Part shown: positions 1 to 64,000 of the stretch, piece after piece
Numbering within the stretch: the stretch's first letter is position 1
Layout of the letters: each line of letters begins with the position of its first letter
NCBI GenBank assembly: GCA_006738865.1
Contig: AP019701.1
Location: 4,026,001 to 4,090,000 of the forward strand
DNA: 64,000 nucleotides
Reading direction: 5' to 3'
From: Allostella sp. ATCC 35155
Lineage (GTDB): Bacteria > Pseudomonadota > Alphaproteobacteria > ATCC43930 > Allostellaceae
The notes under the pieces: generated by a model
The model's database searches: none
What the model was told of the DNA's origin: nothing
Seen by the model: the letters and a program-made list of their open reading frames with translations, nothing else
Translations under genes and position numbers: made by a program

Positions 1-2
1 TG

Positions 3-113
3 GACGAAGCCGACGTCGCCGCCTGCATCGCGGTCGACCGCGTGCCGTTCGCGGTGCGCGTCTCGGCCGAAGGGGGGCTGCTGTTCGCGACGGCGGAGAC
101 GCCGCCCGCCTGA
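3..113 (+). CDS. C-terminal fragment of a CDS that begins before the window
   Basis: An open frame enters from the left edge and stops with TGA at 111-113, leaving 36 residues ending in ATAETPPA. The tail is short, without a recognisable motif. It is convergent with the methyltransferase gene whose stop lies 21 bases further on. Function cannot be assigned from this fragment; only the third frame stays open and coding-like here. Confidence 0.5.
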   Translation, partial: DEADVAACIAVDRVPFAVRVSAEGGLLFATAETPPA

Positions 114-134
114 TCAAGGCAGAACGGGGACGTG

Positions 135-1007
135 TCAGCCGGTGACGGCGCCGGGGGCGAACTTCTCGTGATGTCCGCGATAGATCGCCGGCCGCGGCCG
201 ATCGAGGCCCGGCGGCACGTCGATCGGCTTCTTCCAGACCACGACCACATCCTGGTGATGGCCCCAGCCGCGCTCGTGATATCCCAGCAGCGTCGCGTCC
301 CGGCGACGCTCGACAAGCCGCATCACCCAGGACGGCAGCGCGATCGAGATGCCGTATTCGGGCTGGTGCGGATAGTCGCGGTAACCGAAGCCGTGCTCGG
401 CCACCTCGGCCGCGATCGCCTGGAAGCGATCCTCGTCGATGTAGGGATAGGTGCGGTGGTAGTCGAGCGACCAGCGCCCGTGGTTGGTGAACACCAGCAG
501 CCCCTCCGGCGCCAGCCGGTCGATGAACCAGTCGACGAACGCGGCATAGCGGCGGGCGTCGAGATGGGTCAGGAGCGAGCCGCACCAGACGAGATCGAAC
601 GGCTCGGCGAGCGGGATCGCGGCGGGCTCGATCTCGGAATGGACGGGCACGGCGCCGAAGGTGCGGGCGCAGAATTCGACGCCGCCGCGGTCGAGGTCGC
701 AGGCGGCGATGCGCGCCGCGGGGAAGGCCGCGCGCAGCATCCGAAGTACCCGGCCGTGGCCGCACGGCAGGTCGAGGATCGAGGCGAGTTCGGTCTTCTC
801 CGCCAGGATCATCGCCCGCACGATCGCCCGCAGCGCCGCCTCGCCGACGCGGAAATACTGGTCCTGCCAGCTCTTCTCGCCGATCCGCGCCATCGCCGCG
901 TCGTCGAAGCGCAGGACCATCTGGTCGTCGGGCGAAACCGTGGTGACGAGCCGCTTCCGGTAGTCACGCAGCAGATCGAGCGGCGTCCTTGCGCCGAACA
1001 GGGCCAT
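135..1007 (-). CDS. Class I SAM-dependent methyltransferase
   Basis: A 290-residue soluble protein. Residues around 95-105 read SILDLPCGHGRVLRML, the glycine-rich SAM-binding motif I of class I methyltransferases, followed by an acidic residue in AACDLDRGG (motif II) and WCGSLLTHLD (motif IV region). The fold is clear but the substrate is not. It begins at an ATG (MALFGARTPLDLL) and is followed on the same strand by no close partner. The next upstream gene on this strand is the sensor of the ECF module, 71 bases away, so it could be the last gene of that transcript, but nothing in the sequence proves this. Confidence 0.8.
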   Translation of the reverse strand: MALFGARTPLDLLRDYRKRLVTTVSPDDQMVLRFDDAAMARIGEKSWQDQYFRVGEAALRAIVRAMILAEKTELASILDLPCGHGRVLRMLRAAFPAARIAACDLDRGGVEFCARTFGAVPVHSEIEPAAIPLAEPFDLVWCGSLLTHLDARRYAAFVDWFIDRLAPEGLLVFTNHGRWSLDYHRTYPYIDEDRFQAIAAEVAEHGFGYRDYPHQPEYGISIALPSWVMRLVERRRDATLLGYHERGWGHHQDVVVVWKKPIDVPPGLDRPRPAIYRGHHEKFAPGAVTG

Positions 1008-1078
1008 GGGGGCTCCGGATTGGGGGCGAGCCGGCGGACCCTACAGGCCCGGCGCCGGGCGGCGCAACCCGACGGCGG

Positions 1079-1603
1079 TCAGTCCCGCCCGCCCGGCGGC
1101 GGCCCCGGCGGCCCGTCCGGACGGTCGCGCGGCGGCCGCGGCGGACGCTCCCGCTGGTCCAGCAGTTCGCGGCGCTGGGATGCCGGCAGCCGTCCCGCCG
1201 CTTCGACCAGCGAGTCCTGGGCCAGCCGCGCCAGTTCGCCGCTGGCTTCCCGCAATGCCCCGAAGGCGCGCCGGGCGGCGTCGGGGTCGTAGGGGTCGGC
1301 GGCCAGCGCCTCCTGCACCGCGCGCCGGGCTGCCCGCAGCTCCTGCCGCTCCTGCCGGATCTCGGTCCGACGGGCGCGGAAGCTGTCGCGGACCGTTTCG
1401 CGCGCCTCCTGCGGCAATCCGTCGGTCAGTCCGCGAAAGCCGATCGGTGCCCCTGGGCCAGGCCCGTGGTCACGGGCGTAGCGGCCGACGAGCGCGCTGA
1501 CCAGGAAGACATTGAGGGCCAGCGAGACCAGCAGGAAGCCGGGCACCAGCCAGCGGCGCCAGCCGGCTCGCCACCCGGTGCTCGGCGACGCGAGATCGCT
1601 CAC
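1079..1603 (-). CDS. Periplasmic Spy/CnrX-like metal or envelope-stress sensor of an ECF sigma module
   Basis: A 174-residue protein with one N-terminal membrane anchor (about residues 17-38, WLVPGFLLVSLALNVFLV). It is followed by a helical, Arg/Glu-rich periplasmic part and a proline-rich tail. This layout matches the metal-resist / Spy family (CnrX, ZraP), helical hairpins that sense metals or misfolding in the periplasm. The GTG start at 1603 overlaps the anti-sigma stop (GTGA), so the two are translationally coupled. In cnrYXH-type systems such a sensor regulates the membrane anti-sigma factor; the same role is inferred here. The ligand cannot be read from the sequence, and no His-rich metal site stands out. 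Confidence 0.65.
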   Translation of the reverse strand: MSDLASPSTGWRAGWRRWLVPGFLLVSLALNVFLVSALVGRYARDHGPGPGAPIGFRGLTDGLPQEARETVRDSFRARRTEIRQERQELRAARRAVQEALAADPYDPDAARRAFGALREASGELARLAQDSLVEAAGRLPASQRRELLDQRERPPRPPRDRPDGPPGPPPGGRD

Positions 1604-1938
1604 AGTTCGATCTCCAGATCCGAGCCGATGAGCAAGGGCGTGACGTCGACCACCTGGACATCGCCGACCAGCGTCTCCTCCGTCCAGCCCGCAGCGAATC
1701 CGATCGCCGCGATCAGCGCGAAGGCGGCCGCCATCGCCCGCGGCCGGCGGCTCCAGGTCGTCCCGCGCGCGGCAACCGCCGGCGGCTCCTGCGGGATCGC
1801 GGCCGTGGCCGCCAGGATGCGGCGGGCGAGATCGGATGGGGGCGCGACGGCGGGTTCCGACGCGATCATCCGGTCCAGCGCCCGGTCGAGCCGGTCTTCC
1901 GGGGCGGCCTCGGGACGGCGGCGGATTTCCTCTGTCAT
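1600..1938 (-). CDS. Single-pass membrane anti-sigma factor
   Basis: A 112-residue protein: an acidic/basic N-terminal cytosolic part (MTEEIRRRPEAAPEDRLDRA), one membrane helix near residues 69-84 (MAAAFALIAAIGFAAG) and a short periplasmic end. The size and topology fit a minimal anti-sigma factor that holds an ECF sigma factor at the membrane. Its ATG overlaps the sigma stop (ATGA, 1935-1938) and its stop overlaps the sensor start, giving a tight three-gene sigma / anti-sigma / sensor unit. Assignment rests mainly on this arrangement, because such short anti-sigmas diverge quickly. No HxxxCxxC zinc motif is present. Confidence 0.65.
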   Translation of the reverse strand: MTEEIRRRPEAAPEDRLDRALDRMIASEPAVAPPSDLARRILAATAAIPQEPPAVAARGTTWSRRPRAMAAAFALIAAIGFAAGWTEETLVGDVQVVDVTPLLIGSDLEIEL

Positions 1939-2504
1939 GCTCCTTCCTCCAGCGCGTCGACGAGCACGGGCTTCAACCGCTCCTTGAGCGCACGCCGCGC
2001 CCGCACGAGCAGCGATTCGACCGCGCCCACGCTCGTATTCAGGATGGCCGCTGTCTCGCCGTTTCCCAAGCCCTCGAAATAGCTCAGCACGACCGCGGCC
2101 CGCTGATTCTCGGGCAGAGTGGCCAGCGCCTCCGCCAGATGCGACTGCACCTCGTCGCGATGGCGCTGCCGGAAGGCGTCCGGCCGGTCGTCCTCGGGCT
2201 CGCCCGCCGCCTCGAGCGGCAGCGGGACGACCTTGCGCTTGCGGTCGATGCACAGGTTCATGGTGATGCGGTAGAGCCAGGTGGTGAGCCGCGCCCCTTC
2301 CGGGCGCCAGCGGGGGGCTTGCGTCCAGACACGCAGGAAGACCTCCTGCGCCACGTCCTCGGCCTCGGCCGCGTCGGCGAGGAAGCGCCGGGCGACGGCA
2401 TGGACCCGGCCGAGATGGCGCTCGAGCAGGCCCGCATAGGCGAGGCGGTCGCCCCGGCCCGTGCGCGCCATCAGCTCTTCGTCCGATTCGTCCGCATCCG
2501 CCAT
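1935..2504 (-). CDS. ECF-family RNA polymerase sigma factor
   Basis: A 189-residue protein with sigma region 2 (AEDVAQEVFLRVW, then TTWLYRITMNLCIDRKRK) and region 4 (LPENQRAAVVLSYFEGL and a helix-turn-helix around SVGAVESLLVRARRAL). Only these two domains occur, as in group IV (ECF) sigmas. The start at 2504 (MADADESDEELM) gives a normal family length; an in-frame ATG at 2588 would add 28 residues of low-complexity sequence and run into the inverted repeat upstream. Co-transcribed with a membrane anti-sigma and a periplasmic sensor, it probably answers an envelope or metal signal. The target promoters are unknown. Confidence 0.88.
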   Translation of the reverse strand: MADADESDEELMARTGRGDRLAYAGLLERHLGRVHAVARRFLADAAEAEDVAQEVFLRVWTQAPRWRPEGARLTTWLYRITMNLCIDRKRKVVPLPLEAAGEPEDDRPDAFRQRHRDEVQSHLAEALATLPENQRAAVVLSYFEGLGNGETAAILNTSVGAVESLLVRARRALKERLKPVLVDALEEGA

Positions 2505-2516
2505 CGCCCGAGCATA

Positions 2517-2586
2517 GACCACCCTGGCCGGAGCATCCGCCCCGCCGAACGGCCAGGGCGCCGCGACGGTCCCGGCCAGGGTGGTC
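2517..2586. repeat. 15 bp perfect inverted repeat upstream of the ECF sigma gene
   Basis: The arms 2517-2531 (GACCACCCTGGCCGG) and 2572-2586 are exact reverse complements separated by 40 bases. A third half-copy (GGCCAGGG) sits at 2551-2558 inside the loop. It lies between the EF-hand gene stop (2620, minus) and the sigma start (2504, minus). It could terminate the EF-hand transcript or act as an operator or attenuator for the sigma gene. The stem is long enough to be more than chance. Confidence 0.6.
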
Positions 2587-2619
2587 ATCCGAGTGCGTCC
2601 GGCTCAGCTGCCGGCCGGC

Positions 2620-3270
2620 TCAGCGGCCCCGGCCGGGGCCGCGGCGGGGCAGCTCGTCGGCGGTCACGAAGCCGTCGCCGTTGCGGTCCAGCCGCCCGAA
2701 GACCGCCTCGCGCTGTGCCGCCCGCTCGGCGGGATCGATGACGCCGTTGCCGTCCTTGTCGAGGGTCTCGAAGATCTTGGCCCGGCGCGCCTCGGCACGC
2801 TCGGCCGACACGCGGTGATGGCCATGCCGGCCCATCCCCATGCCCATGCCGAGGCCCGGGAACTCCATGAACTCCTCGCGGCTGATGGTGCCGTTGCTGT
2901 CCTTGTCGATGGCCCGGAACATCGCGGCCCGCTGCTCCTCCCGGCGCTCGGCCCGGTCGCCGTCCCTGGCATCGTCCTTGGCGCCGTCCCGCTTGCCCTC
3001 GTGGCGCCGGCCGTCGCGCTGCGGGCCGCGCTTCATGAAATCTTCACGGGAGATGCTGGCGTCGGGCGCCAGCGCGTGCCGGCCCTTCGGCTGGAAGGCC
3101 ATGAACTCGGCCTTCGAGACCTTGCCGTCGCCGTCGCTGTCCATGGCCTTGATCATGCCGACCTGGCGCTGCGCCGGTCGGCCGTCGCCGCCCTGGGTCT
3201 GGGCCGCGGCGACCGTGCCGACGGTGGCGAGGCCGATCGCGAGGGCAACCGCGGAAACCTGGAACTTCAT
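2620..3270 (-). CDS. Secreted EF-hand calcium-binding protein with four loops
   Basis: A 216-residue protein with a Sec signal peptide (about residues 1-23, ending TVAAA). Four canonical 12-residue EF-hand loops are visible at residues 44-55 (DSDGDGKVSKAE), 122-133 (DKDSNGTISREE), 171-182 (DKDGNGVIDPAE) and 195-206 (DRNGDGFVTADE), each with Asp/Asn/Gly at the calcium positions and Glu at position 12. A degenerate fifth copy (ASISREDF) lies at about 71-78. The ATG at 3270 has an AGGA ribosome site 7 bases ahead; a longer upstream frame would lose the signal peptide. Probably exported to the periplasm as a calcium binder. It sits between the DM13 gene and the ECF module, all on the minus strand. 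Confidence 0.85.
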   Translation of the reverse strand: MKFQVSAVALAIGLATVGTVAAAQTQGGDGRPAQRQVGMIKAMDSDGDGKVSKAEFMAFQPKGRHALAPDASISREDFMKRGPQRDGRRHEGKRDGAKDDARDGDRAERREEQRAAMFRAIDKDSNGTISREEFMEFPGLGMGMGMGRHGHHRVSAERAEARRAKIFETLDKDGNGVIDPAERAAQREAVFGRLDRNGDGFVTADELPRRGPGRGR

Positions 3271-3291
3271 CGCTCGTCCTTTCGGGGGGTG

Positions 3292-3324
3292 GGGACCGAC
3301 GGGCTCTGCTCTCCCGTCGGTCCC
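3292..3324 (-). terminator. 12 bp stem hairpin between the DM13 and EF-hand genes
   Basis: GGGACCGACGGG (3292-3303) pairs perfectly with 3313-3324 around a 9-base loop. On the minus strand it follows the DM13 stop (3358) by about 34 bases and precedes the EF-hand start (3270) by about 22. No U-run follows, so it may be a rho-assisted terminator, an attenuator or a transcript-processing stem that lets the two genes be expressed differently. Confidence 0.55.
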
Positions 3325-3357
3325 TTCCACGCACCGCCCGAAGGAATCCTGCGCGGG

Positions 3358-3858
3358 CTATTGCGCCTTTCGCTCGATGCTCGCCGGCGAGATGAGCTGG
3401 GCGAAGGCGCGGCACCAGATCACGACCGATCCCTGCGCGGCGAGGTCGAGGTCGGCCGGAATGCGGTAGGTCTGGCTGCCCTTGAAGGCCGCGAGCCCGC
3501 CGAGATCGACGAAGGCGGCGCGGACATCGTCCTTGGCGCGCGGCGCCGCATGCGCGACGAGGTAGACGCGGTAGTCGGGGCCGGGGCCGACCTCGAAATC
3601 CTTCTCCAGGTGGACGATCCGCCCGCCGTCGGGATCCCGGAGGATGGAGACCGATCCGCGCCCCCAGTGGATCGGGTCCGAGGGATCCGCGTGGATGAAG
3701 GTGCCGGTGCCGAGAACCGTGTGCGCCGCGCGGTTCGCGACCTCCTGGGTCGCGACCGGCGGCGGGAAGATGTAGGGGAAGAAGAAGATACCGGCCGCGA
3801 AGCCCCCCGCTCCGCCCAGCACCAAGCCGACGAGAAGGCCGATCAGCAGTCTGCGCAT
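3358..3858 (-). CDS. DM13-domain membrane-anchored protein
   Basis: A 166-residue protein with an N-terminal anchor or signal (MRRLLIGLLVGLVLGGAGGF to about residue 30). Its body ends in SVVIWCRAFAQLISPA, the hallmark of DM13 domains with their conserved Cys after an Ile/Val-Trp pair. DM13 domains resemble cytochrome-like DOMON folds and are thought to take part in redox or electron transfer at the cell surface; the actual reaction is not known. It is divergent from phnD across 169 bases. The next genes on its strand are the EF-hand protein and the ECF module, so a shared envelope role is possible. Confidence 0.7.
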   Translation of the reverse strand: MRRLLIGLLVGLVLGGAGGFAAGIFFFPYIFPPPVATQEVANRAAHTVLGTGTFIHADPSDPIHWGRGSVSILRDPDGGRIVHLEKDFEVGPGPDYRVYLVAHAAPRAKDDVRAAFVDLGGLAAFKGSQTYRIPADLDLAAQGSVVIWCRAFAQLISPASIERKAQ

Positions 3859-3935
3859 GGTCCCGCCCCCGTTTGACCCGCCACTATAGCCTGGAGCCGG
3901 CGGCGGCGAAAATGGTCACCGCAGCAGCACCCAGG

Positions 3936-3964
3936 GGTTCATCAAAACGCCATCAATATGTAAT
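3936..3964 (+). promoter_or_regulatory. Degenerate Pho-box-like direct repeats upstream of phnD
   Basis: Three heptamers spaced exactly 11 bases apart (GGTTCAT at 3936, ACGCCAT at 3947, ATGTAAT at 3958) match the PhoB half-site CTGTCAT at 4, 4 and 5 of 7 positions. The 11-base phasing is that of Pho boxes, and it lies about 65-90 bases before the phnD start, in an unusually AT-rich pocket. Each half-site is weak, so this is only a candidate for phosphate-starvation control. Confidence 0.35.
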
Positions 3965-4027
3965 CTTTGCCGCAGATAACGAGGGGACCGGTTTACGGCC
4001 CCCAATCCCCCTCGGGAGGAACTGAAC

Positions 4028-5008
4028 ATGCTTGCCCGTCTTGCCCTTGCCGCCGCCGCGGCGCTCGCTCTGCCGGCGTTGCCGGCCCTTGCCCAGGAAA
4101 ACTGCCCGCGCGGCCAGCTCGACCAGCGCTTCTGCGACCGCGACGGCGATATGGTCGCCGACGCACCGACCGACGCAAGCCGCCTGCTCGATCCGCCGAC
4201 GCTGATCTTCGCCTACACGCCCGTCGAAGACCCCGAGGTCTACCGCAAGGTGTGGGACGGCTTCCTCGCGCACATGGCCAAGGTCACCGGCAAGCGCGTC
4301 CAGTTCTTCCCGGTGCAGTCGAACGCCGCCCAGATCGAAGCGATGCGCGCCGGACGCCTGCACGTCGCCGGGTTCAACACCGGCTCCAATCCGATCGCCG
4401 TCAACTGCGCCGGCTTCGTCCCGTTCGCGATGATGGCGTCGAAGAAGGACGAGTTCGGCTACGAGATGGAGCTGATCGTCCAGGCCGACGGACCGATCAA
4501 GGAAGTGCAGGACCTGAAGGGCCGGACGCTCGCCTTCACCTCGCCGACCTCGAACTCGGGCTTCAAGGCGCCCTCCGCGCTGCTGAAGAGCGATTTCGGT
4601 CTGGAAGCCAACAAGGACTTCAAGACAGCCTTCTCCGGCAAGCACGACAACTCGATCCTGGGCGTCGCCAACAAGGACTACGATGCCGCCGCGATCGCCA
4701 ACTCCGTCAAGACGCGGATGATCGCCCGCAAGGTCGTCGATGCTTCCAAGCTGCGCGTCATCTTCCGTTCCGAGACCTTCCCGACGACCGGCTACGGCCA
4801 TGTCTACAACCTCAAGCCGGAACTGGCGGCCAAGGTCAAGGAAGCGTTCTTCACCTTCGACTGGGAAGGCACCGACCTGCTGAAGGAGTTCCAGAAGAGC
4901 CAGCCGCCGCAGGAGAAGTTCGTGCCGATCACCTTCAAGAAGGACTGGGCGGTGATCCGCAAGTTCGACGAACTGACCGGCGTGAAGTACGAGTGCCGGG
5001 GCAGCTGA
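4028..5008 (+). CDS. phnD: Phosphonate/phosphate ABC transporter substrate-binding protein PhnD
   Basis: A 326-residue periplasmic binding protein with a Sec signal peptide (residues 1-22, LPALPALAQ). It has the PhnD-family body: [19 protein letters not shown] near residue 60, then [25 protein letters not shown] and [13 protein letters not shown]. PhnD proteins bind phosphonates, phosphite or phosphate for a PhnCE transporter. A strong ribosome site (GGGAGGAACTGAAC) precedes the ATG. It is the first gene of phnD-phnC-phnE-phnE. There are no C-P lyase genes in the window, so the precise ligand remains open. A weak Pho-box-like repeat lies upstream. Confidence 0.88.
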
Positions 5009-5036
5009 TCGGGCGCATGGAAGAGAGGACCGCGCG

Positions 5037-5876
5037 GTGCTGGTGATCGAGGGGCTCGCGAAGCAATACCCGACCGGGGACCGCGCGCTGAAGGGGGTGT
5101 CGCTGACGGTGCCGAAGGGCCAGATCATGGCCCTGATCGGCCCGTCCGGCGCCGGCAAGAGCACGCTGATCCGTTGCGTCAACCGCCTGGTGGAACCGAC
5201 CGCCGGGCGGGTGACGCTCGACGGGCAGCCGATCACCGGCCTCTCGCGCCGCGGCCTGCGCCAGGCGCGGCGAAAGATGGGCATGATCTTCCAGGAGTTC
5301 GCGCTGGTCGAACGCCTGACGGTGATGGAGAACGTGCTGTCCGGCCGGCTCGGCTATGTCGGCTTCTGGCGCAGCTGGTTCCGGCGATTCCCCGAGGCCG
5401 ACGTCGCCGCCGCCTTCGCCCTGCTGGACCGGGTCGGCCTCGCCGGCTTCGAGGACAAGCGGGCCGACGCGCTCTCCGGCGGCCAGCGGCAGCGCGTCGG
5501 CATCGCCCGCGCCCTGCTGCAGCATCCGAGCCTGCTGCTGGTCGACGAACCGACGGCCAGCCTCGACCCGAAGACGTCGCGCCAGATCATGCGCCTGCTG
5601 CAGGAACTCTGCCGCGAGCGCGGGCTGGCCGCCATCATCAACATCCACGACGTCGCGCTCGCCCAGATGTTCGCCGAGCGCATCGTCGGCCTGCGGTCCG
5701 GGGAGATCGTCTATGACGGCCCACCGGACGACGTGTCCGCCGACATCCTGACCCGCATCTACGGCGAGGAGGACTGGTCGCAGACCATCCGCCTGCCGGA
5801 TGAGGACGGCGAGCCGGAAATGCCGCATGCGGATGCCGGCGCGGTGAACCGCGAACGTCTGGCCGGCCTGACGTGA
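5037..5876 (+). CDS. phnC: Phosphonate/phosphate ABC transporter ATPase PhnC
   Basis: A 279-residue ABC ATPase: Walker [10 protein letters not shown] (about residues 39-47), Q-loop [19 protein letters not shown] (characteristic of PhnC), signature [15 protein letters not shown], Walker [14 protein letters not shown] and switch His in NIHDVALA. It energises import by the two permeases that follow. A GTG start at 5037 with GAGAGGA about 9 bases ahead gives the normal family length. The gap to phnD is 28 bases, and the 3' end overlaps the next start. Confidence 0.92.
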
Positions 5877-6682
5877 CGACCGCCGCGATCGACCGGGCGC
5901 GGCGCTGGCGGCCGCCGCCGCTGATCGCCAACCCCGTCCTGCGCTGGGCGCTGCTGCTCGGCGCGGTCGTCTATCTCGCGCTGGCCGTCAGCGGCATCCC
6001 GGTCAACTGGGAACGGGTCTCCGAGGGCCTCGAGCGCGGCGGCCGCTTCCTCGCCGGCTTCCTCTATCCCGACTTCTCGAGCCGCTTCGGCGAGATCTTC
6101 GAAGGCTTCGTCGAAAGCCTCGTCATGACGGTGGTGGCGACGGTTCTGGGACTGCTCGTCTCGATCCCGGTGGCGCTCGGCGCCGCCCGCAACCTCGCGC
6201 CGCTGCCCGTCTACTATTTCTGCCGCGGCCTCATCGCCCTGTCGCGGACCTTCCAGGAGATCATCGTCGCCATCCTCTTCGTGGCGATGTTCGGCTTCGG
6301 CCCGTTCGCCGGCGTGCTGACGCTGGTGTTCGGCACGGTCGGCTTCCTCTCCAAGCTGCTGGCCGAGGACATCGAGGACATCGACCGGTCCCAGGTCGAG
6401 GCGATCCGCGCCACCGGCGGCTCCTGGTTCCAGCTGCTGAACTACGGCGTCCAGCCGCAGGTGATGCCGCGCCTGATCGGCCTGTCCCTCTACCGGCTCG
6501 ACATCAACTTCCGCGAATCGGCGGTGATCGGCATCGTCGGCGCCGGCGGCATCGGGGCGACCCTCAACACGGCCTTCGATCGCTACGAGTACGACGTCGC
6601 GGCCGCGATCCTGCTCGTCATCATCGTAATCGTCATGATCGCCGAGTATTCCTCGTCGGCCATCCGCCGCTGGGTGCAGTGA
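5873..6682 (+). CDS. phnE: Phosphonate/phosphate ABC transporter permease PhnE (first)
   Basis: A 269-residue inner-membrane permease with several hydrophobic helices ([20 protein letters not shown], then the block after residue 80). It carries an EAA loop near residue 180 ([17 protein letters not shown]) typical of PhnE. Translation starts at a GTG overlapping the phnC stop (GTGA), so it is coupled to phnC. With the second PhnE it should form a heterodimeric channel. Confidence 0.9.
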
Positions 6683-7497
6683 TGCCCGTCTCCGTCCGAT
6701 CCGGCACCAAGGTCTGGCAGCGGCGCGACCGCAACACGCAGCTCGCGGTCTGGTTCGGCTGGCTGGTCGCAACCGCGCTCGTGGTGCTGTCGTGGGAGGT
6801 CATCAGCGAGCGGACCATGTGGATGTTCGTCGAGGACGCCCACATCCAGGCCGCCGACCTGCTGGGCCGCATGGTGCCGCCGCGCTGGTCCTACATGGAC
6901 CGGCTGTGGCAGCCGTTGTGGGACACGCTCAACATCGCGACGCTGGGTACCCTCATCGCCATCGTCCTCGGCGTCCCGCTCGCGTTCCTCGCGGCGCGCA
7001 ACACCACGCCCAGCGTCCTCTTCGTGCGGCCGCTGGCGCTGCTGGTGATCGTCGCCTCGCGCTCGATCAACTCGCTGATCTGGGCGCTGCTGCTGGTTTC
7101 GATCATCGGGCCCGGCGTGCTCGCGGGGGTCATCGCGATCGCGCTGCGCTCGGTCGGCTTCATCGGCAAGCTGCTCTACGAGGCGCTCGAGGAGATCGAC
7201 GAGGGCGCAGTGGAGGCGATCGAGTCGACCGGGGCGTCGCGGCCCCAGGTGATCGGCTATGCGATGGTGCCGCAGGTCGCACCGGCCTTCGCCGGGATCT
7301 CGGTCTTCCGCTGGGACATCAACATTCGCGAATCGACGGTGCTCGGGCTGGTCGGCGCCGGCGGCATCGGCCTGCAGCTCGAAGCCTCCATCAGCCAGCT
7401 CGCCTGGCGCGAGGCCTCGGTCATCTTCCTGGTGATCCTGGTGACGGTGCTGGCCAGCGAGTGGCTGTCCGCCCGCATCCGCCACGCCATCATCTGA
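6682..7497 (+). CDS. phnE: Phosphonate/phosphate ABC transporter permease PhnE (second)
   Basis: A permease of 271 residues from the ATG at 6682, with the EAA loop ESTGASRPQVIGYAMVPQ and the family end NIRESTVLGLVGAGGIG. It is a paralogue of the preceding PhnE (both share the INxRESxVxGxVGAGGIG stretch). Two different PhnE copies in tandem are common in alphaproteobacterial phnCDEE operons. The ATG overlaps the previous stop by one base; a GTG just before it at 6679 is an alternative. Last gene of the operon, followed by a hairpin. Confidence 0.9.
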   Translation: MPVSVRSGTKVWQRRDRNTQLAVWFGWLVATALVVLSWEVISERTMWMFVEDAHIQAADLLGRMVPPRWSYMDRLWQPLWDTLNIATLGTLIAIVLGVPLAFLAARNTTPSVLFVRPLALLVIVASRSINSLIWALLLVSIIGPGVLAGVIAIALRSVGFIGKLLYEALEEIDEGAVEAIESTGASRPQVIGYAMVPQVAPAFAGISVFRWDINIRESTVLGLVGAGGIGLQLEASISQLAWREASVIFLVILVTVLASEWLSARIRHAII

Positions 7498-7507
7498 GCT
7501 CGGCCCC

Positions 7508-7534
7508 TTTCCCGGAGCGGCGCGGCCCGGGAAA
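7508..7534 (+). terminator. Hairpin after the phn operon
   Basis: TTTCCCGG (7508-7515) pairs with CCGGGAAA (7527-7534) around an 11-base loop, 10 bases after the phnE stop. It is a plausible operon terminator, separating phn transcription from the Pho-box-controlled cotransporter gene downstream. Confidence 0.5.
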
Positions 7535-7575
7535 TTCCGCTTGCAAATCAGGGCCGTTGGCCGACATTGCAGATT

Positions 7576-7593
7576 GTTACCGATTTATGACGG
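7576..7593 (-). promoter_or_regulatory. Pho box (PhoB site) upstream of the Na/Pi cotransporter gene
   Basis: Read on the minus strand the 18 bases are CCGTCATAAATCGGTAAC, matching the PhoB consensus CTGTCATAAATCTGTCAC at 15 of 18 positions, including the AT-rich spacer and the 11-base repeat phase. It sits about 42-59 bases before the plus-strand start at 7635. The orientation is opposite to the gene, which is unusual for an activating Pho box, so it may act differently or serve a promoter not obvious here. Confidence 0.6.
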
Positions 7594-7634
7594 ACGGATG
7601 ACCCGGCCGTCTCCGGACCAGGATCGCGCGCGCA

Positions 7635-9281
7635 TTGGCCACCACCGTCATCATCAATCTTCTCGGCGGCGTCGCCCTGCTGCTGTGGGGACTCCGCATG
7701 GTCCGCACCGGCGTCATGCGCGCCTTCGGCGCCGACCTCCGGCGCATGCTGGGACGCGCCATGAGCAGCCGGCTGCGCTCGTTCGGCACCGGGCTCGGCG
7801 TCACCGCGCTGTTGCAGAGCAGCACCGCGACGGCGCTCATGGTCGCGTCCTTCGCCGAGCGCGGCCTCGTCGCCACCGTGCCGGCGCTGGCCGTGATGCT
7901 GGGCGCCGACGTCGGCACCGCGCTCGTCGCCGTGCTGCTGTCGATCGACGTCTCCTGGCTTTCGCCGCTGCTGATCTTCCTCGGCGTCTTCGGCTTCACC
8001 AGCGCCAGCACCTCGATGCGGCGCGATCTCGGCCGGGCTGCGGTCGGGCTGGGGCTGATGCTGCTGGCACTCAGCCTCATCGTCCATTCCTCGGACCCGA
8101 TCCGCGAGTCCGCGACCCTGAAGGCGATCCTCGCCGGCCTCGGCCAGGAGCCGGTGCTGGCCGTCCTCTTCGGCGCGCTACTGACTTGGCTTGCCCATTC
8201 CAGCCTCGCGACCATCCTGCTGGTGACGTCGCTGGCCGTCAGCGGCCTGCTGCCGCTGCCGCTGGCGCTCGCCATCGTGCTGGGGGTCAATGCCGGCGCC
8301 GCCATCCCGGCCCTGGTCGCCACCTGGCGGGGCGAGATCGGCGCGCGGCGCGTCGCCCGCGGCAACGCCGCCTTCCGCTGGATCGGCGTCGCCCTGGTGC
8401 TGCCCGTGCTGCCGCTGGCGGCCGACCTCGCCCCGCTGGTCGGCGGCGGCGTCGGGCGTCAGGTGATCGCCTTCCACCTCGCCTTCAACCTCGTGATCGC
8501 GATCCTGTTCCTGCCCTTCCTCGCGCCGATCGGGTCGCTGATCGAGCGGCTGCTGCCGACGCCGGACCAGCCGGTCGACCCTTCGCTGCCCCGCCACCTC
8601 GACCAGGCGGCCCTGGAGAGCCCGCCCGTCGCCATCGCCGCCGCCCAGCGCGAGACGCTGCGCATGGGCGACGCCCTGGAAGGCATGCTGCGCGACGCCA
8701 TGACGGTGTTCCGGCAGGACGACCGCAAGCTGGTGGCCGACGTCAGCCGCCGCGACGACGTCATCGACGGGCTGCATGAGGGGATCAAGCGCTACCTGAC
8801 CCAGATCAGCCGCGAAGTGATGGGGCCATCCGACGGCAAGCGCGTGATGGAGATCATCGTCTTCGCCACCAACCTCGAGCATGTCGGCGACATCATCGAC
8901 AAGAACCTGATGGAGCTGGCCCAGAAGAAGATCAAGAACCACCTCGCCTTCTCGAGCGAGGGCCTGGCGGAGATATCCGAGCTGCATGGCCGCGTGGTCG
9001 GGACGCTGCAGCTGTCGCTCGCGGCCTTCGTCGCCGGCGACGTCAGCATCGCCCGCCGCCTGATCGCCGAGAAGACGATGTTCCGCGAGGCGGAGCGCAA
9101 GGCGGCCGAGCGGCATCTCCAGCGGCTCCAGAGCGGCCGGGTCGAGAGCATCGAGACGAGTTCCCTGCATCTCGACGTGCTGCGCGACCTCAAGCGCATC
9201 CATTCCCACCTGATCGCCGTCGCCTATCCGATCCTGGAGGAAGCCGGGGAATTGCGGCCGAGCCGGCTCACCACCGCCTGA
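7635..9281 (+). CDS. Na/Pi cotransporter family protein with C-terminal PhoU-like domain
   Basis: A 548-residue protein. The N-terminal 300 residues are a membrane domain with two inverted Na_Pi_cotrans repeats carrying the QSST-type signatures (ALLQSSTATALMVASF near residue 60 and LAHSSLATILLVTSLAVSG near 185). The C-terminal 200 residues are helical and PhoU-like (ATNLEHVGDIIDKNLMELA). The family is thought to move phosphate with sodium; some bacterial members influence phosphate efflux or signalling. The start is a TTG at 7635, needed to keep the first membrane helix (IINLLGGVALLLWGLRMV). A good Pho box upstream supports phosphate-starvation control. Confidence 0.87.
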   Translation: MATTVIINLLGGVALLLWGLRMVRTGVMRAFGADLRRMLGRAMSSRLRSFGTGLGVTALLQSSTATALMVASFAERGLVATVPALAVMLGADVGTALVAVLLSIDVSWLSPLLIFLGVFGFTSASTSMRRDLGRAAVGLGLMLLALSLIVHSSDPIRESATLKAILAGLGQEPVLAVLFGALLTWLAHSSLATILLVTSLAVSGLLPLPLALAIVLGVNAGAAIPALVATWRGEIGARRVARGNAAFRWIGVALVLPVLPLAADLAPLVGGGVGRQVIAFHLAFNLVIAILFLPFLAPIGSLIERLLPTPDQPVDPSLPRHLDQAALESPPVAIAAAQRETLRMGDALEGMLRDAMTVFRQDDRKLVADVSRRDDVIDGLHEGIKRYLTQISREVMGPSDGKRVMEIIVFATNLEHVGDIIDKNLMELAQKKIKNHLAFSSEGLAEISELHGRVVGTLQLSLAAFVAGDVSIARRLIAEKTMFREAERKAAERHLQRLQSGRVESIETSSLHLDVLRDLKRIHSHLIAVAYPILEEAGELRPSRLTTA

Positions 9282-9351
9282 TCGCCCCTTGCGGCGGGCC
9301 CCCCGCCATGGCACCTACCGCTGCCGCGTGTTGGGTGGGGAAGGACGTGCC

Positions 9352-10119
9352 ATGCCCGTGTGGGATCCGAGCCAGTATCTGAAGTTCGCCGACCACCGGC
9401 TGCGCCCGGCGCTCGACCTGCTCGCCCGCATCCCCGCCGAACGGCCCGGCACCGTCGTCGACCTCGGCTGCGGCGCCGGCAACGTCACCCGGCACCTGCG
9501 CCGGCGCTGGCCGGAGGCGCGGATCATCGGCGTCGACAACAGCCCCCAGATGATGGTGAAGGCGCGGGCCGCCATGCCCGACGTCGCGTGGATCGAGGCC
9601 GACATCGCGACCTGGGAGCCGGAGGGGCCGGTCGACGTCATCTATTCCAATGCCGCGCTGCACTGGCTGGCCGACCACAACAGCCTCTTCCCGAAGCTGA
9701 TGGGCTGGCTCGCCCCCGAGGGCGTGCTGGCGGTGCAGATGCCGCGCAACTATGAGGCGGCGTCGCATACGCGCATTCTCGACGCCGCGCTCGCCGGGCC
9801 GTGGCGACCGGTGCTGGAGCCGCTGCTCCGGCCCTCTCCCGTGGCGGCGCCCGAGGCCTATTATCGCTTCCTGGCGGCCCATGCCGAGCACCCGGACATC
9901 TGGGAAACGGTCTACATGCAGGTGCTGACGGGCGAGAATCCGGTCGTCGAGTTCACCAAGGGCTCGGCCCTGAAGCCGCTGCTCGATGCGCTCGACGAAC
10001 CGCACCGCAGCGCGTTCGAGGCCGCCTACGCCGAGATGATCGCATCGGCCTACCTGCCGGAGAAGGACGGGCGGACGCTATTCCCGTTCCGCCGTCTGTT
10101 CATGGTCGTCCAGAAATGA
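9352..10119 (+). CDS. tam: Trans-aconitate 2-methyltransferase-like enzyme
   Basis: A 255-residue class I methyltransferase. SAM motif I is VVDLGCGAGNVTRHL (about residues 36-50), followed by IIGVDNSPQMM. The family-typical opening WDPSQYLKFADHRLRPALDLL and the SNAALHWLADH stretch match Tam, which methylates trans-aconitate, a spontaneous inhibitor of aconitase. The ATG at 9352 has AAGGA ahead; an upstream in-frame start at 9289 would add non-conserved sequence. The next gene starts 45 bases on. Confidence 0.85.
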   Translation: MPVWDPSQYLKFADHRLRPALDLLARIPAERPGTVVDLGCGAGNVTRHLRRRWPEARIIGVDNSPQMMVKARAAMPDVAWIEADIATWEPEGPVDVIYSNAALHWLADHNSLFPKLMGWLAPEGVLAVQMPRNYEAASHTRILDAALAGPWRPVLEPLLRPSPVAAPEAYYRFLAAHAEHPDIWETVYMQVLTGENPVVEFTKGSALKPLLDALDEPHRSAFEAAYAEMIASAYLPEKDGRTLFPFRRLFMVVQK

Positions 10120-10164
10120 CGGATCGGCGGCCCTGACCGGGCCGCCTCCGCGAAGGCGAACGCA

Positions 10165-11070
10165 ATGGATCTCTGGGTGCCGGTCACGGTGGCGGCCGCC
10201 TTGCTGCAATGCCTGCGCACGGCCCAGCAGAAGGTGCTGAAGGGGCGGCTGTCGACCAACGGCGTCAACTACGCCCGCTACGTCTACGGTGCGCCCATCG
10301 CGGCCTGCGCCTTCGCGAGCTACCTGTGGCTCGCCGGGGCCGAGCTGCCGACGCCGGACGGCCGGTTCCTCTTCTTCTGCCTGCTCGGCGGGGTGGCGCA
10401 GATCGTCGCGACCAGCTTCCTCATCCTGTCCTTCACGATGCGCAACTTCGCCGCCGGCACGACCTACTCCAAGACCGAGACGGTGCAGACCGCGCTGCTG
10501 GCGACGATCTTCCTGGCCGAGCCGCTGACGCTGGGCGGCTGGGTCGCCATCGTCATCGGGCTGGCCGGCGTCCTCACTTTGTCGGTGCCGCCGGGTGCCG
10601 CCGGCTGGCGCCAGGCCCTGCTCGGCATCACCGACCGGGCCGCTCTCTACGGGCTGGCGTCCGGCGGCTTGTTCGGCGTCTCGGCCATCGGGATTCGCGG
10701 CGCCTCGCTCTCGCTCGGCGACGGCGACTTCGTCGTCCGCTCGCTGATGACCCTGGCGTCGGTCACCGCCCTGCAGACCGTCCTGATGACCGCCTACCTG
10801 CAGGCGGTCGAGCGCGGGGAGGTGATGCGCGTGCTGCGCGCCTGGCGGCACGCGGCCCCGGTCGGCATCATGAGCGTGCTGGGGTCGGCCGGCTGGTTCA
10901 CCGCGATGACCCTGCAGAACGTCGCCTATGTCCGCGCCCTCGGGCAGATCGAACTCGTCTTCACCGTGCTGGTCTCGCGCTTCGGCTTCCGCGAGGCGCC
11001 CAGCTGGCGCGAGCTGGCCGGCATCGCGCTGGTGGCGACCGGGGTGGTCGCGCTTCTCCTGCTGCACTGA
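10165..11070 (+). CDS. EamA/DMT-superfamily transporter
   Basis: A 301-residue membrane protein with about ten hydrophobic helices arranged as two EamA repeats, for example FLFFCLLGGVAQIVATSFLI and GWVAIVIGLAGVLTLSV. EamA proteins of the drug/metabolite superfamily usually export small metabolites; the substrate is not readable. It begins with MDLWVPVTVAAALLQCLRT, directly in the membrane. It may be transcribed with the upstream tam (45-base gap) and ends at a bidirectional hairpin. Confidence 0.82.
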   Translation: MDLWVPVTVAAALLQCLRTAQQKVLKGRLSTNGVNYARYVYGAPIAACAFASYLWLAGAELPTPDGRFLFFCLLGGVAQIVATSFLILSFTMRNFAAGTTYSKTETVQTALLATIFLAEPLTLGGWVAIVIGLAGVLTLSVPPGAAGWRQALLGITDRAALYGLASGGLFGVSAIGIRGASLSLGDGDFVVRSLMTLASVTALQTVLMTAYLQAVERGEVMRVLRAWRHAAPVGIMSVLGSAGWFTAMTLQNVAYVRALGQIELVFTVLVSRFGFREAPSWRELAGIALVATGVVALLLLH

Positions 11071-11073
11071 GGT

Positions 11074-11095
11074 GCCGGGGCCGGATGGCCCCGGC
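11074..11095. terminator. Bidirectional terminator hairpin
   Basis: GCCGGGGCC (11074-11082) pairs with GGCCCCGGC (11087-11095) across a GGAT loop. It sits between the convergent EamA gene (stop 11070) and Rid gene (stop 11108), with CTTA following on the plus side. Confidence 0.65.
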
Positions 11096-11107
11096 CCTTA
11101 TGTCCGA

Positions 11108-11497
11108 TCAGGGTGCCTTGGCCGCGATCACCTCGACCTCGACCAGGAAGGCCGGGCTCGCCAGCGCGCTGATGATCGCCAGCGTCGATGCCGGCTTGCA
11201 GGCGCCGAGATGGCGGTTGCGCGCCTCCCGGAAGGCGCCCAGATGGTCCGGCGAGACGAGCAGGACGTTGAGCTTGACCACGTCCTCCATCGCCATGCCG
11301 GCTCCGGCCAGCACGGCCTTGATGTTCTCGAACACGCGGTCGGTCTGGGCGCCGACATCCGGCGGCACGGTGCCGTCCGGGTTCGTCCCGACCTGGCCGG
11401 CCACGAAGAGCAGACGGGCGCCGGGTGCGATCTCGACCCCGTGGCTGTAGTTGCCGGCGGGCGCCGCCACGCCGGGCGGATTGAAGGCTCGATTCAT
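11108..11497 (-). CDS. Rid (YjgF/YER057c) family protein lacking the RidA arginine
   Basis: A 129-residue soluble protein with the trimeric chorismate-mutase-like Rid fold (LFVAGQVGTNPDGT near residue 32, VFENIKAVLAGAGMAMEDVVKLNVLL near 56-81). RidA enzymes deaminate reactive enamines and imines using an Arg in a PARS-type motif; here the equivalent stretch is KPASTLAII, with Ser instead of Arg. It therefore probably belongs to another Rid subgroup without that activity. The small gap upstream holds no obvious operator. Confidence 0.82.
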   Translation of the reverse strand: MNRAFNPPGVAAPAGNYSHGVEIAPGARLLFVAGQVGTNPDGTVPPDVGAQTDRVFENIKAVLAGAGMAMEDVVKLNVLLVSPDHLGAFREARNRHLGACKPASTLAIISALASPAFLVEVEVIAAKAP

Positions 11498-11594
11498 CGT
11501 GGATCACTCCCTGGGGGCAAGGGGGCACCGGGGGCGCCCCGTCGCCCGCCAGTATGCACCGGACAGGCCCCCTGCCTTCAATCGCCCCCTGCCT

Positions 11595-12686
11595 TCAATC
11601 ACCGCCGGCCCGCTTGCGCGCAGGCGTCTGCGGACGGCGCTCCTGCTCCAGGAGGGCCGTCTTGCGCTCCACCCCCCAACGGTAGCCCGAAACCGCGCCG
11701 TCGCCGCGCACGACGCGGTGACACGGCACGACCAGGGCCGCAGGATTGGTCGCGCAGGCGCGCGCCACGGCTCGGACCGCAGCCGGCTGGCCGATGCGCC
11801 GCGCGACTTCGCCGTAACTGGCCGTCTCGCCCGGGGGGATGCGCTGGAGTTCCTGCCAGACCCGCCGCTGGAAGGCGGTGCCGCGCAGGTCGAGGGGCAG
11901 TTCCGGATGCGGCAGGCGGCCGTCGAGATAGGCGACGACCGAGCCCAGGATCTCCGCCAGCGCCGGTGCGTCGTCCACGAGGTCGGCGCCCGGGAACTCG
12001 GCCGCCAGGACGCGGGCGAGGTCGCCTGGGTCGTCCCCCAGCGCAACGAAGCAGACGCCGCGCTCGGTCGCCGCCGCCAGCACCTGGCCCAGGGGGCCTT
12101 GCGCCACGGCATAGGCGATGCGCTCGCCCGTGCCGCCGCGGCGATAGCGGCCCGGCGTCATCCCGAGTTCGCGCGCGGCCCGCTCGTAGACGCGGCTCGA
12201 CGATCCGTAGCCGGCCCCGAAGGCCGCGCCCGCGATCCCCTCCCCGGCCCGCAGATCCTCGCGGAACCGCCGGATGCGCACGACGTCGCCGTACTCCTTG
12301 GGCGAGAGGCCGAGAAACTGGCGCATCAACCGCTGCAGATGGAAGGGGCTGACGGCAAGCTCCGCCCCGAGTTCCGAGAGGCCGGGCGGCGCGTCCTCGG
12401 CCGCCTCGATCAGACGGCAGGCGCGGCGCACGAGCGCGACCCGCTCGTCGCCGCTTTCCGCCGCCTCGGGGCGGCAGCGGCGGCACGGCCGCAGGCCGGC
12501 GGCGCGCGCCGCCTCCGGGATGGCGAAAAAGGCGACGTTCTCGCGCCGCGGGCGCCGGCTCGGGCAGCCGGGCCGGCAGAACACGCCGGTCGTGCGCACG
12601 CCATAGACGAACCGGCCGGCGGCCGACGCGTCGCGCGCCACGACCGCCGCCCAGCAGTCCGTCTCGTCCAGTCTCATCGCTTCCAT
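11595..12686 (-). CDS. ada: Ada: bifunctional DNA-alkylation response regulator and methyltransferase
   Basis: A 363-residue, full-length Ada. Domains in order: zinc/methyl-phosphotriester acceptor domain with Cys 37, 41, 68 and 71 (CRPGC, RPCRRC); an AraC-type helix-turn-helix region (FHLQRLMRQFLGLSPKEY, about 115-195); and the O6-methylguanine transferase domain with the active-site PCHRV, Cys 322. Methylation of the N-terminal zinc Cys turns Ada into an activator of its own gene and others. All key residues are present. A start at Met4 is also possible. No alkB or alkA neighbour is seen; the gene stands alone between convergent and co-oriented genes. Confidence 0.93.
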   Translation of the reverse strand: MEAMRLDETDCWAAVVARDASAAGRFVYGVRTTGVFCRPGCPSRRPRRENVAFFAIPEAARAAGLRPCRRCRPEAAESGDERVALVRRACRLIEAAEDAPPGLSELGAELAVSPFHLQRLMRQFLGLSPKEYGDVVRIRRFREDLRAGEGIAGAAFGAGYGSSSRVYERAARELGMTPGRYRRGGTGERIAYAVAQGPLGQVLAAATERGVCFVALGDDPGDLARVLAAEFPGADLVDDAPALAEILGSVVAYLDGRLPHPELPLDLRGTAFQRRVWQELQRIPPGETASYGEVARRIGQPAAVRAVARACATNPAALVVPCHRVVRGDGAVSGYRWGVERKTALLEQERRPQTPARKRAGGD

Positions 12687-12762
12687 GGCAGGGCTCCCGA
12701 AGGTTGATGCCCCTACCTAGTCGCCGGGCGGCCGGCCCGATATCCGGAGCTTGCGCCCGCGC

Positions 12763-13467
12763 TCAGTCGCGGCGGAAGCGCACCAGGCTCCAGTAGCCGA
12801 AGAGGTTGACCCGCTCTTCCGAGACGAAGGTGAGCGGCGTCACCGAGATCAGCTCGTCCAGCGACATCGGCCGGAACCCGATGGTGTTCGAGGCCGGCGC
12901 CAACGCGCGCTCGACCACCGCCATCGGCCCGCGCCCGGTCCAGAAGTGATTGAGGACGACCGCCTCGCCACCCGGCCGCAGCACCCGCCGCACCTCGACC
13001 ATCAGCCGGTCGGGATGCGGCACGACCGAGGCGACGTGCATGAGCACGATCGAGTCGAAGGACTGGGCCGGAAACTCCATCGCCTCGGCATCCATGACCC
13101 GGAGATCCTCGACGTCCGCGAGGCCGTACCGCTCGACACGCCGGCGCGCGCGCTCCAGCATCTTGTCCGAGACGTCGATCCCGACGACGCGGGACGACCG
13201 GTAGAGCGGCAGCGAAAGGCCGGTGCCGACACCGACCTCAAGGACGCGGAGCCCTGGTGCCCGCTCCGCCGCGACGACGGCGCGGCGTCGTCCTGGGTTG
13301 AGAACCGGACCGAATATCCCGTCATAGACGCGGGCATAGCGGTCGTAGGTCCGTCGGATCGCGTCCGGGTCGAGGTGACGCCGGGCGATCTCTTCCGCCC
13401 AAACCTTGATCTTCATGAAGACGGGCCCGTTCCCCCAATCGTCGACGGCATTGGCCGACTCACACAT
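12763..13467 (-). CDS. pmtA: PmtA-like phospholipid N-methyltransferase
   Basis: A 234-residue methyltransferase opening, after a short leader, with IRRTYDRYARVYDGIFGPVL and SAM motif I VLEVGVGTGLSLPLYR, the pattern of Rhodobacter-type PmtA. That enzyme methylates phosphatidylethanolamine stepwise to phosphatidylcholine. The later RVLRPGGEAVVLNHF fits motif VI. PmtA-like sequences also include other UbiE-related enzymes, so the exact lipid substrate is inferred. The start could be at 13467 or at Met18 (13416, MKIKVWAEEIA); neither has a strong ribosome site. Confidence 0.65.
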   Translation of the reverse strand: MCESANAVDDWGNGPVFMKIKVWAEEIARRHLDPDAIRRTYDRYARVYDGIFGPVLNPGRRRAVVAAERAPGLRVLEVGVGTGLSLPLYRSSRVVGIDVSDKMLERARRRVERYGLADVEDLRVMDAEAMEFPAQSFDSIVLMHVASVVPHPDRLMVEVRRVLRPGGEAVVLNHFWTGRGPMAVVERALAPASNTIGFRPMSLDELISVTPLTFVSEERVNLFGYWSLVRFRRD

Positions 13468-13501
13468 CCTAGCGCGGAATTGCCGCCGGTTCGACCGGAC
13501 C

Positions 13502-14917
13502 CTACTCGACCCAGGCGATGCGCAGCGTGTTGGTCGAGCCGGGCGTTCCGAAGGGAACCCCCGCGGTGATGACGAGCCGGTCGCCGGACCTGGCGACCCC
13601 CTCCTGCACCGCGATCCGGCGGGACCGTTCCACCATGTCGGTGAAGTTGCGGATGTCCCGCGTCAGGACCCAGTGCACTCCCCACAACACGGCCAGCCGG
13701 CGCGCGGTTCCGAGGCTGGCGGTGAGGCCGAGGATGGGTACGGTCGGCCGCTCCCGCGCCGCCCGCATCGTGGTCGAGCCGGAGGTCGTAAAGGTGCATA
13801 TGGCGGCCGCCCCGATCGTGTGCGCGACCTGCGCGGCGGCGGCGGTGATGGCATCGGCCGCGGTGTGCTCCGGCGGCGAATGCTCGGCGTCCATGATCGG
13901 GCGATAGAGGGGATCCTGCTCCACCCGGGCGATGATCCGGTCCATGATCCCGACCGCCTCCATGGGATAGGAGCCGGCCGCCGTCTCCGCCGACAGCATC
14001 ACCGCGTCGGCCCCGTCATAGACCGCCGTCGCCACGTCGGAGGCCTCGGCCCGTGTCGGTGCCGGCGAATGGACCATGGATTCGAGCATCTGCGTGGCGA
14101 CCACCACCGGCTTGCCCGCTGCCCGGCAGGCGCGCACGATGCGCTTCTGCAGGCCGGGCACGTCCTCGGGCGGCATCTCGACACCGAGATCACCGCGCGC
14201 CACCATCATGGCGTCGGTCAGGTCGAGAATCTCCTGCAGCCGCTCGATCGCCTGCGGCTTCTCCAGCTTGACCATCACCGCCGCGCGGCCTTCGATCAGC
14301 TTGCGCGCCTCGGCCACGTCCTCCGGCCGCTGTACGAACGACAGCGCGATCCAGTCCGCGCCCAGTTCCAGGCCGAAATTGAGGTCGCGCCGATCCTTGT
14401 CGGTCAGTGCCGACACCGGCAGCACGGCATTTGGGACGTTGACGCCCTTGCGGTTGCTGAGGGGTCCGCCGGTGATCACCCGCGTGTCGGCGGCCTTGCC
14501 GCGCATCTTCTCGACGCGCAGCCGGATCCGCCCGTCGTCGAGCAGCAGGTCGGTGCCCGGCGACATCGCCTCGAAGATCTCCGGATGCGGCAGCGGTGCG
14601 CGCGTCTCGTCGCCCGGCCGGTCGGTGAGGTCGAGGCGGAAGGCCTGCCCGGCCTTCAGCATGACCTTGCCGTCGGCGAAGGTGCCGACGCGCAGTTTCG
14701 GGCCCTGCAGGTCGACGAGGATCCCGATCGGTCGCTTCCGCTCCTGCTCGATGGCGCGGATGATGTCGTAGCGGACCCGGTGCTCCTCATGGGTGCCGTG
14801 GCTGAAATTGAGGCGAAACACGTCGACGCCGGCATCGAACAGGGCGCCGATGACCTCCACCGAGCCGCTCGCCGGGCCCAGCGTCGCCACGATCTTGGTG
14901 CTGCGAGTGCGGCGCAT
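13502..14917 (-). CDS. pyk: Pyruvate kinase
   Basis: A 471-residue cytosolic enzyme converting phosphoenolpyruvate and ADP to pyruvate and ATP. Visible motifs: TKIVATLGPAS at the N terminus, FRLNFSHGTHEEH, MVKLEKPQAIERL, and MVARGDLGVEMPPEDVP near the active site, followed by VVATQMLESM. The ATG at 14917 has GGGAGG 5 bases ahead; a longer frame would add 14 unconserved residues. It lies 47 bases downstream of glycerate 2-kinase on the same strand, an arrangement that feeds glycerate through 2-phosphoglycerate and PEP to pyruvate. Confidence 0.95.
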   Translation of the reverse strand: MRRTRSTKIVATLGPASGSVEVIGALFDAGVDVFRLNFSHGTHEEHRVRYDIIRAIEQERKRPIGILVDLQGPKLRVGTFADGKVMLKAGQAFRLDLTDRPGDETRAPLPHPEIFEAMSPGTDLLLDDGRIRLRVEKMRGKAADTRVITGGPLSNRKGVNVPNAVLPVSALTDKDRRDLNFGLELGADWIALSFVQRPEDVAEARKLIEGRAAVMVKLEKPQAIERLQEILDLTDAMMVARGDLGVEMPPEDVPGLQKRIVRACRAAGKPVVVATQMLESMVHSPAPTRAEASDVATAVYDGADAVMLSAETAAGSYPMEAVGIMDRIIARVEQDPLYRPIMDAEHSPPEHTAADAITAAAAQVAHTIGAAAICTFTTSGSTTMRAARERPTVPILGLTASLGTARRLAVLWGVHWVLTRDIRNFTDMVERSRRIAVQEGVARSGDRLVITAGVPFGTPGSTNTLRIAWVE

Positions 14918-14964
14918 GGTTCCTCCCACTTCCGGTTCCGAGGGACGTCGACGATACACGCCGC

Positions 14965-16242
<1,278 letters not shown>

Positions 16243-16270
16243 GCGGTCGGATCTCTCATGCGGCGGGGCG

Positions 16271-16354
16271 GGGCGTTCGGGCCAGGGCGTTCGGGCCAGG
16301 GCGTTCGGGTCAGGGCGTTCGGGTCAGGGCGTTCGGGCCAGGGCGTTCGGGCCA
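16271..16354. repeat. Six tandem copies of a 14 bp unit
   Basis: The unit GGGCGTTCGGGCCA is repeated head to tail six times without gaps; copies 3 and 4 carry T instead of C at position 12 (GGGTCA), the others are identical. The array begins 28 bases upstream of the glycerate kinase start and ends 2 bases before the stop of the EamA gene (both minus strand). Being intergenic, it could change copy number by slippage and shift promoter or mRNA-leader spacing. Confidence 0.9.
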
Positions 16355-16356
16355 GA

Positions 16357-17343
16357 CTATGGGCGCCGCGCCGGATCGGCAATCGGCGGTCGCGGCGGGC
16401 GCAGTCCCCGCGCCGCCACCGCGATGCCGGCCAGCACCGCGACCCCGCCCAGCCATTGCGGCCAGCCCAGCCCCTCGCCGAGCCACATCCAGGCGAACAG
16501 CGCCGCCAAGACCGGTTCGAGCAGCAGGGCCAGCGCCGAGAAGCCGGCCGGCAGATGCGCCAGGGCGTAGGCGATGAGACCCTGCCCCAGGGCGTGCGAG
16601 AGGAGGCCGAGCGCCACCAGGACCGCCCAGCCGGCCAGCGTCGCCGGCCAGAAACCCTCGCCCGACAGCCATGCGACCGGCAGCAGCACCGCCGCCGTCG
16701 CGAGCGAGGTCCACAGCATGATGCCGGCGGCGCCGAGCCGCGCCCGCAGGCAGCGCACCGCCAGGAGATAACTCGAGAGGCAGACCGCCGTCGCGATCCC
16801 CAGCAGGTCGCCGAGCGCCCGGTCGCCGCCGATCCGCAGACTCTCGCCGAGCAGGCAGAAGGCGCCGGCGAAGGCCAGCGCGAGGCCGGAGAGGAAGCGC
16901 ATCCCCGGGCGCTCGCCGAACATCAGCCAGGCGCCGGCGGCGACGAACACCGGCGCGAAGTTGGCAAAGAGCGTGGCGTTGGCGACGCTGGTGAAGCGGA
17001 TCGACCAGTGCCAGAAGGCAAGATCGCCGGCGAAGAAGAGGCCCGCGGCCGCGAGCCGCCAGCGGTCGGCCGGCCGGATCGCCCGCGGCGCCCGCCCGGC
17101 CCCCGCGACCAGGCCCGGTCCCGCTACCAGAACCGCCAGGAAGGGCACGGCGAGGGCCGCGCGCCAGAAGGCGGTGACGGTCGGCCCGACCTCCGAGATC
17201 CGCACCAGGATCGGCGACAGGGCGATGCAGGCCGCGCCGACCGCCAGCGCCAGCAGCGCGAGGCGCAGGGCGGAGGGGGAGCCGGAGATGAGCGGGGGGC
17301 GAGGCACGGGACGCCCGATCTTATAGCCCAATGGCGGGGGCAT
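16357..17343 (-). CDS. EamA/DMT-superfamily transporter
   Basis: A 328-residue membrane protein with about ten hydrophobic helices forming two EamA repeats (LALLALAVGAACIALSPILV, FWRAALAVPFLAVLVAG, LGLLSHALGQGLIAYALAHL, LLLEPVLAALFAWMWLGEGL). It is a presumed exporter of small metabolites; substrate unknown. The first 27 residues are polar and Pro-rich, so initiation slightly further in is possible. It lies upstream of glycerate kinase, separated by the 14 bp tandem array, and is divergent from the N-formylglutamate amidohydrolase gene across 67 bases. Confidence 0.82.
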   Translation of the reverse strand: MPPPLGYKIGRPVPRPPLISGSPSALRLALLALAVGAACIALSPILVRISEVGPTVTAFWRAALAVPFLAVLVAGPGLVAGAGRAPRAIRPADRWRLAAAGLFFAGDLAFWHWSIRFTSVANATLFANFAPVFVAAGAWLMFGERPGMRFLSGLALAFAGAFCLLGESLRIGGDRALGDLLGIATAVCLSSYLLAVRCLRARLGAAGIMLWTSLATAAVLLPVAWLSGEGFWPATLAGWAVLVALGLLSHALGQGLIAYALAHLPAGFSALALLLEPVLAALFAWMWLGEGLGWPQWLGGVAVLAGIAVAARGLRPPRPPIADPARRP

Positions 17344-17410
17344 TCACGAACCGAACGGCGACGCCTATAACACGCCGCCGCCCGGACCATTCCTTGCTTT
17401 CCGTCCCGCC

Positions 17411-18541
17411 ATGAACCTGCCCTCGCCGCCTTCTGCCACCGTCCCCCTGCTCGGCCCCGACGATCCGCCCGCCTGGCGGGCCGTCAACGCCGACGGACGG
17501 GCGCCGGTGCTGCTGGTCTGCGACCATGCCGGCAACCGGATTCCGGCCGCGCTCGGCACCCTCGGCCTGCCGCCAGGGGAACTCGAACGCCATATCGCCT
17601 GGGATATCGGTGCCGCCGCGGTGACGGAGCATCTCGCGACGCTGCTCGACGCGCCGGCGCTGCTGTCGGGCTATTCGCGCCTCGTCCTCGACTGCAACCG
17701 GCATCCGGGCGGCGTCGGCTCGATCCCCGCAGCCAGCGACGGCATCGCGGTTCCCGGAAACGCCAACCTCTCCGAAACCGACCGGCTCGCGCGGGTGGAG
17801 GCGTTGTTCGCGCCCTACCAGGCGGCGATCGCCGCCCGCCTCGCCGCCTTCGCGGCCGCGGCGACCGTCCCGGCCCTGATCTCGATCCACAGCTTCACGC
17901 CGGCGATGAACGGCCGGCAGCGGCCCTGGCAAATCGGCATCCTGTGGGACGAGGATCCCAGGGTGGCGCAGCCCCTGCTGGCCGCGCTCGCCGCCGAATC
18001 CGGGATCACCGTCGGGGACAACGAACCCTATTCGGCGCGCGACCCGCACGGCTATACAACGGACGTGCACGGGACGCGGGCCGGGCTGCCGCATGTCCTG
18101 ATCGAGATCCGGCAAGATCTGATCGCCGATGCGGCCGGGCAGCGCGAATGGGCGGGGCGGATCGCGGCGGCCTTGAAACCGATCCTCGTCGACCCGAAGC
18201 TCTACGCCGTCCGGAAACCCCGAAGCAGCAGAGGGAGCGAAGCAATGGACGATACGACCCGCACCGAGCTGGAGGCCGCGGCCTTCCGCCGGCTGGTGCA
18301 GCATCTGCGCGAACGCACGGACGTGCAGAACATCGACCTGATGAATCTCGCCGGATTCTGCCGCAACTGCCTGTCGAAATGGTATCGGGCGGCGGCCGAG
18401 GAGCGCGGCGTGGCGATCACCGACCCCGCCGCGCGCGAGGTCGTCTACGGCATGCCCTACGACGAATGGAAGTCGAAGCACCAGAAGGAGGCCAGCGTGG
18501 AGCAGAAGCAGGCGTTCGACCAGGCGCACAAGGCCCACTGA
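17411..18541 (+). CDS. N-formylglutamate amidohydrolase fused in frame to DUF1244
   Basis: One uninterrupted 376-codon frame. Residues 1-270 form an N-formylglutamate amidohydrolase (LLVCDHAGNRIPAALGTLG, YSRLVLDCNRHPG, LISIHSFTPAMNG), a hydrolase that releases formate from N-formyl-glutamate, the last step of one histidine pathway. Residues 279-376 are a complete DUF1244 domain. The junction (AVRKPRSSRGSEAMDD) is a basic linker, and Met279 has a good ribosome site in the linker codons. The protein may therefore be made as a fusion, as two proteins, or both. No hut genes flank it, so a link with histidine breakdown is not evident. Confidence 0.8.
   Translation: MNLPSPPSATVPLLGPDDPPAWRAVNADGRAPVLLVCDHAGNRIPAALGTLGLPPGELERHIAWDIGAAAVTEHLATLLDAPALLSGYSRLVLDCNRHPGGVGSIPAASDGIAVPGNANLSETDRLARVEALFAPYQAAIAARLAAFAAAATVPALISIHSFTPAMNGRQRPWQIGILWDEDPRVAQPLLAALAAESGITVGDNEPYSARDPHGYTTDVHGTRAGLPHVLIEIRQDLIADAAGQREWAGRIAAALKPILVDPKLYAVRKPRSSRGSEAMDDTTRTELEAAAFRRLVQHLRERTDVQNIDLMNLAGFCRNCLSKWYRAAAEERGVAITDPAAREVVYGMPYDEWKSKHQKEASVEQKQAFDQAHKAH
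18245..18541 (+). CDS. DUF1244 protein (possible separate product from an internal start)
   Basis: A 98-residue product starting at the internal ATG at 18245, which is preceded by GAGGGAGCGAAGCA, a convincing Shine-Dalgarno. The sequence has the DUF1244 core NLAGFCRNCLSKWYRAA with two cysteines and the YGMPYDEWKSKHQ ending. In related bacteria DUF1244 is a stand-alone small protein of about this length and unknown function. Here no stop separates it from the upstream amidohydrolase frame. The 3' end overlaps the gapR start by one base (TGATG). Confidence 0.65.
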   Translation: MDDTTRTELEAAAFRRLVQHLRERTDVQNIDLMNLAGFCRNCLSKWYRAAAEERGVAITDPAAREVVYGMPYDEWKSKHQKEASVEQKQAFDQAHKAH

Positions 18542-18849
18542 TGGCGCGCGCAGCCGAACTGCACCGGGAACGGGGCGAGAAGACCGAGAGCGTGGTGACG
18601 GCCGGGGTCACGGCCGACCAGCTGCGTTCCTTCGTCGAGCGCATCGAGCGCCTCGAGGAAGAAAAGAAGGCCCTGGCCGAAGACATCAAGGAAGTCTATG
18701 CCGAAGCCAAATCCGAAGGCTTCGACACCAAGATCATGCGCCAGGTCATCCGCATTCGGAAGATGAACGAGGCCGACCTGCAGGAGCAGGAGGAGCTGAT
18801 CGACGTCTACAAGCGCGCGCTCGGCATGCTGCCGGACGTCGAGGACTGA
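18541..18849 (+). CDS. gapR: GapR-family nucleoid-associated protein (DUF2312)
   Basis: A 102-residue coiled-coil protein with the DUF2312 body: TADQLRSFVERIERLEEEKK, then ALAEDIKEVYAEAKSEGFD and KIMRQVIRIRKM. In Caulobacter the family member GapR binds overtwisted AT-rich DNA ahead of replication forks and RNA polymerase and supports topoisomerase action. The ATG overlaps the previous stop, so gapR is translated with the DUF1244 unit. An N-terminal 15-residue extension before the core is present. Cytosolic and DNA-bound by family knowledge. Confidence 0.88.
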   Translation: MARAAELHRERGEKTESVVTAGVTADQLRSFVERIERLEEEKKALAEDIKEVYAEAKSEGFDTKIMRQVIRIRKMNEADLQEQEELIDVYKRALGMLPDVED

Positions 18850-18863
18850 ACGGAAATGCGGGC

Positions 18864-19763
18864 ATGAGCGATGAGCCCGCCGGAGCGGCCGACGCGGCGG
18901 ACACACCGCGGACCGAGCCGCTCGGGCGGGGCCGGCACCGGCGCTTCGTCGACATCGTCGGGCCGCTGCTCGGGCTGGTCGACGAGAACGGCGACACCGT
19001 CGCGGCCGACCGGCAGGCCGAACGCTTCGAAGCGTCCTGGGAGCGGCGGCGGCGGCGCACCCTGCTGGCGATCAGCGCCCAGGCGCGGCGTCAGCTTTCC
19101 GGGCGGATCGGCAACGGTCGGCCGACCGCGATGTGGCTGGACCGCTTCCTCGATTCCGCCGCCGACGCCCATGATTCCACCATCCAGGCGGTCTTCGCGC
19201 GGATGCTGGCGACCGAATGCCTGCGGCCCGGCACGGTCTCGCTCGCCGGCCTCGCCCAGCTCCGCGCCATGGATGCGTCCGACCTCGCCCATTTCGGCAA
19301 GCTCGCGCAGTTCGCGATCGGCAACTTCGTCGTCCGGCTGAAGGAGAGCTTCTACGAGAAGTACGCCCTCGACGGCGAGGACCTCTTCCAGTTCGAGGAG
19401 GCGGGGCTGCTGCGGCCGGGCAGCGGCCACGTCAAGCAGTTCCCCAGTCAGATCGACGACCGGTTCCAGACCCATCTCCTGCTCTCCGACCGGGTCCTGC
19501 GGGTGTCCGCGGCCGAGCCCGACCGCAAGCTCGTCCTGCCCTGCTACCGGCTGACTGCCGCCGGGACGGACATCGCCGAGGCGATGGACCTGCCGGTCGT
19601 CAACGACTACATCACCCAGATCGTCGAGCTGCTGGAGCAGCGCGGCTATACCGTCGCTCATGCCAGCATCGTCGAGCGCGGCGACCGCAACACGGTCGCG
19701 CGCCACAGCCGCTTCTCCGAGGTCGTGTCCTTCGATCGCGCCCGCAAGGGCCGCCGCCGGTAA
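18864..19763 (+). CDS. DUF2806 / TIGR03899-like protein of unknown function
   Basis: A 299-residue soluble protein starting 15 bases after gapR, so probably in the same operon. It is rich in Arg and Asp, with no membrane segment or signal peptide. Stretches such as FARMLATECLRPGTVSLAGL and LDGEDLFQFEEAGLL resemble the TIGR03899/DUF2806 family, which has no established function. The C terminus is basic (SFDRARKGRRR). The family call is tentative. Confidence 0.55.
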   Translation: MSDEPAGAADAADTPRTEPLGRGRHRRFVDIVGPLLGLVDENGDTVAADRQAERFEASWERRRRRTLLAISAQARRQLSGRIGNGRPTAMWLDRFLDSAADAHDSTIQAVFARMLATECLRPGTVSLAGLAQLRAMDASDLAHFGKLAQFAIGNFVVRLKESFYEKYALDGEDLFQFEEAGLLRPGSGHVKQFPSQIDDRFQTHLLLSDRVLRVSAAEPDRKLVLPCYRLTAAGTDIAEAMDLPVVNDYITQIVELLEQRGYTVAHASIVERGDRNTVARHSRFSEVVSFDRARKGRRR

Positions 19764-19767
19764 CGGC

Positions 19768-22700
19768 TCAGCCGGGCGCCGACGGCACGGCATCCAGCAG
19801 CTCGCGCAGCCGGGCCCAGTCCACGGGCTTGGTCAGGACATCGGTGAAGCCGGCGCTGCGGAAAGTGGCGACATGCTCCGGCAGCACGTCGGCGGTGAGG
19901 GCGAACACCGGGATGCCGCGCTGCCCGCCCTCCTGGGCCCGCAGCCGTGCGACCGCCGTCGGGCCGTCCAGGACCGGCATGTTGACGTCCATCAGGACCG
20001 CATCGAACGTGGCTTCGGCGAGCCGGTCGAGGGCCGCCTGTCCGTCGCCGACAACGGTCGTCTCGAACTCCCAGCGCCGCAGCATGGTGTCGATCAGCAT
20101 CTGGTTGATCGGATCATCCTCAGCGACGAGGATGCGCCGGTGCCGGGATCGGCCGGCCGGCGTCGCGGCGTCGGGCCGCGGCGGGAGCGGCGACGGCGGA
20201 TTCGCATCTGCCTGGGCGAGGCGCAGCGGCAGGCGGAACCAGAACGTCGATCCGTGTCCCGGCCGGCTCGAGACTCCGATCGCCCCGCCCATCGCTTCGA
20301 CGAGGCGCTTGGAGATCGCCAGCCCGAGCCCGGTGCCGCCGAACCGCCGGTTGGTCGAGACGTCGGCCTGCGAGAAGGGCTCGAACAGGCGCTGCATCTC
20401 CTCCGAGGACATGCCGATCCCGGAATCCTCGATCGTCCAGCGCAGGAACCGCTCTCCGCCCGCCATCTCGACGCGCAGCCCGACCGCAACCTTTCCCTGT
20501 TCGGTGAACTTGACCGCGTTGCCGATGAGGTTGGTGAGGATCTGGTTCGCCTTTTCCGGATCGCCCAGCACGAGTTCGGGCACGTCGGGCGCGATCTCCC
20601 AGGCCAGGGTCAACCCCTTGGCCCGCGCCCCGGCATCGAAGGTCGTCACCGCGTCGGCCACGAGGCGAGCCGGCGCCATCGGAACCTGCAGGATTTCGAC
20701 CCTCCCCGCCTCGATACGGGAGAAGTCGAGCAGCTGATCGAGCAGCGCCAGGAGACGGTCGATCGAGCGCCGCATGACGTCGAGAAACCGGTTCTGCTCG
20801 GGATCGAGGCGGGTGTCGGCCATCAGGTCGGCCATGCCGCGGATGCCGGTGAAGGGCGTACGCAGCTCGTGGCTGATCATCGCCAGGAACTGAGATTTGG
20901 CGCGGCTCGCATCCTCCGCACGCTGCCGCGCGACGTGCAGGTCCTCGGTCAGCCGCGTGAGTTCGACCGTCTGCCGCTGCAGGTGGTCGCGCACTTCCGT
21001 CAGCTGCTGCTCGCGCTGCTTGAGGAGGGTGATGTCGGTGCGCAGGCCGACGAGCAGGCCATGCGGCGTCACGTTCTGGGTGAAGAGGATCCAGCGCCCG
21101 TCGCGCAGCTGCCGCTCGATCCCCTCCACCGTCCCGGTCCGGAACATGCGGTAGATGTTCTCGGTCGCTTCCTCGACGCCTTCCCCGGGATGGACATAGT
21201 CACCCGACTCGGCCGCCCGGCGGACCAGGTCGCGTAGGGATGCGCCAGGCAGCATCGCCGGCCCGATGCTGGGGAACATCGCCCGGATGCGTCGGTTCGA
21301 CAGCAGGATGCGATCGTCGGCGTCGCACAGGATGAAGCCCTGGTCGATGCTCTCGATGGCATCCATCAGCCGGGTCTCGGCCTGCTTCTGCTCGGTGATG
21401 TCGGTGTGGATCCCGACGACGCCGCCCTCGGCGGTCGGCCGCTCGCTGACGAGGACCCAGCGACCACCGGGCAGCTGCTGCTCGAAGGTGCGCGGCCCGT
21501 TGCGCCAGTTGGCCAGCCGGCGGGCCATGACGCGCTCAACCTCCTCCGCCGGCATCGCCGTGCGGCGCCACTCCGCCCCCGCCGCGAAGTTTTCCTGAAA
21601 GGTGCGACCGATCAACGGCCTGTCCTTCAGATAGGGATATAGCTCGAGGAAATGCGCGTTGTGCAGGACGATCCGGTCGTCGCGGTCGAAGAGGACGAAG
21701 GCGTCGCGCAGGCTCTCGATCGCGTCGCGCAGGCGCGCCTCGGCGCGATGCGCCTCGGTCTCGTCCTGGCGCACGCCGAGGATGATGCGGGTGGCTCCGT
21801 CCGGGCCTGCGACCGCTAGCTTGATCGTGCGCACGCGCCGCGGTCCGGCGGCGGACATCAGGTTCTCGACCTTGGACAGCACGCGACCCGTCTCCAGGAT
21901 CTCGCGATCTTCGGCCAGCCGCGCGCGCGCAACCTCCTCGGACACGAGCTCGAAATCCGTCCGGCCCAGAAGTTCCTCGCGCGGCCGGCCGACGAACTCC
22001 TCGCCGGCCCGGTTGATCAGGATGTAGCGCAGGCTCGGCGCCTCCTTGCAGAAGACCACCGCCGGCAGGCTGTCGAGGATGGCATTGAGAAAACGGTTGG
22101 CGGCCGCGGCCGATTCCTCGATGCGCCGGCGCTCGGTCTCGTCCTCCGATACGCCCAGCAGCCAGCGCGGCTCGCCGGATTCGTCGGGAATGGCGACCTT
22201 GTGGGTCCGCAGGATGCGGTCTCCGGCGGGCGTCGTCACCGTCTCGTTGGCGATGGTCAACGGCTCACCGCTCGCCAGCACGGTGCGGTCGTTGGACTGG
22301 AAGGCCGCGGCCTGGTCGGGCGGATAGAGATCGAAATCCGTCTTCCCCGCTACGACCTCCGGCTCCTGGCCGGCGAGGGCGGCAGCCGCGCGGTTGGCGA
22401 AGACGTAGCGCAGGTCCGTCGCGTCCTTGCAGAAGAGCGGCAGCGGCACGTGGTCGATGACCGACTGCAGGAACTCGCGCGAGCGCCGCAGTTCCGTCTC
22501 CATCGACTTCTGGGCGCTGATGTCGAACGCGGTGCCGAGAATCCGGACGACCCGGCCGTCCGCCGCGAAGATCGGCATCAGGGAGGTCGCCCACCAGCGC
22601 CCCTGCCGCATCAGCACGAGGTGCTCGTCGTAGCGGACCGGACCTCGGGCCTCGACGCAACGCCGGTACTTGTCGCACACGCGATCGGCCACATCGGCCG

Positions 22701-22896
22701 GCAGAACCTCGTGCGGACGCTTCCCCGCCAGCATCTCGAGCGTCACGCCGCTGGATTCGGTGTGCGCCTCGTTCAGCCCGACATATCGGAATCCGCCGTC
22801 CGGATCGACGTCGACGACGAACGCGGCGCAGCCGATCTCCTCCAGCACCGCCAGCATCTGGCTGTCCGAGAACGTATCAAGCACGGCCGCCAGCAT
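19768..22896 (-). CDS. Soluble hybrid sensor histidine kinase with five PAS domains and a receiver
   Basis: A 1042-residue protein without membrane segments, so a cytosolic sensor. In order: five PAS domains (about residues 12-130, 140-258, 268-385, 390-505, 512-628; two are PAS_7-like), a short coiled coil, the HisKA dimerisation domain with phospho-acceptor His676 (ISHELRTPFTGIRG), the HATPase domain (N box NLIGNAVKFTEQGKV, G boxes DSGIGM and GGTGLGLAIS), and a C-terminal receiver with Asp970 (AVLMDVNMPVLDG). No Hpt or partner regulator lies nearby, so its output must be encoded elsewhere. No haem- or flavin-binding residues are evident. Confidence 0.92.
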   Translation of the reverse strand: MLAAVLDTFSDSQMLAVLEEIGCAAFVVDVDPDGGFRYVGLNEAHTESSGVTLEMLAGKRPHEVLPADVADRVCDKYRRCVEARGPVRYDEHLVLMRQGRWWATSLMPIFAADGRVVRILGTAFDISAQKSMETELRRSREFLQSVIDHVPLPLFCKDATDLRYVFANRAAAALAGQEPEVVAGKTDFDLYPPDQAAAFQSNDRTVLASGEPLTIANETVTTPAGDRILRTHKVAIPDESGEPRWLLGVSEDETERRRIEESAAAANRFLNAILDSLPAVVFCKEAPSLRYILINRAGEEFVGRPREELLGRTDFELVSEEVARARLAEDREILETGRVLSKVENLMSAAGPRRVRTIKLAVAGPDGATRIILGVRQDETEAHRAEARLRDAIESLRDAFVLFDRDDRIVLHNAHFLELYPYLKDRPLIGRTFQENFAAGAEWRRTAMPAEEVERVMARRLANWRNGPRTFEQQLPGGRWVLVSERPTAEGGVVGIHTDITEQKQAETRLMDAIESIDQGFILCDADDRILLSNRRIRAMFPSIGPAMLPGASLRDLVRRAAESGDYVHPGEGVEEATENIYRMFRTGTVEGIERQLRDGRWILFTQNVTPHGLLVGLRTDITLLKQREQQLTEVRDHLQRQTVELTRLTEDLHVARQRAEDASRAKSQFLAMISHELRTPFTGIRGMADLMADTRLDPEQNRFLDVMRRSIDRLLALLDQLLDFSRIEAGRVEILQVPMAPARLVADAVTTFDAGARAKGLTLAWEIAPDVPELVLGDPEKANQILTNLIGNAVKFTEQGKVAVGLRVEMAGGERFLRWTIEDSGIGMSSEEMQRLFEPFSQADVSTNRRFGGTGLGLAISKRLVEAMGGAIGVSSRPGHGSTFWFRLPLRLAQADANPPSPLPPRPDAATPAGRSRHRRILVAEDDPINQMLIDTMLRRWEFETTVVGDGQAALDRLAEATFDAVLMDVNMPVLDGPTAVARLRAQEGGQRGIPVFALTADVLPEHVATFRSAGFTDVLTKPVDWARLRELLDAVPSAPG

Positions 22897-22988
22897 CCTC
22901 CCCCGATGAAACGCTTTCGGCAGAGAATGAAGCCGTCCGCGGACGCGGCATAGCGGAATCCCGGCGGACGTTGCGCCGCCCCGTCCCG

Positions 22989-25900
22989 CTACTCCGCGGC
23001 GGCGGCCGGCGCCGTCGGATCGCGCAGCGCCGCCAGCAGCATCGCCTCGCTGCGCTTGGCGGCCTTGAGGTTCGCCTCCTTGACGTGGCCGAAGCCGCGG
23101 ATGCGGTCCGGGATCTGGGCGATGTCGACGGCCAGACGATGCGTGTCGTGGCCGAGGCGCGCCAGCACCTCCTCGATCGCCGCCTCGTAGTCGGCGATTA
23201 GCCGGCGCTCCGCCCGGCGCTCCTCGGTCCGGCCGAAGGGATCGAAGGCGGTACCGCGCAGCCGCTTCATCCGGGCGAGCAGGCCGAAGGCGGCCATCAT
23301 CCAGGGGCCATACGCCCGCTTCTTCAGATGTCCCTGCTCGTCCCGCGCCGCGAACAGCGGCGGCGCCAAGTGGAATTTGAGCCTGAAGTCGCCTTCGAAC
23401 TGCTCCTCCAGCCGGCGCCGGAACGTCCCGTCGGTATAGAGGCGCGCCACCTCGTACTCGTCCTTGTAGGCGAGCAGCTTGTAGTAGTTGCGGGCGACCG
23501 CCTCGGCCAAGCCGGTCACGCCCTGCGCCTGCGCCGCCTCGGCCGCCGCGACGCGCCGGACGAGCCGCTCGTAGCGGTCGGCATAGGCCGCGTCCTGATA
23601 GGCCGTCAGTTGCTCGCGCCGGCGCGCCACGATCTCGTCCAGCGTCTGCGCCGCCGCCGGGCGGGCGGCCGCAGGCGTGGCGATCCGGTCCACCGTCGCC
23701 CGGTCATGGGCCGCGCGACGGCCCCAGCGGAACGCCTCGCGGTTGAACGAGATCGCGACGCCGTTGAGCTCGATCGCCCGCTCGATGGCTTCGGCCGAAA
23801 CCGGAATCAGCCCCTTCTGATAGGCAAAGCCCAGCATGAAGAGGTTGGCGGCGATGGAATCGCCGAGCAGCGCCGTGGCGATGCGGGTGGCATCGACGAA
23901 ATCGGTGCGGTCGACACCGACGGCGTCGCGGATCTGATCCTCCAGCCGGTCCGCCGGGAAGCGGAAGTCGGGATTGCGGGTGAATTCGCCGGTCACGACC
24001 GCCGCGCTGTTGACGACGGCCCGGGTGGCGCCGGGGCGGATCTTGCCCATGGCGTCGCCGCTGGCCGCCACCACCATGTCGCAGGCGAGCACGAGGTCGG
24101 CCGCACCCGCCGCGATGCGGGTCGCGTGCAGGTCCTCCGGCCGTGCGGCGATGCGGACGTGGCTGAACACCGCGCCGCCCTTTTGCGCCAGGCCCGTCAT
24201 GTCCAGGGTCGAACACCCCTTGCCCTCGATATGGGCGGCCATGCCGAGCAGTGCGCCGATGGTGACGACGCCGGTGCCGCCGACGCCGGTCACGAGGATG
24301 CCGTAGGGCCGCTCGGTCGGCGGCAGCGCCGGCTCCGGCGGATCGGCCGATACGGCGACCGGTCCCGGCGCCGCCTTTCGCCGCCGGAGACTGCCACCCT
24401 CGACTGTGACGAAGCTCGGGCAGAACCCCTTCACGCAGGAGAGGTCCTTGTTGCAGTTCGACTGGTCGATGGCGCGCTTGCGGCCGAACTCGGTCTCGAC
24501 CGGCACCACCGACAGGCAGTTCGACTTGACCGAGCAGTCGCCGCAGCCCTCGCACACCATGTCGTTGATGAAGGCGCGGCGCGGCGGATCGACCATGGTC
24601 CCGCGCTTGCGGCGGCGCCGCTTCTCTGCCGCGCAGGTCTGGTCGTAGACGAGCACCGAGACCCCGGGCCACTCGCGCAGCTCGCGCTGCACCGCGTCGA
24701 GATCGTCGCGATGATGGATGGTGACGCCGGGGGCGAACCCGACGCCGAGGGGATACTTGTCCGGCTCGTCGGTGACGACGGCGATGCGGCGCACGCCCTC
24801 GGCATGAACCTGTCGGGTGATCGCCGGAACGTTGAGGTCACCGTCATGGCGCTGGCCGCCCGTCATCGCGACGGCATCGTTGAACAGGATCTTGTAGGTG
24901 ATCGTCGTCTTCGAGGCGACGGCGAAGCGGATCGCCAGATATCCCGAGTGGAAGTAGGTGCCGTCGCCGATATTGGCGAAGATGTGCTTCGTGTTGCTGA
25001 AGGGCGCCTGCCCGACCCAGGAGGCGCCCTCGCCGCCCATCTGGGTGAAGGTCTCGGTATCGCGGTCCATCCAGACCGCCATGTAGTGGCAGCCGATGCC
25101 GGCGACGGCGCGGCTGCCCTCGGGCACGCGGGTCGAGGTGTTGTGCGGGCAGCCCGAGCAGAAATAGGGCGTGCGGACCAGCGCCGGCTTCGTCGCGGCC
25201 GCCTGCCGTTCCTGCTGCTCGATCAGCGCGAGGCGGGCCTTGATCGCGTCGCTCGTGTAGAAGCGCGCGATCCGCTCCGCGATGACGCGGGCGATGCCGC
25301 TCGGCACGAGCTCGTTCTGGGAGGGCAGGATCGGCCGGCCGTCGGGGTCGCGCTTGCCGCTGATGACCGGACGCCGGTCCGCGGGCACATGGTAGAGCGC
25401 GTCCTTGAGCTGGGTCTCGATGAGGGCGCGCTTCTCCTCGACGACCAGGACCTCCTCCAGCCCCTCGGCGAAGGCGCGGATGCCCTCGGCCTCGAGCGGA
25501 AAGACCATGGCGACCTTGTAGAGGCTGAGGCCGATCTCGGCCGCCTTGGCCTCGTCGATGCCGAGATCCTCCAGCGCCTGGCGAACGTCGAGATAGGACT
25601 TGCCGGTGGTGACGATGCCCAAGCGCCGTCGCGGCCCGTCCCAGATGGTGCGGTCGAGGCGGTTCGCCCGGGCATAGGCGAGCGCGGCCGGCACCTTATA
25701 GAGATGGAGGCGCTTCTCCTGCTCCAGCGGCTCGTCGGGCCAGCGCACGTTGAGACCGCCCACGGGCATCTCGAAGTTTGTCGGCAGCGCCGTGACGAGG
25801 CGCGCGGGGTCGACATGGACCGAGGCCGAGCTGTCGACCGTCTCGGCCACGGTCTTGAAGCCGACCCAGCAGCCGGAATAGCGCGACATCGCCCAGCCGT

Positions 25901-26453
25901 GCAGGCCGAGGTCGAGGAATTCCTGCACCCCGGCCGGATTGAGGACCGGGACATAGGCATCCATCAGCGCGAATTCGCTCTGGTGCGCCAGGGTCGAGGA
26001 CTTGCAGGTATGGTCGTCGCCCGCCAGCAGCAGGACGCCGCCATGGGGCGAGGTGCCGGCCGAGTTGCCGTGCTTGAAGACGTCGCCCGAGCGGTCGACG
26101 CCCGGCCCCTTGCCGTACCACATGGCGAAGACGCCGTCGTACTTCGCATCGGGAAAGAGGTTCAGCTGCTGGCTGCCGAGAATCGCGGTCGCGGCCAGGT
26201 CCTCGTTCACGCCGGGCTGGAAGCGGATATGGCTCTTCTCGACGAAGCGCCTGGCCGAGGCCAGCGCCTGGTCGAGCCCGCCCAGCGGCGAGCCGCGATA
26301 GCCCGAGATGAAGCAGGCGGTGTTGTGGCCGGCAGCGAGGTCGCGCTGCCGCTGCATCATCGGCAGGCGGACCAGGGCCTGCGTGCCGGTCAGGAAGATG
26401 CGCCCGGATTCGAGCGCGTACTTGTCGTCGAGCGTTACGGCCGCCAACGCCAT
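22989..26453 (-). CDS. Fused indolepyruvate:ferredoxin oxidoreductase family protein
   Basis: An 1154-residue single-chain 2-oxoacid:ferredoxin oxidoreductase. The N terminus has the alpha part (ISGYRGSPLGGLDQAL), followed by the thiamine-diphosphate domain (GIGCHYMAVWMDRDTET, then FANIGDGTYFHSG near residue 490). A Cys-rich Fe-S region follows (MVCEGCGDCSVKSNCLSV and CNKDLSCVKGFCPSF, about 640-690). The C terminus is the gamma domain with a GVGGTGVVTIGALLG loop. The family decarboxylates aromatic or branched 2-oxo acids to acyl-CoA with reduction of ferredoxin. All cofactor motifs are intact. It stands alone on the minus strand, divergent from the epimerase. Confidence 0.92.
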   Translation of the reverse strand: MALAAVTLDDKYALESGRIFLTGTQALVRLPMMQRQRDLAAGHNTACFISGYRGSPLGGLDQALASARRFVEKSHIRFQPGVNEDLAATAILGSQQLNLFPDAKYDGVFAMWYGKGPGVDRSGDVFKHGNSAGTSPHGGVLLLAGDDHTCKSSTLAHQSEFALMDAYVPVLNPAGVQEFLDLGLHGWAMSRYSGCWVGFKTVAETVDSSASVHVDPARLVTALPTNFEMPVGGLNVRWPDEPLEQEKRLHLYKVPAALAYARANRLDRTIWDGPRRRLGIVTTGKSYLDVRQALEDLGIDEAKAAEIGLSLYKVAMVFPLEAEGIRAFAEGLEEVLVVEEKRALIETQLKDALYHVPADRRPVISGKRDPDGRPILPSQNELVPSGIARVIAERIARFYTSDAIKARLALIEQQERQAAATKPALVRTPYFCSGCPHNTSTRVPEGSRAVAGIGCHYMAVWMDRDTETFTQMGGEGASWVGQAPFSNTKHIFANIGDGTYFHSGYLAIRFAVASKTTITYKILFNDAVAMTGGQRHDGDLNVPAITRQVHAEGVRRIAVVTDEPDKYPLGVGFAPGVTIHHRDDLDAVQRELREWPGVSVLVYDQTCAAEKRRRRKRGTMVDPPRRAFINDMVCEGCGDCSVKSNCLSVVPVETEFGRKRAIDQSNCNKDLSCVKGFCPSFVTVEGGSLRRRKAAPGPVAVSADPPEPALPPTERPYGILVTGVGGTGVVTIGALLGMAAHIEGKGCSTLDMTGLAQKGGAVFSHVRIAARPEDLHATRIAAGAADLVLACDMVVAASGDAMGKIRPGATRAVVNSAAVVTGEFTRNPDFRFPADRLEDQIRDAVGVDRTDFVDATRIATALLGDSIAANLFMLGFAYQKGLIPVSAEAIERAIELNGVAISFNREAFRWGRRAAHDRATVDRIATPAAARPAAAQTLDEIVARRREQLTAYQDAAYADRYERLVRRVAAAEAAQAQGVTGLAEAVARNYYKLLAYKDEYEVARLYTDGTFRRRLEEQFEGDFRLKFHLAPPLFAARDEQGHLKKRAYGPWMMAAFGLLARMKRLRGTAFDPFGRTEERRAERRLIADYEAAIEEVLARLGHDTHRLAVDIAQIPDRIRGFGHVKEANLKAAKRSEAMLLAALRDPTAPAAAAE

Positions 26454-26616
26454 CGGGAATTCCTCCGGGAGAGCCGGTCAGGGGCTTTGGGCCAAGGTAG
26501 CGGCGGGGGACCGAAGCGACAATGCGCCACGCCCGACAAATCGCCCGCCCGCCCGCCGGCAGCTCGCGTGGAATTTGCCGCTGACGGCGCCGTCGCAACC
26601 TGTATGTTCGCCGCCG

Positions 26617-27594
26617 ATGACCGTCCTCGTCACCGGTGCCGCCGGCTTCATCGGCTTCCACGTCGCCGCCGCCCTGCTCGATGCCGGCCGGCCGGTGGTC
26701 GGCATCGACAATCTCGACCCCTATTACGACGTCGCATTGAAGGAGGCGCGGCTGGCGCTGCTCCTCGCCCGGCCGGGCTTCACCTTCGTCCGCGGCGACC
26801 TCGCCGAGCCGGCGACGATGGAGGGGGTCGTGGCCGACCATCCGGGGATCACGGGCATCGTCCATCTCGCGGCGCAGGCCGGCGTCCGCTATTCGCTCGA
26901 GAACCCGCGCGCCTACGTCCGGGCCAACGTGTCGGGCCACCTGGAAATGCTGGAGGCGGCCCGTCGCCTGCCGGCGCTGACGCGCATGGTCTATGCCAGC
27001 ACCTCCTCGGTCTATGGCGACAACGCCAAGCGCCCCTACGCGGTGACGGACCCCGTCGAGCGACCGGTCTCCCTCTACGCCGCGACCAAGCGCGCCGACG
27101 AACTGATGTCCAGGGTCTATGCCCACCTCTACGGCATCCCCCTGGTCGGCCTGCGCTTCTTCACCGTCTACGGGCCCTGGGGCCGGCCGGACATGGCCTA
27201 TTTCCTCTTCGCCCGCGCGATCCTGGAGGGGCGGCCGATCCGCCTCTTCGGCAATGGCGAGCTGCTACGCGACTTCACTTACATCGACGACATCGTCGCC
27301 GGGGTGCTGGCGGCCCTCGACCGGCCGCTCGACTGGGGCGACGAGCCGCCGCACCGGCTCTTCAACCTCGGCAACAACCGGCCGGAGCCAGTGACGCGGC
27401 TGGTCGCGCTACTCGAGGCCGCGCTCGGCCGCAAGGCGATCGTCGAGCCGACGGGGATGCAGCCCGGCGACGTCGCGGCGACGGCCGCCGACATCGCCGA
27501 ATCGACGCGGGACCTGGGGTTCGCGCCACGCACGCCCCTCGAGGTCGGCATCCCGGCCTTCGTCGAATGGCTGCGTGGCCGCAATACTGCATGA
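26617..27594 (+). CDS. NAD-dependent nucleotide-sugar epimerase (UDP-glucuronate 4-epimerase-like)
   Basis: A 325-residue short-chain dehydrogenase/epimerase. The NAD site is TGAAGFIGFHVA at the N terminus, the catalytic pair is YASTSSVYG and YAATKRADE (YxxxK), and the PYYDVALKEARLALL stretch resembles UDP-glucuronate 4-epimerases (LpsL/CapI type). These supply UDP-galacturonate for surface polysaccharide. The ATG at 26617 is preferred because it begins the Rossmann fold exactly; upstream in-frame codons are unconserved. Ends 10 bases before leuC. No other polysaccharide genes are nearby. The 163 bases upstream, shared with the oxidoreductase gene, show no distinct element. Confidence 0.85.
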   Translation: MTVLVTGAAGFIGFHVAAALLDAGRPVVGIDNLDPYYDVALKEARLALLLARPGFTFVRGDLAEPATMEGVVADHPGITGIVHLAAQAGVRYSLENPRAYVRANVSGHLEMLEAARRLPALTRMVYASTSSVYGDNAKRPYAVTDPVERPVSLYAATKRADELMSRVYAHLYGIPLVGLRFFTVYGPWGRPDMAYFLFARAILEGRPIRLFGNGELLRDFTYIDDIVAGVLAALDRPLDWGDEPPHRLFNLGNNRPEPVTRLVALLEAALGRKAIVEPTGMQPGDVAATAADIAESTRDLGFAPRTPLEVGIPAFVEWLRGRNTA

Positions 27595-27604
27595 GGCGAC
27601 GGCG

Positions 27605-28999
27605 ATGCCTCTGACGATGTTCGAGAAGATCTGGCGTTCGCACCGGGTGGCCGAGGAGGACGGGCTCGCCCTCCTCTACATCGACCGCCACTTCCTGCAG
27701 GACGGGCCGCGGCGGAAGTTCGAAGTGCTGGAGGAAGCCGGCGTCGGCGTCCGCCGGCCCGACCTCACCTTCGCCACCGTCGATCATTATGTCGCGACCG
27801 ACGGCACGCCGCCGGAGGCACTGCCGGAGGGGCGCCGGCGCGGCATCGCCGACATCGGGCGCGATGCCGCCCGGCACGGCATCGCCCTCTACGGCCAGGA
27901 CGATCCACGCCAGGGGATCGTCCATGTCGTCGGCCCGGAACGGGGGATCAGCCTGCCCGGCACCACCATCGTCTGCAACGATTCCCACACGCCCACCCAT
28001 GGCGGCGTCGGCGCCCTCGCCTTCGGCATCGGCTCGACCGAATGCGGGCATGTGCTGGCGACCCAGACCCTGTGGATGAAGAAGCCGCGCACGATGCGCG
28101 TCTGCGTGACCGGACGGCTGCCCGAGGGTGTCGGCGCCAAGGACATGGCGCTCGCCGTCGTCGGCCGGCTCGGCGCAGCCGGCGCGGCGGGGCATGTCGT
28201 CGAGTTCGCCGGCAGCGCCGTGGCTGCCCTTTCGGTCGAGGGCCGGCTGACGCTCTGCAACCTCTCGACGGAGTGCGGCGCCCGCAGCGCCATGGTGGCA
28301 CCGGACGAGACGACCTTCGCCTATCTGGCCGGCCGCCCTCACACCCCCGCCGGTCTCGCCTGGGAGCGCGCCGTCGGACGCTGGCGGATGCTGCCGAGCG
28401 ATCCCGGCGCCGCGTTCGACCGCGAGGTCGCGATCGACGCGGCCGAGATCGCACCGACCGTGAGCTGGGGCATCAGCCCCGATCAGGTGCTGCCGATCTC
28501 AGGCCGCGTGCCCGACCCCGACATGGCACCCGACGAGGGGCGGCGGACCGCCTGGCGGCGGGCGCTCGACTACATGGACCTGAAGCCCGGCACGCCGCTC
28601 GACGGCATCCCGGTCGACCGTGTCTTCATCGGCTCCTGCACCAACGGTCGGATCGAGGATCTGCGCGCGGCCGCCCGCCTCGTCGCCGGCCGCCGCGCCG
28701 CGGTGCCGGCCTGGGTGGTGCCGGGCTCGGCCGCCGTCCGCTCCGAAGCCGAGGCCGAGGGGCTCGACCGCGTCTTCCGCGACGCCGGCTTCGAATGGCG
28801 CCAGCCGGGCTGCTCGATGTGCGTCGCCCAGAACGGCGACCTCGTCACCCCCGGCGAGCGCTGCGCCTCGACGACCAACCGCAACTTCATCGGCCGCCAG
28901 GGTCCCGGCTCTCGCACCCATCTCGTCAGCCCGGCGACGGCCGCGGCCGCGGCCGTGACCGGCCGCCTCACCGACCATCGCCGGCTGGCGCGGGGCTGA
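27605..28999 (+). CDS. leuC: 3-isopropylmalate dehydratase large subunit
   Basis: A 464-residue aconitase-family protein (MPLTMFEKIWRSHRV start). Substrate and cluster motifs are present: VCNDSHTPTHGGVGALAFGIG, the first cluster Cys in FIGSCTNGRIEDL, and the paired Cys in GCSMCVAQNGD, followed by STTNRNFIGRQG. With LeuD it should isomerise 2- and 3-isopropylmalate in leucine synthesis. The absence of leuB or leuA here leaves room for a related substrate (other alkylmalates), since many genomes carry paralogous leuCD. The gene begins 10 bases after the epimerase and is 1 base from leuD. Confidence 0.88.
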   Translation: MPLTMFEKIWRSHRVAEEDGLALLYIDRHFLQDGPRRKFEVLEEAGVGVRRPDLTFATVDHYVATDGTPPEALPEGRRRGIADIGRDAARHGIALYGQDDPRQGIVHVVGPERGISLPGTTIVCNDSHTPTHGGVGALAFGIGSTECGHVLATQTLWMKKPRTMRVCVTGRLPEGVGAKDMALAVVGRLGAAGAAGHVVEFAGSAVAALSVEGRLTLCNLSTECGARSAMVAPDETTFAYLAGRPHTPAGLAWERAVGRWRMLPSDPGAAFDREVAIDAAEIAPTVSWGISPDQVLPISGRVPDPDMAPDEGRRTAWRRALDYMDLKPGTPLDGIPVDRVFIGSCTNGRIEDLRAAARLVAGRRAAVPAWVVPGSAAVRSEAEAEGLDRVFRDAGFEWRQPGCSMCVAQNGDLVTPGERCASTTNRNFIGRQGPGSRTHLVSPATAAAAAVTGRLTDHRRLARG

Positions 29000-29000
29000 C

Positions 29001-29591
29001 ATGCGCAGCTTTCACCGCCTCTCGGCCACCGCGGCGGCCCTGCCCGAGGCCGACATCGACACCGACCGGATCATTCCGGCCCGCTTCATCGACCGCCGGC
29101 CGCAGGACGGGCTCGCCGACTGCCTCTTCCACGATCTCCGCTTCGCGGCCGACGGCTCGGAGCGGCCCGAGTTCGCGCTCAACCGGCCTGGCTGGCGCGA
29201 CGCCGGCATCCTGGTGACCGGCCCGAACTTCGGCTGCGGCTCGTCGCGCGAGCATGCGATCTTCGCGCTCCTGGATTGGGGGGTCCGGGTCGTGATCGGC
29301 CCCTCGCCGGCGGAGATATTCGCCAACAACGCCTTCGAGAACGGGCTGCTCATGGTCGCGCCGGAGCGGGCGGCCGTCCTCGAGCTGCTTGGCCGGCTGG
29401 AGACGGCGCCCGCGACGACGGTGACCGTCGACCTCGAACGGCAGGTGGTCGAGTGGGACAATCGCTCGGTCCCCTTCGCCATCGATCCGCGGCGGCGGCG
29501 CTGCCTGCTCGCCGGCCTCGACACGCTGGCGCTGACGCTCGCCATGACCGAGCGCATCACCGCGTTCGAGGCGGCACGCGGCGAAGCCTGA
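29001..29591 (+). CDS. leuD: 3-isopropylmalate dehydratase small subunit
   Basis: A 196-residue swivel-domain subunit. Motifs ADIDTDRIIPARFI near residue 18 and GPNFGCGSSREHAIFALLDWG near 75 are diagnostic; the latter forms part of the active site contributed to LeuC. Its ATG follows the leuC stop after one base. Size and sequence are those of a typical LeuD. It ends at a bidirectional hairpin shared with the cupin gene. Confidence 0.9.
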   Translation: MRSFHRLSATAAALPEADIDTDRIIPARFIDRRPQDGLADCLFHDLRFAADGSERPEFALNRPGWRDAGILVTGPNFGCGSSREHAIFALLDWGVRVVIGPSPAEIFANNAFENGLLMVAPERAAVLELLGRLETAPATTVTVDLERQVVEWDNRSVPFAIDPRRRRCLLAGLDTLALTLAMTERITAFEAARGEA

Positions 29592-29619
29592 GCGGAGGGC
29601 GGCCGGCCCTGCCCTCCGC
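29592..29619. terminator. Bidirectional terminator hairpin
   Basis: GCGGAGGGC (29592-29600) pairs perfectly with GCCCTCCGC (29611-29619); the 10-base loop is itself partly palindromic (GGCCGGCC). It fills the gap between the convergent leuD and cupin genes. Confidence 0.65.
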
Positions 29620-29627
29620 CGCCGGCG

Positions 29628-30098
29628 TCACTTGCGGCGCGGATCCTCGGCCGGGTTGACGTAGGTGACGCCCCATGGCCCGACGCTGTGGATCTGCACC
29701 ACCGTCTCCCGGTCGGTCCAGGCGAAGTGCGGCGTGCCAGGCTGCATCACGGCGAAGCCGCCCGGCGTCAGCGCCTTGGTCCTGGCCCGGTCGAACGTCT
29801 CGCCCATGCCCATGTTGAAAGTGCCGGAGAGGACGGTGACATGCTCGATCACCGGATGGTGGTGCGCCGGCAGGCGATAATTGGCCGGGAAGCGGATGCG
29901 CGCGGTGAGCGGGCCCGCCGCGTTGAGCGGCCCTTCGATGACCGCGATTCTGGCCCCCGGCGGCAGCGAGGGCACGTCCACCCAGGTGAGTTCCTCCGGG
30001 AGGATCATGACGTGCCCGGTGCCCGCATGCTGGGCCGCGGCCGGCGCGGCCGCCGCCAGCAGAATGCCGGCGGCGGCCGCAAGGGAAAGTGGCTTCAT
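29628..30098 (-). CDS. Secreted cupin-domain protein
   Basis: A 156-residue protein with a Sec signal peptide (residues 1-22, AAAAPAAAQ). A single cupin follows, with metal-binding pattern LPAHHHPVIEHVTVLSG (motif 1: His cluster and Glu) and PGTPHFAW (motif 2 His). It is probably a periplasmic metal-binding cupin; no reaction can be assigned. It lies 10 bases downstream of the methyltransferase on the minus strand and is likely co-transcribed, under possible control of the divergent MocR regulator. Confidence 0.8.
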   Translation of the reverse strand: MKPLSLAAAAGILLAAAAPAAAQHAGTGHVMILPEELTWVDVPSLPPGARIAVIEGPLNAAGPLTARIRFPANYRLPAHHHPVIEHVTVLSGTFNMGMGETFDRARTKALTPGGFAVMQPGTPHFAWTDRETVVQIHSVGPWGVTYVNPAEDPRRK

Positions 30099-30108
30099 CG
30101 CAACCTCC

Positions 30109-30957
30109 TCAGCGCCGGGTGACGACGACTTCGAGATACTCGCTCGGCACGACCATGGTGGTGTCGCCCGACCGGTTGAACCGGTCGACGAGGGCCAGCA
30201 GATCGGTCGTCAGCGCCGCCTGGGCCGGCGCCTCCAGCGCGGCGAAGGCCTTCAGCACCGGCCCGTACCAGGTGCGGAACACCTCGAGCCACTGCTCCGG
30301 CGAGAGGTAGCGGAAGGCGAAGTTCCGGCGCGCGACGGCGATATCGGCCGCGCCCGCCCCGAACAGCTCGGCCAGGCGCGCCTCCGTGCCCCAGAGCGCC
30401 GGCGAGCGGACGCCCGACGGCGGCGGCAGGTGACCGGCCATGGTGCGGAAGAGTTGGCCGATGAAGCCTTCGGGCGTCCAGTTGGCGAGCCCGATGCGGC
30501 CGCCCGGACGGCAGACGCGCAGCATCTCGGCCGCCGCCTTGTCCTGGTCGGGCGTGAACATGACCCCGAACGTGGAGAGGACGGCGTCGAAGCTCGCATC
30601 GGCGAAGGGCAGCGCCTCGGCATCGGCCTGACGGAACTCGACCGCCAGGCGCTCGGCCTGGGCCCGCTCCCGCCCGCGTTCGAGCAGGGCCGGGACATAG
30701 TCGGTCGAGACGACGGCGCAGCCCCGCCGCGCGGCGGCGAGCGTCGCATTGCCGTTGCCGGCGGCGACGTCGAGGACCGTCCAGCCGGAGCGGAGGTCTG
30801 CGGCCTCGCACAGCTGCTCGCCGACGATCTGCAGCGTCGTTCCCACGACGGCGTAGTCGCCCGATGACCATGCGCCCTGCTGGCGCGCCTTGAGCGCGAC
30901 GAGATCGACCGCCGGAACGGCCGCCTCGGGCTGTCCGGCAAGCGTGGTGGCGTTCAT
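30109..30957 (-). CDS. Class I SAM-dependent methyltransferase (UbiE-like)
   Basis: A 282-residue methyltransferase. Motif I is VLDVAAGNGNATLAAARRG near residue 65, followed by STDYVPALLERGRER and the motif II-III stretch DAEALPFADASFDAVLSTFG, typical of the Methyltransf_11/UbiE group. Substrate unknown. The ATG at 30957 has GGAG about 8 bases ahead; Met at 30969 is an alternative. It is divergent from the MocR regulator, whose operator-like repeats lie between them, and is followed by the cupin gene. Confidence 0.82.
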   Translation of the reverse strand: MNATTLAGQPEAAVPAVDLVALKARQQGAWSSGDYAVVGTTLQIVGEQLCEAADLRSGWTVLDVAAGNGNATLAAARRGCAVVSTDYVPALLERGRERAQAERLAVEFRQADAEALPFADASFDAVLSTFGVMFTPDQDKAAAEMLRVCRPGGRIGLANWTPEGFIGQLFRTMAGHLPPPSGVRSPALWGTEARLAELFGAGAADIAVARRNFAFRYLSPEQWLEVFRTWYGPVLKAFAALEAPAQAALTTDLLALVDRFNRSGDTTMVVPSEYLEVVVTRR

Positions 30958-31023
30958 CCCATACTCCATTGGATGGTGTTGCGAACGCCACGGACGATGC
31001 CTGTTCAGCCGCTCGGCATGTAT

Positions 31024-31056
31024 GTACAGTGGTCTACAAGTATCCGGTAACTGTAC
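31024..31056. promoter_or_regulatory. Operator-like inverted repeat between the methyltransferase and MocR genes
   Basis: GTACAGT (31024-31030) and ACTGTAC (31050-31056) form a perfect 7 bp inverted repeat, with centres 26 bases apart. Each is followed by or embedded in a GGTC-containing copy (GTACAGTGGTC, GTACTGGTC), so direct-repeat character is also present. MocR-type regulators usually bind such paired sites in the divergent region beside their own gene. Confidence 0.5.
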
Positions 31057-31087
31057 TGGTCCCACGGCCAGGACAGAACCGGTCGGG

Positions 31088-32533
31088 ATGCAGATACAGA
31101 TGATCGCCCTGACAATAGATACCCAATCCAAACGACCGCTGGTGGAACAGATCGTCGACGAAGTGCGCCGGCATGTCGACGATCGTCGCGTCCGGCCGGG
31201 TACGCGCCTGCCGTCCATTCGCCGCTTCGCCGACGCCCACGGGGTCAGCCGGTTCACGGCCGTCGAGGCCTATGACCGGCTGGTCGCGCTGGGCTATCTG
31301 GAGGCTCGGCGCGGCTCGGGCTTCTACACGACGCCGCCGCGCGAAAGCCTCGCGAGCGACGCCCCCGCCCCGGGGCAGGAGCACAACGAGGCCCTGGTCT
31401 CGCTGATCCGCCGCCTGCTCCAGGCGGGCGACGGCCTCGTCCTCGCCGGGGGCGCCTGGCTGCCGAACGCGTGGATGGACGAACTCGGCCTGCGGCGCGC
31501 GCTCACCACCGTCGCCCGGCGACCCGGATCCCATGTCCTCGAATACGGCAACCCGCTCGGCTACGGGCCGCTGCGCGAGCAGCTGTCGCTGATGCTGTCC
31601 GAGCGCGGCATCGCCGCCGCGCCCGGCCAGATCGTCCTGACGCAGGGGACGAGCCAGGCGCTCGACCTCGTCATCCGCCGCTTCGTCCGCCCGGGGGAGA
31701 CGGTGCTGGTCGACGACCCCGGCTACTACAATCTCTTCGGCAGCCTGCGCCTCGCCGGCGCCCGGCTCGCCGGCGTGCCGCGCCTCGCGGACGGGCCGGA
31801 CACGGCCATGCTGGAACGGCTGGCGAGCGAGCACCGCCCGCGCGTCTACTTCACCCAGTCGATCCTGCAGAACCCGACCGGCACCGTGATGGCCGCCCAC
31901 AGCGCCTTCCGCGTGCTGCAGCTGGCCGAGCGCTACGATTTCATGGTCGTCGAGGACGACATCTTCTGCGACCTCCACGATCGCGCGGTGCCGCGGCTGG
32001 CGGCGCTCGACCAGCTCAACCGCGTGGTCTATGTCCGCAGCTTCTCCAAGACCCTGTCCGGCGCCCTGCGCGTCGGCTTCGCCGCCGCCCGCCAGCCGGT
32101 CGCCGACCAGCTCGCCGACGTCAAGATGCTGTCCAGCATCACCAGCTCCCAGTTCGCCGAGCGGGTGCTCTACGCGGTCCTGCTCGACGGCCACTACCGC
32201 AAGTATCTGGGACGCCTCCTGAAACGCCTCGACGAGGCGCGGCTGGCCGCGATCCACGCCTTCGACCAGCTCGGCCTCGAGATGTTCGCCGAGCCCGAGG
32301 GCGGGCTGTTCCTGTGGGCCCGCTTCCCCCATGTCGAGAACGCGATGGACCTGGTCACCCCGGCGCGGGAGCGCGGCATCGTCATCGCGCCGGGCACCGT
32401 CTTCCGGCCGGACCTGCAATCCAGCCCCTGGATGCGCTTCAACGTCACCGTCTGCCAGGAACCACGGCTGCTCGCATGGCTGGAGGAGGTGGCGGCAGGT
32501 GCGGCCGTTCCGCTGGCGCAGGCGGCAGAGTGA
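31088..32533 (+). CDS. MocR-type regulator: GntR helix-turn-helix fused to an aminotransferase fold
   Basis: A 481-residue regulator. Residues 10-75 are a GntR winged helix (PLVEQIVDEVRRHV, RLPSIRRFADAHGVSRFTAV). The rest is a class I aminotransferase-like domain with the PLP lysine in SFSKTLSGALRVGF (Lys321) and QNPTGTVM. MocR proteins sense amino acids or PLP itself and often control a divergent gene; here that is the methyltransferase/cupin pair. The start is ATG 31088 (MQIQMIALTI); a second ATG at 31100 is equally possible. The frame stays open far upstream but without family similarity. Confidence 0.88.
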   Translation: MQIQMIALTIDTQSKRPLVEQIVDEVRRHVDDRRVRPGTRLPSIRRFADAHGVSRFTAVEAYDRLVALGYLEARRGSGFYTTPPRESLASDAPAPGQEHNEALVSLIRRLLQAGDGLVLAGGAWLPNAWMDELGLRRALTTVARRPGSHVLEYGNPLGYGPLREQLSLMLSERGIAAAPGQIVLTQGTSQALDLVIRRFVRPGETVLVDDPGYYNLFGSLRLAGARLAGVPRLADGPDTAMLERLASEHRPRVYFTQSILQNPTGTVMAAHSAFRVLQLAERYDFMVVEDDIFCDLHDRAVPRLAALDQLNRVVYVRSFSKTLSGALRVGFAAARQPVADQLADVKMLSSITSSQFAERVLYAVLLDGHYRKYLGRLLKRLDEARLAAIHAFDQLGLEMFAEPEGGLFLWARFPHVENAMDLVTPARERGIVIAPGTVFRPDLQSSPWMRFNVTVCQEPRLLAWLEEVAAGAAVPLAQAAE

Positions 32534-32583
32534 AAGGTCATGCTTGACCCGGTCGATGAGAAACGACCGGCTGTCGATACCGT

Positions 32584-32670
32584 TGCGTCCCTCGACTTCG
32601 CTCGGGATGAGGGATATTCTTGATAGAAAATACATGAATTTGCTCATCCCGAGCGAAGTCGAGGGACGCA
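32584..32670. repeat. 28 bp perfect extragenic palindrome with AT-rich loop
   Basis: Arms 32584-32611 and 32643-32670 are exact 28-base reverse complements; the left arm begins TGCGTCCCTCGACTTCGC. The 31-base loop (32612-32642) is strikingly AT-rich for this genome. It lies between the convergent MocR and lyase genes (182-base gap). The CTCGACTTCGCTCGGGATGA core resembles dispersed REP-type palindromes of alphaproteobacteria. It could act as a bidirectional terminator and be a mobile extragenic element. Confidence 0.85.
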
Positions 32671-32715
32671 CGCCGCTGGCCGGCTCCATGAGTAGCCAGT
32701 AGCTAGAAACTGGAG

Positions 32716-33603
32716 TCAGATGCCGACCTGCTGGTCCTCCGGCAGGCCGTGCGCCGCCTCGAAGGCGCGTACCTCGTCGATGCCGAGGAGCTGGACGTAG
32801 TCCGCAAAGCCGGCGAGCGGTACCGGCATGCCGCGCGGGTCGCCGGTCAGCCGGATGTGCCGCAGCGCGGCGCGGATCGCGGGAATTGCGGCGAAGAGGG
32901 CCTGCCCCGGATAGATCGCGAGCGCGAAGCCGAGCCGCGTCAGCTCGGCCGTGTCGAGGATCGGCGTCCTGCCGCTGGCGGACGCGTTGTACATCGTCCG
33001 TGCCGGCAGCCGGCCGATCGTCGCAAGCTGCTCCAGGCTGGTCGGGGCCTCGACGAAGAGGATGTCGGCCCCGGCCTCGCCATAGAGCGCCACCCGGTCG
33101 AGCGCCGCCTGGAAGCCCTCGATCGCGAGCGCATCGGTGCGGGCGATGACGAGGAAGTCCCGGTCGCGCCGGGCATCGACGGCCGCCTTGACCTTGGCCG
33201 CCATCTCGGCCGCCGGGATCACCCGCTTGCCGGCCAGATGGCCGCAGCGCTTGGGCCAGACCTGGTCCTCCATCTGGATCGCCGCCACGCCAGCGCGCTC
33301 GTAGTCGCGGACGGTGCGGCGGACATTGACCGGGCCGCCATAGCCGGTGTCGGCGTCGGCGATCACCGGCAGGTCGACGGCGTCGGCGATCCGGCCGGCA
33401 TTGTCGACCATCTCGCTCATCGTCAGGAGGCCGACGTCGGGCATCCCGAGCCGGACCGCCGTGGTCGCGTCCCCCGACATGTAGACGGCCTCGAAGCCCG
33501 CCTCGGCGACGAGGCGGGCGGAGAGCGCATCGGGCACGCCGGGCGCGGCCAGGACCTCGGGCCGGTCGAGCAGCTCGACCAGGCGCCGGCCGGGTCCGGC
33601 CAT
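32716..33603 (-). CDS. Isocitrate lyase / PEP mutase superfamily carbon-carbon lyase
   Basis: A 295-residue TIM-barrel protein of the ICL/PEPM superfamily. Visible are the metal-site stretch VIADADTGYGG near residue 82 and the lyase loop PKRCGHLAGK with catalytic Cys120. The Cys-Gly-His loop points to a C-C lyase (methylisocitrate lyase or dimethylmalate lyase type) rather than a PEP mutase. The substrate is probably a 2-substituted malate; prp genes are absent, so 2-methylisocitrate is not favoured. It starts exactly at the OppF-like stop on the same strand, so it is the last gene of the dpp-type operon. Confidence 0.8.
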   Translation of the reverse strand: MAGPGRRLVELLDRPEVLAAPGVPDALSARLVAEAGFEAVYMSGDATTAVRLGMPDVGLLTMSEMVDNAGRIADAVDLPVIADADTGYGGPVNVRRTVRDYERAGVAAIQMEDQVWPKRCGHLAGKRVIPAAEMAAKVKAAVDARRDRDFLVIARTDALAIEGFQAALDRVALYGEAGADILFVEAPTSLEQLATIGRLPARTMYNASASGRTPILDTAELTRLGFALAIYPGQALFAAIPAIRAALRHIRLTGDPRGMPVPLAGFADYVQLLGIDEVRAFEAAHGLPEDQQVGI

Positions 33604-34631
33604 CAGGCCGATGCCGCCGTCAGCGCCTGGCTCTGCCAGGGCACGAGGTCGAGATCGTCGCGCAGGCAGGCCTTGAGGTGCCCCTTCCCGACCTCGCGCA
33701 GCGGCGGCACCTCCTGGGCGCAGCGTGGCAGCGCATAGCGGCAGCGGGTGCGGAAGGCACAGCCGGACGGGGGGTTGATCGGGCTCGGAATGTCGCCCGC
33801 CAGCACGATTCGCTTGCGCCGGATCGTCGGGTCCGGCACCGGGGCCGCCGAGAACAGCGCCTCGGTGTAGGGATGGCGCGGATCGCTGAAGAGCGTGCGG
33901 GTGTCGGCGATCTCGACGAGCTTGCCGAGATACATGACCGCCACCCGGTCCGAGACGTGCCCGACCACCGCCAGGTCGTGGGCGATGAAGAGGATGGTGA
34001 GCCCGAGCTGCGCCCGCACGTCGAGGAGCAGCTTCACGACCTGGGCCTGGATCGAGACATCCAGCGCCGAGACCGGCTCGTCGGCCACCAGCAGTTCCGG
34101 CCGCAGCATGAGCGCGCGCGCGATGCCGATGCGCTGGCGCTGGCCGCCGGAGAACTCGTGCGGGAAGCGCTCGCCGGAATTGCGCGGCAGGCCGACCATC
34201 GCCAGCGCATCCTCGACCCGGCTTGCCCGCTCGGCCGCCTTCATGCCCGGCTCGTGGATGGCGAGCGGCGCCCCGATGATGCGGTCCACCCGCATGCGCG
34301 GGTTGAGGGAGGAGAAGGGATCCTGGAAGACCAGCTGCATCTGCCGCCGGAACGGCCGCAGCTGGCCGCGCTTCAGGTGGGTGATGTCGTTGCCGAGAAA
34401 GCGGATCGTGCCGTCGGTCGGCGTGTCGAGGCGCAGCACCGTGCGCCCGACCGTCGTCTTGCCCGACCCGGACTCGCCGACAAGGCCGAGAACCTCGCCC
34501 TTGGCGACGGCGAAGGACACGCCGTCGACCGCGCGGACCTTGTCGCGGCTGCGGCTGAAGAGGCCCGAGCTGATCGGGAAGTGCTTGACGAGGCCATCGA
34601 CCTCGAGCACCGGCTGGGCTTGGCTGCTCAT
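33603..34631 (-). CDS. Dipeptide/oligopeptide-type ABC transporter ATPase (DppF/OppF)
   Basis: A 342-residue ATPase: Walker [10 protein letters not shown] near residue 54, signature [15 protein letters not shown], Walker [15 protein letters not shown], and the C-terminal oligo_HPY tail with a Cys-rich segment ([16 protein letters not shown]) seen in this subfamily. It pairs with the DppD-like ATPase upstream (ATGA overlap). The substrate could be peptides, nickel or another polar compound; no binding protein is present to decide. Confidence 0.9.
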
Positions 34632-35677
34632 GCGGGAACCCCGGCTGCGACGTCGCGCCAGCGGGCGCAGCGGACGGAATGTTCAGGATCGGCGGGCTCC
34701 AGACCCGGCACCGCCGTGTCGCAGAGGCTCGGCCGGAAATGCGCGCACCGCGGATGGAAGGCGCAGCCGGCCGGCATCGCGGTCGGGTCCGGCACGTTGC
34801 CGGGGATCGCCTCCAGCTCCTCGTGCGCGCCGCTCATCATGTCGAGGCGGGGGACCGATCGCAGCAGGCCCTGGGTGTAGGGCATCAGCGGCCGCCCGAA
34901 GAGCGGCACCACGCCCGCCTCCTCGACGATGCGGCCGGCATACATGACGAGCACCCGGTCGGCCACTTCCGCCACCACGCCGAGATTGTGGGTGATGAAG
35001 ACGATCGACATGCCCGTCTGGCGCTGCAGGCCCTGCAGCAGCTCCAGGATCTGCGCCTGGATGGTGACGTCGAGGGCCGTCGTCGGCTCGTCGGCGATCA
35101 GCAGGTTCGGCTTGCAGGCCAGCGCGACCGCGATCATCGCCCGCTGCCGCATCCCGCCGGACAGCTGGTGTGGGAAGTTGCGGATGCGGCGCTGCGGCTC
35201 CGGGATGCCGACGAGGTCGAGCAGTTCGACCGCCTCGGCGAGTGCCGCCTTCCGCGACACGCGGCGATGGAAGACGATGCCCTCGGCGACCTGGGCACCG
35301 ATCGTGTGGACCGGGTTGAGCGACGTCATGGGCTCCTGGAAGACCATGGCGATCTCGGTGCCGCGGATCTCCCGGATCTCGTCCTCGCTGACGGCGAGAA
35401 GGTCGACGGTGTCGCCGCTCCGCCGGCGCAGGCGGATGCTGCCGCCGACCCGGTTGCCGCCGGCGCGCTGGATGAGGCGCATGATGGCGAGGCTGGTGAC
35501 GCTCTTGCCCGAGCCGGATTCGCCGACCAGCGCCAGCGTCTCGCCGGGCCGGACGTCGAAGCTGACCCCGTTCACCGCGGCGACCTTTCCGGTCTGGCCG
35601 CGGAACTCGACGGTGAGGTCGCGGACCTCGAGCAGCGGCGGGCCGTCGGCGGATGCGGTCGTCGGTTGCGGGGTCAT
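34628..35677 (-). CDS. Dipeptide/oligopeptide-type ABC transporter ATPase (DppD/OppD)
   Basis: A 349-residue ATPase with Walker [10 protein letters not shown] near residue 54, signature [16 protein letters not shown], Walker [15 protein letters not shown], and a C-terminal Cys-containing tail ([17 protein letters not shown]). The ATG at 35677 overlaps the upstream permease stop; the open frame continues further but without similarity. Forms the nucleotide-binding pair with the DppF-like protein. Confidence 0.9.
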
Positions 35678-36567
35678 GTCAGGTCGCTGCGCGGGTCGAG
35701 CGCGTCGCGCAGCCCGTCGCCCAGGAAGTTGAAGCTCGCCACCGCCAGGGTGATCATCAGGCCGGGCAGCAGGGCCAGCCACGGTGCGGTCGTCAGGTAC
35801 TGCTGCGCCTTCTCCAGCATGTTGCCCCAACTCGCGACCGGCGGCTGGATGCCGTAGCCGAGATAGCTGACATAGGATTCGAGCAGGATGCCACGGGCGA
35901 TGATCAGCGTCGCCGCAACGACGATCGGCGCCACCGCGTTGGGCAGCAGTTCCTTGAACATGATCCAGCGGTCGGGGGCGCCCATCGCCTCGGCCGCGAC
36001 GGCGAAATCGCGCTCGCGCAGCGCCCGGATCTGGCCCTGGACGACGCGCGCCACCTCCATCCAGGCCGTCAGGGCGATGATGAGGGTGATGGTCAGGATG
36101 CTGGGGCTGACCAGGGCGGCCAGCGTCAGCAGCAGGAAGATCGTCGGAAAGCACAGCACCGCATCGACGAAGCGCATCAGCGCACTGCCGATCGCCCCGC
36201 CGTAGAAACCGGCGATGGTGCCGACGATCGTGCCGACGGTGACCGCGATCACCATGGCCGCGAAGCCGATCGTCAGCGAGATCCGCCCCGCCATCAGCAG
36301 GCGGGCCAGCAGGTCGCGGCCGAGTTCGTCGGTGCCCAGGATGTGGACCGTGGCGAAGGGCTCGCGAAAGCGCGCCCGCATGTTGAGCTGGAACTGATCG
36401 AACGGCACGAGGCTCGGCCCGATGGCGCAGGCCATCACCAGCAGGACGATGACGACGAGCCCGAACATCGCCAGCCGGTGACGGGTGAAGCGTCGCAACG
36501 TGCGGTAGCGGGTCGAGCGACGCAGGGTCTGCCCCCCATGCGGGGCGATGGCCGTGTCGGCAGTCAT
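35674..36567 (-). CDS. Dipeptide/oligopeptide-type ABC transporter permease (DppC)
   Basis: A 297-residue permease with an N-terminal cytosolic stretch, a first helix ([18 protein letters not shown]), a periplasmic segment with [17 protein letters not shown] (DppC hallmark) and an EAA loop ([18 protein letters not shown]). Start at 36567, ATGA overlap with the DppB-like gene. The five-gene run dppB-dppC-dppD-dppF-lyase is tightly overlapped. Confidence 0.9.
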
Positions 36568-37514
36568 TGCAGGCGGATCCTCGGGTCGGCCACCACATAG
36601 AGTATGTCGGCCAGCAGGTTGCCGATGATGACGAGGATGGCGGTGAAGGTGAGCAGCCCCATCACCACCGGATAGTCGCGATAGCCGATCGAATCGAGGA
36701 AGAGGCGCCCCATCCCGGGCCAGGTGAAGACGGTCTCGGTGACCAGGGCGCCGCTCAGCAGCGTCGGCACTTCCAGCCCGGCGATGGTGATCATCGGCAG
36801 CAGCGCGTTGCGCAGCACGTGGCGGACGAGCACGATCCGCTCGGACAGGCCCTTGGCGCGGGCGGTGCGGACATAGTCCTGGTTGATCACGTCGAGCATG
36901 GAGGAGCGCATGAAGCGGCTCCAGATCGCCGTCGTGACCAGCCCCAGGACCATCGACGGTCCGATCAGATGGTGCACGAACACGATGAAGGACTCGTTGC
37001 CGACCGGCGAGATGTTCCCCGGCGGCAGCCAGCCGAGCTTGACCGAGAAGACGTAGATGACGACGAGGCCGAACCAGAAGGTCGGGATCGACAGCGCCAC
37101 CATGGCACCGATCGTCACGAACTGGTCGAAGAAGGAATAGCGCCGGACCGCGCCGACGACGCCGACGAAGCCGCCGACGATCACGGCGATCAGCGTCGCG
37201 GTGATCATGAGCTGCAGGGTGGCGCCGAGGCGCGAGCCGATGACGTAGAGGACCGGGCTCTGGTCGCGGTAGGAGCGCCCCCAGTCGCCCGTCAGGAGCC
37301 GCCCGAACCATTCCAGGTACTGCACCGGCAGGGGCCGGTTCAGCCCCATCTGCTCGGCCAGCCGGGTGAGATCCTCGTCCGACATGCCGGGGGTGTTGGC
37401 GAACTGCGACAGCGGGCCGCCCGGCGTGAGGTGCAGCAGCGCGAACCCGATCATCGAGACGATCCACAGCAGGATCAGGCTCTGGATGAGCCGGCGCGTG
37501 AGGAAGCTGCTCAT
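36564..37514 (-). CDS. Dipeptide/oligopeptide-type ABC transporter permease (DppB)
   Basis: A 316-residue permease with the DppB N terminus ([26 protein letters not shown]) and EAA loop ([25 protein letters not shown]). About six membrane helices. It opens the transporter block. A 180-base gap holding no convincing gene separates it from the dioxygenase gene upstream on the same strand. No substrate-binding gene (dppA) lies on either side. Confidence 0.9.
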
Positions 37515-37694
37515 GCCGTTCCTCGCGATTCCGCCGGAACCGCCCCTGGCCGGTGCCGCATCGTCACGAAGCCCGGCGACGGGACCGGAGGGGGCCGATC
37601 GACCCGAAGGCCGGAATGCGGCGTGCGTCGGTGTATCGCGTCATGAACTCTGCTCCTGGACGAACCTGGCCCGCCGATGCCGTCGCGCGGCACC

Positions 37695-38858
37695 TCACCC
37701 GGCGCCCGCCATGCGGCGGTCGCGCGCCTCCTGCCAGCCGCGCGCGCTGACGAACGTGCCCGAAGGCTTGTCGGGCCTGAGGAGGGTGTTCTCCCGCCGG
37801 CGGGTTTCCTGCGCCGCGGCCATCTCGGCGATGTAGCGCGACGGGAACTCCATGAAGGGACGGCGATTTTGCAGCCAGTTCGTGGTGTCGCCGTCGGTCA
37901 GGAAGATCTGGTGCGCCGGCCGCTGCGGCCAGGAATCGACCCGCAGCCAGAGGCGCAGCAGGTGGCGACGGCGGCCGACATCGGGATCGTCCTCGTAGTC
38001 GGTCCGAGCATGCATGATGTTGCGGTTGTTGAGGAACTGGATGTCCCCCTGCTCGAAGTTCATGTCGAGGAAGAACTCGTCGGAGCGCGCGACCCGCTGC
38101 AGCTCGTCATAAGCCTCGATCTCGACGTCCGACAGGGTCACCCCGCTCTCCTGGACGGCGTAGCGCAGATTGCCGGAATCGAGCACGCCCATCAGGCGGC
38201 CGTCCGCTTGCGTGAACACCGGAATGCGCTCGGCGCTGAGCGGCGGCGTCACCGCATACTTGGCGTCCATCTCATGGTGCCGGTTGTAGTAGCCGCGATA
38301 GAGCACCCGGGCGAGGTCGGGCCGGGTCTCCAGCAGCCGGTCATGCACCGCCGACAGGCTGACGATGCGGCTGGCGCCGCCGGATCGGGCGCGGCGCAGG
38401 CACATCAGCGAGACGATATCGCAGGCGGAGGTGTCGATGTGGAAATGCTGGCCGCCGCCGGCGGCATAGCCGCGGACCTTCTCGACGATGTCGCTGACGT
38501 CGATGACGCTGCCGAGCAGCTGCCCGAACCAGGACTGCGCCACCGGCCGGCCGAGATGGACCCCGAGGCCGACATAGATGCGCGCCATCTCGTCGGCCGA
38601 GTAGCGCTCCCGCGGGAAGCCGCGCATGAGGACGACGCCCCGGCCGTCGAGCAGATCGCCGCGCAGCCGCTCCATCGTCGCGCCCATCGCGGGCAGCGGG
38701 AAGGTCTCGGGCGTGATGTCGGGGATGTCGCGCTCGCCGCAGGCACGCAGCGCCGCATCGATCTCCGCCACCTCGTCCGCGGTGAAGCGGTGCATCATCT
38801 CGGCCCGATAGTCGATCTCCGAGCCCTTCCAGGCGGCCGCCCCCCCGATCTTCGTCAT
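37695..38858 (-). CDS. TauD/TfdA-type Fe(II)/2-oxoglutarate dioxygenase (copy 1)
   Basis: A 387-residue enzyme with the 2-His-1-carboxylate iron site: His140 and Asp142 in FHIDTSACD and a distal His283 in NIMHARTDYED, followed by an Arg for 2-oxoglutarate (RRHLLRLWLR). Such enzymes hydroxylate a substrate while converting 2-oxoglutarate to succinate and CO2. The start at 38858 (MTKIGGAAAWKG) gives exactly the same length as copy 2 and has GTGGAA ahead. The two copies agree over most of their length. The neighbouring transporter and lyase suggest a catabolic role on an imported compound. Confidence 0.85.
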   Translation of the reverse strand: MTKIGGAAAWKGSEIDYRAEMMHRFTADEVAEIDAALRACGERDIPDITPETFPLPAMGATMERLRGDLLDGRGVVLMRGFPRERYSADEMARIYVGLGVHLGRPVAQSWFGQLLGSVIDVSDIVEKVRGYAAGGGQHFHIDTSACDIVSLMCLRRARSGGASRIVSLSAVHDRLLETRPDLARVLYRGYYNRHHEMDAKYAVTPPLSAERIPVFTQADGRLMGVLDSGNLRYAVQESGVTLSDVEIEAYDELQRVARSDEFFLDMNFEQGDIQFLNNRNIMHARTDYEDDPDVGRRRHLLRLWLRVDSWPQRPAHQIFLTDGDTTNWLQNRRPFMEFPSRYIAEMAAAQETRRRENTLLRPDKPSGTFVSARGWQEARDRRMAGAG

Positions 38859-38983
38859 TTCCACGGCAGTCACTCCGTCGTCGCTCCTGCGTCCGTGCGG
38901 ATCCGGAGCATTGCTACGCACAGGGTATGCCATCCGGAGCCGTCATGCACCGGGCGCAGGCCGGCCATGCTCCGACGCCCGGT

Positions 38984-39011
38984 CACACGATCAGCGGCGC
39001 ACACGATCAGC
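38984..39011. repeat. 12 bp direct repeat across the end of dioxygenase copy 2
   Basis: CACACGATCAGC occurs at 38984-38995 and again at 39000-39011. The second copy contains the stop codon of dioxygenase copy 2. It may be a small duplication at the gene end, perhaps a scar of the event that made the two dioxygenase genes. Confidence 0.5.
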
Positions 39012-40170
39012 CGGCCGCGCGATCGCGCTCGGCGTGCCAGCCGCGTGCGCTCGCCGACCGGCCGGCGGTCGCCAGGGGCGGCAGCACCGTCTTCTCGCGC
39101 CGCCGCCGTTCCTGCATCTCGGTCATCTCCGCCAGCCAGCGGCTGGGCAGCTCCATGAAGGGGCGGCGGTTCTGCGCCTGCCAGTGGGCGCAGTCGGCAT
39201 CGCTGAGGAAGACCTGGTGCGGCGGACGCTGCGGCCATGCGTCGACCCGCAGCCACATGCGCAGGAGATGGCGGCGTTTCGCCACGTCCGGATGATCCTC
39301 GTAGGCGGTGCGCGCGTGCATGATGACGCGATTGTTGAGGAACTGGATGTCCCCTGCCTCGAAGTTCATGTCGAGGAAGAACTCCTCCGACCGGGCAAGG
39401 CGCTGCATCTCGTCATAGGCCTCGATATCGAGGTCGGACATGGTGATGCCGCCCTGCTGCACGGCGTAGCGCAGGCTGCCCGAATCGATGACGGTGGTGA
39501 GCCGCCCGTCGCGCTGGGTGAACACCGGGATGCGCTCGGCGCTCTGCGGCGGGAACAGCGAGTGCGCCGCGTCCATCTCGTGGTTGCGGAAATAATAGCC
39601 GCGATAGAGCACCTCGAGCAGGTCGGGTCGCGTATCGAGCATGCGGTTGTGGATCGCCGAGACGCTGACGATGCGGCTGGCGCCGCCCGACTGCGCGCCG
39701 CGCAGGCACATCAGCGAGACGATGTCGCAGGCCGAGCTGTCGATGTGGAAATGCTGGGCGCCGCCGGCGTTGTAGCCGCGGACCTTCTCGACCACGTCGG
39801 AGATGTCGATCACGCTGCCGAGCAGCTGGCCCTGCCAGGACTGCGCCACCGGCTGGCCGAGGTGGGAACCGAGCCCGACATAGATGCGCGCCATCTCGTC
39901 GGCGCTGTAGCGCTCGCGCGGGAAGCCCCGCATCAGCAGGACGCCGCGTCCGTCATGGAGTTCGTCGCGAAAGGCCAGCATGCGCGGCCCGAATGTCGGC
40001 AGCGGGAAGGTCTCGGGCGTGATGTCGGGAAGGTCGCGCTCGCCGCAGGCGCGGAGCGCCGCATCGATCTCGGCCACCTCCGCATCCGCGAAGCGGTGCA
40101 TCATCTCCGCCCGGTAGTCGATCTCCGAGCCCTTCCAGGCGGCCCGGCTGGTGATCCTGTCCATGGCCAT
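39007..40170 (-). CDS. TauD/TfdA-type Fe(II)/2-oxoglutarate dioxygenase (copy 2)
   Basis: A 387-residue paralogue of the preceding gene. They share AAWKGSEIDYRAEMMHRF, LLMRGFPRERYSADEMARIY and the iron-site regions FHIDSSACDIVSLMCLRG and NRVIMHARTAYEDHP. The iron and 2-oxoglutarate residues are kept in both, so both should be active. Differences cluster at mid-protein (YFRNHEMDAAHSLFPPQS versus YNRHHEMDAKYAVTPPLS), where substrate contacts are likely. Start at 40170 with AGGA about 10 bases ahead; Met at 40164 is an alternative. Confidence 0.85.
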   Translation of the reverse strand: MAMDRITSRAAWKGSEIDYRAEMMHRFADAEVAEIDAALRACGERDLPDITPETFPLPTFGPRMLAFRDELHDGRGVLLMRGFPRERYSADEMARIYVGLGSHLGQPVAQSWQGQLLGSVIDISDVVEKVRGYNAGGAQHFHIDSSACDIVSLMCLRGAQSGGASRIVSVSAIHNRMLDTRPDLLEVLYRGYYFRNHEMDAAHSLFPPQSAERIPVFTQRDGRLTTVIDSGSLRYAVQQGGITMSDLDIEAYDEMQRLARSEEFFLDMNFEAGDIQFLNNRVIMHARTAYEDHPDVAKRRHLLRMWLRVDAWPQRPPHQVFLSDADCAHWQAQNRRPFMELPSRWLAEMTEMQERRRREKTVLPPLATAGRSASARGWHAERDRAAG

Positions 40171-40254
40171 CGAAACGTGATCCTTCGCGCGGGGGATACA
40201 GTCGGTCCGGCGACGAGAGTGCACCCCACGGCCACCCCGTTCAAGCGATCAGAT

Positions 40255-40280
40255 CGGGGCCGGGCTCGGTCCCGGACCCG
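40255..40280 (-). terminator. Terminator hairpin after the acyl-CoA ligase gene
   Basis: CGGGGCCGGG (40255-40264) pairs with CCCGGACCCG (40271-40280) at 9 of 10 positions around a 6-base loop, immediately downstream (minus strand) of the ligase stop at 40282. Confidence 0.55.
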
Positions 40281-40281
40281 C

Positions 40282-42063
40282 TCAATCGTAGAGGCCCTGC
40301 AGGGTGGCGCCATAGACTTCGCGGATGCGGTGCCGCCGGATCTTGAAGGTCGGGGTCAGCAGCCCGTTCGGGACGGAGAACGGTTCGGACAGCAGCTGCC
40401 AGCGACGGATGCGCTCGATCGCCGGCAGGCCGGCATTGACCCGCCCTACCGCCTCCGCCACGGCCCGGCGGAACGCCTCGTCGTCGATCAGAAGCTGCAG
40501 ATCCTTGGGCTTGCCGTGCTCGCCCGCCCATTCCTTGGCCCGGTCCTCGTCGGGCACCAGCAGGGCGACGAGATAGGGCCGGCGGTCGCCATGGACGATC
40601 GCCTGGGCGATCAGCGGCTCCAGGGTCAGCAGGCCCTCGATCCGCTGCGGCGCGATCATGTCGCCGCCGGCGTTCTTGATGAAGTCCTTCTTGCGATCGG
40701 TGATGACCAGATAGCCGTCCGCCTCCAGGTGGCCGACGTCGCCGGTGTGCAGCCAGCCATCGACGACCGTGCGCGCCGTCGCCTCCGGATCCTGCCAGTA
40801 GCCCTTCATCACGTTGGCGCCGCGGACCAGGATCTCGCCGTCCTCTGCGATGCGGATCTCGACCCCGTGCAGCGCCGGCCCGACCGTGTGCAGGCGCGGC
40901 GCGGTCGGGGTGTTGACCGCGATGACCGGCCCGGCCTCGGTCTGGCCGTAGCCCTGGAGCAGGCGCAGGCCGAGCGCGGTGAAGAACATGCCGATGTCCG
41001 GGTTGAGCGGCGCGCCGCCCGACACCAGCGCCTTGAGGCGCCCGCCGAAGCGCCCCCGGACCTTGTCGCGCACCAGCCGGTCGACGACGGCATCCAGCAG
41101 CCATTCCCACCATGTCAGCCGGTCCGCGACCTTCTTCCGGCCGAGGTCGAGGGCGAGCTGGAAGAGCCGCTGCTTCTTCGGGCTTTCGCGCGCGACGCCG
41201 CGGCGGATGCGCTCGTAGAGCGTCTCGTAAAGACGCGGCACTGCCGTCATCAGCGTCGGATGGGCGTCCGCCATGTCGGCCGCCAGCGTGTCCGCCGCTT
41301 GCGCGAACCAGATCTGCGCCCCGATCGAGATCGGGAACATGGTGCCGGCCGTGTGCTCGTAGGAATGCGACATCGGCAGGAACGAGAGAAAGACCTCGTT
41401 CGCCACCCCCAGTGTCAGCAGCGCGCGCCACGCCCCCTCTGCGTTGGCGAGGATGTTGCCGTGGGTCTGCATCACCCCCTTGGGCACGCCGCCCGTGCCG
41501 GAGGTGTAGATGATGCAGGCGACATCGTCGCGCCCGAGCCGGGCGACGCGGCCCGCGACATCGTCGCCGAGGCGCTCACCACGGTCGAGCAGATCCTGCC
41601 AGGCGACGACCGGGACCGGTGACTGGAGCTGCGCGTCGGGCGGCTGGATCGCGACCAGGAAGCGCAGGTCCGACACCTGGGCTGCGGCGGCCGCCACCCG
41701 CTGCAGCAGCGCCGGGGTCGACACGATCGCGGCCCGCGCGCCGCTGTTGGCCAGGATGTGGACATGGTCGGCCACGGTGTTGGTGACATAGGCCGGCACG
41801 GTGACGGCGCCGGCCGCCATGATCGCGAAATCGGCGATCACCCATTCCGGCCGGTTCTCCGCAACCAGGAGCACCCGGTCGCCGGACCGCACGCCCTCGG
41901 CCGCCAGGGCGCGCGCCATGGCGACGATCCGGACGACCGTGGAACGATAGTCGAGCGGCTGCCAGCTGCCGTCGCGCTTGGCGACGAGGAAGGGCTGCGT
42001 CGCGCGCCTGCCGGCCATGTCGAAGAGCATGGCCGGCAGGCTGTGCCAGCGTTCGAAGTCCAT
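40282..42063 (-). CDS. Long-chain acyl-CoA synthetase / AMP-dependent ligase
   Basis: A 593-residue ligase of the long-chain acyl-CoA synthetase type. AMP-binding P-loop IIYTSGTGGVPKGVM near residue 185, then YGQTEAGPVIA, GWLHTGDVGHLEADGYLVITDRKKD, and the C-terminal lysine region LTPTFKIRRHRI. It activates a fatty acid with ATP and CoA. The start at 42063 has GGGGA ahead; upstream codons are not conserved. It is divergent from oligoendopeptidase F over 94 bases. Confidence 0.88.
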   Translation of the reverse strand: MDFERWHSLPAMLFDMAGRRATQPFLVAKRDGSWQPLDYRSTVVRIVAMARALAAEGVRSGDRVLLVAENRPEWVIADFAIMAAGAVTVPAYVTNTVADHVHILANSGARAAIVSTPALLQRVAAAAAQVSDLRFLVAIQPPDAQLQSPVPVVAWQDLLDRGERLGDDVAGRVARLGRDDVACIIYTSGTGGVPKGVMQTHGNILANAEGAWRALLTLGVANEVFLSFLPMSHSYEHTAGTMFPISIGAQIWFAQAADTLAADMADAHPTLMTAVPRLYETLYERIRRGVARESPKKQRLFQLALDLGRKKVADRLTWWEWLLDAVVDRLVRDKVRGRFGGRLKALVSGGAPLNPDIGMFFTALGLRLLQGYGQTEAGPVIAVNTPTAPRLHTVGPALHGVEIRIAEDGEILVRGANVMKGYWQDPEATARTVVDGWLHTGDVGHLEADGYLVITDRKKDFIKNAGGDMIAPQRIEGLLTLEPLIAQAIVHGDRRPYLVALLVPDEDRAKEWAGEHGKPKDLQLLIDDEAFRRAVAEAVGRVNAGLPAIERIRRWQLLSEPFSVPNGLLTPTFKIRRHRIREVYGATLQGLYD

Positions 42064-42157
42064 CGGTCCCCGTTTCCCCCTGCCCGGCGGCTGGCGTGGG
42101 TCCGCCGCGCACCCTATATGGCCTGTTGCGACGAACCTTCGACCATCAGGACGAACC

Positions 42158-43945
42158 ATGGCAAGCAATGCAGCGCCGGCCTCCACGGACGCGCTTCCCG
42201 AGTGGGATCTGAGCGACCTCTACCCGGCGCCGGACGCCCCCGCGCTCCAGGCCGACCTCGCCCGCGCCGCCGCCGACGCCAAGTCGTTCCGTGCCCGGTT
42301 CGAGGGTCGGCTCGCGGCGCTCGACGGGGCCGGGCTCGGCGGCGCCCTGGCCGCCTACGAGACGCTGCAGGATCTGCTCGGCCGCATCATGAGCTATGCC
42401 CAGCTCGTGCATTCCCGGGCGATGTCCGACGAAACGGTCGGCCGCTTCTACCAGACGATGCAGGAGCAGGTGACGGAGATCACCTCGGAGCTGATCTTCT
42501 TCACCCTGGAGCTGAACCGCATCGCGGAGGCCGACCTCGCGGTCAAGCTGCGCGATCCCGCGCTCGCCCGCTACGCCCCCTGGATCCACGACACCCGCGC
42601 CTTTCGTCCCCACCAGCTCTCCGACGAGGCCGAGCGGCTCCTGCACGACAAGTCGGTCGCCGGCCGGTCGGCCTGGGTGCGCCTCTACGACGAGACCACG
42701 GCCGCGCTGCGCTTCCCGCTCGGCGACCAGCAGCTGACCATGGCCGAGGTGCTGCACCGCATGTCGGATCCCGATCCCGCCGTGCGCCGCGAGGCCGCCA
42801 TCGGCCTCGGCCAGGTCCTGGGCGACAATGCGCGGCTCTTCGCGCTCGTCACCAACACGCTGGCCAAGGACAAGGAGGTCGAGGATCGCTGGCGCAGGTT
42901 CGAGCGCCCGATCTCCGCCCGCAACCTCTCCAACTTCGTCGAGGACGAGGTGGTGGACGCGCTGATCGCGGCCGTCCGCGAATCCTACCCGACGCTGACG
43001 CACCGCTATTACGCGCTGAAGGCGCGCTGGTTCGGCCGGGACCAGCTCGACCATTGGGACCGCAATGCGCCCCTGCCGGAAGACGACGACCGGGAAATCC
43101 CCTGGTCGGAGGCGCGCGACACGGTGCTCGGCGCCTACCGCGCCTTCTCGCCCGAGATGGCGGCGATCGGGCAGCGCTTCTTCGACCGGCCGTGGATCGA
43201 CGCGCCGGTCAAGCCCGGCAAGGCGTCGGGCGCCTTCGCCCATCCGACGGTGCCGAGCGCGCATCCCTATCTGCTGCTGAACTACCAGGGCCGGACGCGG
43301 GACGTGATGACCTTGGCCCACGAGCTGGGCCACGGCGTGCACCAGGTGCTGGCCGCCGACCAGGGGCCGCTGCTGGCCGACACGCCGCTGACGCTTGCGG
43401 AAACCGCGTCGGTCTTCGGCGAGATGCTGACCTTCCGCGCGATGCTCGAGCGCGAGACCGAGCCCGGCCGGCGGCGCATCATGCTGGCGACCAAGGTCGA
43501 GGACATGCTGAACACCGCCGTGCGCCAGGTCGCGCTCTGCGAGTTCGAGCGCCGGCTGCACGACCGCCGCCGCCTGGGCGAGCTGACGGCCAAGGAGATC
43601 GGCCTCCTGTGGCGCGAGACGCAGGGCGAGAGCCTGGGGCCGGCCATCCGCCTGGGGCAGGGCTACGAATGGTACTGGGCCTACATCCCCCACTTCATCC
43701 ACACGCCCTTCTACGTCTACGCCTATGCGTTCGGCGACTGCCTCGTGAACTCGCTCTATTCGGTCTATCAGGGCGCCGAGGCCGGATTTGCCGAGAAGTA
43801 TCTCGACATGCTGCGCGCGGGCGGCAGCAAGCGCCATGGCGAGCTGCTGGCCCCGTTCGGGCTCGATGCGGCCGACCCGGCCTTCTGGCGTCGCGGCCTC
43901 GGCGTCGTCGAGGGCATGATCGACGAGCTGGAGCGGATGGGCTGA
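42158..43945 (+). CDS. pepF: M3-family oligoendopeptidase F
   Basis: A 595-residue cytosolic zinc metallopeptidase. The zinc site HELGH occupies residues 388-392 (TLAHELGHGVHQVL), with the third ligand in LAETASVFGEM about 25 residues on, and the C-terminal substrate region YIPHFIHTPFYVYAYAFGD. PepF/M3B enzymes cut short peptides. Start ATG 42158 with AGGA 6 bases ahead; the frame continues upstream without similarity. It lies 14 bases before the ABC1 kinase gene. Confidence 0.9.
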   Translation: MASNAAPASTDALPEWDLSDLYPAPDAPALQADLARAAADAKSFRARFEGRLAALDGAGLGGALAAYETLQDLLGRIMSYAQLVHSRAMSDETVGRFYQTMQEQVTEITSELIFFTLELNRIAEADLAVKLRDPALARYAPWIHDTRAFRPHQLSDEAERLLHDKSVAGRSAWVRLYDETTAALRFPLGDQQLTMAEVLHRMSDPDPAVRREAAIGLGQVLGDNARLFALVTNTLAKDKEVEDRWRRFERPISARNLSNFVEDEVVDALIAAVRESYPTLTHRYYALKARWFGRDQLDHWDRNAPLPEDDDREIPWSEARDTVLGAYRAFSPEMAAIGQRFFDRPWIDAPVKPGKASGAFAHPTVPSAHPYLLLNYQGRTRDVMTLAHELGHGVHQVLAADQGPLLADTPLTLAETASVFGEMLTFRAMLERETEPGRRRIMLATKVEDMLNTAVRQVALCEFERRLHDRRRLGELTAKEIGLLWRETQGESLGPAIRLGQGYEWYWAYIPHFIHTPFYVYAYAFGDCLVNSLYSVYQGAEAGFAEKYLDMLRAGGSKRHGELLAPFGLDAADPAFWRRGLGVVEGMIDELERMG

Positions 43946-43959
43946 CGGGGGCCACCGGG

Positions 43960-45300
43960 ATGGCCACCGAGAACACGCTGGGCGGGCGGCTGCGCCGCTA
44001 CGCCCAGGTCTCGACCACCGTCGGCGGCGTTGCCGCCCGGATGGCGGGCGGGCGCCTGTTCGGCATCGCCGGCGACCAGGACCGCCAGGCGGCCGACCTC
44101 CGGGCGGCGCTGGGCGGCATCAAGGGGCCGCTGATGAAGGTGGCGCAGATGCTGTCCACCATTCCGGACGCGCTGCCCGAGGCCTATGTCCGCGAGCTGC
44201 AGCAGCTCCAGGCGCACGCCCCGGCGATGGGCTGGCCGTTCGTCCGCCGACGCATGGCCTCCGAGCTGGGCGAGGACTGGCGCAGCCGGTTCGCGGATTT
44301 CGAGCGCGAGGCGGCGCGCGCCGCGTCCCTGGGGCAGGTGCACCGTGCCACCGCCCTCGATGGCACCCGCCTCGCCTGCAAGCTGCAGTACCCCGACATG
44401 GGATCGGCCGTGGAGGCCGACCTGCGCCAGCTTCGCCTGGCCTTCGCGGTCTACGGGCGATACGACCGATCGGTCGGGCTCGACCAGATCCACGCCGAGA
44501 TCTCCGACCGGCTGCGCGAGGAACTCGACTATCGCCGCGAGGCGCGGCACATGGCGCTCTATGCCGGGATGCTGGAGGGCGAGGCGGGCGTCCACGTACC
44601 CGAGCCGCGGCACGAGCTGTCGACGGATCGCCTGCTGACCATGACCTGGCTCGAGGGCGGCTCGCTGGCCGCCGCCGAGGGCGCGCCGGTCGAGCGGCGG
44701 AACCGCATCGCCCGCAACCTCTTCCAGGCCTGGTACATTCCCTTCTACCGCTACGGCGTGATCCATGGCGATCCGCACCTCGGCAACTACACGCTGCGGG
44801 AGGATGACGGGCTGAACCTGCTCGACTTCGGCTGCGTGCGCATCTTCCGCCCGTCCTTCGTCGAGGGCGTGATCGACCTCTACCGGGCGCTGCGCGACGA
44901 GGACGAGGCGCTGGCCGTCCACGCCTACGAGACCTGGGGCTTCGTCAACCCCAGCCGCGACCTCATCCAGGTGATGAACCGCTGGGCGCGCTTCGTCTAT
45001 TCGCCGCTGATGGTCGACCGTACCCAGCCGATCCAGGAATCGAAGAGCGGCCTCTATGGCGCGGAGGTCGCGGCCGGCGTGCACAAGGAGCTGCGGCGGA
45101 TCGGCGGCGTCACCCCGCCGCGCGAGTTCGTGCTCATGGACCGCTCGGCGATCGGGCTCGGCTCGGTCTTCCTGCGGCTCGGGGCCGAACTCAACTGGCA
45201 CCGCCTCTTCCATGGCCTCGTCGACGATTTCGAACGCACGACCCTGGAGACGCGCCAGCGCGCCGCCCTCGAGGCGCAGGGGCTGGACGCGCCCGCATAG
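43960..45300 (+). CDS. ABC1/COQ8 (AarF) atypical kinase family protein
   Basis: A 446-residue protein of the UbiB/COQ8 family. It shows the N-terminal KGPLMKVAQMLS (KxGQ-like, here KVAQ), the Ala-rich nucleotide loop AARAASLGQVHRA, the Lys in ACKLQYPDM, the catalytic stretch VIHGDPHLGNYTL and the metal-binding LLDFGCVR. The family has ATPase activity linked to ubiquinone synthesis or lipid handling. No C-terminal membrane helices are obvious, so it may be one of the soluble members. The start overlaps no gene; 14 bases follow pepF. Confidence 0.85.
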   Translation: MATENTLGGRLRRYAQVSTTVGGVAARMAGGRLFGIAGDQDRQAADLRAALGGIKGPLMKVAQMLSTIPDALPEAYVRELQQLQAHAPAMGWPFVRRRMASELGEDWRSRFADFEREAARAASLGQVHRATALDGTRLACKLQYPDMGSAVEADLRQLRLAFAVYGRYDRSVGLDQIHAEISDRLREELDYRREARHMALYAGMLEGEAGVHVPEPRHELSTDRLLTMTWLEGGSLAAAEGAPVERRNRIARNLFQAWYIPFYRYGVIHGDPHLGNYTLREDDGLNLLDFGCVRIFRPSFVEGVIDLYRALRDEDEALAVHAYETWGFVNPSRDLIQVMNRWARFVYSPLMVDRTQPIQESKSGLYGAEVAAGVHKELRRIGGVTPPREFVLMDRSAIGLGSVFLRLGAELNWHRLFHGLVDDFERTTLETRQRAALEAQGLDAPA

Positions 45301-45384
45301 CCGCGGGCCGGCGATTGACGCCGCCCGCCGCGACCCGCGATCCTGCCGCATCGACGGAACAAGGCAGATGGCGGGAGGAAGCAG

Positions 45385-46359
45385 ATGGCGCTGATCGGTG
45401 TCGAGAGCGTGCGGCGTGTCGCGATCGTGGGGGCCGGTACGATCGGCGCGAGCTGGGCCGCCTGGTTCCTCGCCAGGGGCTATGACGTCTGCGCGACCGA
45501 TCCCGCCCCGGACGGCGAAGCCTTCGCGCGCGGCTTCATCCGGCGCGCCTGGCCGACGCTGGAGCGCCTGGGCCTTGCCGCCGGCGCCGACCCGGACCGC
45601 CTGACCTTCACGACAGACGTCGAGGCATGCGTCCGCGGCGCCGACTTCGTGCAGGAGCAGGCGCCGGAGCGCGAGGCGCTGAAGCAGGAACTGCTGGCGC
45701 GGATCGACGCGGTCGTCGCGCCCGATCGCATCATCGCCTCCTCGACCTCCGGCTTCACGCCGTCGAGCCTGCAGTCGCGGATGACCCATCCGGGACGGCT
45801 GGTCGTCGGCCATCCGTTCAATCCCCCGCACCTCATCCCGCTGGTCGAGGTCGTCGGCGGCAAGGCAACCGACGAGGCCGCCATCCAGTGGGCGATCGCC
45901 TTCTACGAGCATGTCGGAAAGAAGACGATCCGCCTCCTCAAGGAGATCCCCGGCCATCTCGCCAACCGCCTGCAGAGCGCCTTGTGGCGGGAGGCCGTCC
46001 ACTGCATCGCCGAGGGCGTCGCCAGCGTCGAGGACACGGACAAGGCGATCGCCCACGGCCCCGGCCTGCGCTGGGCCATCATGGGGCCGACGCTGACCTT
46101 CTCGCTCGCCGGCGGCGAAGGGGGCATGCCGCACTTCCTCGACCATCTCGGCGAGTTCATGGAGACGCGCTGGGAGGAACTCGGCCGGCCGAAGCTTACG
46201 CCGGAGGTGCGGCGCCGGCTGGTCGAAGGCGTAGCGGAAGAGGCGGCCGGTCGTTCCATTCCGGACCTTGCGCGCGACCGCGACACCAAGCTGGTCGCGA
46301 TTCTCGAAGCCTTGCAGAAAGCTACAAGCGGAATTGGCGAAACCGACAAGCACTCATAA
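45385..46359 (+). CDS. lcdH: L-carnitine dehydrogenase-like 3-hydroxyacyl-CoA dehydrogenase family protein
   Basis: A 324-residue NAD-dependent dehydrogenase. The Rossmann motif is VAIVGAGTIGASWAAWFLARG near residue 12. The catalytic His stretch VVGHPFNPPHLIPLVEVVGG near residue 140 closely follows L-carnitine dehydrogenases, which oxidise carnitine to 3-dehydrocarnitine. 3-Hydroxybutyryl-CoA dehydrogenase is the alternative. The usual partner genes (3-keto acid cleavage enzyme, thioesterase) are absent, so the substrate assignment is moderate. Ends at 46359, just before a short palindrome. Confidence 0.7.
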   Translation: MALIGVESVRRVAIVGAGTIGASWAAWFLARGYDVCATDPAPDGEAFARGFIRRAWPTLERLGLAAGADPDRLTFTTDVEACVRGADFVQEQAPEREALKQELLARIDAVVAPDRIIASSTSGFTPSSLQSRMTHPGRLVVGHPFNPPHLIPLVEVVGGKATDEAAIQWAIAFYEHVGKKTIRLLKEIPGHLANRLQSALWREAVHCIAEGVASVEDTDKAIAHGPGLRWAIMGPTLTFSLAGGEGGMPHFLDHLGEFMETRWEELGRPKLTPEVRRRLVEGVAEEAAGRSIPDLARDRDTKLVAILEALQKATSGIGETDKHS

Positions 46360-46363
46360 GCAA

Positions 46364-46376
46364 CCGTTCAGAACGG
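46364..46376. promoter_or_regulatory. 13 bp palindrome in the DUF1236 promoter region
   Basis: CCGTTCAGAACGG is a perfect 6-1-6 palindrome located 4 bases after the carnitine-dehydrogenase-like stop and about 107 bases before the DUF1236 start. It could be an operator; no cognate regulator is adjacent. Confidence 0.35.
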
Positions 46377-46440
46377 CCAAATACGGCGACGCGGCGGCAT
46401 TCGCAAGGACTGGCGAACACCCCGGAACTGTTCGGCGGAA

Positions 46441-46475
46441 CTCCGGTTCTCCATGCGCAAGGTGAAGAACCGGAG
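46441..46475 (+). promoter_or_regulatory. mRNA-leader hairpin covering the Shine-Dalgarno of the DUF1236 gene
   Basis: CTCCGGTTCT (46441-46450) is the exact reverse complement of AGAACCGGAG (46466-46475), with a 15-base loop. The 3' arm ends in GGAG, the ribosome site for the ATG at 46483 (7 bases on). When folded, the leader would hide the ribosome site, so translation could depend on temperature, a protein, or an upstream translating ribosome. Confidence 0.6.
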
Positions 46476-46482
46476 ATTTCCC

Positions 46483-46812
46483 ATGAAGCGTCGTCTTATC
46501 GGCAGTGCCATCGCCACCGCCATCCTGGCGTCGGCTGGTGCCGGCATGGCCCAGACCGTGACCACCACCACGACCACCCGCAGCACGACGCTGGCACCCG
46601 AGCAGCGCACCGTCGTCCAGGAGTATGTCGTGCAGCAGCGCCGGCCGTCGGTGACGGTCGAGAATTACGAGGTTCGCCCCGGTACGGTGCTGCCGCCGAC
46701 CGTGCAGTTCTACGCGGTGCCGCAGGTCGACCAGTATCGCTACTCGGTGGTCAACAACCGCCAGGTGATCGTCGATCCGCAGACCCGCCAGGTGATCGAA
46801 ATCCTGAACTGA
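46483..46812 (+). CDS. Small secreted DUF1236-family protein
   Basis: A 109-residue protein with a Sec signal peptide (residues 1-24, ASAGAGMAQ). A Thr-rich run (VTTTTTTRSTTLA) follows, then a DUF1236-like ending (YAVPQVDQYRYSVVNNRQVIVDPQTRQVIEIL). DUF1236 proteins are small envelope proteins of unknown function, common in alphaproteobacteria and often stress-linked. The start at 46483 has GGAG inside a hairpin; an in-frame ATG at 46453 would precede the signal peptide with charged residues and is less likely. Followed by a strong terminator. Confidence 0.78.
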   Translation: MKRRLIGSAIATAILASAGAGMAQTVTTTTTTRSTTLAPEQRTVVQEYVVQQRRPSVTVENYEVRPGTVLPPTVQFYAVPQVDQYRYSVVNNRQVIVDPQTRQVIEILN

Positions 46813-46818
46813 CGCGAG

Positions 46819-46846
46819 GGGGCGGAGCCGCAGCCGGCTCCGCCCC
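46819..46846. terminator. Strong bidirectional terminator hairpin
   Basis: GGGGCGGAGCCG (46819-46830) pairs perfectly over 12 bases with 46835-46846 around a CAGC loop, followed by GCTT. It separates the convergent DUF1236 and AHSA1 genes. Confidence 0.75.
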
Positions 46847-46855
46847 GCTTGCGTC

Positions 46856-47302
46856 CTACCCTTCGAGCCGGGCGACCAACCGCTCGAAGGATTCGGTCCA
46901 GCCGCGGCGATGACGGGTCGCGGCCTCGGCATCCGCGAACCGGTCGTGGGTCAGCGTCACCTCCGTACCCTCCGCCAGAGACCGGAACTCGACGGTCACG
47001 CGCGACCGGCGCTCGGGCGTCGAGATCCAGGACCAAGTGAAGACGAGGCGCCGTTCCGGCTCGACCTCGGTGTAGACGCCGGACACCTCGTGCCGCTCGC
47101 CGCTCTCCTCGCGCAGGACGGTGCGGAACGCCCCGCCCACCCGGACATCCAGTTCGGCCGCCTCGACCTCCGTTTGATGCGGTCCCCACCACAGCGCAAG
47201 GCGGGCCGGATCCGTCCACGCCTCGTAGACGCGGGCCAGCGGCGCGCGGATGCGGCGGACGATGGTCAGGCTCGGCTCGGTCGGGAGGGGACGGTCGTTC
47301 AT
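46856..47302 (-). CDS. AHSA1/SRPBCC-domain protein
   Basis: A 148-residue (from 47302) START-like protein with the AHSA1 opening IVRRIRAPLARVYEAWTDPARLALWWGPH and the core RLVFTWSWISTPERRSRVTVEF. These small proteins bind hydrophobic ligands in a helix-grip cavity; functions vary and none is apparent here. Upstream in-frame starts at 47317 and 47335 exist without a clear ribosome site, so the exact start is uncertain. Divergent from the solute-binding-fold gene. Confidence 0.78.
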   Translation of the reverse strand: MNDRPLPTEPSLTIVRRIRAPLARVYEAWTDPARLALWWGPHQTEVEAAELDVRVGGAFRTVLREESGERHEVSGVYTEVEPERRLVFTWSWISTPERRSRVTVEFRSLAEGTEVTLTHDRFADAEAATRHRRGWTESFERLVARLEG

Positions 47303-47409
47303 GGCGGCCGGGATCATAGGGTTGCGGTCCGGCATGGCGAAAGGGCTTGTCGCACCAGGATGGATCGGCGTTACCTGCGGACCCTTTGCCCGAAACCCGG
47401 GGATGCCCG

Positions 47410-48150
47410 ATGCCCGTCCAGCCGTCCGCCGCAGCCGTCGCCCAGCTCGCCCCCACCGGCACGCTCCGCGCGGCGATCAACCTCAGCAACTTCCTGCTCG
47501 TCACCGGACGCACGCCGGCGGGCGATCCCGAGGGCGTCTCGCCGTCGATGGCCAAGGCCATCGCCGACCGGCTCGGCGTCCCGGTGTCCTACGTGCCCTT
47601 CCCGCGCCCGGGCGAGCTCGCCGACGCGATCACCGACAATGTTTGGGATATCGGCCTCATCGGCGCCGAGCCGCAGCGGGCGGAGAAGATCGCCTTCACC
47701 GCCGCCTATTGCGAGATCGCCGCGACCTACCTCGTGCCGGCCGGCTCGCCCATCCGCACCCTCGACGAGGTCGACCGCCCCGGCGTGCGCATCGCCTCGA
47801 CCGCCCGCGCCGCCTACGACCTCTGGCTGGAGCGCAATATCCGCCACGCGACCGTCCTGCGCACCGAATCGCTGGATGCGGCCTGCGAGCTGTTCCTCTC
47901 CGACCGGCTGGACGTGCTCGCCGGCCTGCGGCCCCGCCTCCTCACCGACGTCGAGCGCATTCCCGGTGCGCGCATCCTCGACGGCAAGTTCATGGCGGTG
48001 CAGCAGGCGATCGGCAATGCCCGCGGCAACACCGCCGCCTCCGAATTCCTCGCCGCCTTCGTCGAGGAGGCGAAGGCGACCGGCCTCGTCGCCAGCCTGA
48101 TCGAGCGCTTCGGCGCCCACGGCCTCTCGGTCGCGCCGGCGGCCGGCTAG
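47410..48150 (+). CDS. Type-2 periplasmic-binding-fold protein lacking a signal peptide
   Basis: A 246-residue protein with the family 3 solute-binding fold: GTLRAAINLSNFLLV near residue 16, GVSPSMAKAIADRLGVPVSYVPF near 44, DIGLIGAEPQRAEKIAFTAAYCEI near 80. These proteins normally deliver amino acids to ABC permeases, but no hydrophobic N-terminal leader is seen from this start or from an upstream start at 47347, and no permease genes are adjacent. It may act as a cytosolic sensor or enzyme-like binding protein, or use a start I have missed. Confidence 0.72.
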   Translation: MPVQPSAAAVAQLAPTGTLRAAINLSNFLLVTGRTPAGDPEGVSPSMAKAIADRLGVPVSYVPFPRPGELADAITDNVWDIGLIGAEPQRAEKIAFTAAYCEIAATYLVPAGSPIRTLDEVDRPGVRIASTARAAYDLWLERNIRHATVLRTESLDAACELFLSDRLDVLAGLRPRLLTDVERIPGARILDGKFMAVQQAIGNARGNTAASEFLAAFVEEAKATGLVASLIERFGAHGLSVAPAAG

Positions 48151-48608
48151 AACAGCCGCGGATCGAGCCGAAACGGCTCCGCCGCGACGATGCGTATGTC
48201 CGCAGCCGCCGCATGGCGGTGGTTGATGACGACATTGACGTCCGGCGATCCGTCCAGCGGGACGATCGCGGACGGCACGCGCAACAGCGGTGCGTCGCGT
48301 GCCGCGTGCCAGCGATCACCCCTCGCCTGTGTCCATGCCCCCTGGCGACGCCAGTCCGGTGGCAGATCCCGAAGCGCGATCACCTCCGCCGCCAGAGCGT
48401 CCGGCGCCTCGTACCGGACCATCACGAGATCCGGCAGGAGGCGCGGATCCTCGACATGCACCAGCTTCTCGAGCAAGCAGAGCGCCGGCGAGGTTGCGCA
48501 GTAGGTGACCGGGCGACCCGCGATGTTCCAGCGGCCGTCGTGGAGGAGACCATAGCCGCCGTCGAAGGACAGCGCGTGCCGCGCCCCGGACAGGCGCCAG
48601 AGCAGCAT
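48147..48608 (-). CDS. RES-domain toxin (NAD-degrading family)
   Basis: A 153-residue RES toxin. The three residues that name the family are visible: Arg26 in DGRWNIAG, Glu47 in LCLLEKLVHV and Ser113 in RVPSAIVP, along with YCATSPALC. Known RES toxins (Xre-RES, MbcT) destroy NAD by phosphorolysis or hydrolysis. The ATG at 48608 overlaps the antitoxin stop by one base (TGATG), as expected for a coupled toxin-antitoxin operon. It appears intact. Confidence 0.85.
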   Translation of the reverse strand: MLLWRLSGARHALSFDGGYGLLHDGRWNIAGRPVTYCATSPALCLLEKLVHVEDPRLLPDLVMVRYEAPDALAAEVIALRDLPPDWRRQGAWTQARGDRWHAARDAPLLRVPSAIVPLDGSPDVNVVINHRHAAAADIRIVAAEPFRLDPRLF

Positions 48609-49042
48609 CAGGCGGCGGCACCCCAGGCGATCTTGGCGAGGATCGTCTCGATCAGCCGACCGCCTGCCTCGGTCTCGGCAAGATCGATCGGCCGTTCGCC
48701 GTCCAGTTCCGCAAGCGGACGACGAAGCCATATGTTTGCCTTGGCGACGTCGCCGAACGTGTCCTCCGCCAATGTCTGGATGCGCAGCACACGCACCGCC
48801 CGATCCGACTCTTCGACGGTGAGCGGCTGCTGCTTCTCCGCCCGGTGGCGCCGGGTGCGCTGCGGGATCACGAGGCGCTCGATCTCCTGCTCGGACAGCC
48901 CGGCCTGGGCAAGGCCGCGCAGCGCCAGGAGCGGCAGTCGGCGGCGGACCGCGAGCGCCAGGTCGGCCTGGGAATGCACATGCTGGCCGAGCACGGGGAA
49001 GCCGCCGAGCTTGCGAACCACTTCATCGACGATCGCCGACAT
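48608..49042 (-). CDS. Xre/MbcA/ParS-type antitoxin (DUF2384)
   Basis: A 144-residue protein: an N-terminal Xre-like helical part (SAIVDEVVRKLGGF, then a domain with ALRGLAQAGLSEQEIERLVIPQRT) and the C-terminal DUF2384 toxin-binding region (FGDVAKANIWLRRPLAELDGERPIDLAE). Start at 49042 with GAGGGG 7 bases ahead. It neutralises the RES toxin encoded immediately downstream and probably represses the pair through the palindromes just upstream. Confidence 0.85.
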   Translation of the reverse strand: MSAIVDEVVRKLGGFPVLGQHVHSQADLALAVRRRLPLLALRGLAQAGLSEQEIERLVIPQRTRRHRAEKQQPLTVEESDRAVRVLRIQTLAEDTFGDVAKANIWLRRPLAELDGERPIDLAETEAGGRLIETILAKIAWGAAA

Positions 49043-49061
49043 CTTCAGCCCCTCTGCAGCA

Positions 49062-49105
49062 CGGCAACATGCCGAACAATATGGGGCAGATTGCCGCGAA
49101 GCAAT
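49062..49105 (-). promoter_or_regulatory. Toxin-antitoxin promoter region with two palindromes
   Basis: CGGCA-ACA-TGCCG (49062-49074) and ATTGC-CGCGAA-GCAAT (49090-49105) flank a -10-like TATTGT read on the minus strand. The pair lies 20-63 bases before the antitoxin start, the expected place for autorepression by the Xre-type antitoxin. It is squeezed into the 68-base gap after the FAD dehydrogenase gene. Confidence 0.45.
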
Positions 49106-49110
49106 GCCGC

Positions 49111-50268
49111 TCAGCCCGCCGGCGCCGGCTCGCTCGCCCCTCCCGCCTGGCGGCCGGCGAAGCGGCGGATGTGGAAGGGCTCGATCGGCGTGCTCGTGCG
49201 CCCGGTCGCGAGGAGTTCGGCCATCACCGCACCGACACCGGGGCCGAGTTGGAAGCCGTGGCCGCAGAAGCCGAAGGCGTGGAAGAGGCCCGGCGTGGTG
49301 CCGCTCTCGCCCATCACCGGGATGTCGTCCTCCAGGTAGCCCTCGACGCCGGTCCAGGTGCGGATCACCTGCACCCCGGCGAGCGCCGGCACGAACCGCA
49401 GCACCCGGCCCCACTGGGACATGGAGAGATCGGGCGTCGGCCGGGCCCGCGGCGGGTCGGTCTGGACCGGCCCGCGCAGGCCGCCGCCATAGACGACGTT
49501 GCCGCGCTTCACCTGGCGCAGATAGATGTTGGACGAGACACCCCCCAGCACCGGCTCCATGAAGTAGGGCAAGGGCTCGGTCACCGCCATCTGCGGCCCG
49601 CGCGCGACGATCGGCACGGGTTCGCCGAACGCCTCGGCGATGCGCGAGCCCCAGAAGCCGGCGCTGTTCAGCAGCACCTCGCCCCGCACCGCAAGCCCGG
49701 TCCTGGTCGTGACGCGGAAGCCGCTCGCCTCGCGCTGGATGTCGGCGACCTCGCAATGCTCGTGGATGACGGCACCAGCCCGCCTGGCGGCGCGCCCGAA
49801 GGCCGGCGCCACCAGCCGCGGGTTGGCGTGCCCGTCCTCCGGCGACAGCGAGGCGCCGACCACGTCGGGGCCCAGCCAGGGCCAGCGGCTGCGCATCGCG
49901 TTCTGGCCGAGCAGGTCGAGGTGGAGATCCCAGTCGCGCGCCTCGGCGACGTGCTTCTCGATCACCGCCATGTCGGCCTGGCTGTAGGCGACACGCAGGC
50001 CGCCGGTCGGCAGGAACTCGCAATCCTCCCCCAGCAGTTCCGGCAGCCGGCCCCAGATTTCGCGCGAGCGGTGGGATAGGGGAATCTGCGGCAGGAAGCG
50101 GCCCTGGCGGCGGACATTGCCGAAATTGACGCCGCTGGCGCCGGCGCCGACGAAGCCGCGCTCCAGCAGAACCACCGACTTGCCGTGCAGCGTGCGCAGG
50201 AAGAAGGCGGTCGCGGCGCCCATGATGCCGCCGCCGATGATGACGACGTCGTAGCGTTCCAGGCTCAT
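49111..50268 (-). CDS. FAD-dependent amine/amino-acid dehydrogenase subunit (DAO fold, HcnC/OoxB-like)
   Basis: A 385-residue DAO-family flavoprotein with the FAD dinucleotide motif DVVIIGGGIMGAATAFFL at residues 7-24, VLLERGFVGAGASG after it, and the C-terminal FHAFGFCGHGFQLGPGVG. It resembles the catalytic subunit of dye-linked opine, hydroxyproline or glycine dehydrogenases. An excellent ribosome site (GGAGG) precedes the ATG at 50268, which overlaps the stop of the middle subunit. With the two upstream genes it forms a three-component complex. The amine substrate cannot be read. Confidence 0.85.
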   Translation of the reverse strand: MSLERYDVVIIGGGIMGAATAFFLRTLHGKSVVLLERGFVGAGASGVNFGNVRRQGRFLPQIPLSHRSREIWGRLPELLGEDCEFLPTGGLRVAYSQADMAVIEKHVAEARDWDLHLDLLGQNAMRSRWPWLGPDVVGASLSPEDGHANPRLVAPAFGRAARRAGAVIHEHCEVADIQREASGFRVTTRTGLAVRGEVLLNSAGFWGSRIAEAFGEPVPIVARGPQMAVTEPLPYFMEPVLGGVSSNIYLRQVKRGNVVYGGGLRGPVQTDPPRARPTPDLSMSQWGRVLRFVPALAGVQVIRTWTGVEGYLEDDIPVMGESGTTPGLFHAFGFCGHGFQLGPGVGAVMAELLATGRTSTPIEPFHIRRFAGRQAGGASEPAPAG

Positions 50269-51641
50269 GCGCCGCCCTCCTGCGTCACCAGCGGCACCGG
50301 CTTGACCGGCGCCTGGCCGCGCAGGCGCATCGCCGCGGCCGGCGCCTCGCCGGCGGTGCCGGCGAGGATCGTCGCCGCCGACAGGCCGCAGTATCGGCCC
50401 TGGCAGCGGCCCATGCCGATGCGCGACAGGGCCTTGGCGCGGTTGACCTCTTTGGCGTCGAGGCCGGTGACGGCATGGCGGGCATCCCCGACGGTCACCC
50501 CCTCGCAGCGGCACAGCACCGTCTCCGGCGGGAGGTCCGCCAGGAGGTGGTGCGGCACCGGGAACACAGTCTGCATCGCCGTGCCCCAGCGCAAGCCCCG
50601 GTCGAGCCCGCGCCGCAGCGCCTCCATGCGCCCCTCTTCGACGGGGCGGCCGAGATCCTTCAGCGCCGCCAGCGCCGCCAGTTCGCCACCCATTTCGGCG
50701 AAGTCGGCGCCGCGCACGCGGCGGCCGTCGCCGGCGAGGTAGACGCCCTTCGCGTCCGACCGGCCGTCGGCGTCGGCCTGCGGCAGCCACTGGCGGGACT
50801 GTTCCTCGTAGGCGAAGCTGCAGCCGGCGAGATCGGCCAGCTGCGTCTCGGACTGCAGGCCGTATCCGAACCCGACCGCGCCGCACTCCGTGCGCCGCTC
50901 GGCGCCCGCCGCGGTGCGCCAGACGAGCGCCGTCACCGCCGCCTCGCCCTCCGCCCGCACCGGCTCCACCCCCTCGTGGATCGGAATGCCGCGCGCGCGC
51001 AGCCAGCTTAGATAGTACAGCCCCTTGAGGAAGGCCTGCGGCACCGCCAGCAACCGGCCGAGGGCGGCGAGCTTGGTAGCGAAGCGCGTCGTGTCGAGCA
51101 CCGCCGCGACCTTCGCCCCCGCCTTCGCATACTGGTAGGCGACGAGATAGAGCAGCGGGCCGGTGCCCAGGAACACGACCGGCTCGCCGATGGCGCAGCC
51201 CTGGTACTTCAGCGCGATCTGGGCGGCGCCCAGGGTATAGACGCCGGCCGTGGTCCAGCCGGGAAAGGGGATTACCCGGTCGCAGGCGCCGGTCGCCAGG
51301 ACCAGCGCGTCGAAGGGAACCGCCTCGGACTGGCCGCCCGCCGCCGGCAGCGCGTGCGCGACGCCGTCGCGCAGCGTCCAGACCAGCGTTTCCGGCCGGT
51401 GGTCGATCTGCCCCGCGAGCGCGTCGAAGGCGGCGTGCAGCGCATCGGCCCGCCCGGCCTCGAAGCCGTAGACGGCGCGCGAGGGGCGGCGGAAGGCCGG
51501 CGGCTGGCGGCGATAGATCTGGCCACCGCTGCGCGCCGCCTCGTCGAGCACGGTCGGGCGCATCCCGTGGCGGACGAAGGTTTCGGCGGCGCGGGTGCCG
51601 GCCGGCCCGGCGCCGACGATGACGATGCGGGGATCGGTCAT
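50265..51641 (-). CDS. NAD/FAD-binding subunit with BFD-like [2Fe-2S] domain (HcnB/OoxA-like)
   Basis: A 458-residue flavoprotein with two dinucleotide sites (IVIVGAGPAGTRAAETFV at the N terminus and VVFLGTGPLLYLVAYQYAKAG near residue 155). The C-terminal region is BFD-like with four cysteines (CRCEGVTVGDA then GRCQGRYCG). It matches the alpha subunits of octopine/hydroxyproline dehydrogenases and HcnB. Overlaps both neighbours by 4 bases. It probably shuttles electrons between the substrate subunit and the small ferredoxin-like subunit. Confidence 0.87.
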   Translation of the reverse strand: MTDPRIVIVGAGPAGTRAAETFVRHGMRPTVLDEAARSGGQIYRRQPPAFRRPSRAVYGFEAGRADALHAAFDALAGQIDHRPETLVWTLRDGVAHALPAAGGQSEAVPFDALVLATGACDRVIPFPGWTTAGVYTLGAAQIALKYQGCAIGEPVVFLGTGPLLYLVAYQYAKAGAKVAAVLDTTRFATKLAALGRLLAVPQAFLKGLYYLSWLRARGIPIHEGVEPVRAEGEAAVTALVWRTAAGAERRTECGAVGFGYGLQSETQLADLAGCSFAYEEQSRQWLPQADADGRSDAKGVYLAGDGRRVRGADFAEMGGELAALAALKDLGRPVEEGRMEALRRGLDRGLRWGTAMQTVFPVPHHLLADLPPETVLCRCEGVTVGDARHAVTGLDAKEVNRAKALSRIGMGRCQGRYCGLSAATILAGTAGEAPAAAMRLRGQAPVKPVPLVTQEGGA

Positions 51642-51940
51642 GGCTGCGCGCCGCTGCCGACCCAGCGCTCCAGCGGCGAGCGGGACAGCAGCTCCATGCC
51701 ATCCTCCGCCGGGGTCGAGCAGGCGCGGACGCGGGCGCCGTCCGGCCGCCACAGCCAGCAGTCCTGGCAGGCACCCATGAGGCAGAACCCCGCCCGCGGG
51801 CGCCGCTCGAACTCGTTGTCGCGCAGCCGGCGGCGGTCCGTCAGCACGGCAGTCAGCACCGTGTCGCCGGCGAGCCCGGTCACCGTCTCCCCGTCCAACG
51901 TCAATCGCACGATCGGGCGGTCCGTCTCCGCCACCCGCAT
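51638..51940 (-). CDS. Small [2Fe-2S] ferredoxin-fold subunit (HcnA/OoxX-like)
   Basis: A 100-residue protein with Cys53, Cys58 and Cys61 (GFCLMGACQDCW) and Cys74 (VRACSTPAE), the spacing of Fer2_4-type [2Fe-2S] subunits found at the N terminus of sarcosine oxidase alpha and in HcnA. The ATG at 51940 has AGGACAG ahead. First gene of the three-subunit dehydrogenase set; a 109-base gap without distinct elements separates it from the lyase gene upstream. Confidence 0.85.
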   Translation of the reverse strand: MRVAETDRPIVRLTLDGETVTGLAGDTVLTAVLTDRRRLRDNEFERRPRAGFCLMGACQDCWLWRPDGARVRACSTPAEDGMELLSRSPLERWVGSGAQP

Positions 51941-52049
51941 GAGCTGTCCTGCTCTCGTCACGCCCTGGCTCTCCCCGGGGCGAAGCCACCGCCGCCCGCG
52001 CCGGCAGTGTTTGCCCCCGCGGCCGGCATTGTCCATACCGATCGCGGGC

Positions 52050-52814
52050 TCAGTCCGGGTCGCGGTACTCCATGTTCTCCTCGACCACCGCCCAGATGTG
52101 CCGGGCCGAGGGCTCCCGGCGCTCCTCCTGGACATGGGCGAGGAGGCCGCCACAGCGCGACACCAGCGCAACGCCGCGGAACATGTCCGCCGGCAGCCCG
52201 ATCTCCAGCAGCAGCGCGGCCACGGCGCCCGTCGCGTTGATCGTCTGGTGCCGGCCGGCCGCCGCGTCGAGCGCGATGTTGAGCCGCTCGAGGAGGGCGA
52301 TGTGGTGACCGGCTACACCCTGTTCGCGCGCGAAGGCGAAGAGCCTGGGCGTGCGCGGGTCGTCGGGCTTGTGGAAGGGATGACCGAATCCGGGCAACCG
52401 CTTGCCGGCGGCGCGATGCTCGGCGACGACGCCACGGCAGAACGCGTCGGCGTCGCCGCCCGCCGCGATCCCGCGCGAGAGGATCGCCGCGCACCCTTCC
52501 ATGGTGCCGACGAAGACGTCGCCCACCACCGTCAGCCCGGCCGCCACCGCCACCTGCATCTGGTTCGGCACGCTGTCGGTCACCAGCCGCGCGATGAGCG
52601 AGGAGGGCGTGATGCCGTGCTCCATCAGCGTCACCAGGCAGGCATCGAGGATCCGTGCCTCGCCGGCTGCCGGAAAGCGCCCGGCTAGGTTGAAATAGAG
52701 CATCTCGGTGAAGCCGTAGCGGCCGATCACCTCCTCCACCAGGTCGAGGCCGCGCACGGTGATCGACGCGGCGTCGGAGGTGGCGATCCAGGTCTTCATG
52801 CGGGGCTCGGCCAT
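52050..52814 (-). CDS. Short citrate-synthase-family lyase (citryl-CoA lyase-like)
   Basis: A 254-residue protein, much shorter than citrate synthase (about 430) and close to stand-alone citryl-CoA lyases. The active-site region GKRLPGFGHPFHKPDDPRTPRLF and the Gly-rich GVALVSRCGGLLAHVQEE are conserved. Such enzymes cleave citryl-CoA-type 3-hydroxyacyl-CoA esters to acetyl-CoA and a 2-oxo acid. A perfect ribosome site (AAGGAGGAACGCC) drives the ATG at 52814. It is 17 bases downstream of the CoA ligase, which could make its thioester substrate. The true substrate is unknown. Confidence 0.78.
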   Translation of the reverse strand: MAEPRMKTWIATSDAASITVRGLDLVEEVIGRYGFTEMLYFNLAGRFPAAGEARILDACLVTLMEHGITPSSLIARLVTDSVPNQMQVAVAAGLTVVGDVFVGTMEGCAAILSRGIAAGGDADAFCRGVVAEHRAAGKRLPGFGHPFHKPDDPRTPRLFAFAREQGVAGHHIALLERLNIALDAAAGRHQTINATGAVAALLLEIGLPADMFRGVALVSRCGGLLAHVQEERREPSARHIWAVVEENMEYRDPD

Positions 52815-52831
52815 GGCGTTCCTCCTTCGGA

Positions 52832-54385
52832 TCAGACGCGGCGCGCCTGCCCCGCCCAGTAGCGCTCGCGCACGTCCCGCTTCAGCACCTTGCCGACCGG
52901 GCTGCGCGGCAGGACCTCCCAGAAATCGACCGACTTCGGCGCCTTCATCCCGCCGAGCCGCTCGCGGCAGAGCTGGACGAGTTCGCCCTCGCTCGCCGAC
53001 ATGCCGGCACGCAGCTCGACGACCGCCTTGACCGCCTCGCCCCACTTCTCGTCCGGAACGCCGATGACCGCGCAGTCCTTCACCGCGGGGTGGGACCAGA
53101 CGACCTGCTCGATCTCGCTCGGGAAGATGTTGAAGCCGCCGCTGATGATGACGTCGCGCTCGCGGTCGACGATGTAGAAATAGCCGTCCTCGTCGCGATA
53201 GCCGACGTCGCCCGTGTGGTGCCAGCCGAAGCGGGACGCCTTCGCCGTCGCCTCCGGGTTCTTGTAGTAGCCCTTCATCACGAGGTTCGAGCGGATGACC
53301 AGTTCCCCGCGCTCGCCGGCCGGCAGCAGGCGCCCCTCGGAATCCATGATCTCGACCTGGACGAAGGGCGTTGGGCGGCCGCAGCTCCACAGGCGCCGGG
53401 CCAGCACCGGATCGTCCGACAGGACATGCTCGGCCGGCGGCAGGATGGTGCAGAAGAAGGGCGCCTCCGCCTGCCCGTAGGCCTGGGCCATGACCGGCCC
53501 GAAGGCGGCCACGGCCTGTCGCAGCTTGTCGACCGACATCGGCGCGCCGGCATAGATGATGTGGCGCAGCGAGGAATAGTCGTGCCGGGCGAGCGCCGGG
53601 CTGTCGAGCAGCATGTAGATCATGGTCGGCGTCAGGAACATCGTCGTGACGCGATGGCGTTCGATGCACTCGAGGATGGTCGCCGGGTCGGCGCGCGGCA
53701 GGATGATGGTGTGCCCGCCATGGATCATGGCGGCGAAGGCCAGCGTGCCCGAGGCGTGGCTCATCGGGGCAGCCGCCAGATGTACCGGCCGCGGGCCGGG
53801 CGGCAGGGTCGAGAAGAGGCAGGCGAAGAGGGTCTCGTAGTTCTGGTTGGTGATCATCACGCCCTTGGAGGGGCCGGTGGTCCCGCCGGTGCTGCGGATC
53901 GCGACCACCGTGTCCGGTCCCTGGGCGATGTCCATCGGATCGTCCGGGAAGCCGGCCGCCCAGCGGTCGAGGCCGGGAGCGAGCGGCGTCGGGCCGTCGA
54001 TCGCCACCATCCCGCGGAGCGGCTGTGCCAGCCCCGGCAGCACCGCCGCGACCTCGTCCTCCAGCGCGGAATGGTGGAAGAGGAAGGTCGCGTCGTTGCT
54101 GGCCAGCGCGTGCGCGATCTCGGGCTGGGCGTAGCGGGCGTTGAGCGGCAGCCAGACCGCCCCCGCCCGCAGGATGCCCAGCACCGGCTCGAACGCGCCG
54201 AGGCAGTTCGGCGTCAGCGTCGCGACGACGTCGCCCGGTCCGACGCCGGCTGCCCGGAGGCCGTGCGCGATGCGGTGCGAGGCCGAACGGACCTCGCGAT
54301 AGCTCCGGCTGTGCTGCCGGTCCGAGAAGCAGGGGCCGTCCGGCGCGATGGCCGCGCCGCGGTCGAAGAAATCGATGAGACGCAC
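52832..54385 (-). CDS. AMP-dependent acyl-CoA ligase
   Basis: A 517-residue ligase of the medium/short-chain or aryl type. P-loop region IRSTGGTTGPSKGVMITN near residue 165 (with an unusual extra Gly), YGQAEAPFF near 300, GWHHTGDVGYRDEDGYFYIVDRERD and the C-terminal lysine PRSPVGKVLKR. It converts a carboxylic acid to its CoA ester. It sits 13 bases downstream of dctP and just before the citryl-CoA-lyase-like gene, so it most likely activates the acid brought in by the TRAP transporter. Confidence 0.88.
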   Translation of the reverse strand: MRLIDFFDRGAAIAPDGPCFSDRQHSRSYREVRSASHRIAHGLRAAGVGPGDVVATLTPNCLGAFEPVLGILRAGAVWLPLNARYAQPEIAHALASNDATFLFHHSALEDEVAAVLPGLAQPLRGMVAIDGPTPLAPGLDRWAAGFPDDPMDIAQGPDTVVAIRSTGGTTGPSKGVMITNQNYETLFACLFSTLPPGPRPVHLAAAPMSHASGTLAFAAMIHGGHTIILPRADPATILECIERHRVTTMFLTPTMIYMLLDSPALARHDYSSLRHIIYAGAPMSVDKLRQAVAAFGPVMAQAYGQAEAPFFCTILPPAEHVLSDDPVLARRLWSCGRPTPFVQVEIMDSEGRLLPAGERGELVIRSNLVMKGYYKNPEATAKASRFGWHHTGDVGYRDEDGYFYIVDRERDVIISGGFNIFPSEIEQVVWSHPAVKDCAVIGVPDEKWGEAVKAVVELRAGMSASEGELVQLCRERLGGMKAPKSVDFWEVLPRSPVGKVLKRDVRERYWAGQARRV

Positions 54386-54398
54386 GGCCCCGCTGCCC

Positions 54399-55418
54399 TC
54401 ACTTGCCCGCCGCCAGCGCCTCGGAGAACATCTTCAGCGCCTCCGAGCCCGGCTTGCCACGCCGATCGAGGCCTGCCGCCCAGTCGCGCCGGGCTTGCTG
54501 GTAGACCTCGTCGAGAACCTTCTGGTCCTCCGGACCGATCCGCGAGATCGTCATGCCCTGCTGCTTGAAGGTCTCGTAGCTCTTGGCGACGTCGGCGTCG
54601 GTCATCTTGCAGACGCGGCGGGTGGTGGCGTCGCCGACCTCCATGATCGCCTTCTGGACGTCGGCCGGCAGCTTCTTCCAGCGCGCCTCGTTGATGGCAT
54701 AGGTCGTGGCGATCCCGGCGAGCGATGCACCGGACGTCACGCTCTTGATCAGCCCCTCGAGCTTGTAGGAGGTGACGGTCGGTACCGGGAAGACGATGCC
54801 GTCGACGGTGCCGCGCGACAGGGATTCGCGAATCTCGGGCGCCGTCAGGCGAACCGGGACGGCTCCCAGGTTGCGCAGGGTGATGTCGAGCGCGCCGCCG
54901 ACCGACCGGATCTTGCGGCCCTTCATGTCCTCCAGCCGGATCGCGCCCTCCTTCGACATGAACAGTTCGTAGGGCGGATTGACGTAGCTGAACACGACCC
55001 GCACACCGCTGGGCTGGAACTCGTTCTTTGCGAGCCATCCGTCCCGCGCCGACTTCCAGAAGGCGAGCGTGCCCTCGCAGGAGGAGGCGAAGCTGCCCGG
55101 CAGGTCGACGACCCCGGACAGGGGCAGCTTGTCGGAGATGTAGGCCGGGACGATGAGCGCGATGTCGACGACGCCGCTCTGCGTCAGGGCCAGCATGTCC
55201 TTGGCCTTCCCGACCTGCTCGGCCGGGAAGTACTCGAACTTGACCCGGCCGTTCGTCGCCTTGGTGACCTCCTCCATGAAGTAGTGGGTGCCGTACTTCG
55301 CGAGGAAGTGGGTTGGCGGCAGGTTGTCCGCCAGCCGCAGGGTGATCGGGTCGGCCGCGAGCGCAGCGCCCGCCGCCAGCATCGCCGAGGCCGCCAAGGC
55401 GGCACCGCAGTAGCGCAT
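54399..55418 (-). CDS. dctP: TRAP transporter substrate-binding protein DctP
   Basis: A 339-residue periplasmic protein with a Sec signal peptide (residues 1-22, AAGAALAAD). The DctP body begins ITLRLADNLPPTHFLAKYGT, with the conserved carboxylate-binding Arg region (DMKGRKIRSVGGALDITLRNLGAVPVRL). DctP binds organic acids for the DctQM permease. The start at 55418 is preceded by GGGAAG. The gene lies 40 bases after iclR; a promoter (TTGACA) is embedded in the end of iclR and the regulator's palindrome sits between them. Confidence 0.9.
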   Translation of the reverse strand: MRYCGAALAASAMLAAGAALAADPITLRLADNLPPTHFLAKYGTHYFMEEVTKATNGRVKFEYFPAEQVGKAKDMLALTQSGVVDIALIVPAYISDKLPLSGVVDLPGSFASSCEGTLAFWKSARDGWLAKNEFQPSGVRVVFSYVNPPYELFMSKEGAIRLEDMKGRKIRSVGGALDITLRNLGAVPVRLTAPEIRESLSRGTVDGIVFPVPTVTSYKLEGLIKSVTSGASLAGIATTYAINEARWKKLPADVQKAIMEVGDATTRRVCKMTDADVAKSYETFKQQGMTISRIGPEDQKVLDEVYQQARRDWAAGLDRRGKPGSEALKMFSEALAAGK

Positions 55419-55433
55419 CGTTTCTTCCCTTCT

Positions 55434-55449
55434 GTTCACATATATGAAC
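55434..55449. promoter_or_regulatory. IclR-type operator before dctP
   Basis: GTTCACATATATGAAC has perfect 5 bp arms (GTTCA/TGAAC) around 6 AT-rich bases. It is in the 40-base iclR-dctP gap, about +14 to +29 from the inferred start of transcription, so a bound regulator would block RNA polymerase. The same arms and ATATGAACG core recur before dctQ. Confidence 0.65.
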
Positions 55450-55458
55450 GTTATTCCT

Positions 55459-56277
55459 TTATTCGCATGATGATGGCGAGCGGCGGCGCTGCTTGTCAAC
55501 CGGCGGCCGATGGCCCAGCACCTGCGACAGCCCCCGGGCGGCCTCGATCGCGGCGGTGCGGTAGAGCCGGCTGTTCTGGCGGATGCGTTCACCGAGGGAG
55601 GCGACCGCCAGCGCCGCCACGACACGCCCCTCGCCGTCGAACACCGGCGCGGCGACCGCGGCGCCGCCATCGGTGATCTCGGCGATCGACTGGGACCAGC
55701 CCTCGCGCCGCACCCGATCGAGGCGCCGGCGGATCTCCGCCGGGTCGGTCGCCGTGCTCGGCGTGTACGCACGGAAGTCCGTCGTGCGGAGATAGCGCTC
55801 GCGCCACTCCTCGCCCTGGAAGGCGAGCAGGGCGCGCCCGGCAGCCGAGCAGTAGAGCGGGCGCTCCTCGCCGATTCGGGCGATGAACCGCACCTGGTTC
55901 GTGCTCTCGATCTGGTCGATGTAGCTGGCGAGCGGGGCATCCTCCTTGAGCACCGCCAGGATCACCGTCTCTCCGGTCGCTTCCCACAGGCTGCGCATGA
56001 AGGGCCGCGCGAGCGTCGGCAGGCGCCGCCGCGCCATCACCGCGGCGGCGAGGCCGTACATCGCCGGGCCGAGGAAGTGCCGGTCCCCCTCGCGACTGGC
56101 GAAGCCCTGCGCCGCCAGCGCGCGCAGCAGCACCAGCAGGCTGCTCTTCGGCGCCTGCAGTTCCCTGGCCAACTCCGACAGGGTCGCCCCGTTCTCGGCT
56201 GCCGCCAGATGCGCCACGATCTGCATCACCCGGGTCAGGGACCGGGGGCCCGACGCTTCGCCCGCTTCACGCTCCAT
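55459..56277 (-). CDS. IclR-family transcriptional regulator
   Basis: A 272-residue regulator: N-terminal winged helix (RSLTRVMQIVAHLAAAENGATLSELAREL, KSSLLVLLRAL) and C-terminal ligand-binding domain (ATGETVILAVLKEDAPLASYI, LYCSAAGRALLAFQ, GGAAVAAPVFDGEGRVVAALAV). The start at 56277 has GAGGTGCGG ahead; a longer upstream frame is unconserved. It lies between the two arms of the TRAP/CoA cluster and very likely controls both through the paired palindromes, responding to the imported acid or its CoA product. Confidence 0.9.
   Translation of the reverse strand: MEREAGEASGPRSLTRVMQIVAHLAAAENGATLSELARELQAPKSSLLVLLRALAAQGFASREGDRHFLGPAMYGLAAAVMARRRLPTLARPFMRSLWEATGETVILAVLKEDAPLASYIDQIESTNQVRFIARIGEERPLYCSAAGRALLAFQGEEWRERYLRTTDFRAYTPSTATDPAEIRRRLDRVRREGWSQSIAEITDGGAAVAAPVFDGEGRVVAALAVASLGERIRQNSRLYRTAAIEAARGLSQVLGHRPPVDKQRRRSPSSCE
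55470..55499 (-). promoter_or_regulatory. Predicted dctP promoter inside the end of iclR
   Basis: On the minus strand a perfect -35 TTGACA (55499-55494) is followed after 18 bases by CATCAT (55475-55470; 4 of 6 to TATAAT). It reads toward dctP from within the last codons of iclR and ends about 20 bases before the palindromic operator. Confidence 0.45.
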
Positions 56278-56309
56278 CCGCACCTCGTCATGGCTGCCGG
56301 CGATTCGGC

Positions 56310-56341
56310 TTGACGCTCGAATCCACCACTCGCAAGATAAT
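56310..56341 (+). promoter_or_regulatory. Predicted dctQ promoter
   Basis: TTGACG (56310-56315) is followed by AAGATAAT (56334-56341), giving a -35/-10 pair with an 18-20 base spacer, in an AT-rich pocket. The palindromic operator begins about 18 bases downstream, matching the arrangement before dctP. Confidence 0.4.
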
Positions 56342-56358
56342 TTACATAAGTGCATATC

Positions 56359-56374
56359 GTTCAGAAATATGAAC
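56359..56374. promoter_or_regulatory. IclR-type operator before dctQ
   Basis: GTTCAGAAATATGAAC has the same 5 bp arms and spacing as the site before dctP, and here extends by one C/G pair to a 6 bp arm. It lies in the divergent iclR/dctQ region, 22-37 bases before the dctQ start. Confidence 0.65.
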
Positions 56375-56395
56375 GATGGACCAAGGGAGGGAGCG

Positions 56396-56980
56396 ATGGA
56401 CGGACCCGCGCGCGGCGGAGCCGGGGCGCTTCTCGGCCGGGCCGACCGGGCGATCGCCGCCGTCGAGCGCGTCTGGAGGCTGGCGGCCTCGGCGGCGCTG
56501 GCGGCGATCATGCTGATCGTCGCAGCGGACGTGCTGCTGCGTTACGCCTTCAATTCGCCCCTCTCCTGGGCTTTCGACCTCATCTCGCTCTACCTGATGG
56601 CGGCGCTCTTCTTCCTGGCCCTGGCCGATACCCAGCGCCACCATGGCCATGTGGCGGTCGACATCGTCCAGTATCGGCTGTCGGACCGCACGCGCCATCT
56701 CTGCCAGGCCGCGGCGCTGGCGGCGACGGCCGCCGCGTTCGCGGTGATCTTGGTGCTCGGTGCCGGAAAGGCGTGGGAGGCCTGGGCCGCCGGCGACGTG
56801 CTGGAGGGCGCGTTCGCGTGGCCGACCTGGATCGCCGCGGCGCTGGTGCCGCTGGGCGTCGCGCTGCTGCTCGCCCGGCTGCTGCTGTCGACGATCGGCC
56901 ACGGGCTCTCGGCCCTGACCGGACGATCCCTGATCGCCCTGCCGCCGCTGTCCGGCCGGGACGAGATGGGCGGATGCTGA
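56396..56980 (+). CDS. dctQ: TRAP transporter small membrane subunit DctQ
   Basis: A 194-residue membrane protein with four helices (AALAAIMLIVAADVLLRYAF, SLYLMAALFFLALADTQRHH, AALAATAAAFAVILVLGAG, ALVPLGVALLLARLLLSTI), the DctQ pattern including the RYAFNSPLSWAFD turn. Start ATG 56396 with AGGGAGGGAG ahead; an ATG at 56369 lies inside the operator and is less likely. Overlaps dctM by 7 bases. First gene of the plus-strand arm. Confidence 0.85.
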   Translation: MDGPARGGAGALLGRADRAIAAVERVWRLAASAALAAIMLIVAADVLLRYAFNSPLSWAFDLISLYLMAALFFLALADTQRHHGHVAVDIVQYRLSDRTRHLCQAAALAATAAAFAVILVLGAGKAWEAWAAGDVLEGAFAWPTWIAAALVPLGVALLLARLLLSTIGHGLSALTGRSLIALPPLSGRDEMGGC

Positions 56981-58260
56981 CGCTCGCCACCCTCGGGCTG
57001 CTGGGCGTCCTGCTCGGCATCGGCGCCCCGGTCGCCTTCGCGATGCTGGTGACGGGGACGGTCGGCCTCTACACGATCGGCGGCCTGCCGATGGTGCTCG
57101 GCATCCTGCAGACCGCGCCCCTCAGCACCGTCAGCTCGTACGAGCTGATCTCGGTCCCGATGTTCATCCTGATGGCCGAGTTCGTCATCGTTTCGGGCAT
57201 CGCCGACAGCCTGTTCCTGGCGGCGGCCGCCTGGGTCGGCCGGCTTCCGGGCGGGCTCGCCATGGCCACCGCGCTCGCCGGCGCGGGCTTCGGCGCCATC
57301 TCCGGTTCGAGCACGGCCTCGGCGGCGACGCTGTCGGCCACTTCGATCCCGGCGATGCTGCGGCAGGGATACGAGCCCCGCCTCGCCTGCGGCGTGGTCG
57401 CGATCTCGGGCACGCTCGCGATGCTGATCCCGCCCAGCGTGGCACTCATCATCTATGGCCTGATCGCGGACGTCAGCATCGGCCATCTCCTGATCGGCGG
57501 CGTGCTGCCCGGCATTCTCGTGACCGCCGCCATCATGCTGACCATCCTCGCGCTGGTCTGGCAGGATCCGGCACGCGCACCGCCGGGCGAGCGCCTCAGC
57601 CTGCGCGAGAAGTTCGTCGCGCTCCGCGTGGTCGGACCCATGCTGATCCTGCTGATGGCGGTGACGGGGATCATCTACACCGGCGTGGCGACGCCGACGG
57701 AGGCGGCGGGCATCGGCGCCTTCGGCGCCTTCGTGCTGGCGCTGCGGTCCGGCCGGCTGAACCGGAACGCGCTGGCGCACGCACTGAAGCGGGCGGCGCA
57801 CGCGACCTGCATGATCCTGATGATCATCATGGGCGCGCATGTCTTCGGCTACTTCTTCACCTTCACCCAGACGACGCAGGATCTGGTGCGCTGGGTCGCC
57901 GACCTCGGGCTCTCGCCCTACCTGGTCATCGCGCTGCTGATCGTCGGCTATCTCGTCCTCGGCTGCCTGATGGACCAGATCGCGATCCTGATCCTGACGG
58001 TGCCGGTGGTGCTGCCGCTCGTCGTCAGCCTCGGCTTCGACCCGGTGTGGTTCGGCGTCCTCGTCATCGTCACGGCCGAGGTCGGCATGGTGACGCCGCC
58101 GGTCGGACTGAACGTCTTCGTGGTCGCCCGCTATGCCCGCCGGCCGCTCGGCGAGATCTTCGCCGGCATCTGGCCGCACGTCTTCGCCCACCTGATCGTG
58201 ATCGCCCTGCTCGTCGCCTTCCCGCAGATCGTCCTGTGGCTGCCCTCGCACATGCAATGA
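56974..58260 (+). CDS. dctM: TRAP transporter large permease DctM
   Basis: A 428-residue permease with about 12 helices and the DctM signatures SVPMFILMAEFVIVSGIAD and GAISGSSTASAATLSATSIPAM, LIPPSVALIIYGLI, and a C-terminal MVTPPVGLNVFVV. It takes up an organic acid with sodium symport, using DctP and DctQ. It overlaps dctQ and the CoA-transferase (ATGA), so the four plus-strand genes form one operon. Confidence 0.92.
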   Translation: MLTLATLGLLGVLLGIGAPVAFAMLVTGTVGLYTIGGLPMVLGILQTAPLSTVSSYELISVPMFILMAEFVIVSGIADSLFLAAAAWVGRLPGGLAMATALAGAGFGAISGSSTASAATLSATSIPAMLRQGYEPRLACGVVAISGTLAMLIPPSVALIIYGLIADVSIGHLLIGGVLPGILVTAAIMLTILALVWQDPARAPPGERLSLREKFVALRVVGPMLILLMAVTGIIYTGVATPTEAAGIGAFGAFVLALRSGRLNRNALAHALKRAAHATCMILMIIMGAHVFGYFFTFTQTTQDLVRWVADLGLSPYLVIALLIVGYLVLGCLMDQIAILILTVPVVLPLVVSLGFDPVWFGVLVIVTAEVGMVTPPVGLNVFVVARYARRPLGEIFAGIWPHVFAHLIVIALLVAFPQIVLWLPSHMQ

Positions 58261-59483
58261 CCGCCCTCCGCCGCAATCTTCCGGGCCCGCTCGCGGGCGC
58301 CCGCATCCTCGACCTGACGACAGTCCTGGCCGGGCCCTTCGCCACCCATCTCCTCGCCGACCAGGGCGCCGACGTCGTCAAGGTCGAGGCCCCCGGCGGC
58401 GACATCACCCGCACCGTCGGCCGCTCGCACGAGCCCGGCATGGCCTCGATCTTCCAGCACATCAACAAGAACAAGCGCAGCCTCGTGCTCGACCTGAAGC
58501 GGCCGGAAGGGCGCGCGGCGCTGCTGCGGCTGGCGGCGGATTGCGACGCGTTCGTCTTCAACATGCGCGCCGATGCGATGGACCGGCTCGGTCTCGGCCC
58601 GACCGCCCTGCGCGCCGCCAACCCCCGCATGGTCTATTGCGGCTTCGCCGGATACGGCCGGGCCGGCGCCTATGCCGGCCGCCCCGCCTATGACGACCTG
58701 ATCCAGGGCCTGACCGCGATCCCGGACCTCGTGGCGCGCGCCGGCGGCGGCGAGCCGCGCTATGTCCCGATGTCGATGGCCGACCGCATCGTCGGCCTCT
58801 ATGGCGCCAATGCGCTTCTCATGGCCCTCTTCCGGCAGGCGCGCACCGGCGAGGGCAGCGCCGTCGAAGTGCCGATGTTCGAGGCGATGGCCCACTTCGT
58901 CCTGGTCGAGCACATGTTCTATCGCAGCTTCGAGCCCGCCCTGGGCGCCGCCGCCAACCCGCGCGGGCTCGATCCGAACCGCAAGCCCCTGCCGACCCGC
59001 GACGGGCACGTCTGCCTGCTGCCCTACAGCGACCGCCAGTGGCACGACCTGTTCGGCCTGCTCGGCCGGCCCGACATGCAGGCAGACCCGCGCTTCGCGA
59101 CCTTCTCCGGCCGGCTCGAGCACGTCCGCGAGCTCTACGCCTTCCTCGCCGCGGCCGCGCGCGAGGAGACGACGGCCCACTGGCTGGAGCGGTTCGCCGC
59201 GGCGGACATCCCGGCCGCGCCGATGAACAGCCTCGAGGAACTGCTGGACGACCCGCACCTTGCCGAAGCCGGGTTCTGGCAGCCCCTGGAAAAGGCCGAC
59301 GGCACCCGCTTCATCCACATGGATTCGCCGCTCGGCTGGCAGGAATGGCCGCGCGGAACGCTCGCGCTCGAACCTGCGCCGCTCCTCGGCCAGCACAGCG
59401 TGGAGATCCTGGCCGAGGCCGGATTTTCGCCCGAGGAGATCGCCGCCCTCGCCCGGGATGGCGTGACCCGGGTGGCGGCATGA
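58257..59483 (+). CDS. CaiB/BaiF class III CoA-transferase
   Basis: A 408-residue class III CoA-transferase. N-terminal RILDLTTVLAGPFATHLLADQGADVVKVEAPGGD-type region, KNKRSLVLDLKRPEGRA, and a probable catalytic Asp176 in MSMADRIVGLYGANA, which forms the acyl-enzyme anhydride in this family. It moves CoA between an acid and an acyl-CoA. It overlaps dctM by 4 bases and is followed by an enoyl-CoA hydratase, so it likely gives an alternative or second activation step in the pathway. Confidence 0.9.
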   Translation: MTALRRNLPGPLAGARILDLTTVLAGPFATHLLADQGADVVKVEAPGGDITRTVGRSHEPGMASIFQHINKNKRSLVLDLKRPEGRAALLRLAADCDAFVFNMRADAMDRLGLGPTALRAANPRMVYCGFAGYGRAGAYAGRPAYDDLIQGLTAIPDLVARAGGGEPRYVPMSMADRIVGLYGANALLMALFRQARTGEGSAVEVPMFEAMAHFVLVEHMFYRSFEPALGAAANPRGLDPNRKPLPTRDGHVCLLPYSDRQWHDLFGLLGRPDMQADPRFATFSGRLEHVRELYAFLAAAAREETTAHWLERFAAADIPAAPMNSLEELLDDPHLAEAGFWQPLEKADGTRFIHMDSPLGWQEWPRGTLALEPAPLLGQHSVEILAEAGFSPEEIAALARDGVTRVAA

Positions 59484-60184
59484 GCCGCCCGCTCTGCCGC
59501 GTCGCCGAGGACGGCGCCGTCCTGACGCTGACGCTCGACCGTCCCGACCGGCGCAACGCCCTCGACGAACCCCTCCTCCTCGAGCTGGTCGCGGCGCTGG
59601 AGGCGGCCGCCCCGCCGCGGGTGCTGGTCCTGACCGGGGCCGGGAACGCGTTTTGCGCCGGCGCCGACCTCGGGCCGCTCAAGGGCATCACCGATCCGGA
59701 GGAACGGCGCCGCGCCTTCGCGCCGCACGCCGTCCGCATCTCCGAACTGATCGGCCGGGTGATGCTGCTGCTCGCCGATCCGGGACGCATCAGCATCGCC
59801 GCCGTCAACGGGCCGGCCGTGGGCGGCGGCTGGATCCTCGCCATGGGGTGCGACTTCCGCATCGCCGCCGACGGCGCCCGGTTCTGGTTTCCCGAGATCG
59901 AGCTCGGGCGCGCGATCGGCGAGGCCTCCAACGACCTGCTGACCGCCTATGCCGGGCCGGCGCTGGCGCGCGAGATCATCATGCTGGCGCGGCGCTACGA
60001 GGCGGCCGAACTGCTGGCGCTGCGGCTGCTCAACCAGGTGGTGCCGGCGGGCGACCTGGCCGCGAGCGCGGCCGCCATGGCGGGGCGCCTCGCGGGCATG
60101 GCGCCGGACGCCCTCGCCACCGTCAAGCGGCGGATCGTGGCCGCCGGTCTCGCCGGCGCCCTCGCCAAGCCGTGGGGCCGCTGA
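59480..60184 (+). CDS. Enoyl-CoA hydratase/isomerase family protein
   Basis: A 234-residue crotonase, a little shorter than usual (about 255). Oxyanion-hole segments GNAFCAGADLGPL and GPAVGGGWILAMGCDFRIAA; Glu in FPEIELG and another in LAREIIMLARR occupy the places of the two crotonase glutamates, so hydratase activity is plausible. It overlaps the CoA-transferase by 4 bases and ends the plus-strand operon. In the proposed pathway it would add water to an unsaturated CoA ester. Confidence 0.85.
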   Translation: MSRPLCRVAEDGAVLTLTLDRPDRRNALDEPLLLELVAALEAAAPPRVLVLTGAGNAFCAGADLGPLKGITDPEERRRAFAPHAVRISELIGRVMLLLADPGRISIAAVNGPAVGGGWILAMGCDFRIAADGARFWFPEIELGRAIGEASNDLLTAYAGPALAREIIMLARRYEAAELLALRLLNQVVPAGDLAASAAAMAGRLAGMAPDALATVKRRIVAAGLAGALAKPWGR

Positions 60185-60187
60185 CGC

Positions 60188-60976
60188 TCATGCGCCGCGC
60201 CGCCGCCGGCCCGACATCGTCGACAGCACCAGCAGGAACGAGACGGCGGTCATCAGGGTGCTGATGGCGGCGATGGTCGGGTCGATCTCGTCGCGCAGCG
60301 CGGTGAACATGCGCTTGGTCAGCGGCTGGTACTGCCCGCCCGAGACGAAGAGGCCAACGATCGTCTCGTCGATCGCCGAGATGAAGGCGAAGACCGCGCC
60401 GGCGAGGACGCTCGGTCGGATCTGCGGCAAGGTGACGGCGAGGAAGCTGCGCAGCCGGTTCATGCCGAGGCTGCGCGCCACCATCTCCTGCGTCGGGTCG
60501 AAGCCGCGCAGGCCCGCCACCACCGAGGTCACGACATAGGGCAGGCCGAGCATGACGTTGGCCAGCACCAGCCCCGGGATCGTCGCGATCAGGCCGAGCT
60601 TGACGTAGACGAAGAAGATGCCGACCGCGACGATGATGATCGGCACCATCAGGGGCAGCATCAGCAGGAGGTGCACCGCCCGCATCAGGCGCAGGCGGGA
60701 ATGGACGATCGCATAGGCCGCAGCGACGCCCATCGGGGTCGCGATGAGGACGGTCGCGGCCCCGACGATCAGGCTGACCTGGGTCGCCTGCATCCAGTTG
60801 CGGCTGCCGAAATATTCGAAGTACCAGCGCAGCGACCAGGAGGGCGGGGGAAAGGTGAGGAAGCGCGTGCCCGAGAAGGACATCGGCACGATGATCAGCA
60901 CCGGGATCATCAGGTAGGCCAGGACCAGCACGACGAAGACGCCGAGCGCCAGCCGACCGGGCGAGAGCCGCCTCAT
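60188..60976 (-). CDS. Polyamine/spermidine-type ABC transporter permease (PotC-like)
   Basis: A 262-residue permease with six helices (GVFVVLVLAYLMIPVLIIVP first) and an EAA loop EMVARSLGMNRLRSFLAVTLPQ. PotC-type members have the SFSGTRFLTFPPPSWSLRWY pattern, seen here. The ATG at 60976 overlaps the PotB-like stop. Convergent with the hydratase gene with only 3 bases between the stops. Confidence 0.85.
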   Translation of the reverse strand: MRRLSPGRLALGVFVVLVLAYLMIPVLIIVPMSFSGTRFLTFPPPSWSLRWYFEYFGSRNWMQATQVSLIVGAATVLIATPMGVAAAYAIVHSRLRLMRAVHLLLMLPLMVPIIIVAVGIFFVYVKLGLIATIPGLVLANVMLGLPYVVTSVVAGLRGFDPTQEMVARSLGMNRLRSFLAVTLPQIRPSVLAGAVFAFISAIDETIVGLFVSGGQYQPLTKRMFTALRDEIDPTIAAISTLMTAVSFLLVLSTMSGRRRRGA

Positions 60977-61839
60977 TTCTGCCCCAGCAGCCGGTCGAGC
61001 GGCAGGAACCGGCCGACCACGAAGAAGACCGCGAGCACGGCCAGCAGCAGCACCCCGGCGACGGCGCTGGCCGCGCCCCACTGGTTGTAGAGCTCGACGT
61101 TCCGGCTGACGACCATCGAGACCATGATCGTGCGGCCGCCGCCCAGCAGCTCCGGCGTGATGTAGAAGCCGAGGCACAGCACGAAGACGAGCGTCAGGCC
61201 GGCCACCACGCCCGGCAGCGACAGCGGCAGGAAGACCCGCCGGAAGACGTGCATCGGGCCGCCGCCGAGGCTGGCGCCGGCCAGGATCAGCTCGTCAGGA
61301 ATCTTCTTCATCGCCGCATAGAGCGGCAGGACCATGAAGGGCAGCAGGATATGGACCATGGCGACGACGGTCCCGAACTCGTTGTGGACGAGGGCCAGCG
61401 GCTCGCCGACGAGGTCGAGCCCGGTCAGCAGCTGGTTGACGAGCCCCGTGCGCTGCAGCAGGACGAGCCACGCATAGGTGCGGACGAGGACGCTGGTCCA
61501 GAAGGGCAGCACCACGCACAGGAGGATCAGCACGTCCCACGGCCGCGCCAGCCGGGCGGCGGCATAGGCGACCGGATAGCCCAGCAGCAGGGTCCCCGCC
61601 GTCACCACCAGCGCGATGCGGAAGGTCAGCGCGAAGCTGCGCCAGTAGACGTCCTCGACGAAGATCCGGCGGTAGTGCTCGATCGTGAAGCCGCCGTCAT
61701 AGACCGACAGGCCGAGGAACCAGCCGACCGGCACGACGACCAGCGCCAGCACGACCAGCAGCGCCGGCGAGGCGAGCAGGAGCATCAGCCCCTGCTCGCG
61801 CTGCCGGTGCCGCCGTGCGGGATCTCCGGTCCGCAGCAC
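60973..61839 (-). CDS. Polyamine/spermidine-type ABC transporter permease (PotB-like)
   Basis: A 288-residue permease with helices such as LLLASPALLVVLALVVVPVG and an EAA loop (AGASLGGGPMHVFRRVFLPLS). The VLPFWTSVLVRTYAWLVLLQ segment is typical of PotB. It starts at a GTG at 61839, 12 bases after the binding protein gene. Partner of the PotC-like permease. Confidence 0.87.
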   Translation of the reverse strand: MLRTGDPARRHRQREQGLMLLLASPALLVVLALVVVPVGWFLGLSVYDGGFTIEHYRRIFVEDVYWRSFALTFRIALVVTAGTLLLGYPVAYAAARLARPWDVLILLCVVLPFWTSVLVRTYAWLVLLQRTGLVNQLLTGLDLVGEPLALVHNEFGTVVAMVHILLPFMVLPLYAAMKKIPDELILAGASLGGGPMHVFRRVFLPLSLPGVVAGLTLVFVLCLGFYITPELLGGGRTIMVSMVVSRNVELYNQWGAASAVAGVLLLAVLAVFFVVGRFLPLDRLLGQK

Positions 61840-61851
61840 GGGAAGTCTGCC

Positions 61852-62901
61852 CTACTTCTGCACGAATGAGAGCCAGCGCTTCTCCGCCGCTTCGCCCGCC
61901 GGCGAGGACCACCAGGCGTAGGACATCAGCGCCTGGCGGCTGGCATTGGCGGGCGCGCTCGGCAGCTGGCCCACGCGCTCGGCCGGAATGACCTTGGTGT
62001 CGAAGGCCTTGGGGTTGGCCGGACCGTAGTCGATGTGGAGCGGCAGGTTCGCCTGCAGCACCGGCTCGACCGCCTCGTTCACGAACTTGACTGCCGTCGA
62101 GAGGTTCGGCGCGCCCTTGAGGATGCACAGCGAAGTGCTCTGCAGGATGCCCTGGTTGTAGGTGTAGGTGACCTTGGCGCCCTCCTTGACCAGGGCGCTG
62201 ACCCGCCCGTTCCAGGCCATCACCATGTCGACCTCGCCGTCGTTGAGCAGCTGGGCCGACTGCGCGCCGGAGGTCCACCAGACGGTGATGTGCGGCTTGA
62301 TCTCCTCGAGCTTCTTGAAGGCGCGGTCGACGTCGAGCGGATAGAGCTTGTCGGGCGCCACGCCGTCGGCCATCAGGGCCGCCTCCAGCGTCGCCAGCGG
62401 ATGGTTGCGCAGCGAACGCCGGCCGGGGAACTTCTTGACGTCCCAGAAGTCGGCCCAGGTCTTGGGCGCGGCCGCCGCGTCGGGATACTTCTTCAGCCCA
62501 TAGGCGAGCACGCTCGAATAGAACTCGTAGGCGACCGACCAGGGGCTGCGGTACTGCTCCGGCATGGCCGCCGCGTTCGGCATCTTCGAGAAATCGAGCT
62601 TCTCGACGATCCCCTGCTCGCCGCCGCGCAGGCAGAAGCCGGTCGCGACGTCGACGACGTCCCAGATCGGCTTGCCGCTCGCGACCTGCGAGCGCATCAG
62701 CGGCCAGGCATCGGGCACGCTGTCCTGGTTGATGGTGATGCCCAGCCGCTTGGCCGCGGGATCGAGGATCGCGATCGTCTGCGCCTTCTGGTAGGCGCCG
62801 CCCTGGGAGACGAAGGTGATCTGCTCGGCCCAGGCGGGCGTCGTCCAGGCGACGAGCGCCGCAGCCGAGCACGCCGCGAGCGGACGGAGAACGCTAGCCA
62901 T
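61852..62901 (-). CDS. Extracellular solute-binding protein (PotD/PotF-like)
   Basis: A 349-residue periplasmic protein with a Sec signal peptide (residues 1-25, TTPAWAE). It begins ITFVSQGGAYQKAQTIAIL and has WDVVDVATGFCLRGGEQGIVEKLD and the WWTSGAQSAQLLNDGEVDMVMAWNG ligand region of family 1 polyamine-type binders. It feeds the two permeases downstream; the ATPase is not in the window and may lie further upstream. The ligand could be a polyamine or a related amine. Confidence 0.85.
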   Translation of the reverse strand: MASVLRPLAACSAAALVAWTTPAWAEQITFVSQGGAYQKAQTIAILDPAAKRLGITINQDSVPDAWPLMRSQVASGKPIWDVVDVATGFCLRGGEQGIVEKLDFSKMPNAAAMPEQYRSPWSVAYEFYSSVLAYGLKKYPDAAAAPKTWADFWDVKKFPGRRSLRNHPLATLEAALMADGVAPDKLYPLDVDRAFKKLEEIKPHITVWWTSGAQSAQLLNDGEVDMVMAWNGRVSALVKEGAKVTYTYNQGILQSTSLCILKGAPNLSTAVKFVNEAVEPVLQANLPLHIDYGPANPKAFDTKVIPAERVGQLPSAPANASRQALMSYAWWSSPAGEAAEKRWLSFVQK

Positions 62902-62924
62902 GTGGCAACCTCCTGTTCGCGGTC

Positions 62925-62939
62925 GATGCCCCGGGCATC
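62925..62939 (-). terminator. Hairpin at the end of the PuuB-like gene
   Basis: GATGCCC (62925-62931) pairs with GGGCATC (62933-62939) with a single-base loop as drawn (a wider loop in practice), overlapping the stop codon at 62938. Weak candidate for partial termination or processing before the binding-protein gene. Confidence 0.3.
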
Positions 62940-64000
62940 ACCGACCGATCGTGTCTAGGAACTGATACCAGCCGGCGACGAGGCGCACGGCCGGCTCCCG
63001 GAGGGAATGGAAGGGCACGGGCCCGAGGCGCGCGGCGTCGAGCAGGCCCATCTCGGGCTGCTCGCCCTGGGCGAAGCGGGCGAGGTAGCGGCCCATCAGG
63101 CTGGCCATGGCGACGCCGGCGCCGTTGTAGCCGGCGGCGAAGAGGATGCGGTCGTCGAGCCGGCCGACATGAGGCACGGCATCCATGGTCATCGCCACCA
63201 GGCCCGACCAGCGAAAGGCGACCGGCACGTCCGCCAGCGCGGGGAAGATACCGACCATCGCGCGCTCCAGCGCGCGGAAGGCGGCGGGGCTGTCGTCCTT
63301 GCCGAAGGCGCCGCGGCCGCCGAAGACCACCCGGTCGTCGACCATGCGGAACCAGCGCATCATCCGCCGCGTCTCGCCGCAGGTCCGCCGCGTCGGCATG
63401 ATGGCGGCGGCGAGATTGTGCGACAGCGGTTCGGTCGCGACGATGGCGCTGCGGAAGGGCACCAGCCGGCGGCGCAGCGCGTCCGTCGCGGCCCCTCGCC
63501 AGGAATAGCCGTTCGTCGCCAGGATCGCCTGGCGCGCCCGCACGGTGCCGGACGGGGTGTCGACCAGGACGCCGGCGCCGTCCTGCCGGATGGCGAGCGC
63601 GGGCGTGGCGCCATGGACGGGAATGCCGGCGCGCCGGGCGGCATCCGCCAGCCCGCGCAGATAGTTGAGCGGATGGAGTCCGCCCGATCCGGTCTCGCGC
63701 ACGCCGCCGACGAAGGCGCCGGAACCGGTCTCCTCCGCGACCTCCGCCGCCGAGAGCGCCGTCGCCGAGCCGTCGCCGAGTTCGTGCCGCTGCCACTCGG
63801 CCTCGGCGAGCGCATGGGCGAGCGCGGCCGCGCTGTGCGCCGCCTTGACGCGGCCCGTGCGCACGAAGCCGGCATCGGCGATGCCGTGGGTCGCGATCAG
63901 TTCCTCCACGAGGTCGACGGCCTCGTGCCCGAGCGCGTGCATCCGCGCCGCGACCGCCATGCCGTGGCGGGCGGCGATATCGGGGAAGGACAGCCGGAAC
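62938..64000 (-). CDS. FAD-dependent amine oxidase (PuuB-like), cut by the window edge
   Basis: At least 354 codons; the frame runs off the right edge, and the missing start should hold the FAD GxGxxG motif. What remains is DAO-family: FRLSFPDIAARHG near the edge follows the usual GRNGG turn. Later segments include QAILATNGYSWRG, RMVDDRVVFGGRGAFGKDD, and the C-terminal ILFAAGYNGAGVAMASLMGRYLA. PuuB-type enzymes oxidise gamma-glutamylputrescine. Located directly upstream of a polyamine-type transporter, it probably oxidises what that transporter brings in. Confidence 0.82.
   Translation of the reverse strand, partial: FRLSFPDIAARHGMAVAARMHALGHEAVDLVEELIATHGIADAGFVRTGRVKAAHSAAALAHALAEAEWQRHELGDGSATALSAAEVAEETGSGAFVGGVRETGSGGLHPLNYLRGLADAARRAGIPVHGATPALAIRQDGAGVLVDTPSGTVRARQAILATNGYSWRGAATDALRRRLVPFRSAIVATEPLSHNLAAAIMPTRRTCGETRRMMRWFRMVDDRVVFGGRGAFGKDDSPAAFRALERAMVGIFPALADVPVAFRWSGLVAMTMDAVPHVGRLDDRILFAAGYNGAGVAMASLMGRYLARFAQGEQPEMGLLDAARLGPVPFHSLREPAVRLVAGWYQFLDTIGR

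Follow-up and report, generated by a model that had tools for sequence, protein, structure and literature searches.

The tandem array described here precedes the glycerate kinase (GK) gene of Stella sp. ATCC 35155, a star-shaped environmental bacterium. The genome carrying it is a single contig of 5,339,096 bases, and the window is the whole stretch of 64,000 nucleotides that was analysed. The genes and features of the locus are listed below, in window coordinates.

13502 to 14917, minus strand: pyruvate kinase (PK), from Pfam, the gene call and a conserved start region
14949 to 14962, minus strand: block GGCGTGTATCGTCG upstream of PK, read by eye
14965 to 16242, minus strand: GK, with DUF4147 and MOFRL domains, from Pfam
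16243 to 16347, minus strand: predicted GK 5′ leader, inferred from promoter position with a start ∼7 nt past the −10 box
16265 to 16351, plus strand (the GK template strand): chain of 13 GGG runs with gaps of at most 7 nt, from a G-quadruplex motif search
16271 to 16354, minus strand: tandem array of six 14 bp units, from TRF and direct reading of the sequence
16354 to 16359, minus strand: candidate −10 box TAGTCT (TAGTGT in the other three Stella genomes)
16357 to 17343, minus strand: EamA-family transporter, from Pfam, with an alternative start at 17331 by the gene caller
16377 to 16382, minus strand: candidate −35 box TTGCCG of GK, inside the EamA 3′ end and kept in all four Stella genomes

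On the sense (minus) strand, units 1, 2, 5 and 6 of the array read TGGCCCGAACGCCC and units 3 and 4 read TGACCCGAACGCCC. The two types, A and B, differ by one C/T change and follow each other without gaps in the order AABBAA, which would most simply be explained by duplication of units after a point change. Six gapless 14 bp copies, with copies 3 and 4 differing by one base, had been described in a sequence-only reading of this DNA, and the sequence confirms that description. TRF places the array at 16271–16355 with a period of 14, 6.1 copies, 97% matches, no indels and a score of 156. The runner-up array in the 64 kb window scores 68, and the maximum from 40 simulated windows, which were generated by a first-order Markov model to match the window in length and dinucleotide composition, is 77. 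The array thus consists of head-to-tail units within the ∼10–100 bp range of minisatellite/VNTR loci, repeated above the level of chance. The ATCC 35155 assembly was made from Nanopore and 2 × 300 Illumina reads (PMC6687932). Because 300 nt reads can span 84 bp, a wrong copy number in the assembled array is unlikely.

The rotated unit CCCGAACGCCCTGR has five exact matches in the genome, all within the array, and a whole-genome search found no exact copy outside it. A dispersed-repeat family was considered and ruled out, as the exact unit occurs solely in the array. The string CCCTGGCCCGA is common to the array and to G000:C1:3842152, G000 being the genome of the array. No published description of the array was found in a literature search that reached few subscription papers, and literature on a tandem repeat together with intergenic glycerate kinase gave one match, about MRSA.

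The EamA and GK genes are both on the minus strand and are separated by 114 nt, from the EamA stop codon TAG at 16357–16359 to the GK start at 16242. The array had been said to fill this gap. It is indeed intergenic and lies in the predicted GK leader, but it covers only 84 of the 114 nt and leaves 28 nt before the GK start codon. A six-codon frame, ATG AGA GAT CCG ACC GCA TGA, is found at 16239–16259, and its stop overlaps the GK start codon; no corresponding ATG was seen by eye in the leader of S. humosa. At 17411–18541, N-formylglutamate amidohydrolase and DUF1244 domains are found in one open reading frame. In S. humosa, two minus-strand genes lie beside EamA, 22 nt apart by our own gene calls. 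Elsewhere in the window, at 11567–11600, there are two exact 17 bp copies of GCCCCCTGCCTTCAATC, located at and just past the point where a gene for an Ada-type regulator (11595–12686, minus strand) ends.

A candidate GK promoter emerged from comparison of relatives; a consensus promoter scan of 15900–17500, with a threshold of 9 of 12 consensus bases, found none. The pair TTGCCG-N17-TAGT(G/C)T overlaps the EamA end in four of four Stella genomes, and its spacer is constant at 17 nt. The TAG of the −10 box doubles as the EamA stop codon in three of the four, ATCC 35155 included. In the remaining genome, a MAG (G002), the EamA frame is shifted and reads TTG CCG ... CCT AGT GTC, with a stop 16 nt later, and the hexamers and their spacing are unchanged despite the other reading frame. 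Since G002 reads the same bases in another frame, the promoter-like pair is not explained by protein constraint, which argues for a constraint that acts on DNA rather than protein.

A looser form of the pair, TTG..G-N16-18-TA...T, is present upstream of GK at 13 of 28 loci among the matches listed (four of four Stella and nine of 24 others) and missing from 15. First-order simulated sequences give an expectation of 0.14 loci, an enrichment that is descriptive and post hoc, the motif having been defined after these sequences were viewed. The 28 loci are those with enough upstream DNA in a sample of 30, of 48 genomes with a match; L018 and L025 were excluded for short upstream DNA, and L001 was excluded as a duplicate of L002. 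Seven loci without the TTG..G/TA...T pair (L013, L015, L017, L022, L023, L026 and L028) share, by eye, CGCTCGATATGAAATG followed by TTGGCAA(G/T)ACGGAA or a variant of it. This suggests that the CGCTCGATATGAAATG block may be a different GK promoter or operator in those relatives.

As a test that depends less on GK itself, the promoter pattern was also counted over 2.0 Mb of the ATCC 35155 genome. Non-coding DNA upstream of starts (113 kb) has 41 copies of TTG-N3-N17-TA...T, and coding sense DNA (1.83 Mb) has two. The count peaks at a spacing of 17, and enrichment is 333-fold at spacing 17 and 187-fold at spacing 18. With a control AT...A as the −10 box, the corresponding values are 7-fold and 11-fold. 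With GTT in place of TTG, enrichment is 32-fold for a spacing of 17 and 122-fold for one of 18; at the latter spacing the GTT control can overlap the GTTG of N17 sites. The strict Stella form occurs three times in 2.0 Mb, and the two copies other than that at GK are followed by a start on the same strand after 35 and 40 nt.

The first base of the array is the last base of the −10 box, and the array is otherwise downstream of both hexamers. From this geometry the GK transcript would start at ∼16347, inside the first unit, and the array would constitute most of a predicted leader of ∼105 nt. EamA transcripts may also run through into GK, and the array would then be an intercistronic spacer. A change in copy number had been proposed to alter spacing. 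Because the array overlaps the −10 box by a single base, its last, it cannot alter the distance between the two hexamers, and with the conserved pair sitting upstream of the array a change of promoter spacing is not supported. Switching through leader hairpins fares no better. Folding of the gap's sense RNA is weaker than that of its own shuffles (z +2.5) and, with the GK start included, about equal to it (z +0.13); a hairpin switch is disfavoured since the sense leader folds no better than shuffles. A strong fold of plus-strand RNA (z −3.98) was set aside, as it needs an antisense RNA and relies on G-U pairs; with DNA parameters it is no stronger than shuffles, and it was given no weight. A search of 15800–17800 against Rfam showed no family near gathering score, the two weak matches having E values of 0.12 and 0.15. 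No intrinsic terminator was found in the EamA–GK gap, and one candidate lies inside EamA at 17040–17057.

Joint switching of GK and PK had also been envisaged. At PK, coding score favours the ATG at 14917 over a GTG at 14959 as the start codon. GGCGTGTATCGTC stands before the PK start in four of four Stella genomes, by eye, and it is possible that this block is a separate candidate promoter for PK. The claim of joint switching is weak because PK has this conserved upstream block of its own.

The distance from the −10 end to the GK ATG is 111 nt in ATCC 35155, 60 nt in S. humosa, 44 nt in S. vacuolata and 21 nt in G002, from which the leader would be ∼105 nt in ATCC 35155 versus roughly 15–55 nt in the three sister genomes. 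The S. humosa EamA–GK gap has 2.8 copies of a different 14 bp unit, GCCCGAAGCCTGCT. No array is present in this gap in S. vacuolata, and none is seen by reading in G002, where the gap is too short for one. The expansion of the array within a lineage, as had been suggested, is upheld by these comparisons. Copy number therefore differs between related genomes, but between species only, one genome per species having been compared. The leader arrays of ATCC 35155 and S. humosa share short strings, e.g. AACGCCC and CCCG, which suggests that both may have grown from a similar ancestral leader sequence. In S. vacuolata, a 14 bp array of 3.4 copies of CCTGATATTGCCGG at 1337965–1338011 (L172:965–1011) spans the GK stop codon into the GK–PK gap; this gap has no array in ATCC 35155 or S. 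humosa. Sixteen array rows were compared across 400 kb stretches; three had both flanking genes adjacent in another stretch, and these are all in the EamA–GK and GK–PK gaps; one row lay at an edge.

Short-period arrays are found elsewhere in the ATCC 35155 genome. A 2.0 Mb sample has 11 non-coding arrays with periods of 13–18 bp in 170 kb, and nine coding arrays with periods of 15, 18 and 24 in 1.83 Mb, as counted with one set of thresholds and with coding status from our own gene calls. The sample is non-random, in that 400 kb were chosen around the window and contain four of the 11 non-coding arrays. By TRF score the GK array ranks second among the 11, and an array at 4189105–4189191 is slightly longer. 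The top-scoring array, G000:C1:2837174-2837300 (L245:7174-7300), has 9.1 copies of the 14 bp unit GCCATCGCCGGTTG with 96% matches. The two genes around it are co-directional and 433 nt apart, and a promoter-like TTGCTC-N18-TAATAT follows the array. A match to TTG-N3-N16-18-TA...T is found near two of the 11 non-coding arrays and is lacking at nine. The GK array is downstream of its promoter match and the 2837174 array is upstream of its own. Only the GK array thus follows a matched promoter as a leader, and its position is therefore not explained by the general class of arrays.

From what is directly observed, i.e. the array, its absence or other form in sister genomes and a promoter-like pair at constant spacing, the locus is probably an ordinary lineage-specific minisatellite and not a demonstrated genetic switch. 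We consider it fairly likely that the array is a near-neutral, lineage-specific minisatellite in the GK leader, just past a conserved promoter of sigma-70 type at the overlapping end of EamA. According to this proposal, tandem duplication would have enlarged the minisatellite inside the GK 5′ leader in the ATCC 35155 lineage, and the conserved promoter at the EamA end would drive GK from the first array unit. The expansion would be tolerated and close to neutral because the promoter and the start-codon context are intact, with at most a modest graded effect via leader length. Against this proposal stand the lack of the looser promoter pair at 15 of the 28 loci, the possible reading of GK from EamA, and a position that the general class of arrays leaves unexplained. 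In addition, both the chain of G runs and the abundance of C on the sense strand stand out in this genome and could reflect function, and the presence of different 14 bp arrays in the same gap of two Stella species could reflect selection.

Rho or a G-quadruplex might confer graded control. In the former case, the sense RNA would be a tunable, rut-like loading site that attains a sufficient length (84 nt) only with about six copies, and copy number would set how much transcription arrives at GK, whether this begins at the GK promoter or comes by read-through from EamA. The array does provide at least 70–80 nt of unstructured RNA with more C than G. Its sense RNA has a C/G of 1.91, and an equal bias is found in only 0.30% of all 84 nt windows on both strands and in 0.92% of those at least half non-coding (0.8 Mb examined). 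The weak folding of the sense gap strand and a Rho encoded in the genome are also in keeping with Rho loading. RhoTermPredict requires, according to the accessible part of its description, 78 nt in which C exceeds G and recurs at regular intervals (PMC6407284). The spaced-C pattern is, however, uninformative in a GC-rich genome: the 118 nt gap region has 19 rut-like starts, but the background of the genome is already 85–106 per kb. Moreover, the six other co-directional intergenic arrays show no consistent sense C>G (C/G counts 45/48, 18/19, 13/19, 6/25, 16/12 and 15/9), and the sister genomes manage without such an array. In one study, from the portion available, rut strength is tied to in vivo termination only for weaker terminators (PMC9160355). 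A Rho-loading leader is therefore regarded as unlikely. Slightly less likely again is a combination in which 14 bp arrays were born repeatedly and independently between a fixed promoter and the start codon in Stella and the array acts as a length-graded rheostat, where only about six units would suffice to load Rho or hold several quadruplexes, so that ATCC 35155 would make less GK than its sister species. For a quadruplex element as such, the GGG chain of the template strand would stall polymerase or replication, lower GK and destabilize the array. Its 13 runs, with gaps of at most 7 nt, exceed the motif of at least four G3 runs with loops of 1–7 nt. In 2.0 Mb, both strands, this is the only chain with at least 12 runs and one of two with at least eight, and the competing DNA hairpin on the template strand is no stronger than shuffles (z +1.16). 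Yet a long chain follows automatically when a unit with two GGG runs is repeated, and the motif is not conserved, the S. humosa unit having one GGG per 14 bp and loops of 11 nt; a quadruplex function is thus improbable.

Perhaps a shade more improbable is a phase-variable contingency locus, in which gain and loss of units would switch GK and PK on and off. Near-identical units favour slippage and leader length does vary between species, but promoter spacing is unaffected, PK has its own upstream block, and GK is a metabolic enzyme. Such enzymes are not typical contingency genes. On/off switching of GK by the array is not supported. There is very little likelihood that the array is a tandem operator, each unit binding a regulator of glycerate metabolism. 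Regularly repeated 14 bp sites do adjoin the promoter, and CCCGAACGCCCTGR with up to two mismatches has 268 genome matches versus 119 for a reversed control, an excess that coding composition may explain. However, the unit lacks inverted-repeat symmetry, the leaders of the sister genomes do not conserve it, no exact copy exists elsewhere in the genome, and a period of 14 bp does not keep helical phase.

The near-neutral minisatellite, if it is such, would make the GK array a product of ordinary genome turnover. The locus offers a clean test of whether a minisatellite in a leader tunes expression or is neutral filler, as the sister species, whose leaders carry another short array or no array, are natural controls for an effect of the array. 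More broadly, the data suggest that intergenic arrays of 13–18 bp units are a recurrent source of length change in regulatory regions of Stella.

Spacer-repeat contingency loci include Haemophilus hifA/hifB and Neisseria nadA, where the repeats act by altering either the spacing of the promoter or binding upstream of it. The GK array resembles these loci in having repeats near a promoter; it differs in that promoter spacing is fixed, no repeat being located between the −35 and −10 boxes or replacing them. Rho-dependent leader terminators have, according to the accessible parts of two reports, C-rich, G-poor, unstructured RNA of at least 70–80 nt (PMC6407284, PMC9160355). The GK leader is similar in composition only, and its spaced-C property is shared by much of the genome.

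Promoter tandem repeats of Mycobacterium tuberculosis are found at dop, lpdA-glpD2 and cysG-efpA. In the part of the report available, copy number is proposed to tune expression and varies within populations, and the repeats either consist of promoter DNA (dop) or immediately precede leaderless promoters (PMC12817950). As with these repeats, the GK array adjoins a metabolic gene. It is unlike them, as far as that part of the report describes them, in being downstream of the −35/−10 pair: its unit neither contains nor directly precedes a promoter, and the single TTG...TA...T match at the array is upstream of the repeats except for its last base. The likeness to bacterial intergenic VNTR/minisatellite loci is close: these also have short, near-identical head-to-tail units that vary between relatives, and the genome that carries the GK array holds a whole class of intergenic arrays. 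Relative to such loci, the GK array is distinguished by variation that is known only between species, not within one, and by its place between a promoter and a start codon.

Follow-up and report, generated by a model that had tools for sequence, protein, structure and literature searches.

The locus at positions 49111–60184 of the window (the whole stretch of DNA analysed, 64 kb) contains two gene arms that diverge around a local IclR-family regulator gene. The minus-strand arm is headed by iclR itself (55459–56277; Pfam IclR_C/HTH_IclR), for which the best NCBIfam model, BhcR, scored below its cut-off (151 bits against 350). It continues with dctP, encoding the TRAP substrate-binding protein (54399–55418; Pfam DctP, NCBIfam TRAP_S1 above cut-off), an AMP-forming acyl-CoA ligase gene with a GTG start (52832–54385; Pfam AMP-binding and AMP-binding_C) and the gene for a citrate-synthase-fold enzyme resembling “citryl-CoA lyase” (52050–52814; NF004868, 313.6 bits against a cut-off of 193), referred to here as the lyase; the intergenic gaps are 40, 13, and 17 bp. 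The plus-strand arm comprises dctQ for the small TRAP permease (56396–56980; Pfam DctQ), dctM for the large one (56974–58260; TIGR00786, 328 bits against a cut-off of 268), a CaiB/class III CoA-transferase gene (58257–59483; Pfam CoA_transf_3, 348 bits) and a crotonase-family gene (59480–60184; Pfam ECH_1), with overlapping stop and start codons between neighbours. All the genes named in the original prediction were recovered as open reading frames of the families given there, the lyase having its claimed length of 254 residues.

According to the Pfam and NCBIfam profiles, the TRAP transporter is complete, with DctP, DctQ, and DctM components. Judging from their sequences, both potential CoA-activating enzymes look functional: the ligase retains an intact A3 motif (TGGTTGPSKG) and the lysine of the PxGKxxK motif, and the CaiB-type transferase, when aligned with solved CoA-transferases, keeps the catalytic Asp (AYDDLIQG) and a full-length fold. 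The same range also holds three minus-strand genes that had not been mentioned previously, forming a trio similar to HcnABC/opine dehydrogenases. They encode an HcnA-like [2Fe-2S] protein (51638–51940; Pfam Fer2_4), an HcnB-like FAD/NAD(P) oxidoreductase with a BFD-like [2Fe-2S] domain (50265–51641; Pfam Pyr_redox_2, weak Fer2_BFD) and an HcnC/SoxB-like FAD amine or amino acid oxidase (49111–50268; Pfam DAO, 241 bits). This trio is at most a tentative member of the same unit.

Two operator-like palindromes sharing a 16-bp core were revealed before dctP and before dctQ. The first, GTTCACATATATGAAC, lies in the iclR/dctP gap (55434–55449), and the second, GTTCAGAAATATGAAC, occupies the divergent iclR/dctQ gap (56359–56374), where it forms the core of a 22-bp palindrome (56356–56377). 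With up to one mismatch allowed, the pattern occurs only at these two sites in the window, with 0.32 matches expected from shuffled sequences, and a narrower pattern finds only the same two sites in the whole 5.34-Mb genome, with none for the reversed control; the pattern was composed after the sites had been seen, and these counts are a measure of uniqueness rather than the outcome of a blind test. Since the 16-bp palindrome is common to both arms and unique to the locus in the genome, their grouping exceeds chance. In genome G099, which belongs to another family of the same class, the syntenic cluster (locus L111) again carries the pattern before dctQ and before dctP, while a related cluster in genome G243 (locus L112) has a single copy, located in the dctP/iclR gap. 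The uniqueness of the palindrome and its recurrence at the same two positions in G099 indicate that the two arms very probably constitute one regulon. A single IclR protein would then control both of them, with the palindromes as its putative operators. The proposal of a single unit for import and CoA-ester catabolism is supported, its two arms being very probably co-regulated on the evidence of the shared palindromes.

The AlphaFold2 model of the lyase (pLDDT 93.9) is closest among solved structures to the citryl-CoA lyase of Hydrogenobacter thermophilus, 6hxp (TM 0.86, Z 25, 29–30% identity). We compared its active-site columns in an alignment with 6hxp and with three citrate-synthase-family proteins encoded elsewhere in the genome. 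The first catalytic His of citrate synthase, His274, is lost, with Phe101 at the equivalent position, and so is the catalytic Asp, Asp375 (Asp1026 of human ATP citrate lyase), which is replaced by Thr195; the genome's own citrate synthases and 6hxp/2c6x all have Asp or Glu in the Asp375 column. The equivalents of His320, Arg329, and Arg401 are kept as His145, Arg154, and Arg220. Among 85 aligned relatives, His145, His148, Asp152, Arg154, and Asn193 are invariant, position 195 is covered by 84 sequences and is Thr in 83, and position 101 is occupied by Phe in 64, Tyr in nine, His in seven, Leu in four and Asn in one. In human ATP citrate lyase the Asp is essential, although there is debate over a catalytic versus an allosteric role (PMC10115795).

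A phylum-wide search separated three groups of sequences: one with an intact triad (GDVHGG/NIDGA), an intermediate one (VLGSAE/NVN or NVS) and that of the window (FVGTMEG/NATGA). We excluded the two trait columns and built a maximum-likelihood tree, in which a well-supported branch (98/91) has the Asp-less sequences to one side; this topology fits a single loss of the Asp in the lyase clade. Members of the clade occur in Proteobacteria, Myxococcota, and Actinomycetota, with matches also on haloarchaeal plasmids. NCBIfam models named “citryl-CoA lyase” were matched by all 42 scanned sequences; for the Asp-less clade, however, this name is a prediction, and we found no experimental study of any of its members and no relevant study of catabolic citryl-CoA lyases in the open-access literature. 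By the alignments, the lyase belongs to a widespread and probably misnamed branch in which two members of the citrate-synthase catalytic triad have been substituted.

We compared the gene neighborhoods of the clade across 40 loci whose flanks were complete. In 31 of these the lyase has a CaiB- or AMP-ligase-type gene no more than 2.5 kb away, compared with eight at a distance of 6–8.5 kb, which makes a CoA-ester role for the clade likely; genes for MaoC proteins, acyl-CoA dehydrogenases (ACAD) and Bug (TTT) receptors are also commoner close to the lyase. Recurrent layouts include LysR-CaiB-MaoC-MaoC-lyase-Bug, found in Advenella and others, and ligase-lyase, found in Thalassobaculum and Myxococcota; a ligase likewise adjoins the lyase in another genome of the same genus (G003). 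On a plasmid of Rhodococcus sp. DMU1 the order is ACAD-MaoC-SDR-lyase-TRAP, and on a plasmid of Sulfitobacter faviae dctPQM is followed, a few genes on, by a CoA-transferase gene adjoining the lyase. The combination of TRAP transport, CoA activation and an Asp-less lyase is a repeated theme. The contexts are too diverse for the neighbors to point to one substrate. The exact seven-gene set turned up nowhere else in 77 lyase loci, in the 289–398 genomes covered by each class or phylum search, or on plasmids, so the co-occurrence that the original prediction had proposed to look for is not seen in any other sampled genome. Its remark that it knew of no described pathway with this exact set agrees with the open-access literature, where we found none.

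The crotonase-family protein departs from the canonical hydratases. Its first catalytic Glu (Glu144 of the rat hydratase) is replaced by Ile (GGGWILAMGCD), the second (Glu164) is kept (FPEIELG), and alignments show that the C-terminal region is absent. A frameshift was considered as the cause of the short length and rejected, as the other two frames downstream hold no crotonase C-terminus. A search of 385 alphaproteobacterial genomes gave no relative at an E-value of 1e-38 or below, and one of the plasmid collection gave no close relative; the crotonase of L112, with 34–35% identity, also misses the first Glu. Plain enoyl-CoA hydration should not be assumed, and it is possible that the gene is decaying. 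Two of the enzymatic steps originally envisaged, hydration by the crotonase and cleavage of the citryl-CoA-lyase type, are not supported by the active sites.

Clusters related through the TRAP system offer some indications of the substrate class. L111 has the TRAP, IclR, ligase, and CaiB genes of the window in the same arrangement (dctM, dctQ/iclR, dctP, ligase), with identities of 73–74% for dctM, 68% for the ligase, 59–61% for dctP and 48–50% for iclR. Unlike the window cluster, it contains neither the lyase nor the crotonase, which shows that the lyase is not obligatory for this transporter; a second TRAP set and a cupin gene adjoin as a feature of L111. In L112 (identities of 62% for dctM, 45% for dctP and 40% for CaiB) the ligase and the citrate-synthase-type lyase are replaced by genes for a CitE-type lyase, an ACAD, a nitronate-monooxygenase-like protein and an acetyl-CoA-transferase-type protein. 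A further relative, locus L113 in genome G286, includes ACAD, CaiB, and MmgE/PrpD genes. The presence of such genes beside relatives of the TRAP system gives weak, associative support to a branched C5-type dicarboxylate as a plausible substrate; aconitate in particular has no specific support. Two other routes to the substrate were tried and rejected: orthologs of the ligase, present in 29 of 385 genomes, had unrelated genes in the neighborhoods examined, and the nearest solved DctP structures were too distant.

The explanation that we favor, and hold to be reasonably probable, is one substrate-responsive regulon for the uptake of a carboxylic acid, which may be a branched dicarboxylate, and for its CoA-dependent breakdown, with a lyase of non-standard chemistry. 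In this model, the IclR protein would bind the two palindromic operators and control both arms jointly, DctPQM would bring the acid into the cell, and the AMP-forming ligase, the CaiB transferase or both would form the CoA ester, which the atypical crotonase and the citrate-synthase-fold enzyme would process. Because the residues of the oxo-acid side (equivalent to His320, Arg329, and Arg401) are kept, the substrate of the latter enzyme is probably still a hydroxyacyl-CoA or oxoacyl-CoA. The usual Asp375/His274 chemistry is not open to it; candidates to replace those residues are His145, His148, Asn193, and Thr195, which vary little or not at all. Observed here are the genes and their order, the palindromes common to both arms, the fold and the altered residues of the lyase, and the neighborhoods; we infer the function of the operators, the CoA-ester substrate, which way the lyase step runs and what it yields, and the substrate class.

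The pathway of the original prediction, which we regard as unlikely, is one in which an unsaturated di- or tricarboxylate, once imported and activated, undergoes hydration by the crotonase and is then split by the lyase into acetyl-CoA and a 2-oxo acid, in an itaconate-like manner with the citrate-synthase-fold lyase replacing the CitE-type one. The gene content of L112, with its CitE-type and acetyl-CoA-transferase-type genes, and of L113 agrees with this scheme, since these genes are of the itaconate/methylsuccinate type by comparison with the described cluster (PMC12290011), and so does the conservation of the oxo-acid-side residues of the lyase. However, the scheme has to contend with the replacement of two of the three catalytic residues in the lyase, with a crotonase lacking the first catalytic Glu, and with a window cluster that has neither a MaoC hydratase nor a CitE lyase. 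Moreover, one plasmid carries an annotated CoA ester lyase together with the citrate-synthase-type lyase, and the two may not be simple substitutes.

It is similarly doubtful, in our estimation, that the citrate-synthase-fold protein performs no C–C cleavage but instead hydrolyses acyl-CoA, carries CoA or serves the ligase or transferase as an allosteric partner, with the acid activated and oxidized by ordinary CoA-ester chemistry. Citrate synthase itself hydrolyses citryl-CoA, and such a role would agree with the loss, within one clade, of the residues equivalent to Asp375 and His274 and with the position of the ligase next to the lyase in many loci. For the citrate-synthase-homology module of human ATP citrate lyase, an allosteric rather than catalytic role has been proposed (PMC10115795). 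Nevertheless, the little or no variation at His145, Arg154, and Arg220 points to a functional small-ligand site, and members of the clade also stand beside CaiB without a ligase. We consider it improbable that the lyase works with the HcnABC-like trio on a nitrogen-containing substrate (an opine or N-substituted amino acid), the deaminated product passing to the CoA enzymes: the trio follows the lyase by 109 bp on the same strand, with overlapping stop and start codons within the trio and no terminator-like site in between, but that gap contains no palindrome and an HcnA- or HcnB-like gene is near the lyase in none of 77 related loci.

Returning to the favored regulon with a lyase of non-standard chemistry, the locus is a new version of a familiar type of CoA-ester catabolic cluster, and its most interesting part is the Asp-less lyase clade. 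We put forward, with slightly less than even confidence, that the members of this clade annotated as “citryl-CoA lyase” represent an enzyme family of their own, whose citrate-synthase fold may have lost the enolising Asp/His pair once and gained a new CoA-ester reaction in aerobic organic-acid breakdown, the regulon of the window being one such pathway. If the clade has new chemistry, many heterotroph genomes and catabolic plasmids carry mistaken “citryl-CoA lyase” annotations, the lyase gene is unsafe as evidence for the reductive TCA cycle, and one of the best-studied enzyme folds acquires one more reaction. As the regulon is compact and has its own regulator and two likely operators, its inducing substrate could be found with a reporter.

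Itaconyl-CoA hydratase belongs to the MaoC type. No gene of this type was found in the window cluster, which offers only the crotonase as a hydratase candidate, and no gene for an (S)-citramalyl-CoA lyase of the CitE/RipC type was found there either; the seven HpcH/HpaI matches in the genome all lie elsewhere. The described itaconate/methylsuccinate cluster (ict-ich-ccl-mcd-msi) encodes a CoA transferase, itaconyl-CoA hydratase, citramalyl-CoA lyase, acyl-CoA dehydrogenase, and MmgE/PrpD isomerase (PMC12290011), and resembles the window cluster in bringing together CoA activation, a hydratase-type gene and a C–C lyase for small organic acids. The window cluster differs from it in the citrate-synthase fold of the lyase and in combining a class III CoA-transferase and an AMP-forming ligase with TRAP import and IclR control.

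In comparison to the citryl-CoA lyase 6hxp and the citryl-CoA lyase module of ATP citrate lyase, the enzyme of the window has the same fold over its full length, and it shares with 6hxp the His320, Arg329, and Arg401 equivalents, whereas Phe101 and Thr195 stand in place of His274 and Asp375. In contrast to the citryl-CoA lyase of the reductive TCA cycle, it is found in a catabolic context in heterotrophs.

The locus L055, a lyase locus of the Myxococcota, contains a single ORF of 1022 aa (L055:12276-15341) in which an iron-containing alcohol dehydrogenase is fused to a homogentisate-dioxygenase-like protein. Because of this fusion, we suggest that the lyase clade is employed after aromatic ring cleavage.

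In the window, the lyase gene is followed, 109 bp downstream, by an HcnABC/opine-dehydrogenase-like trio of oxidoreductase genes (49111-51940, minus strand); HcnA- and HcnB-like genes were found near the lyase in none of the 77 related loci searched. The cluster is adjoined by a RES-domain toxin/Xre-MbcA-ParS antitoxin pair (48147-49042, minus strand). At its other flank, the truncated crotonase gene and a convergent ABC permease gene end only 3 bp apart (60184-60188), and this junction may be the trace of a rearrangement.

Other metabolic genes are present in the window. A LeuC-type 3-isopropylmalate dehydratase large subunit (27575-28999, plus strand; match above the cut-off) and a PrpB/PEP-mutase-family lyase (32716-33603, minus strand; match below the PrpB cut-off) possibly constitute a second organic-acid module. 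Two TauD/TfdA-type dioxygenase genes (37698-38933 and 39007-40224, both on the minus strand) form a tandem pair; they are adjacent and clearly alike, with oligopeptide-type ABC transporter genes alongside. The product of 45385-46359 (plus strand) is a 3-hydroxyacyl-CoA dehydrogenase-family protein closest to L-carnitine dehydrogenase, but below the cut-off for that enzyme.

In the sister clade of the lyase (L207-L217), the catalytic Asp, equivalent to Asp375 of citrate synthase, is replaced by Asn or Ser, not by Thr, and the position of the first catalytic His (His274 of citrate synthase) is occupied by Leu.
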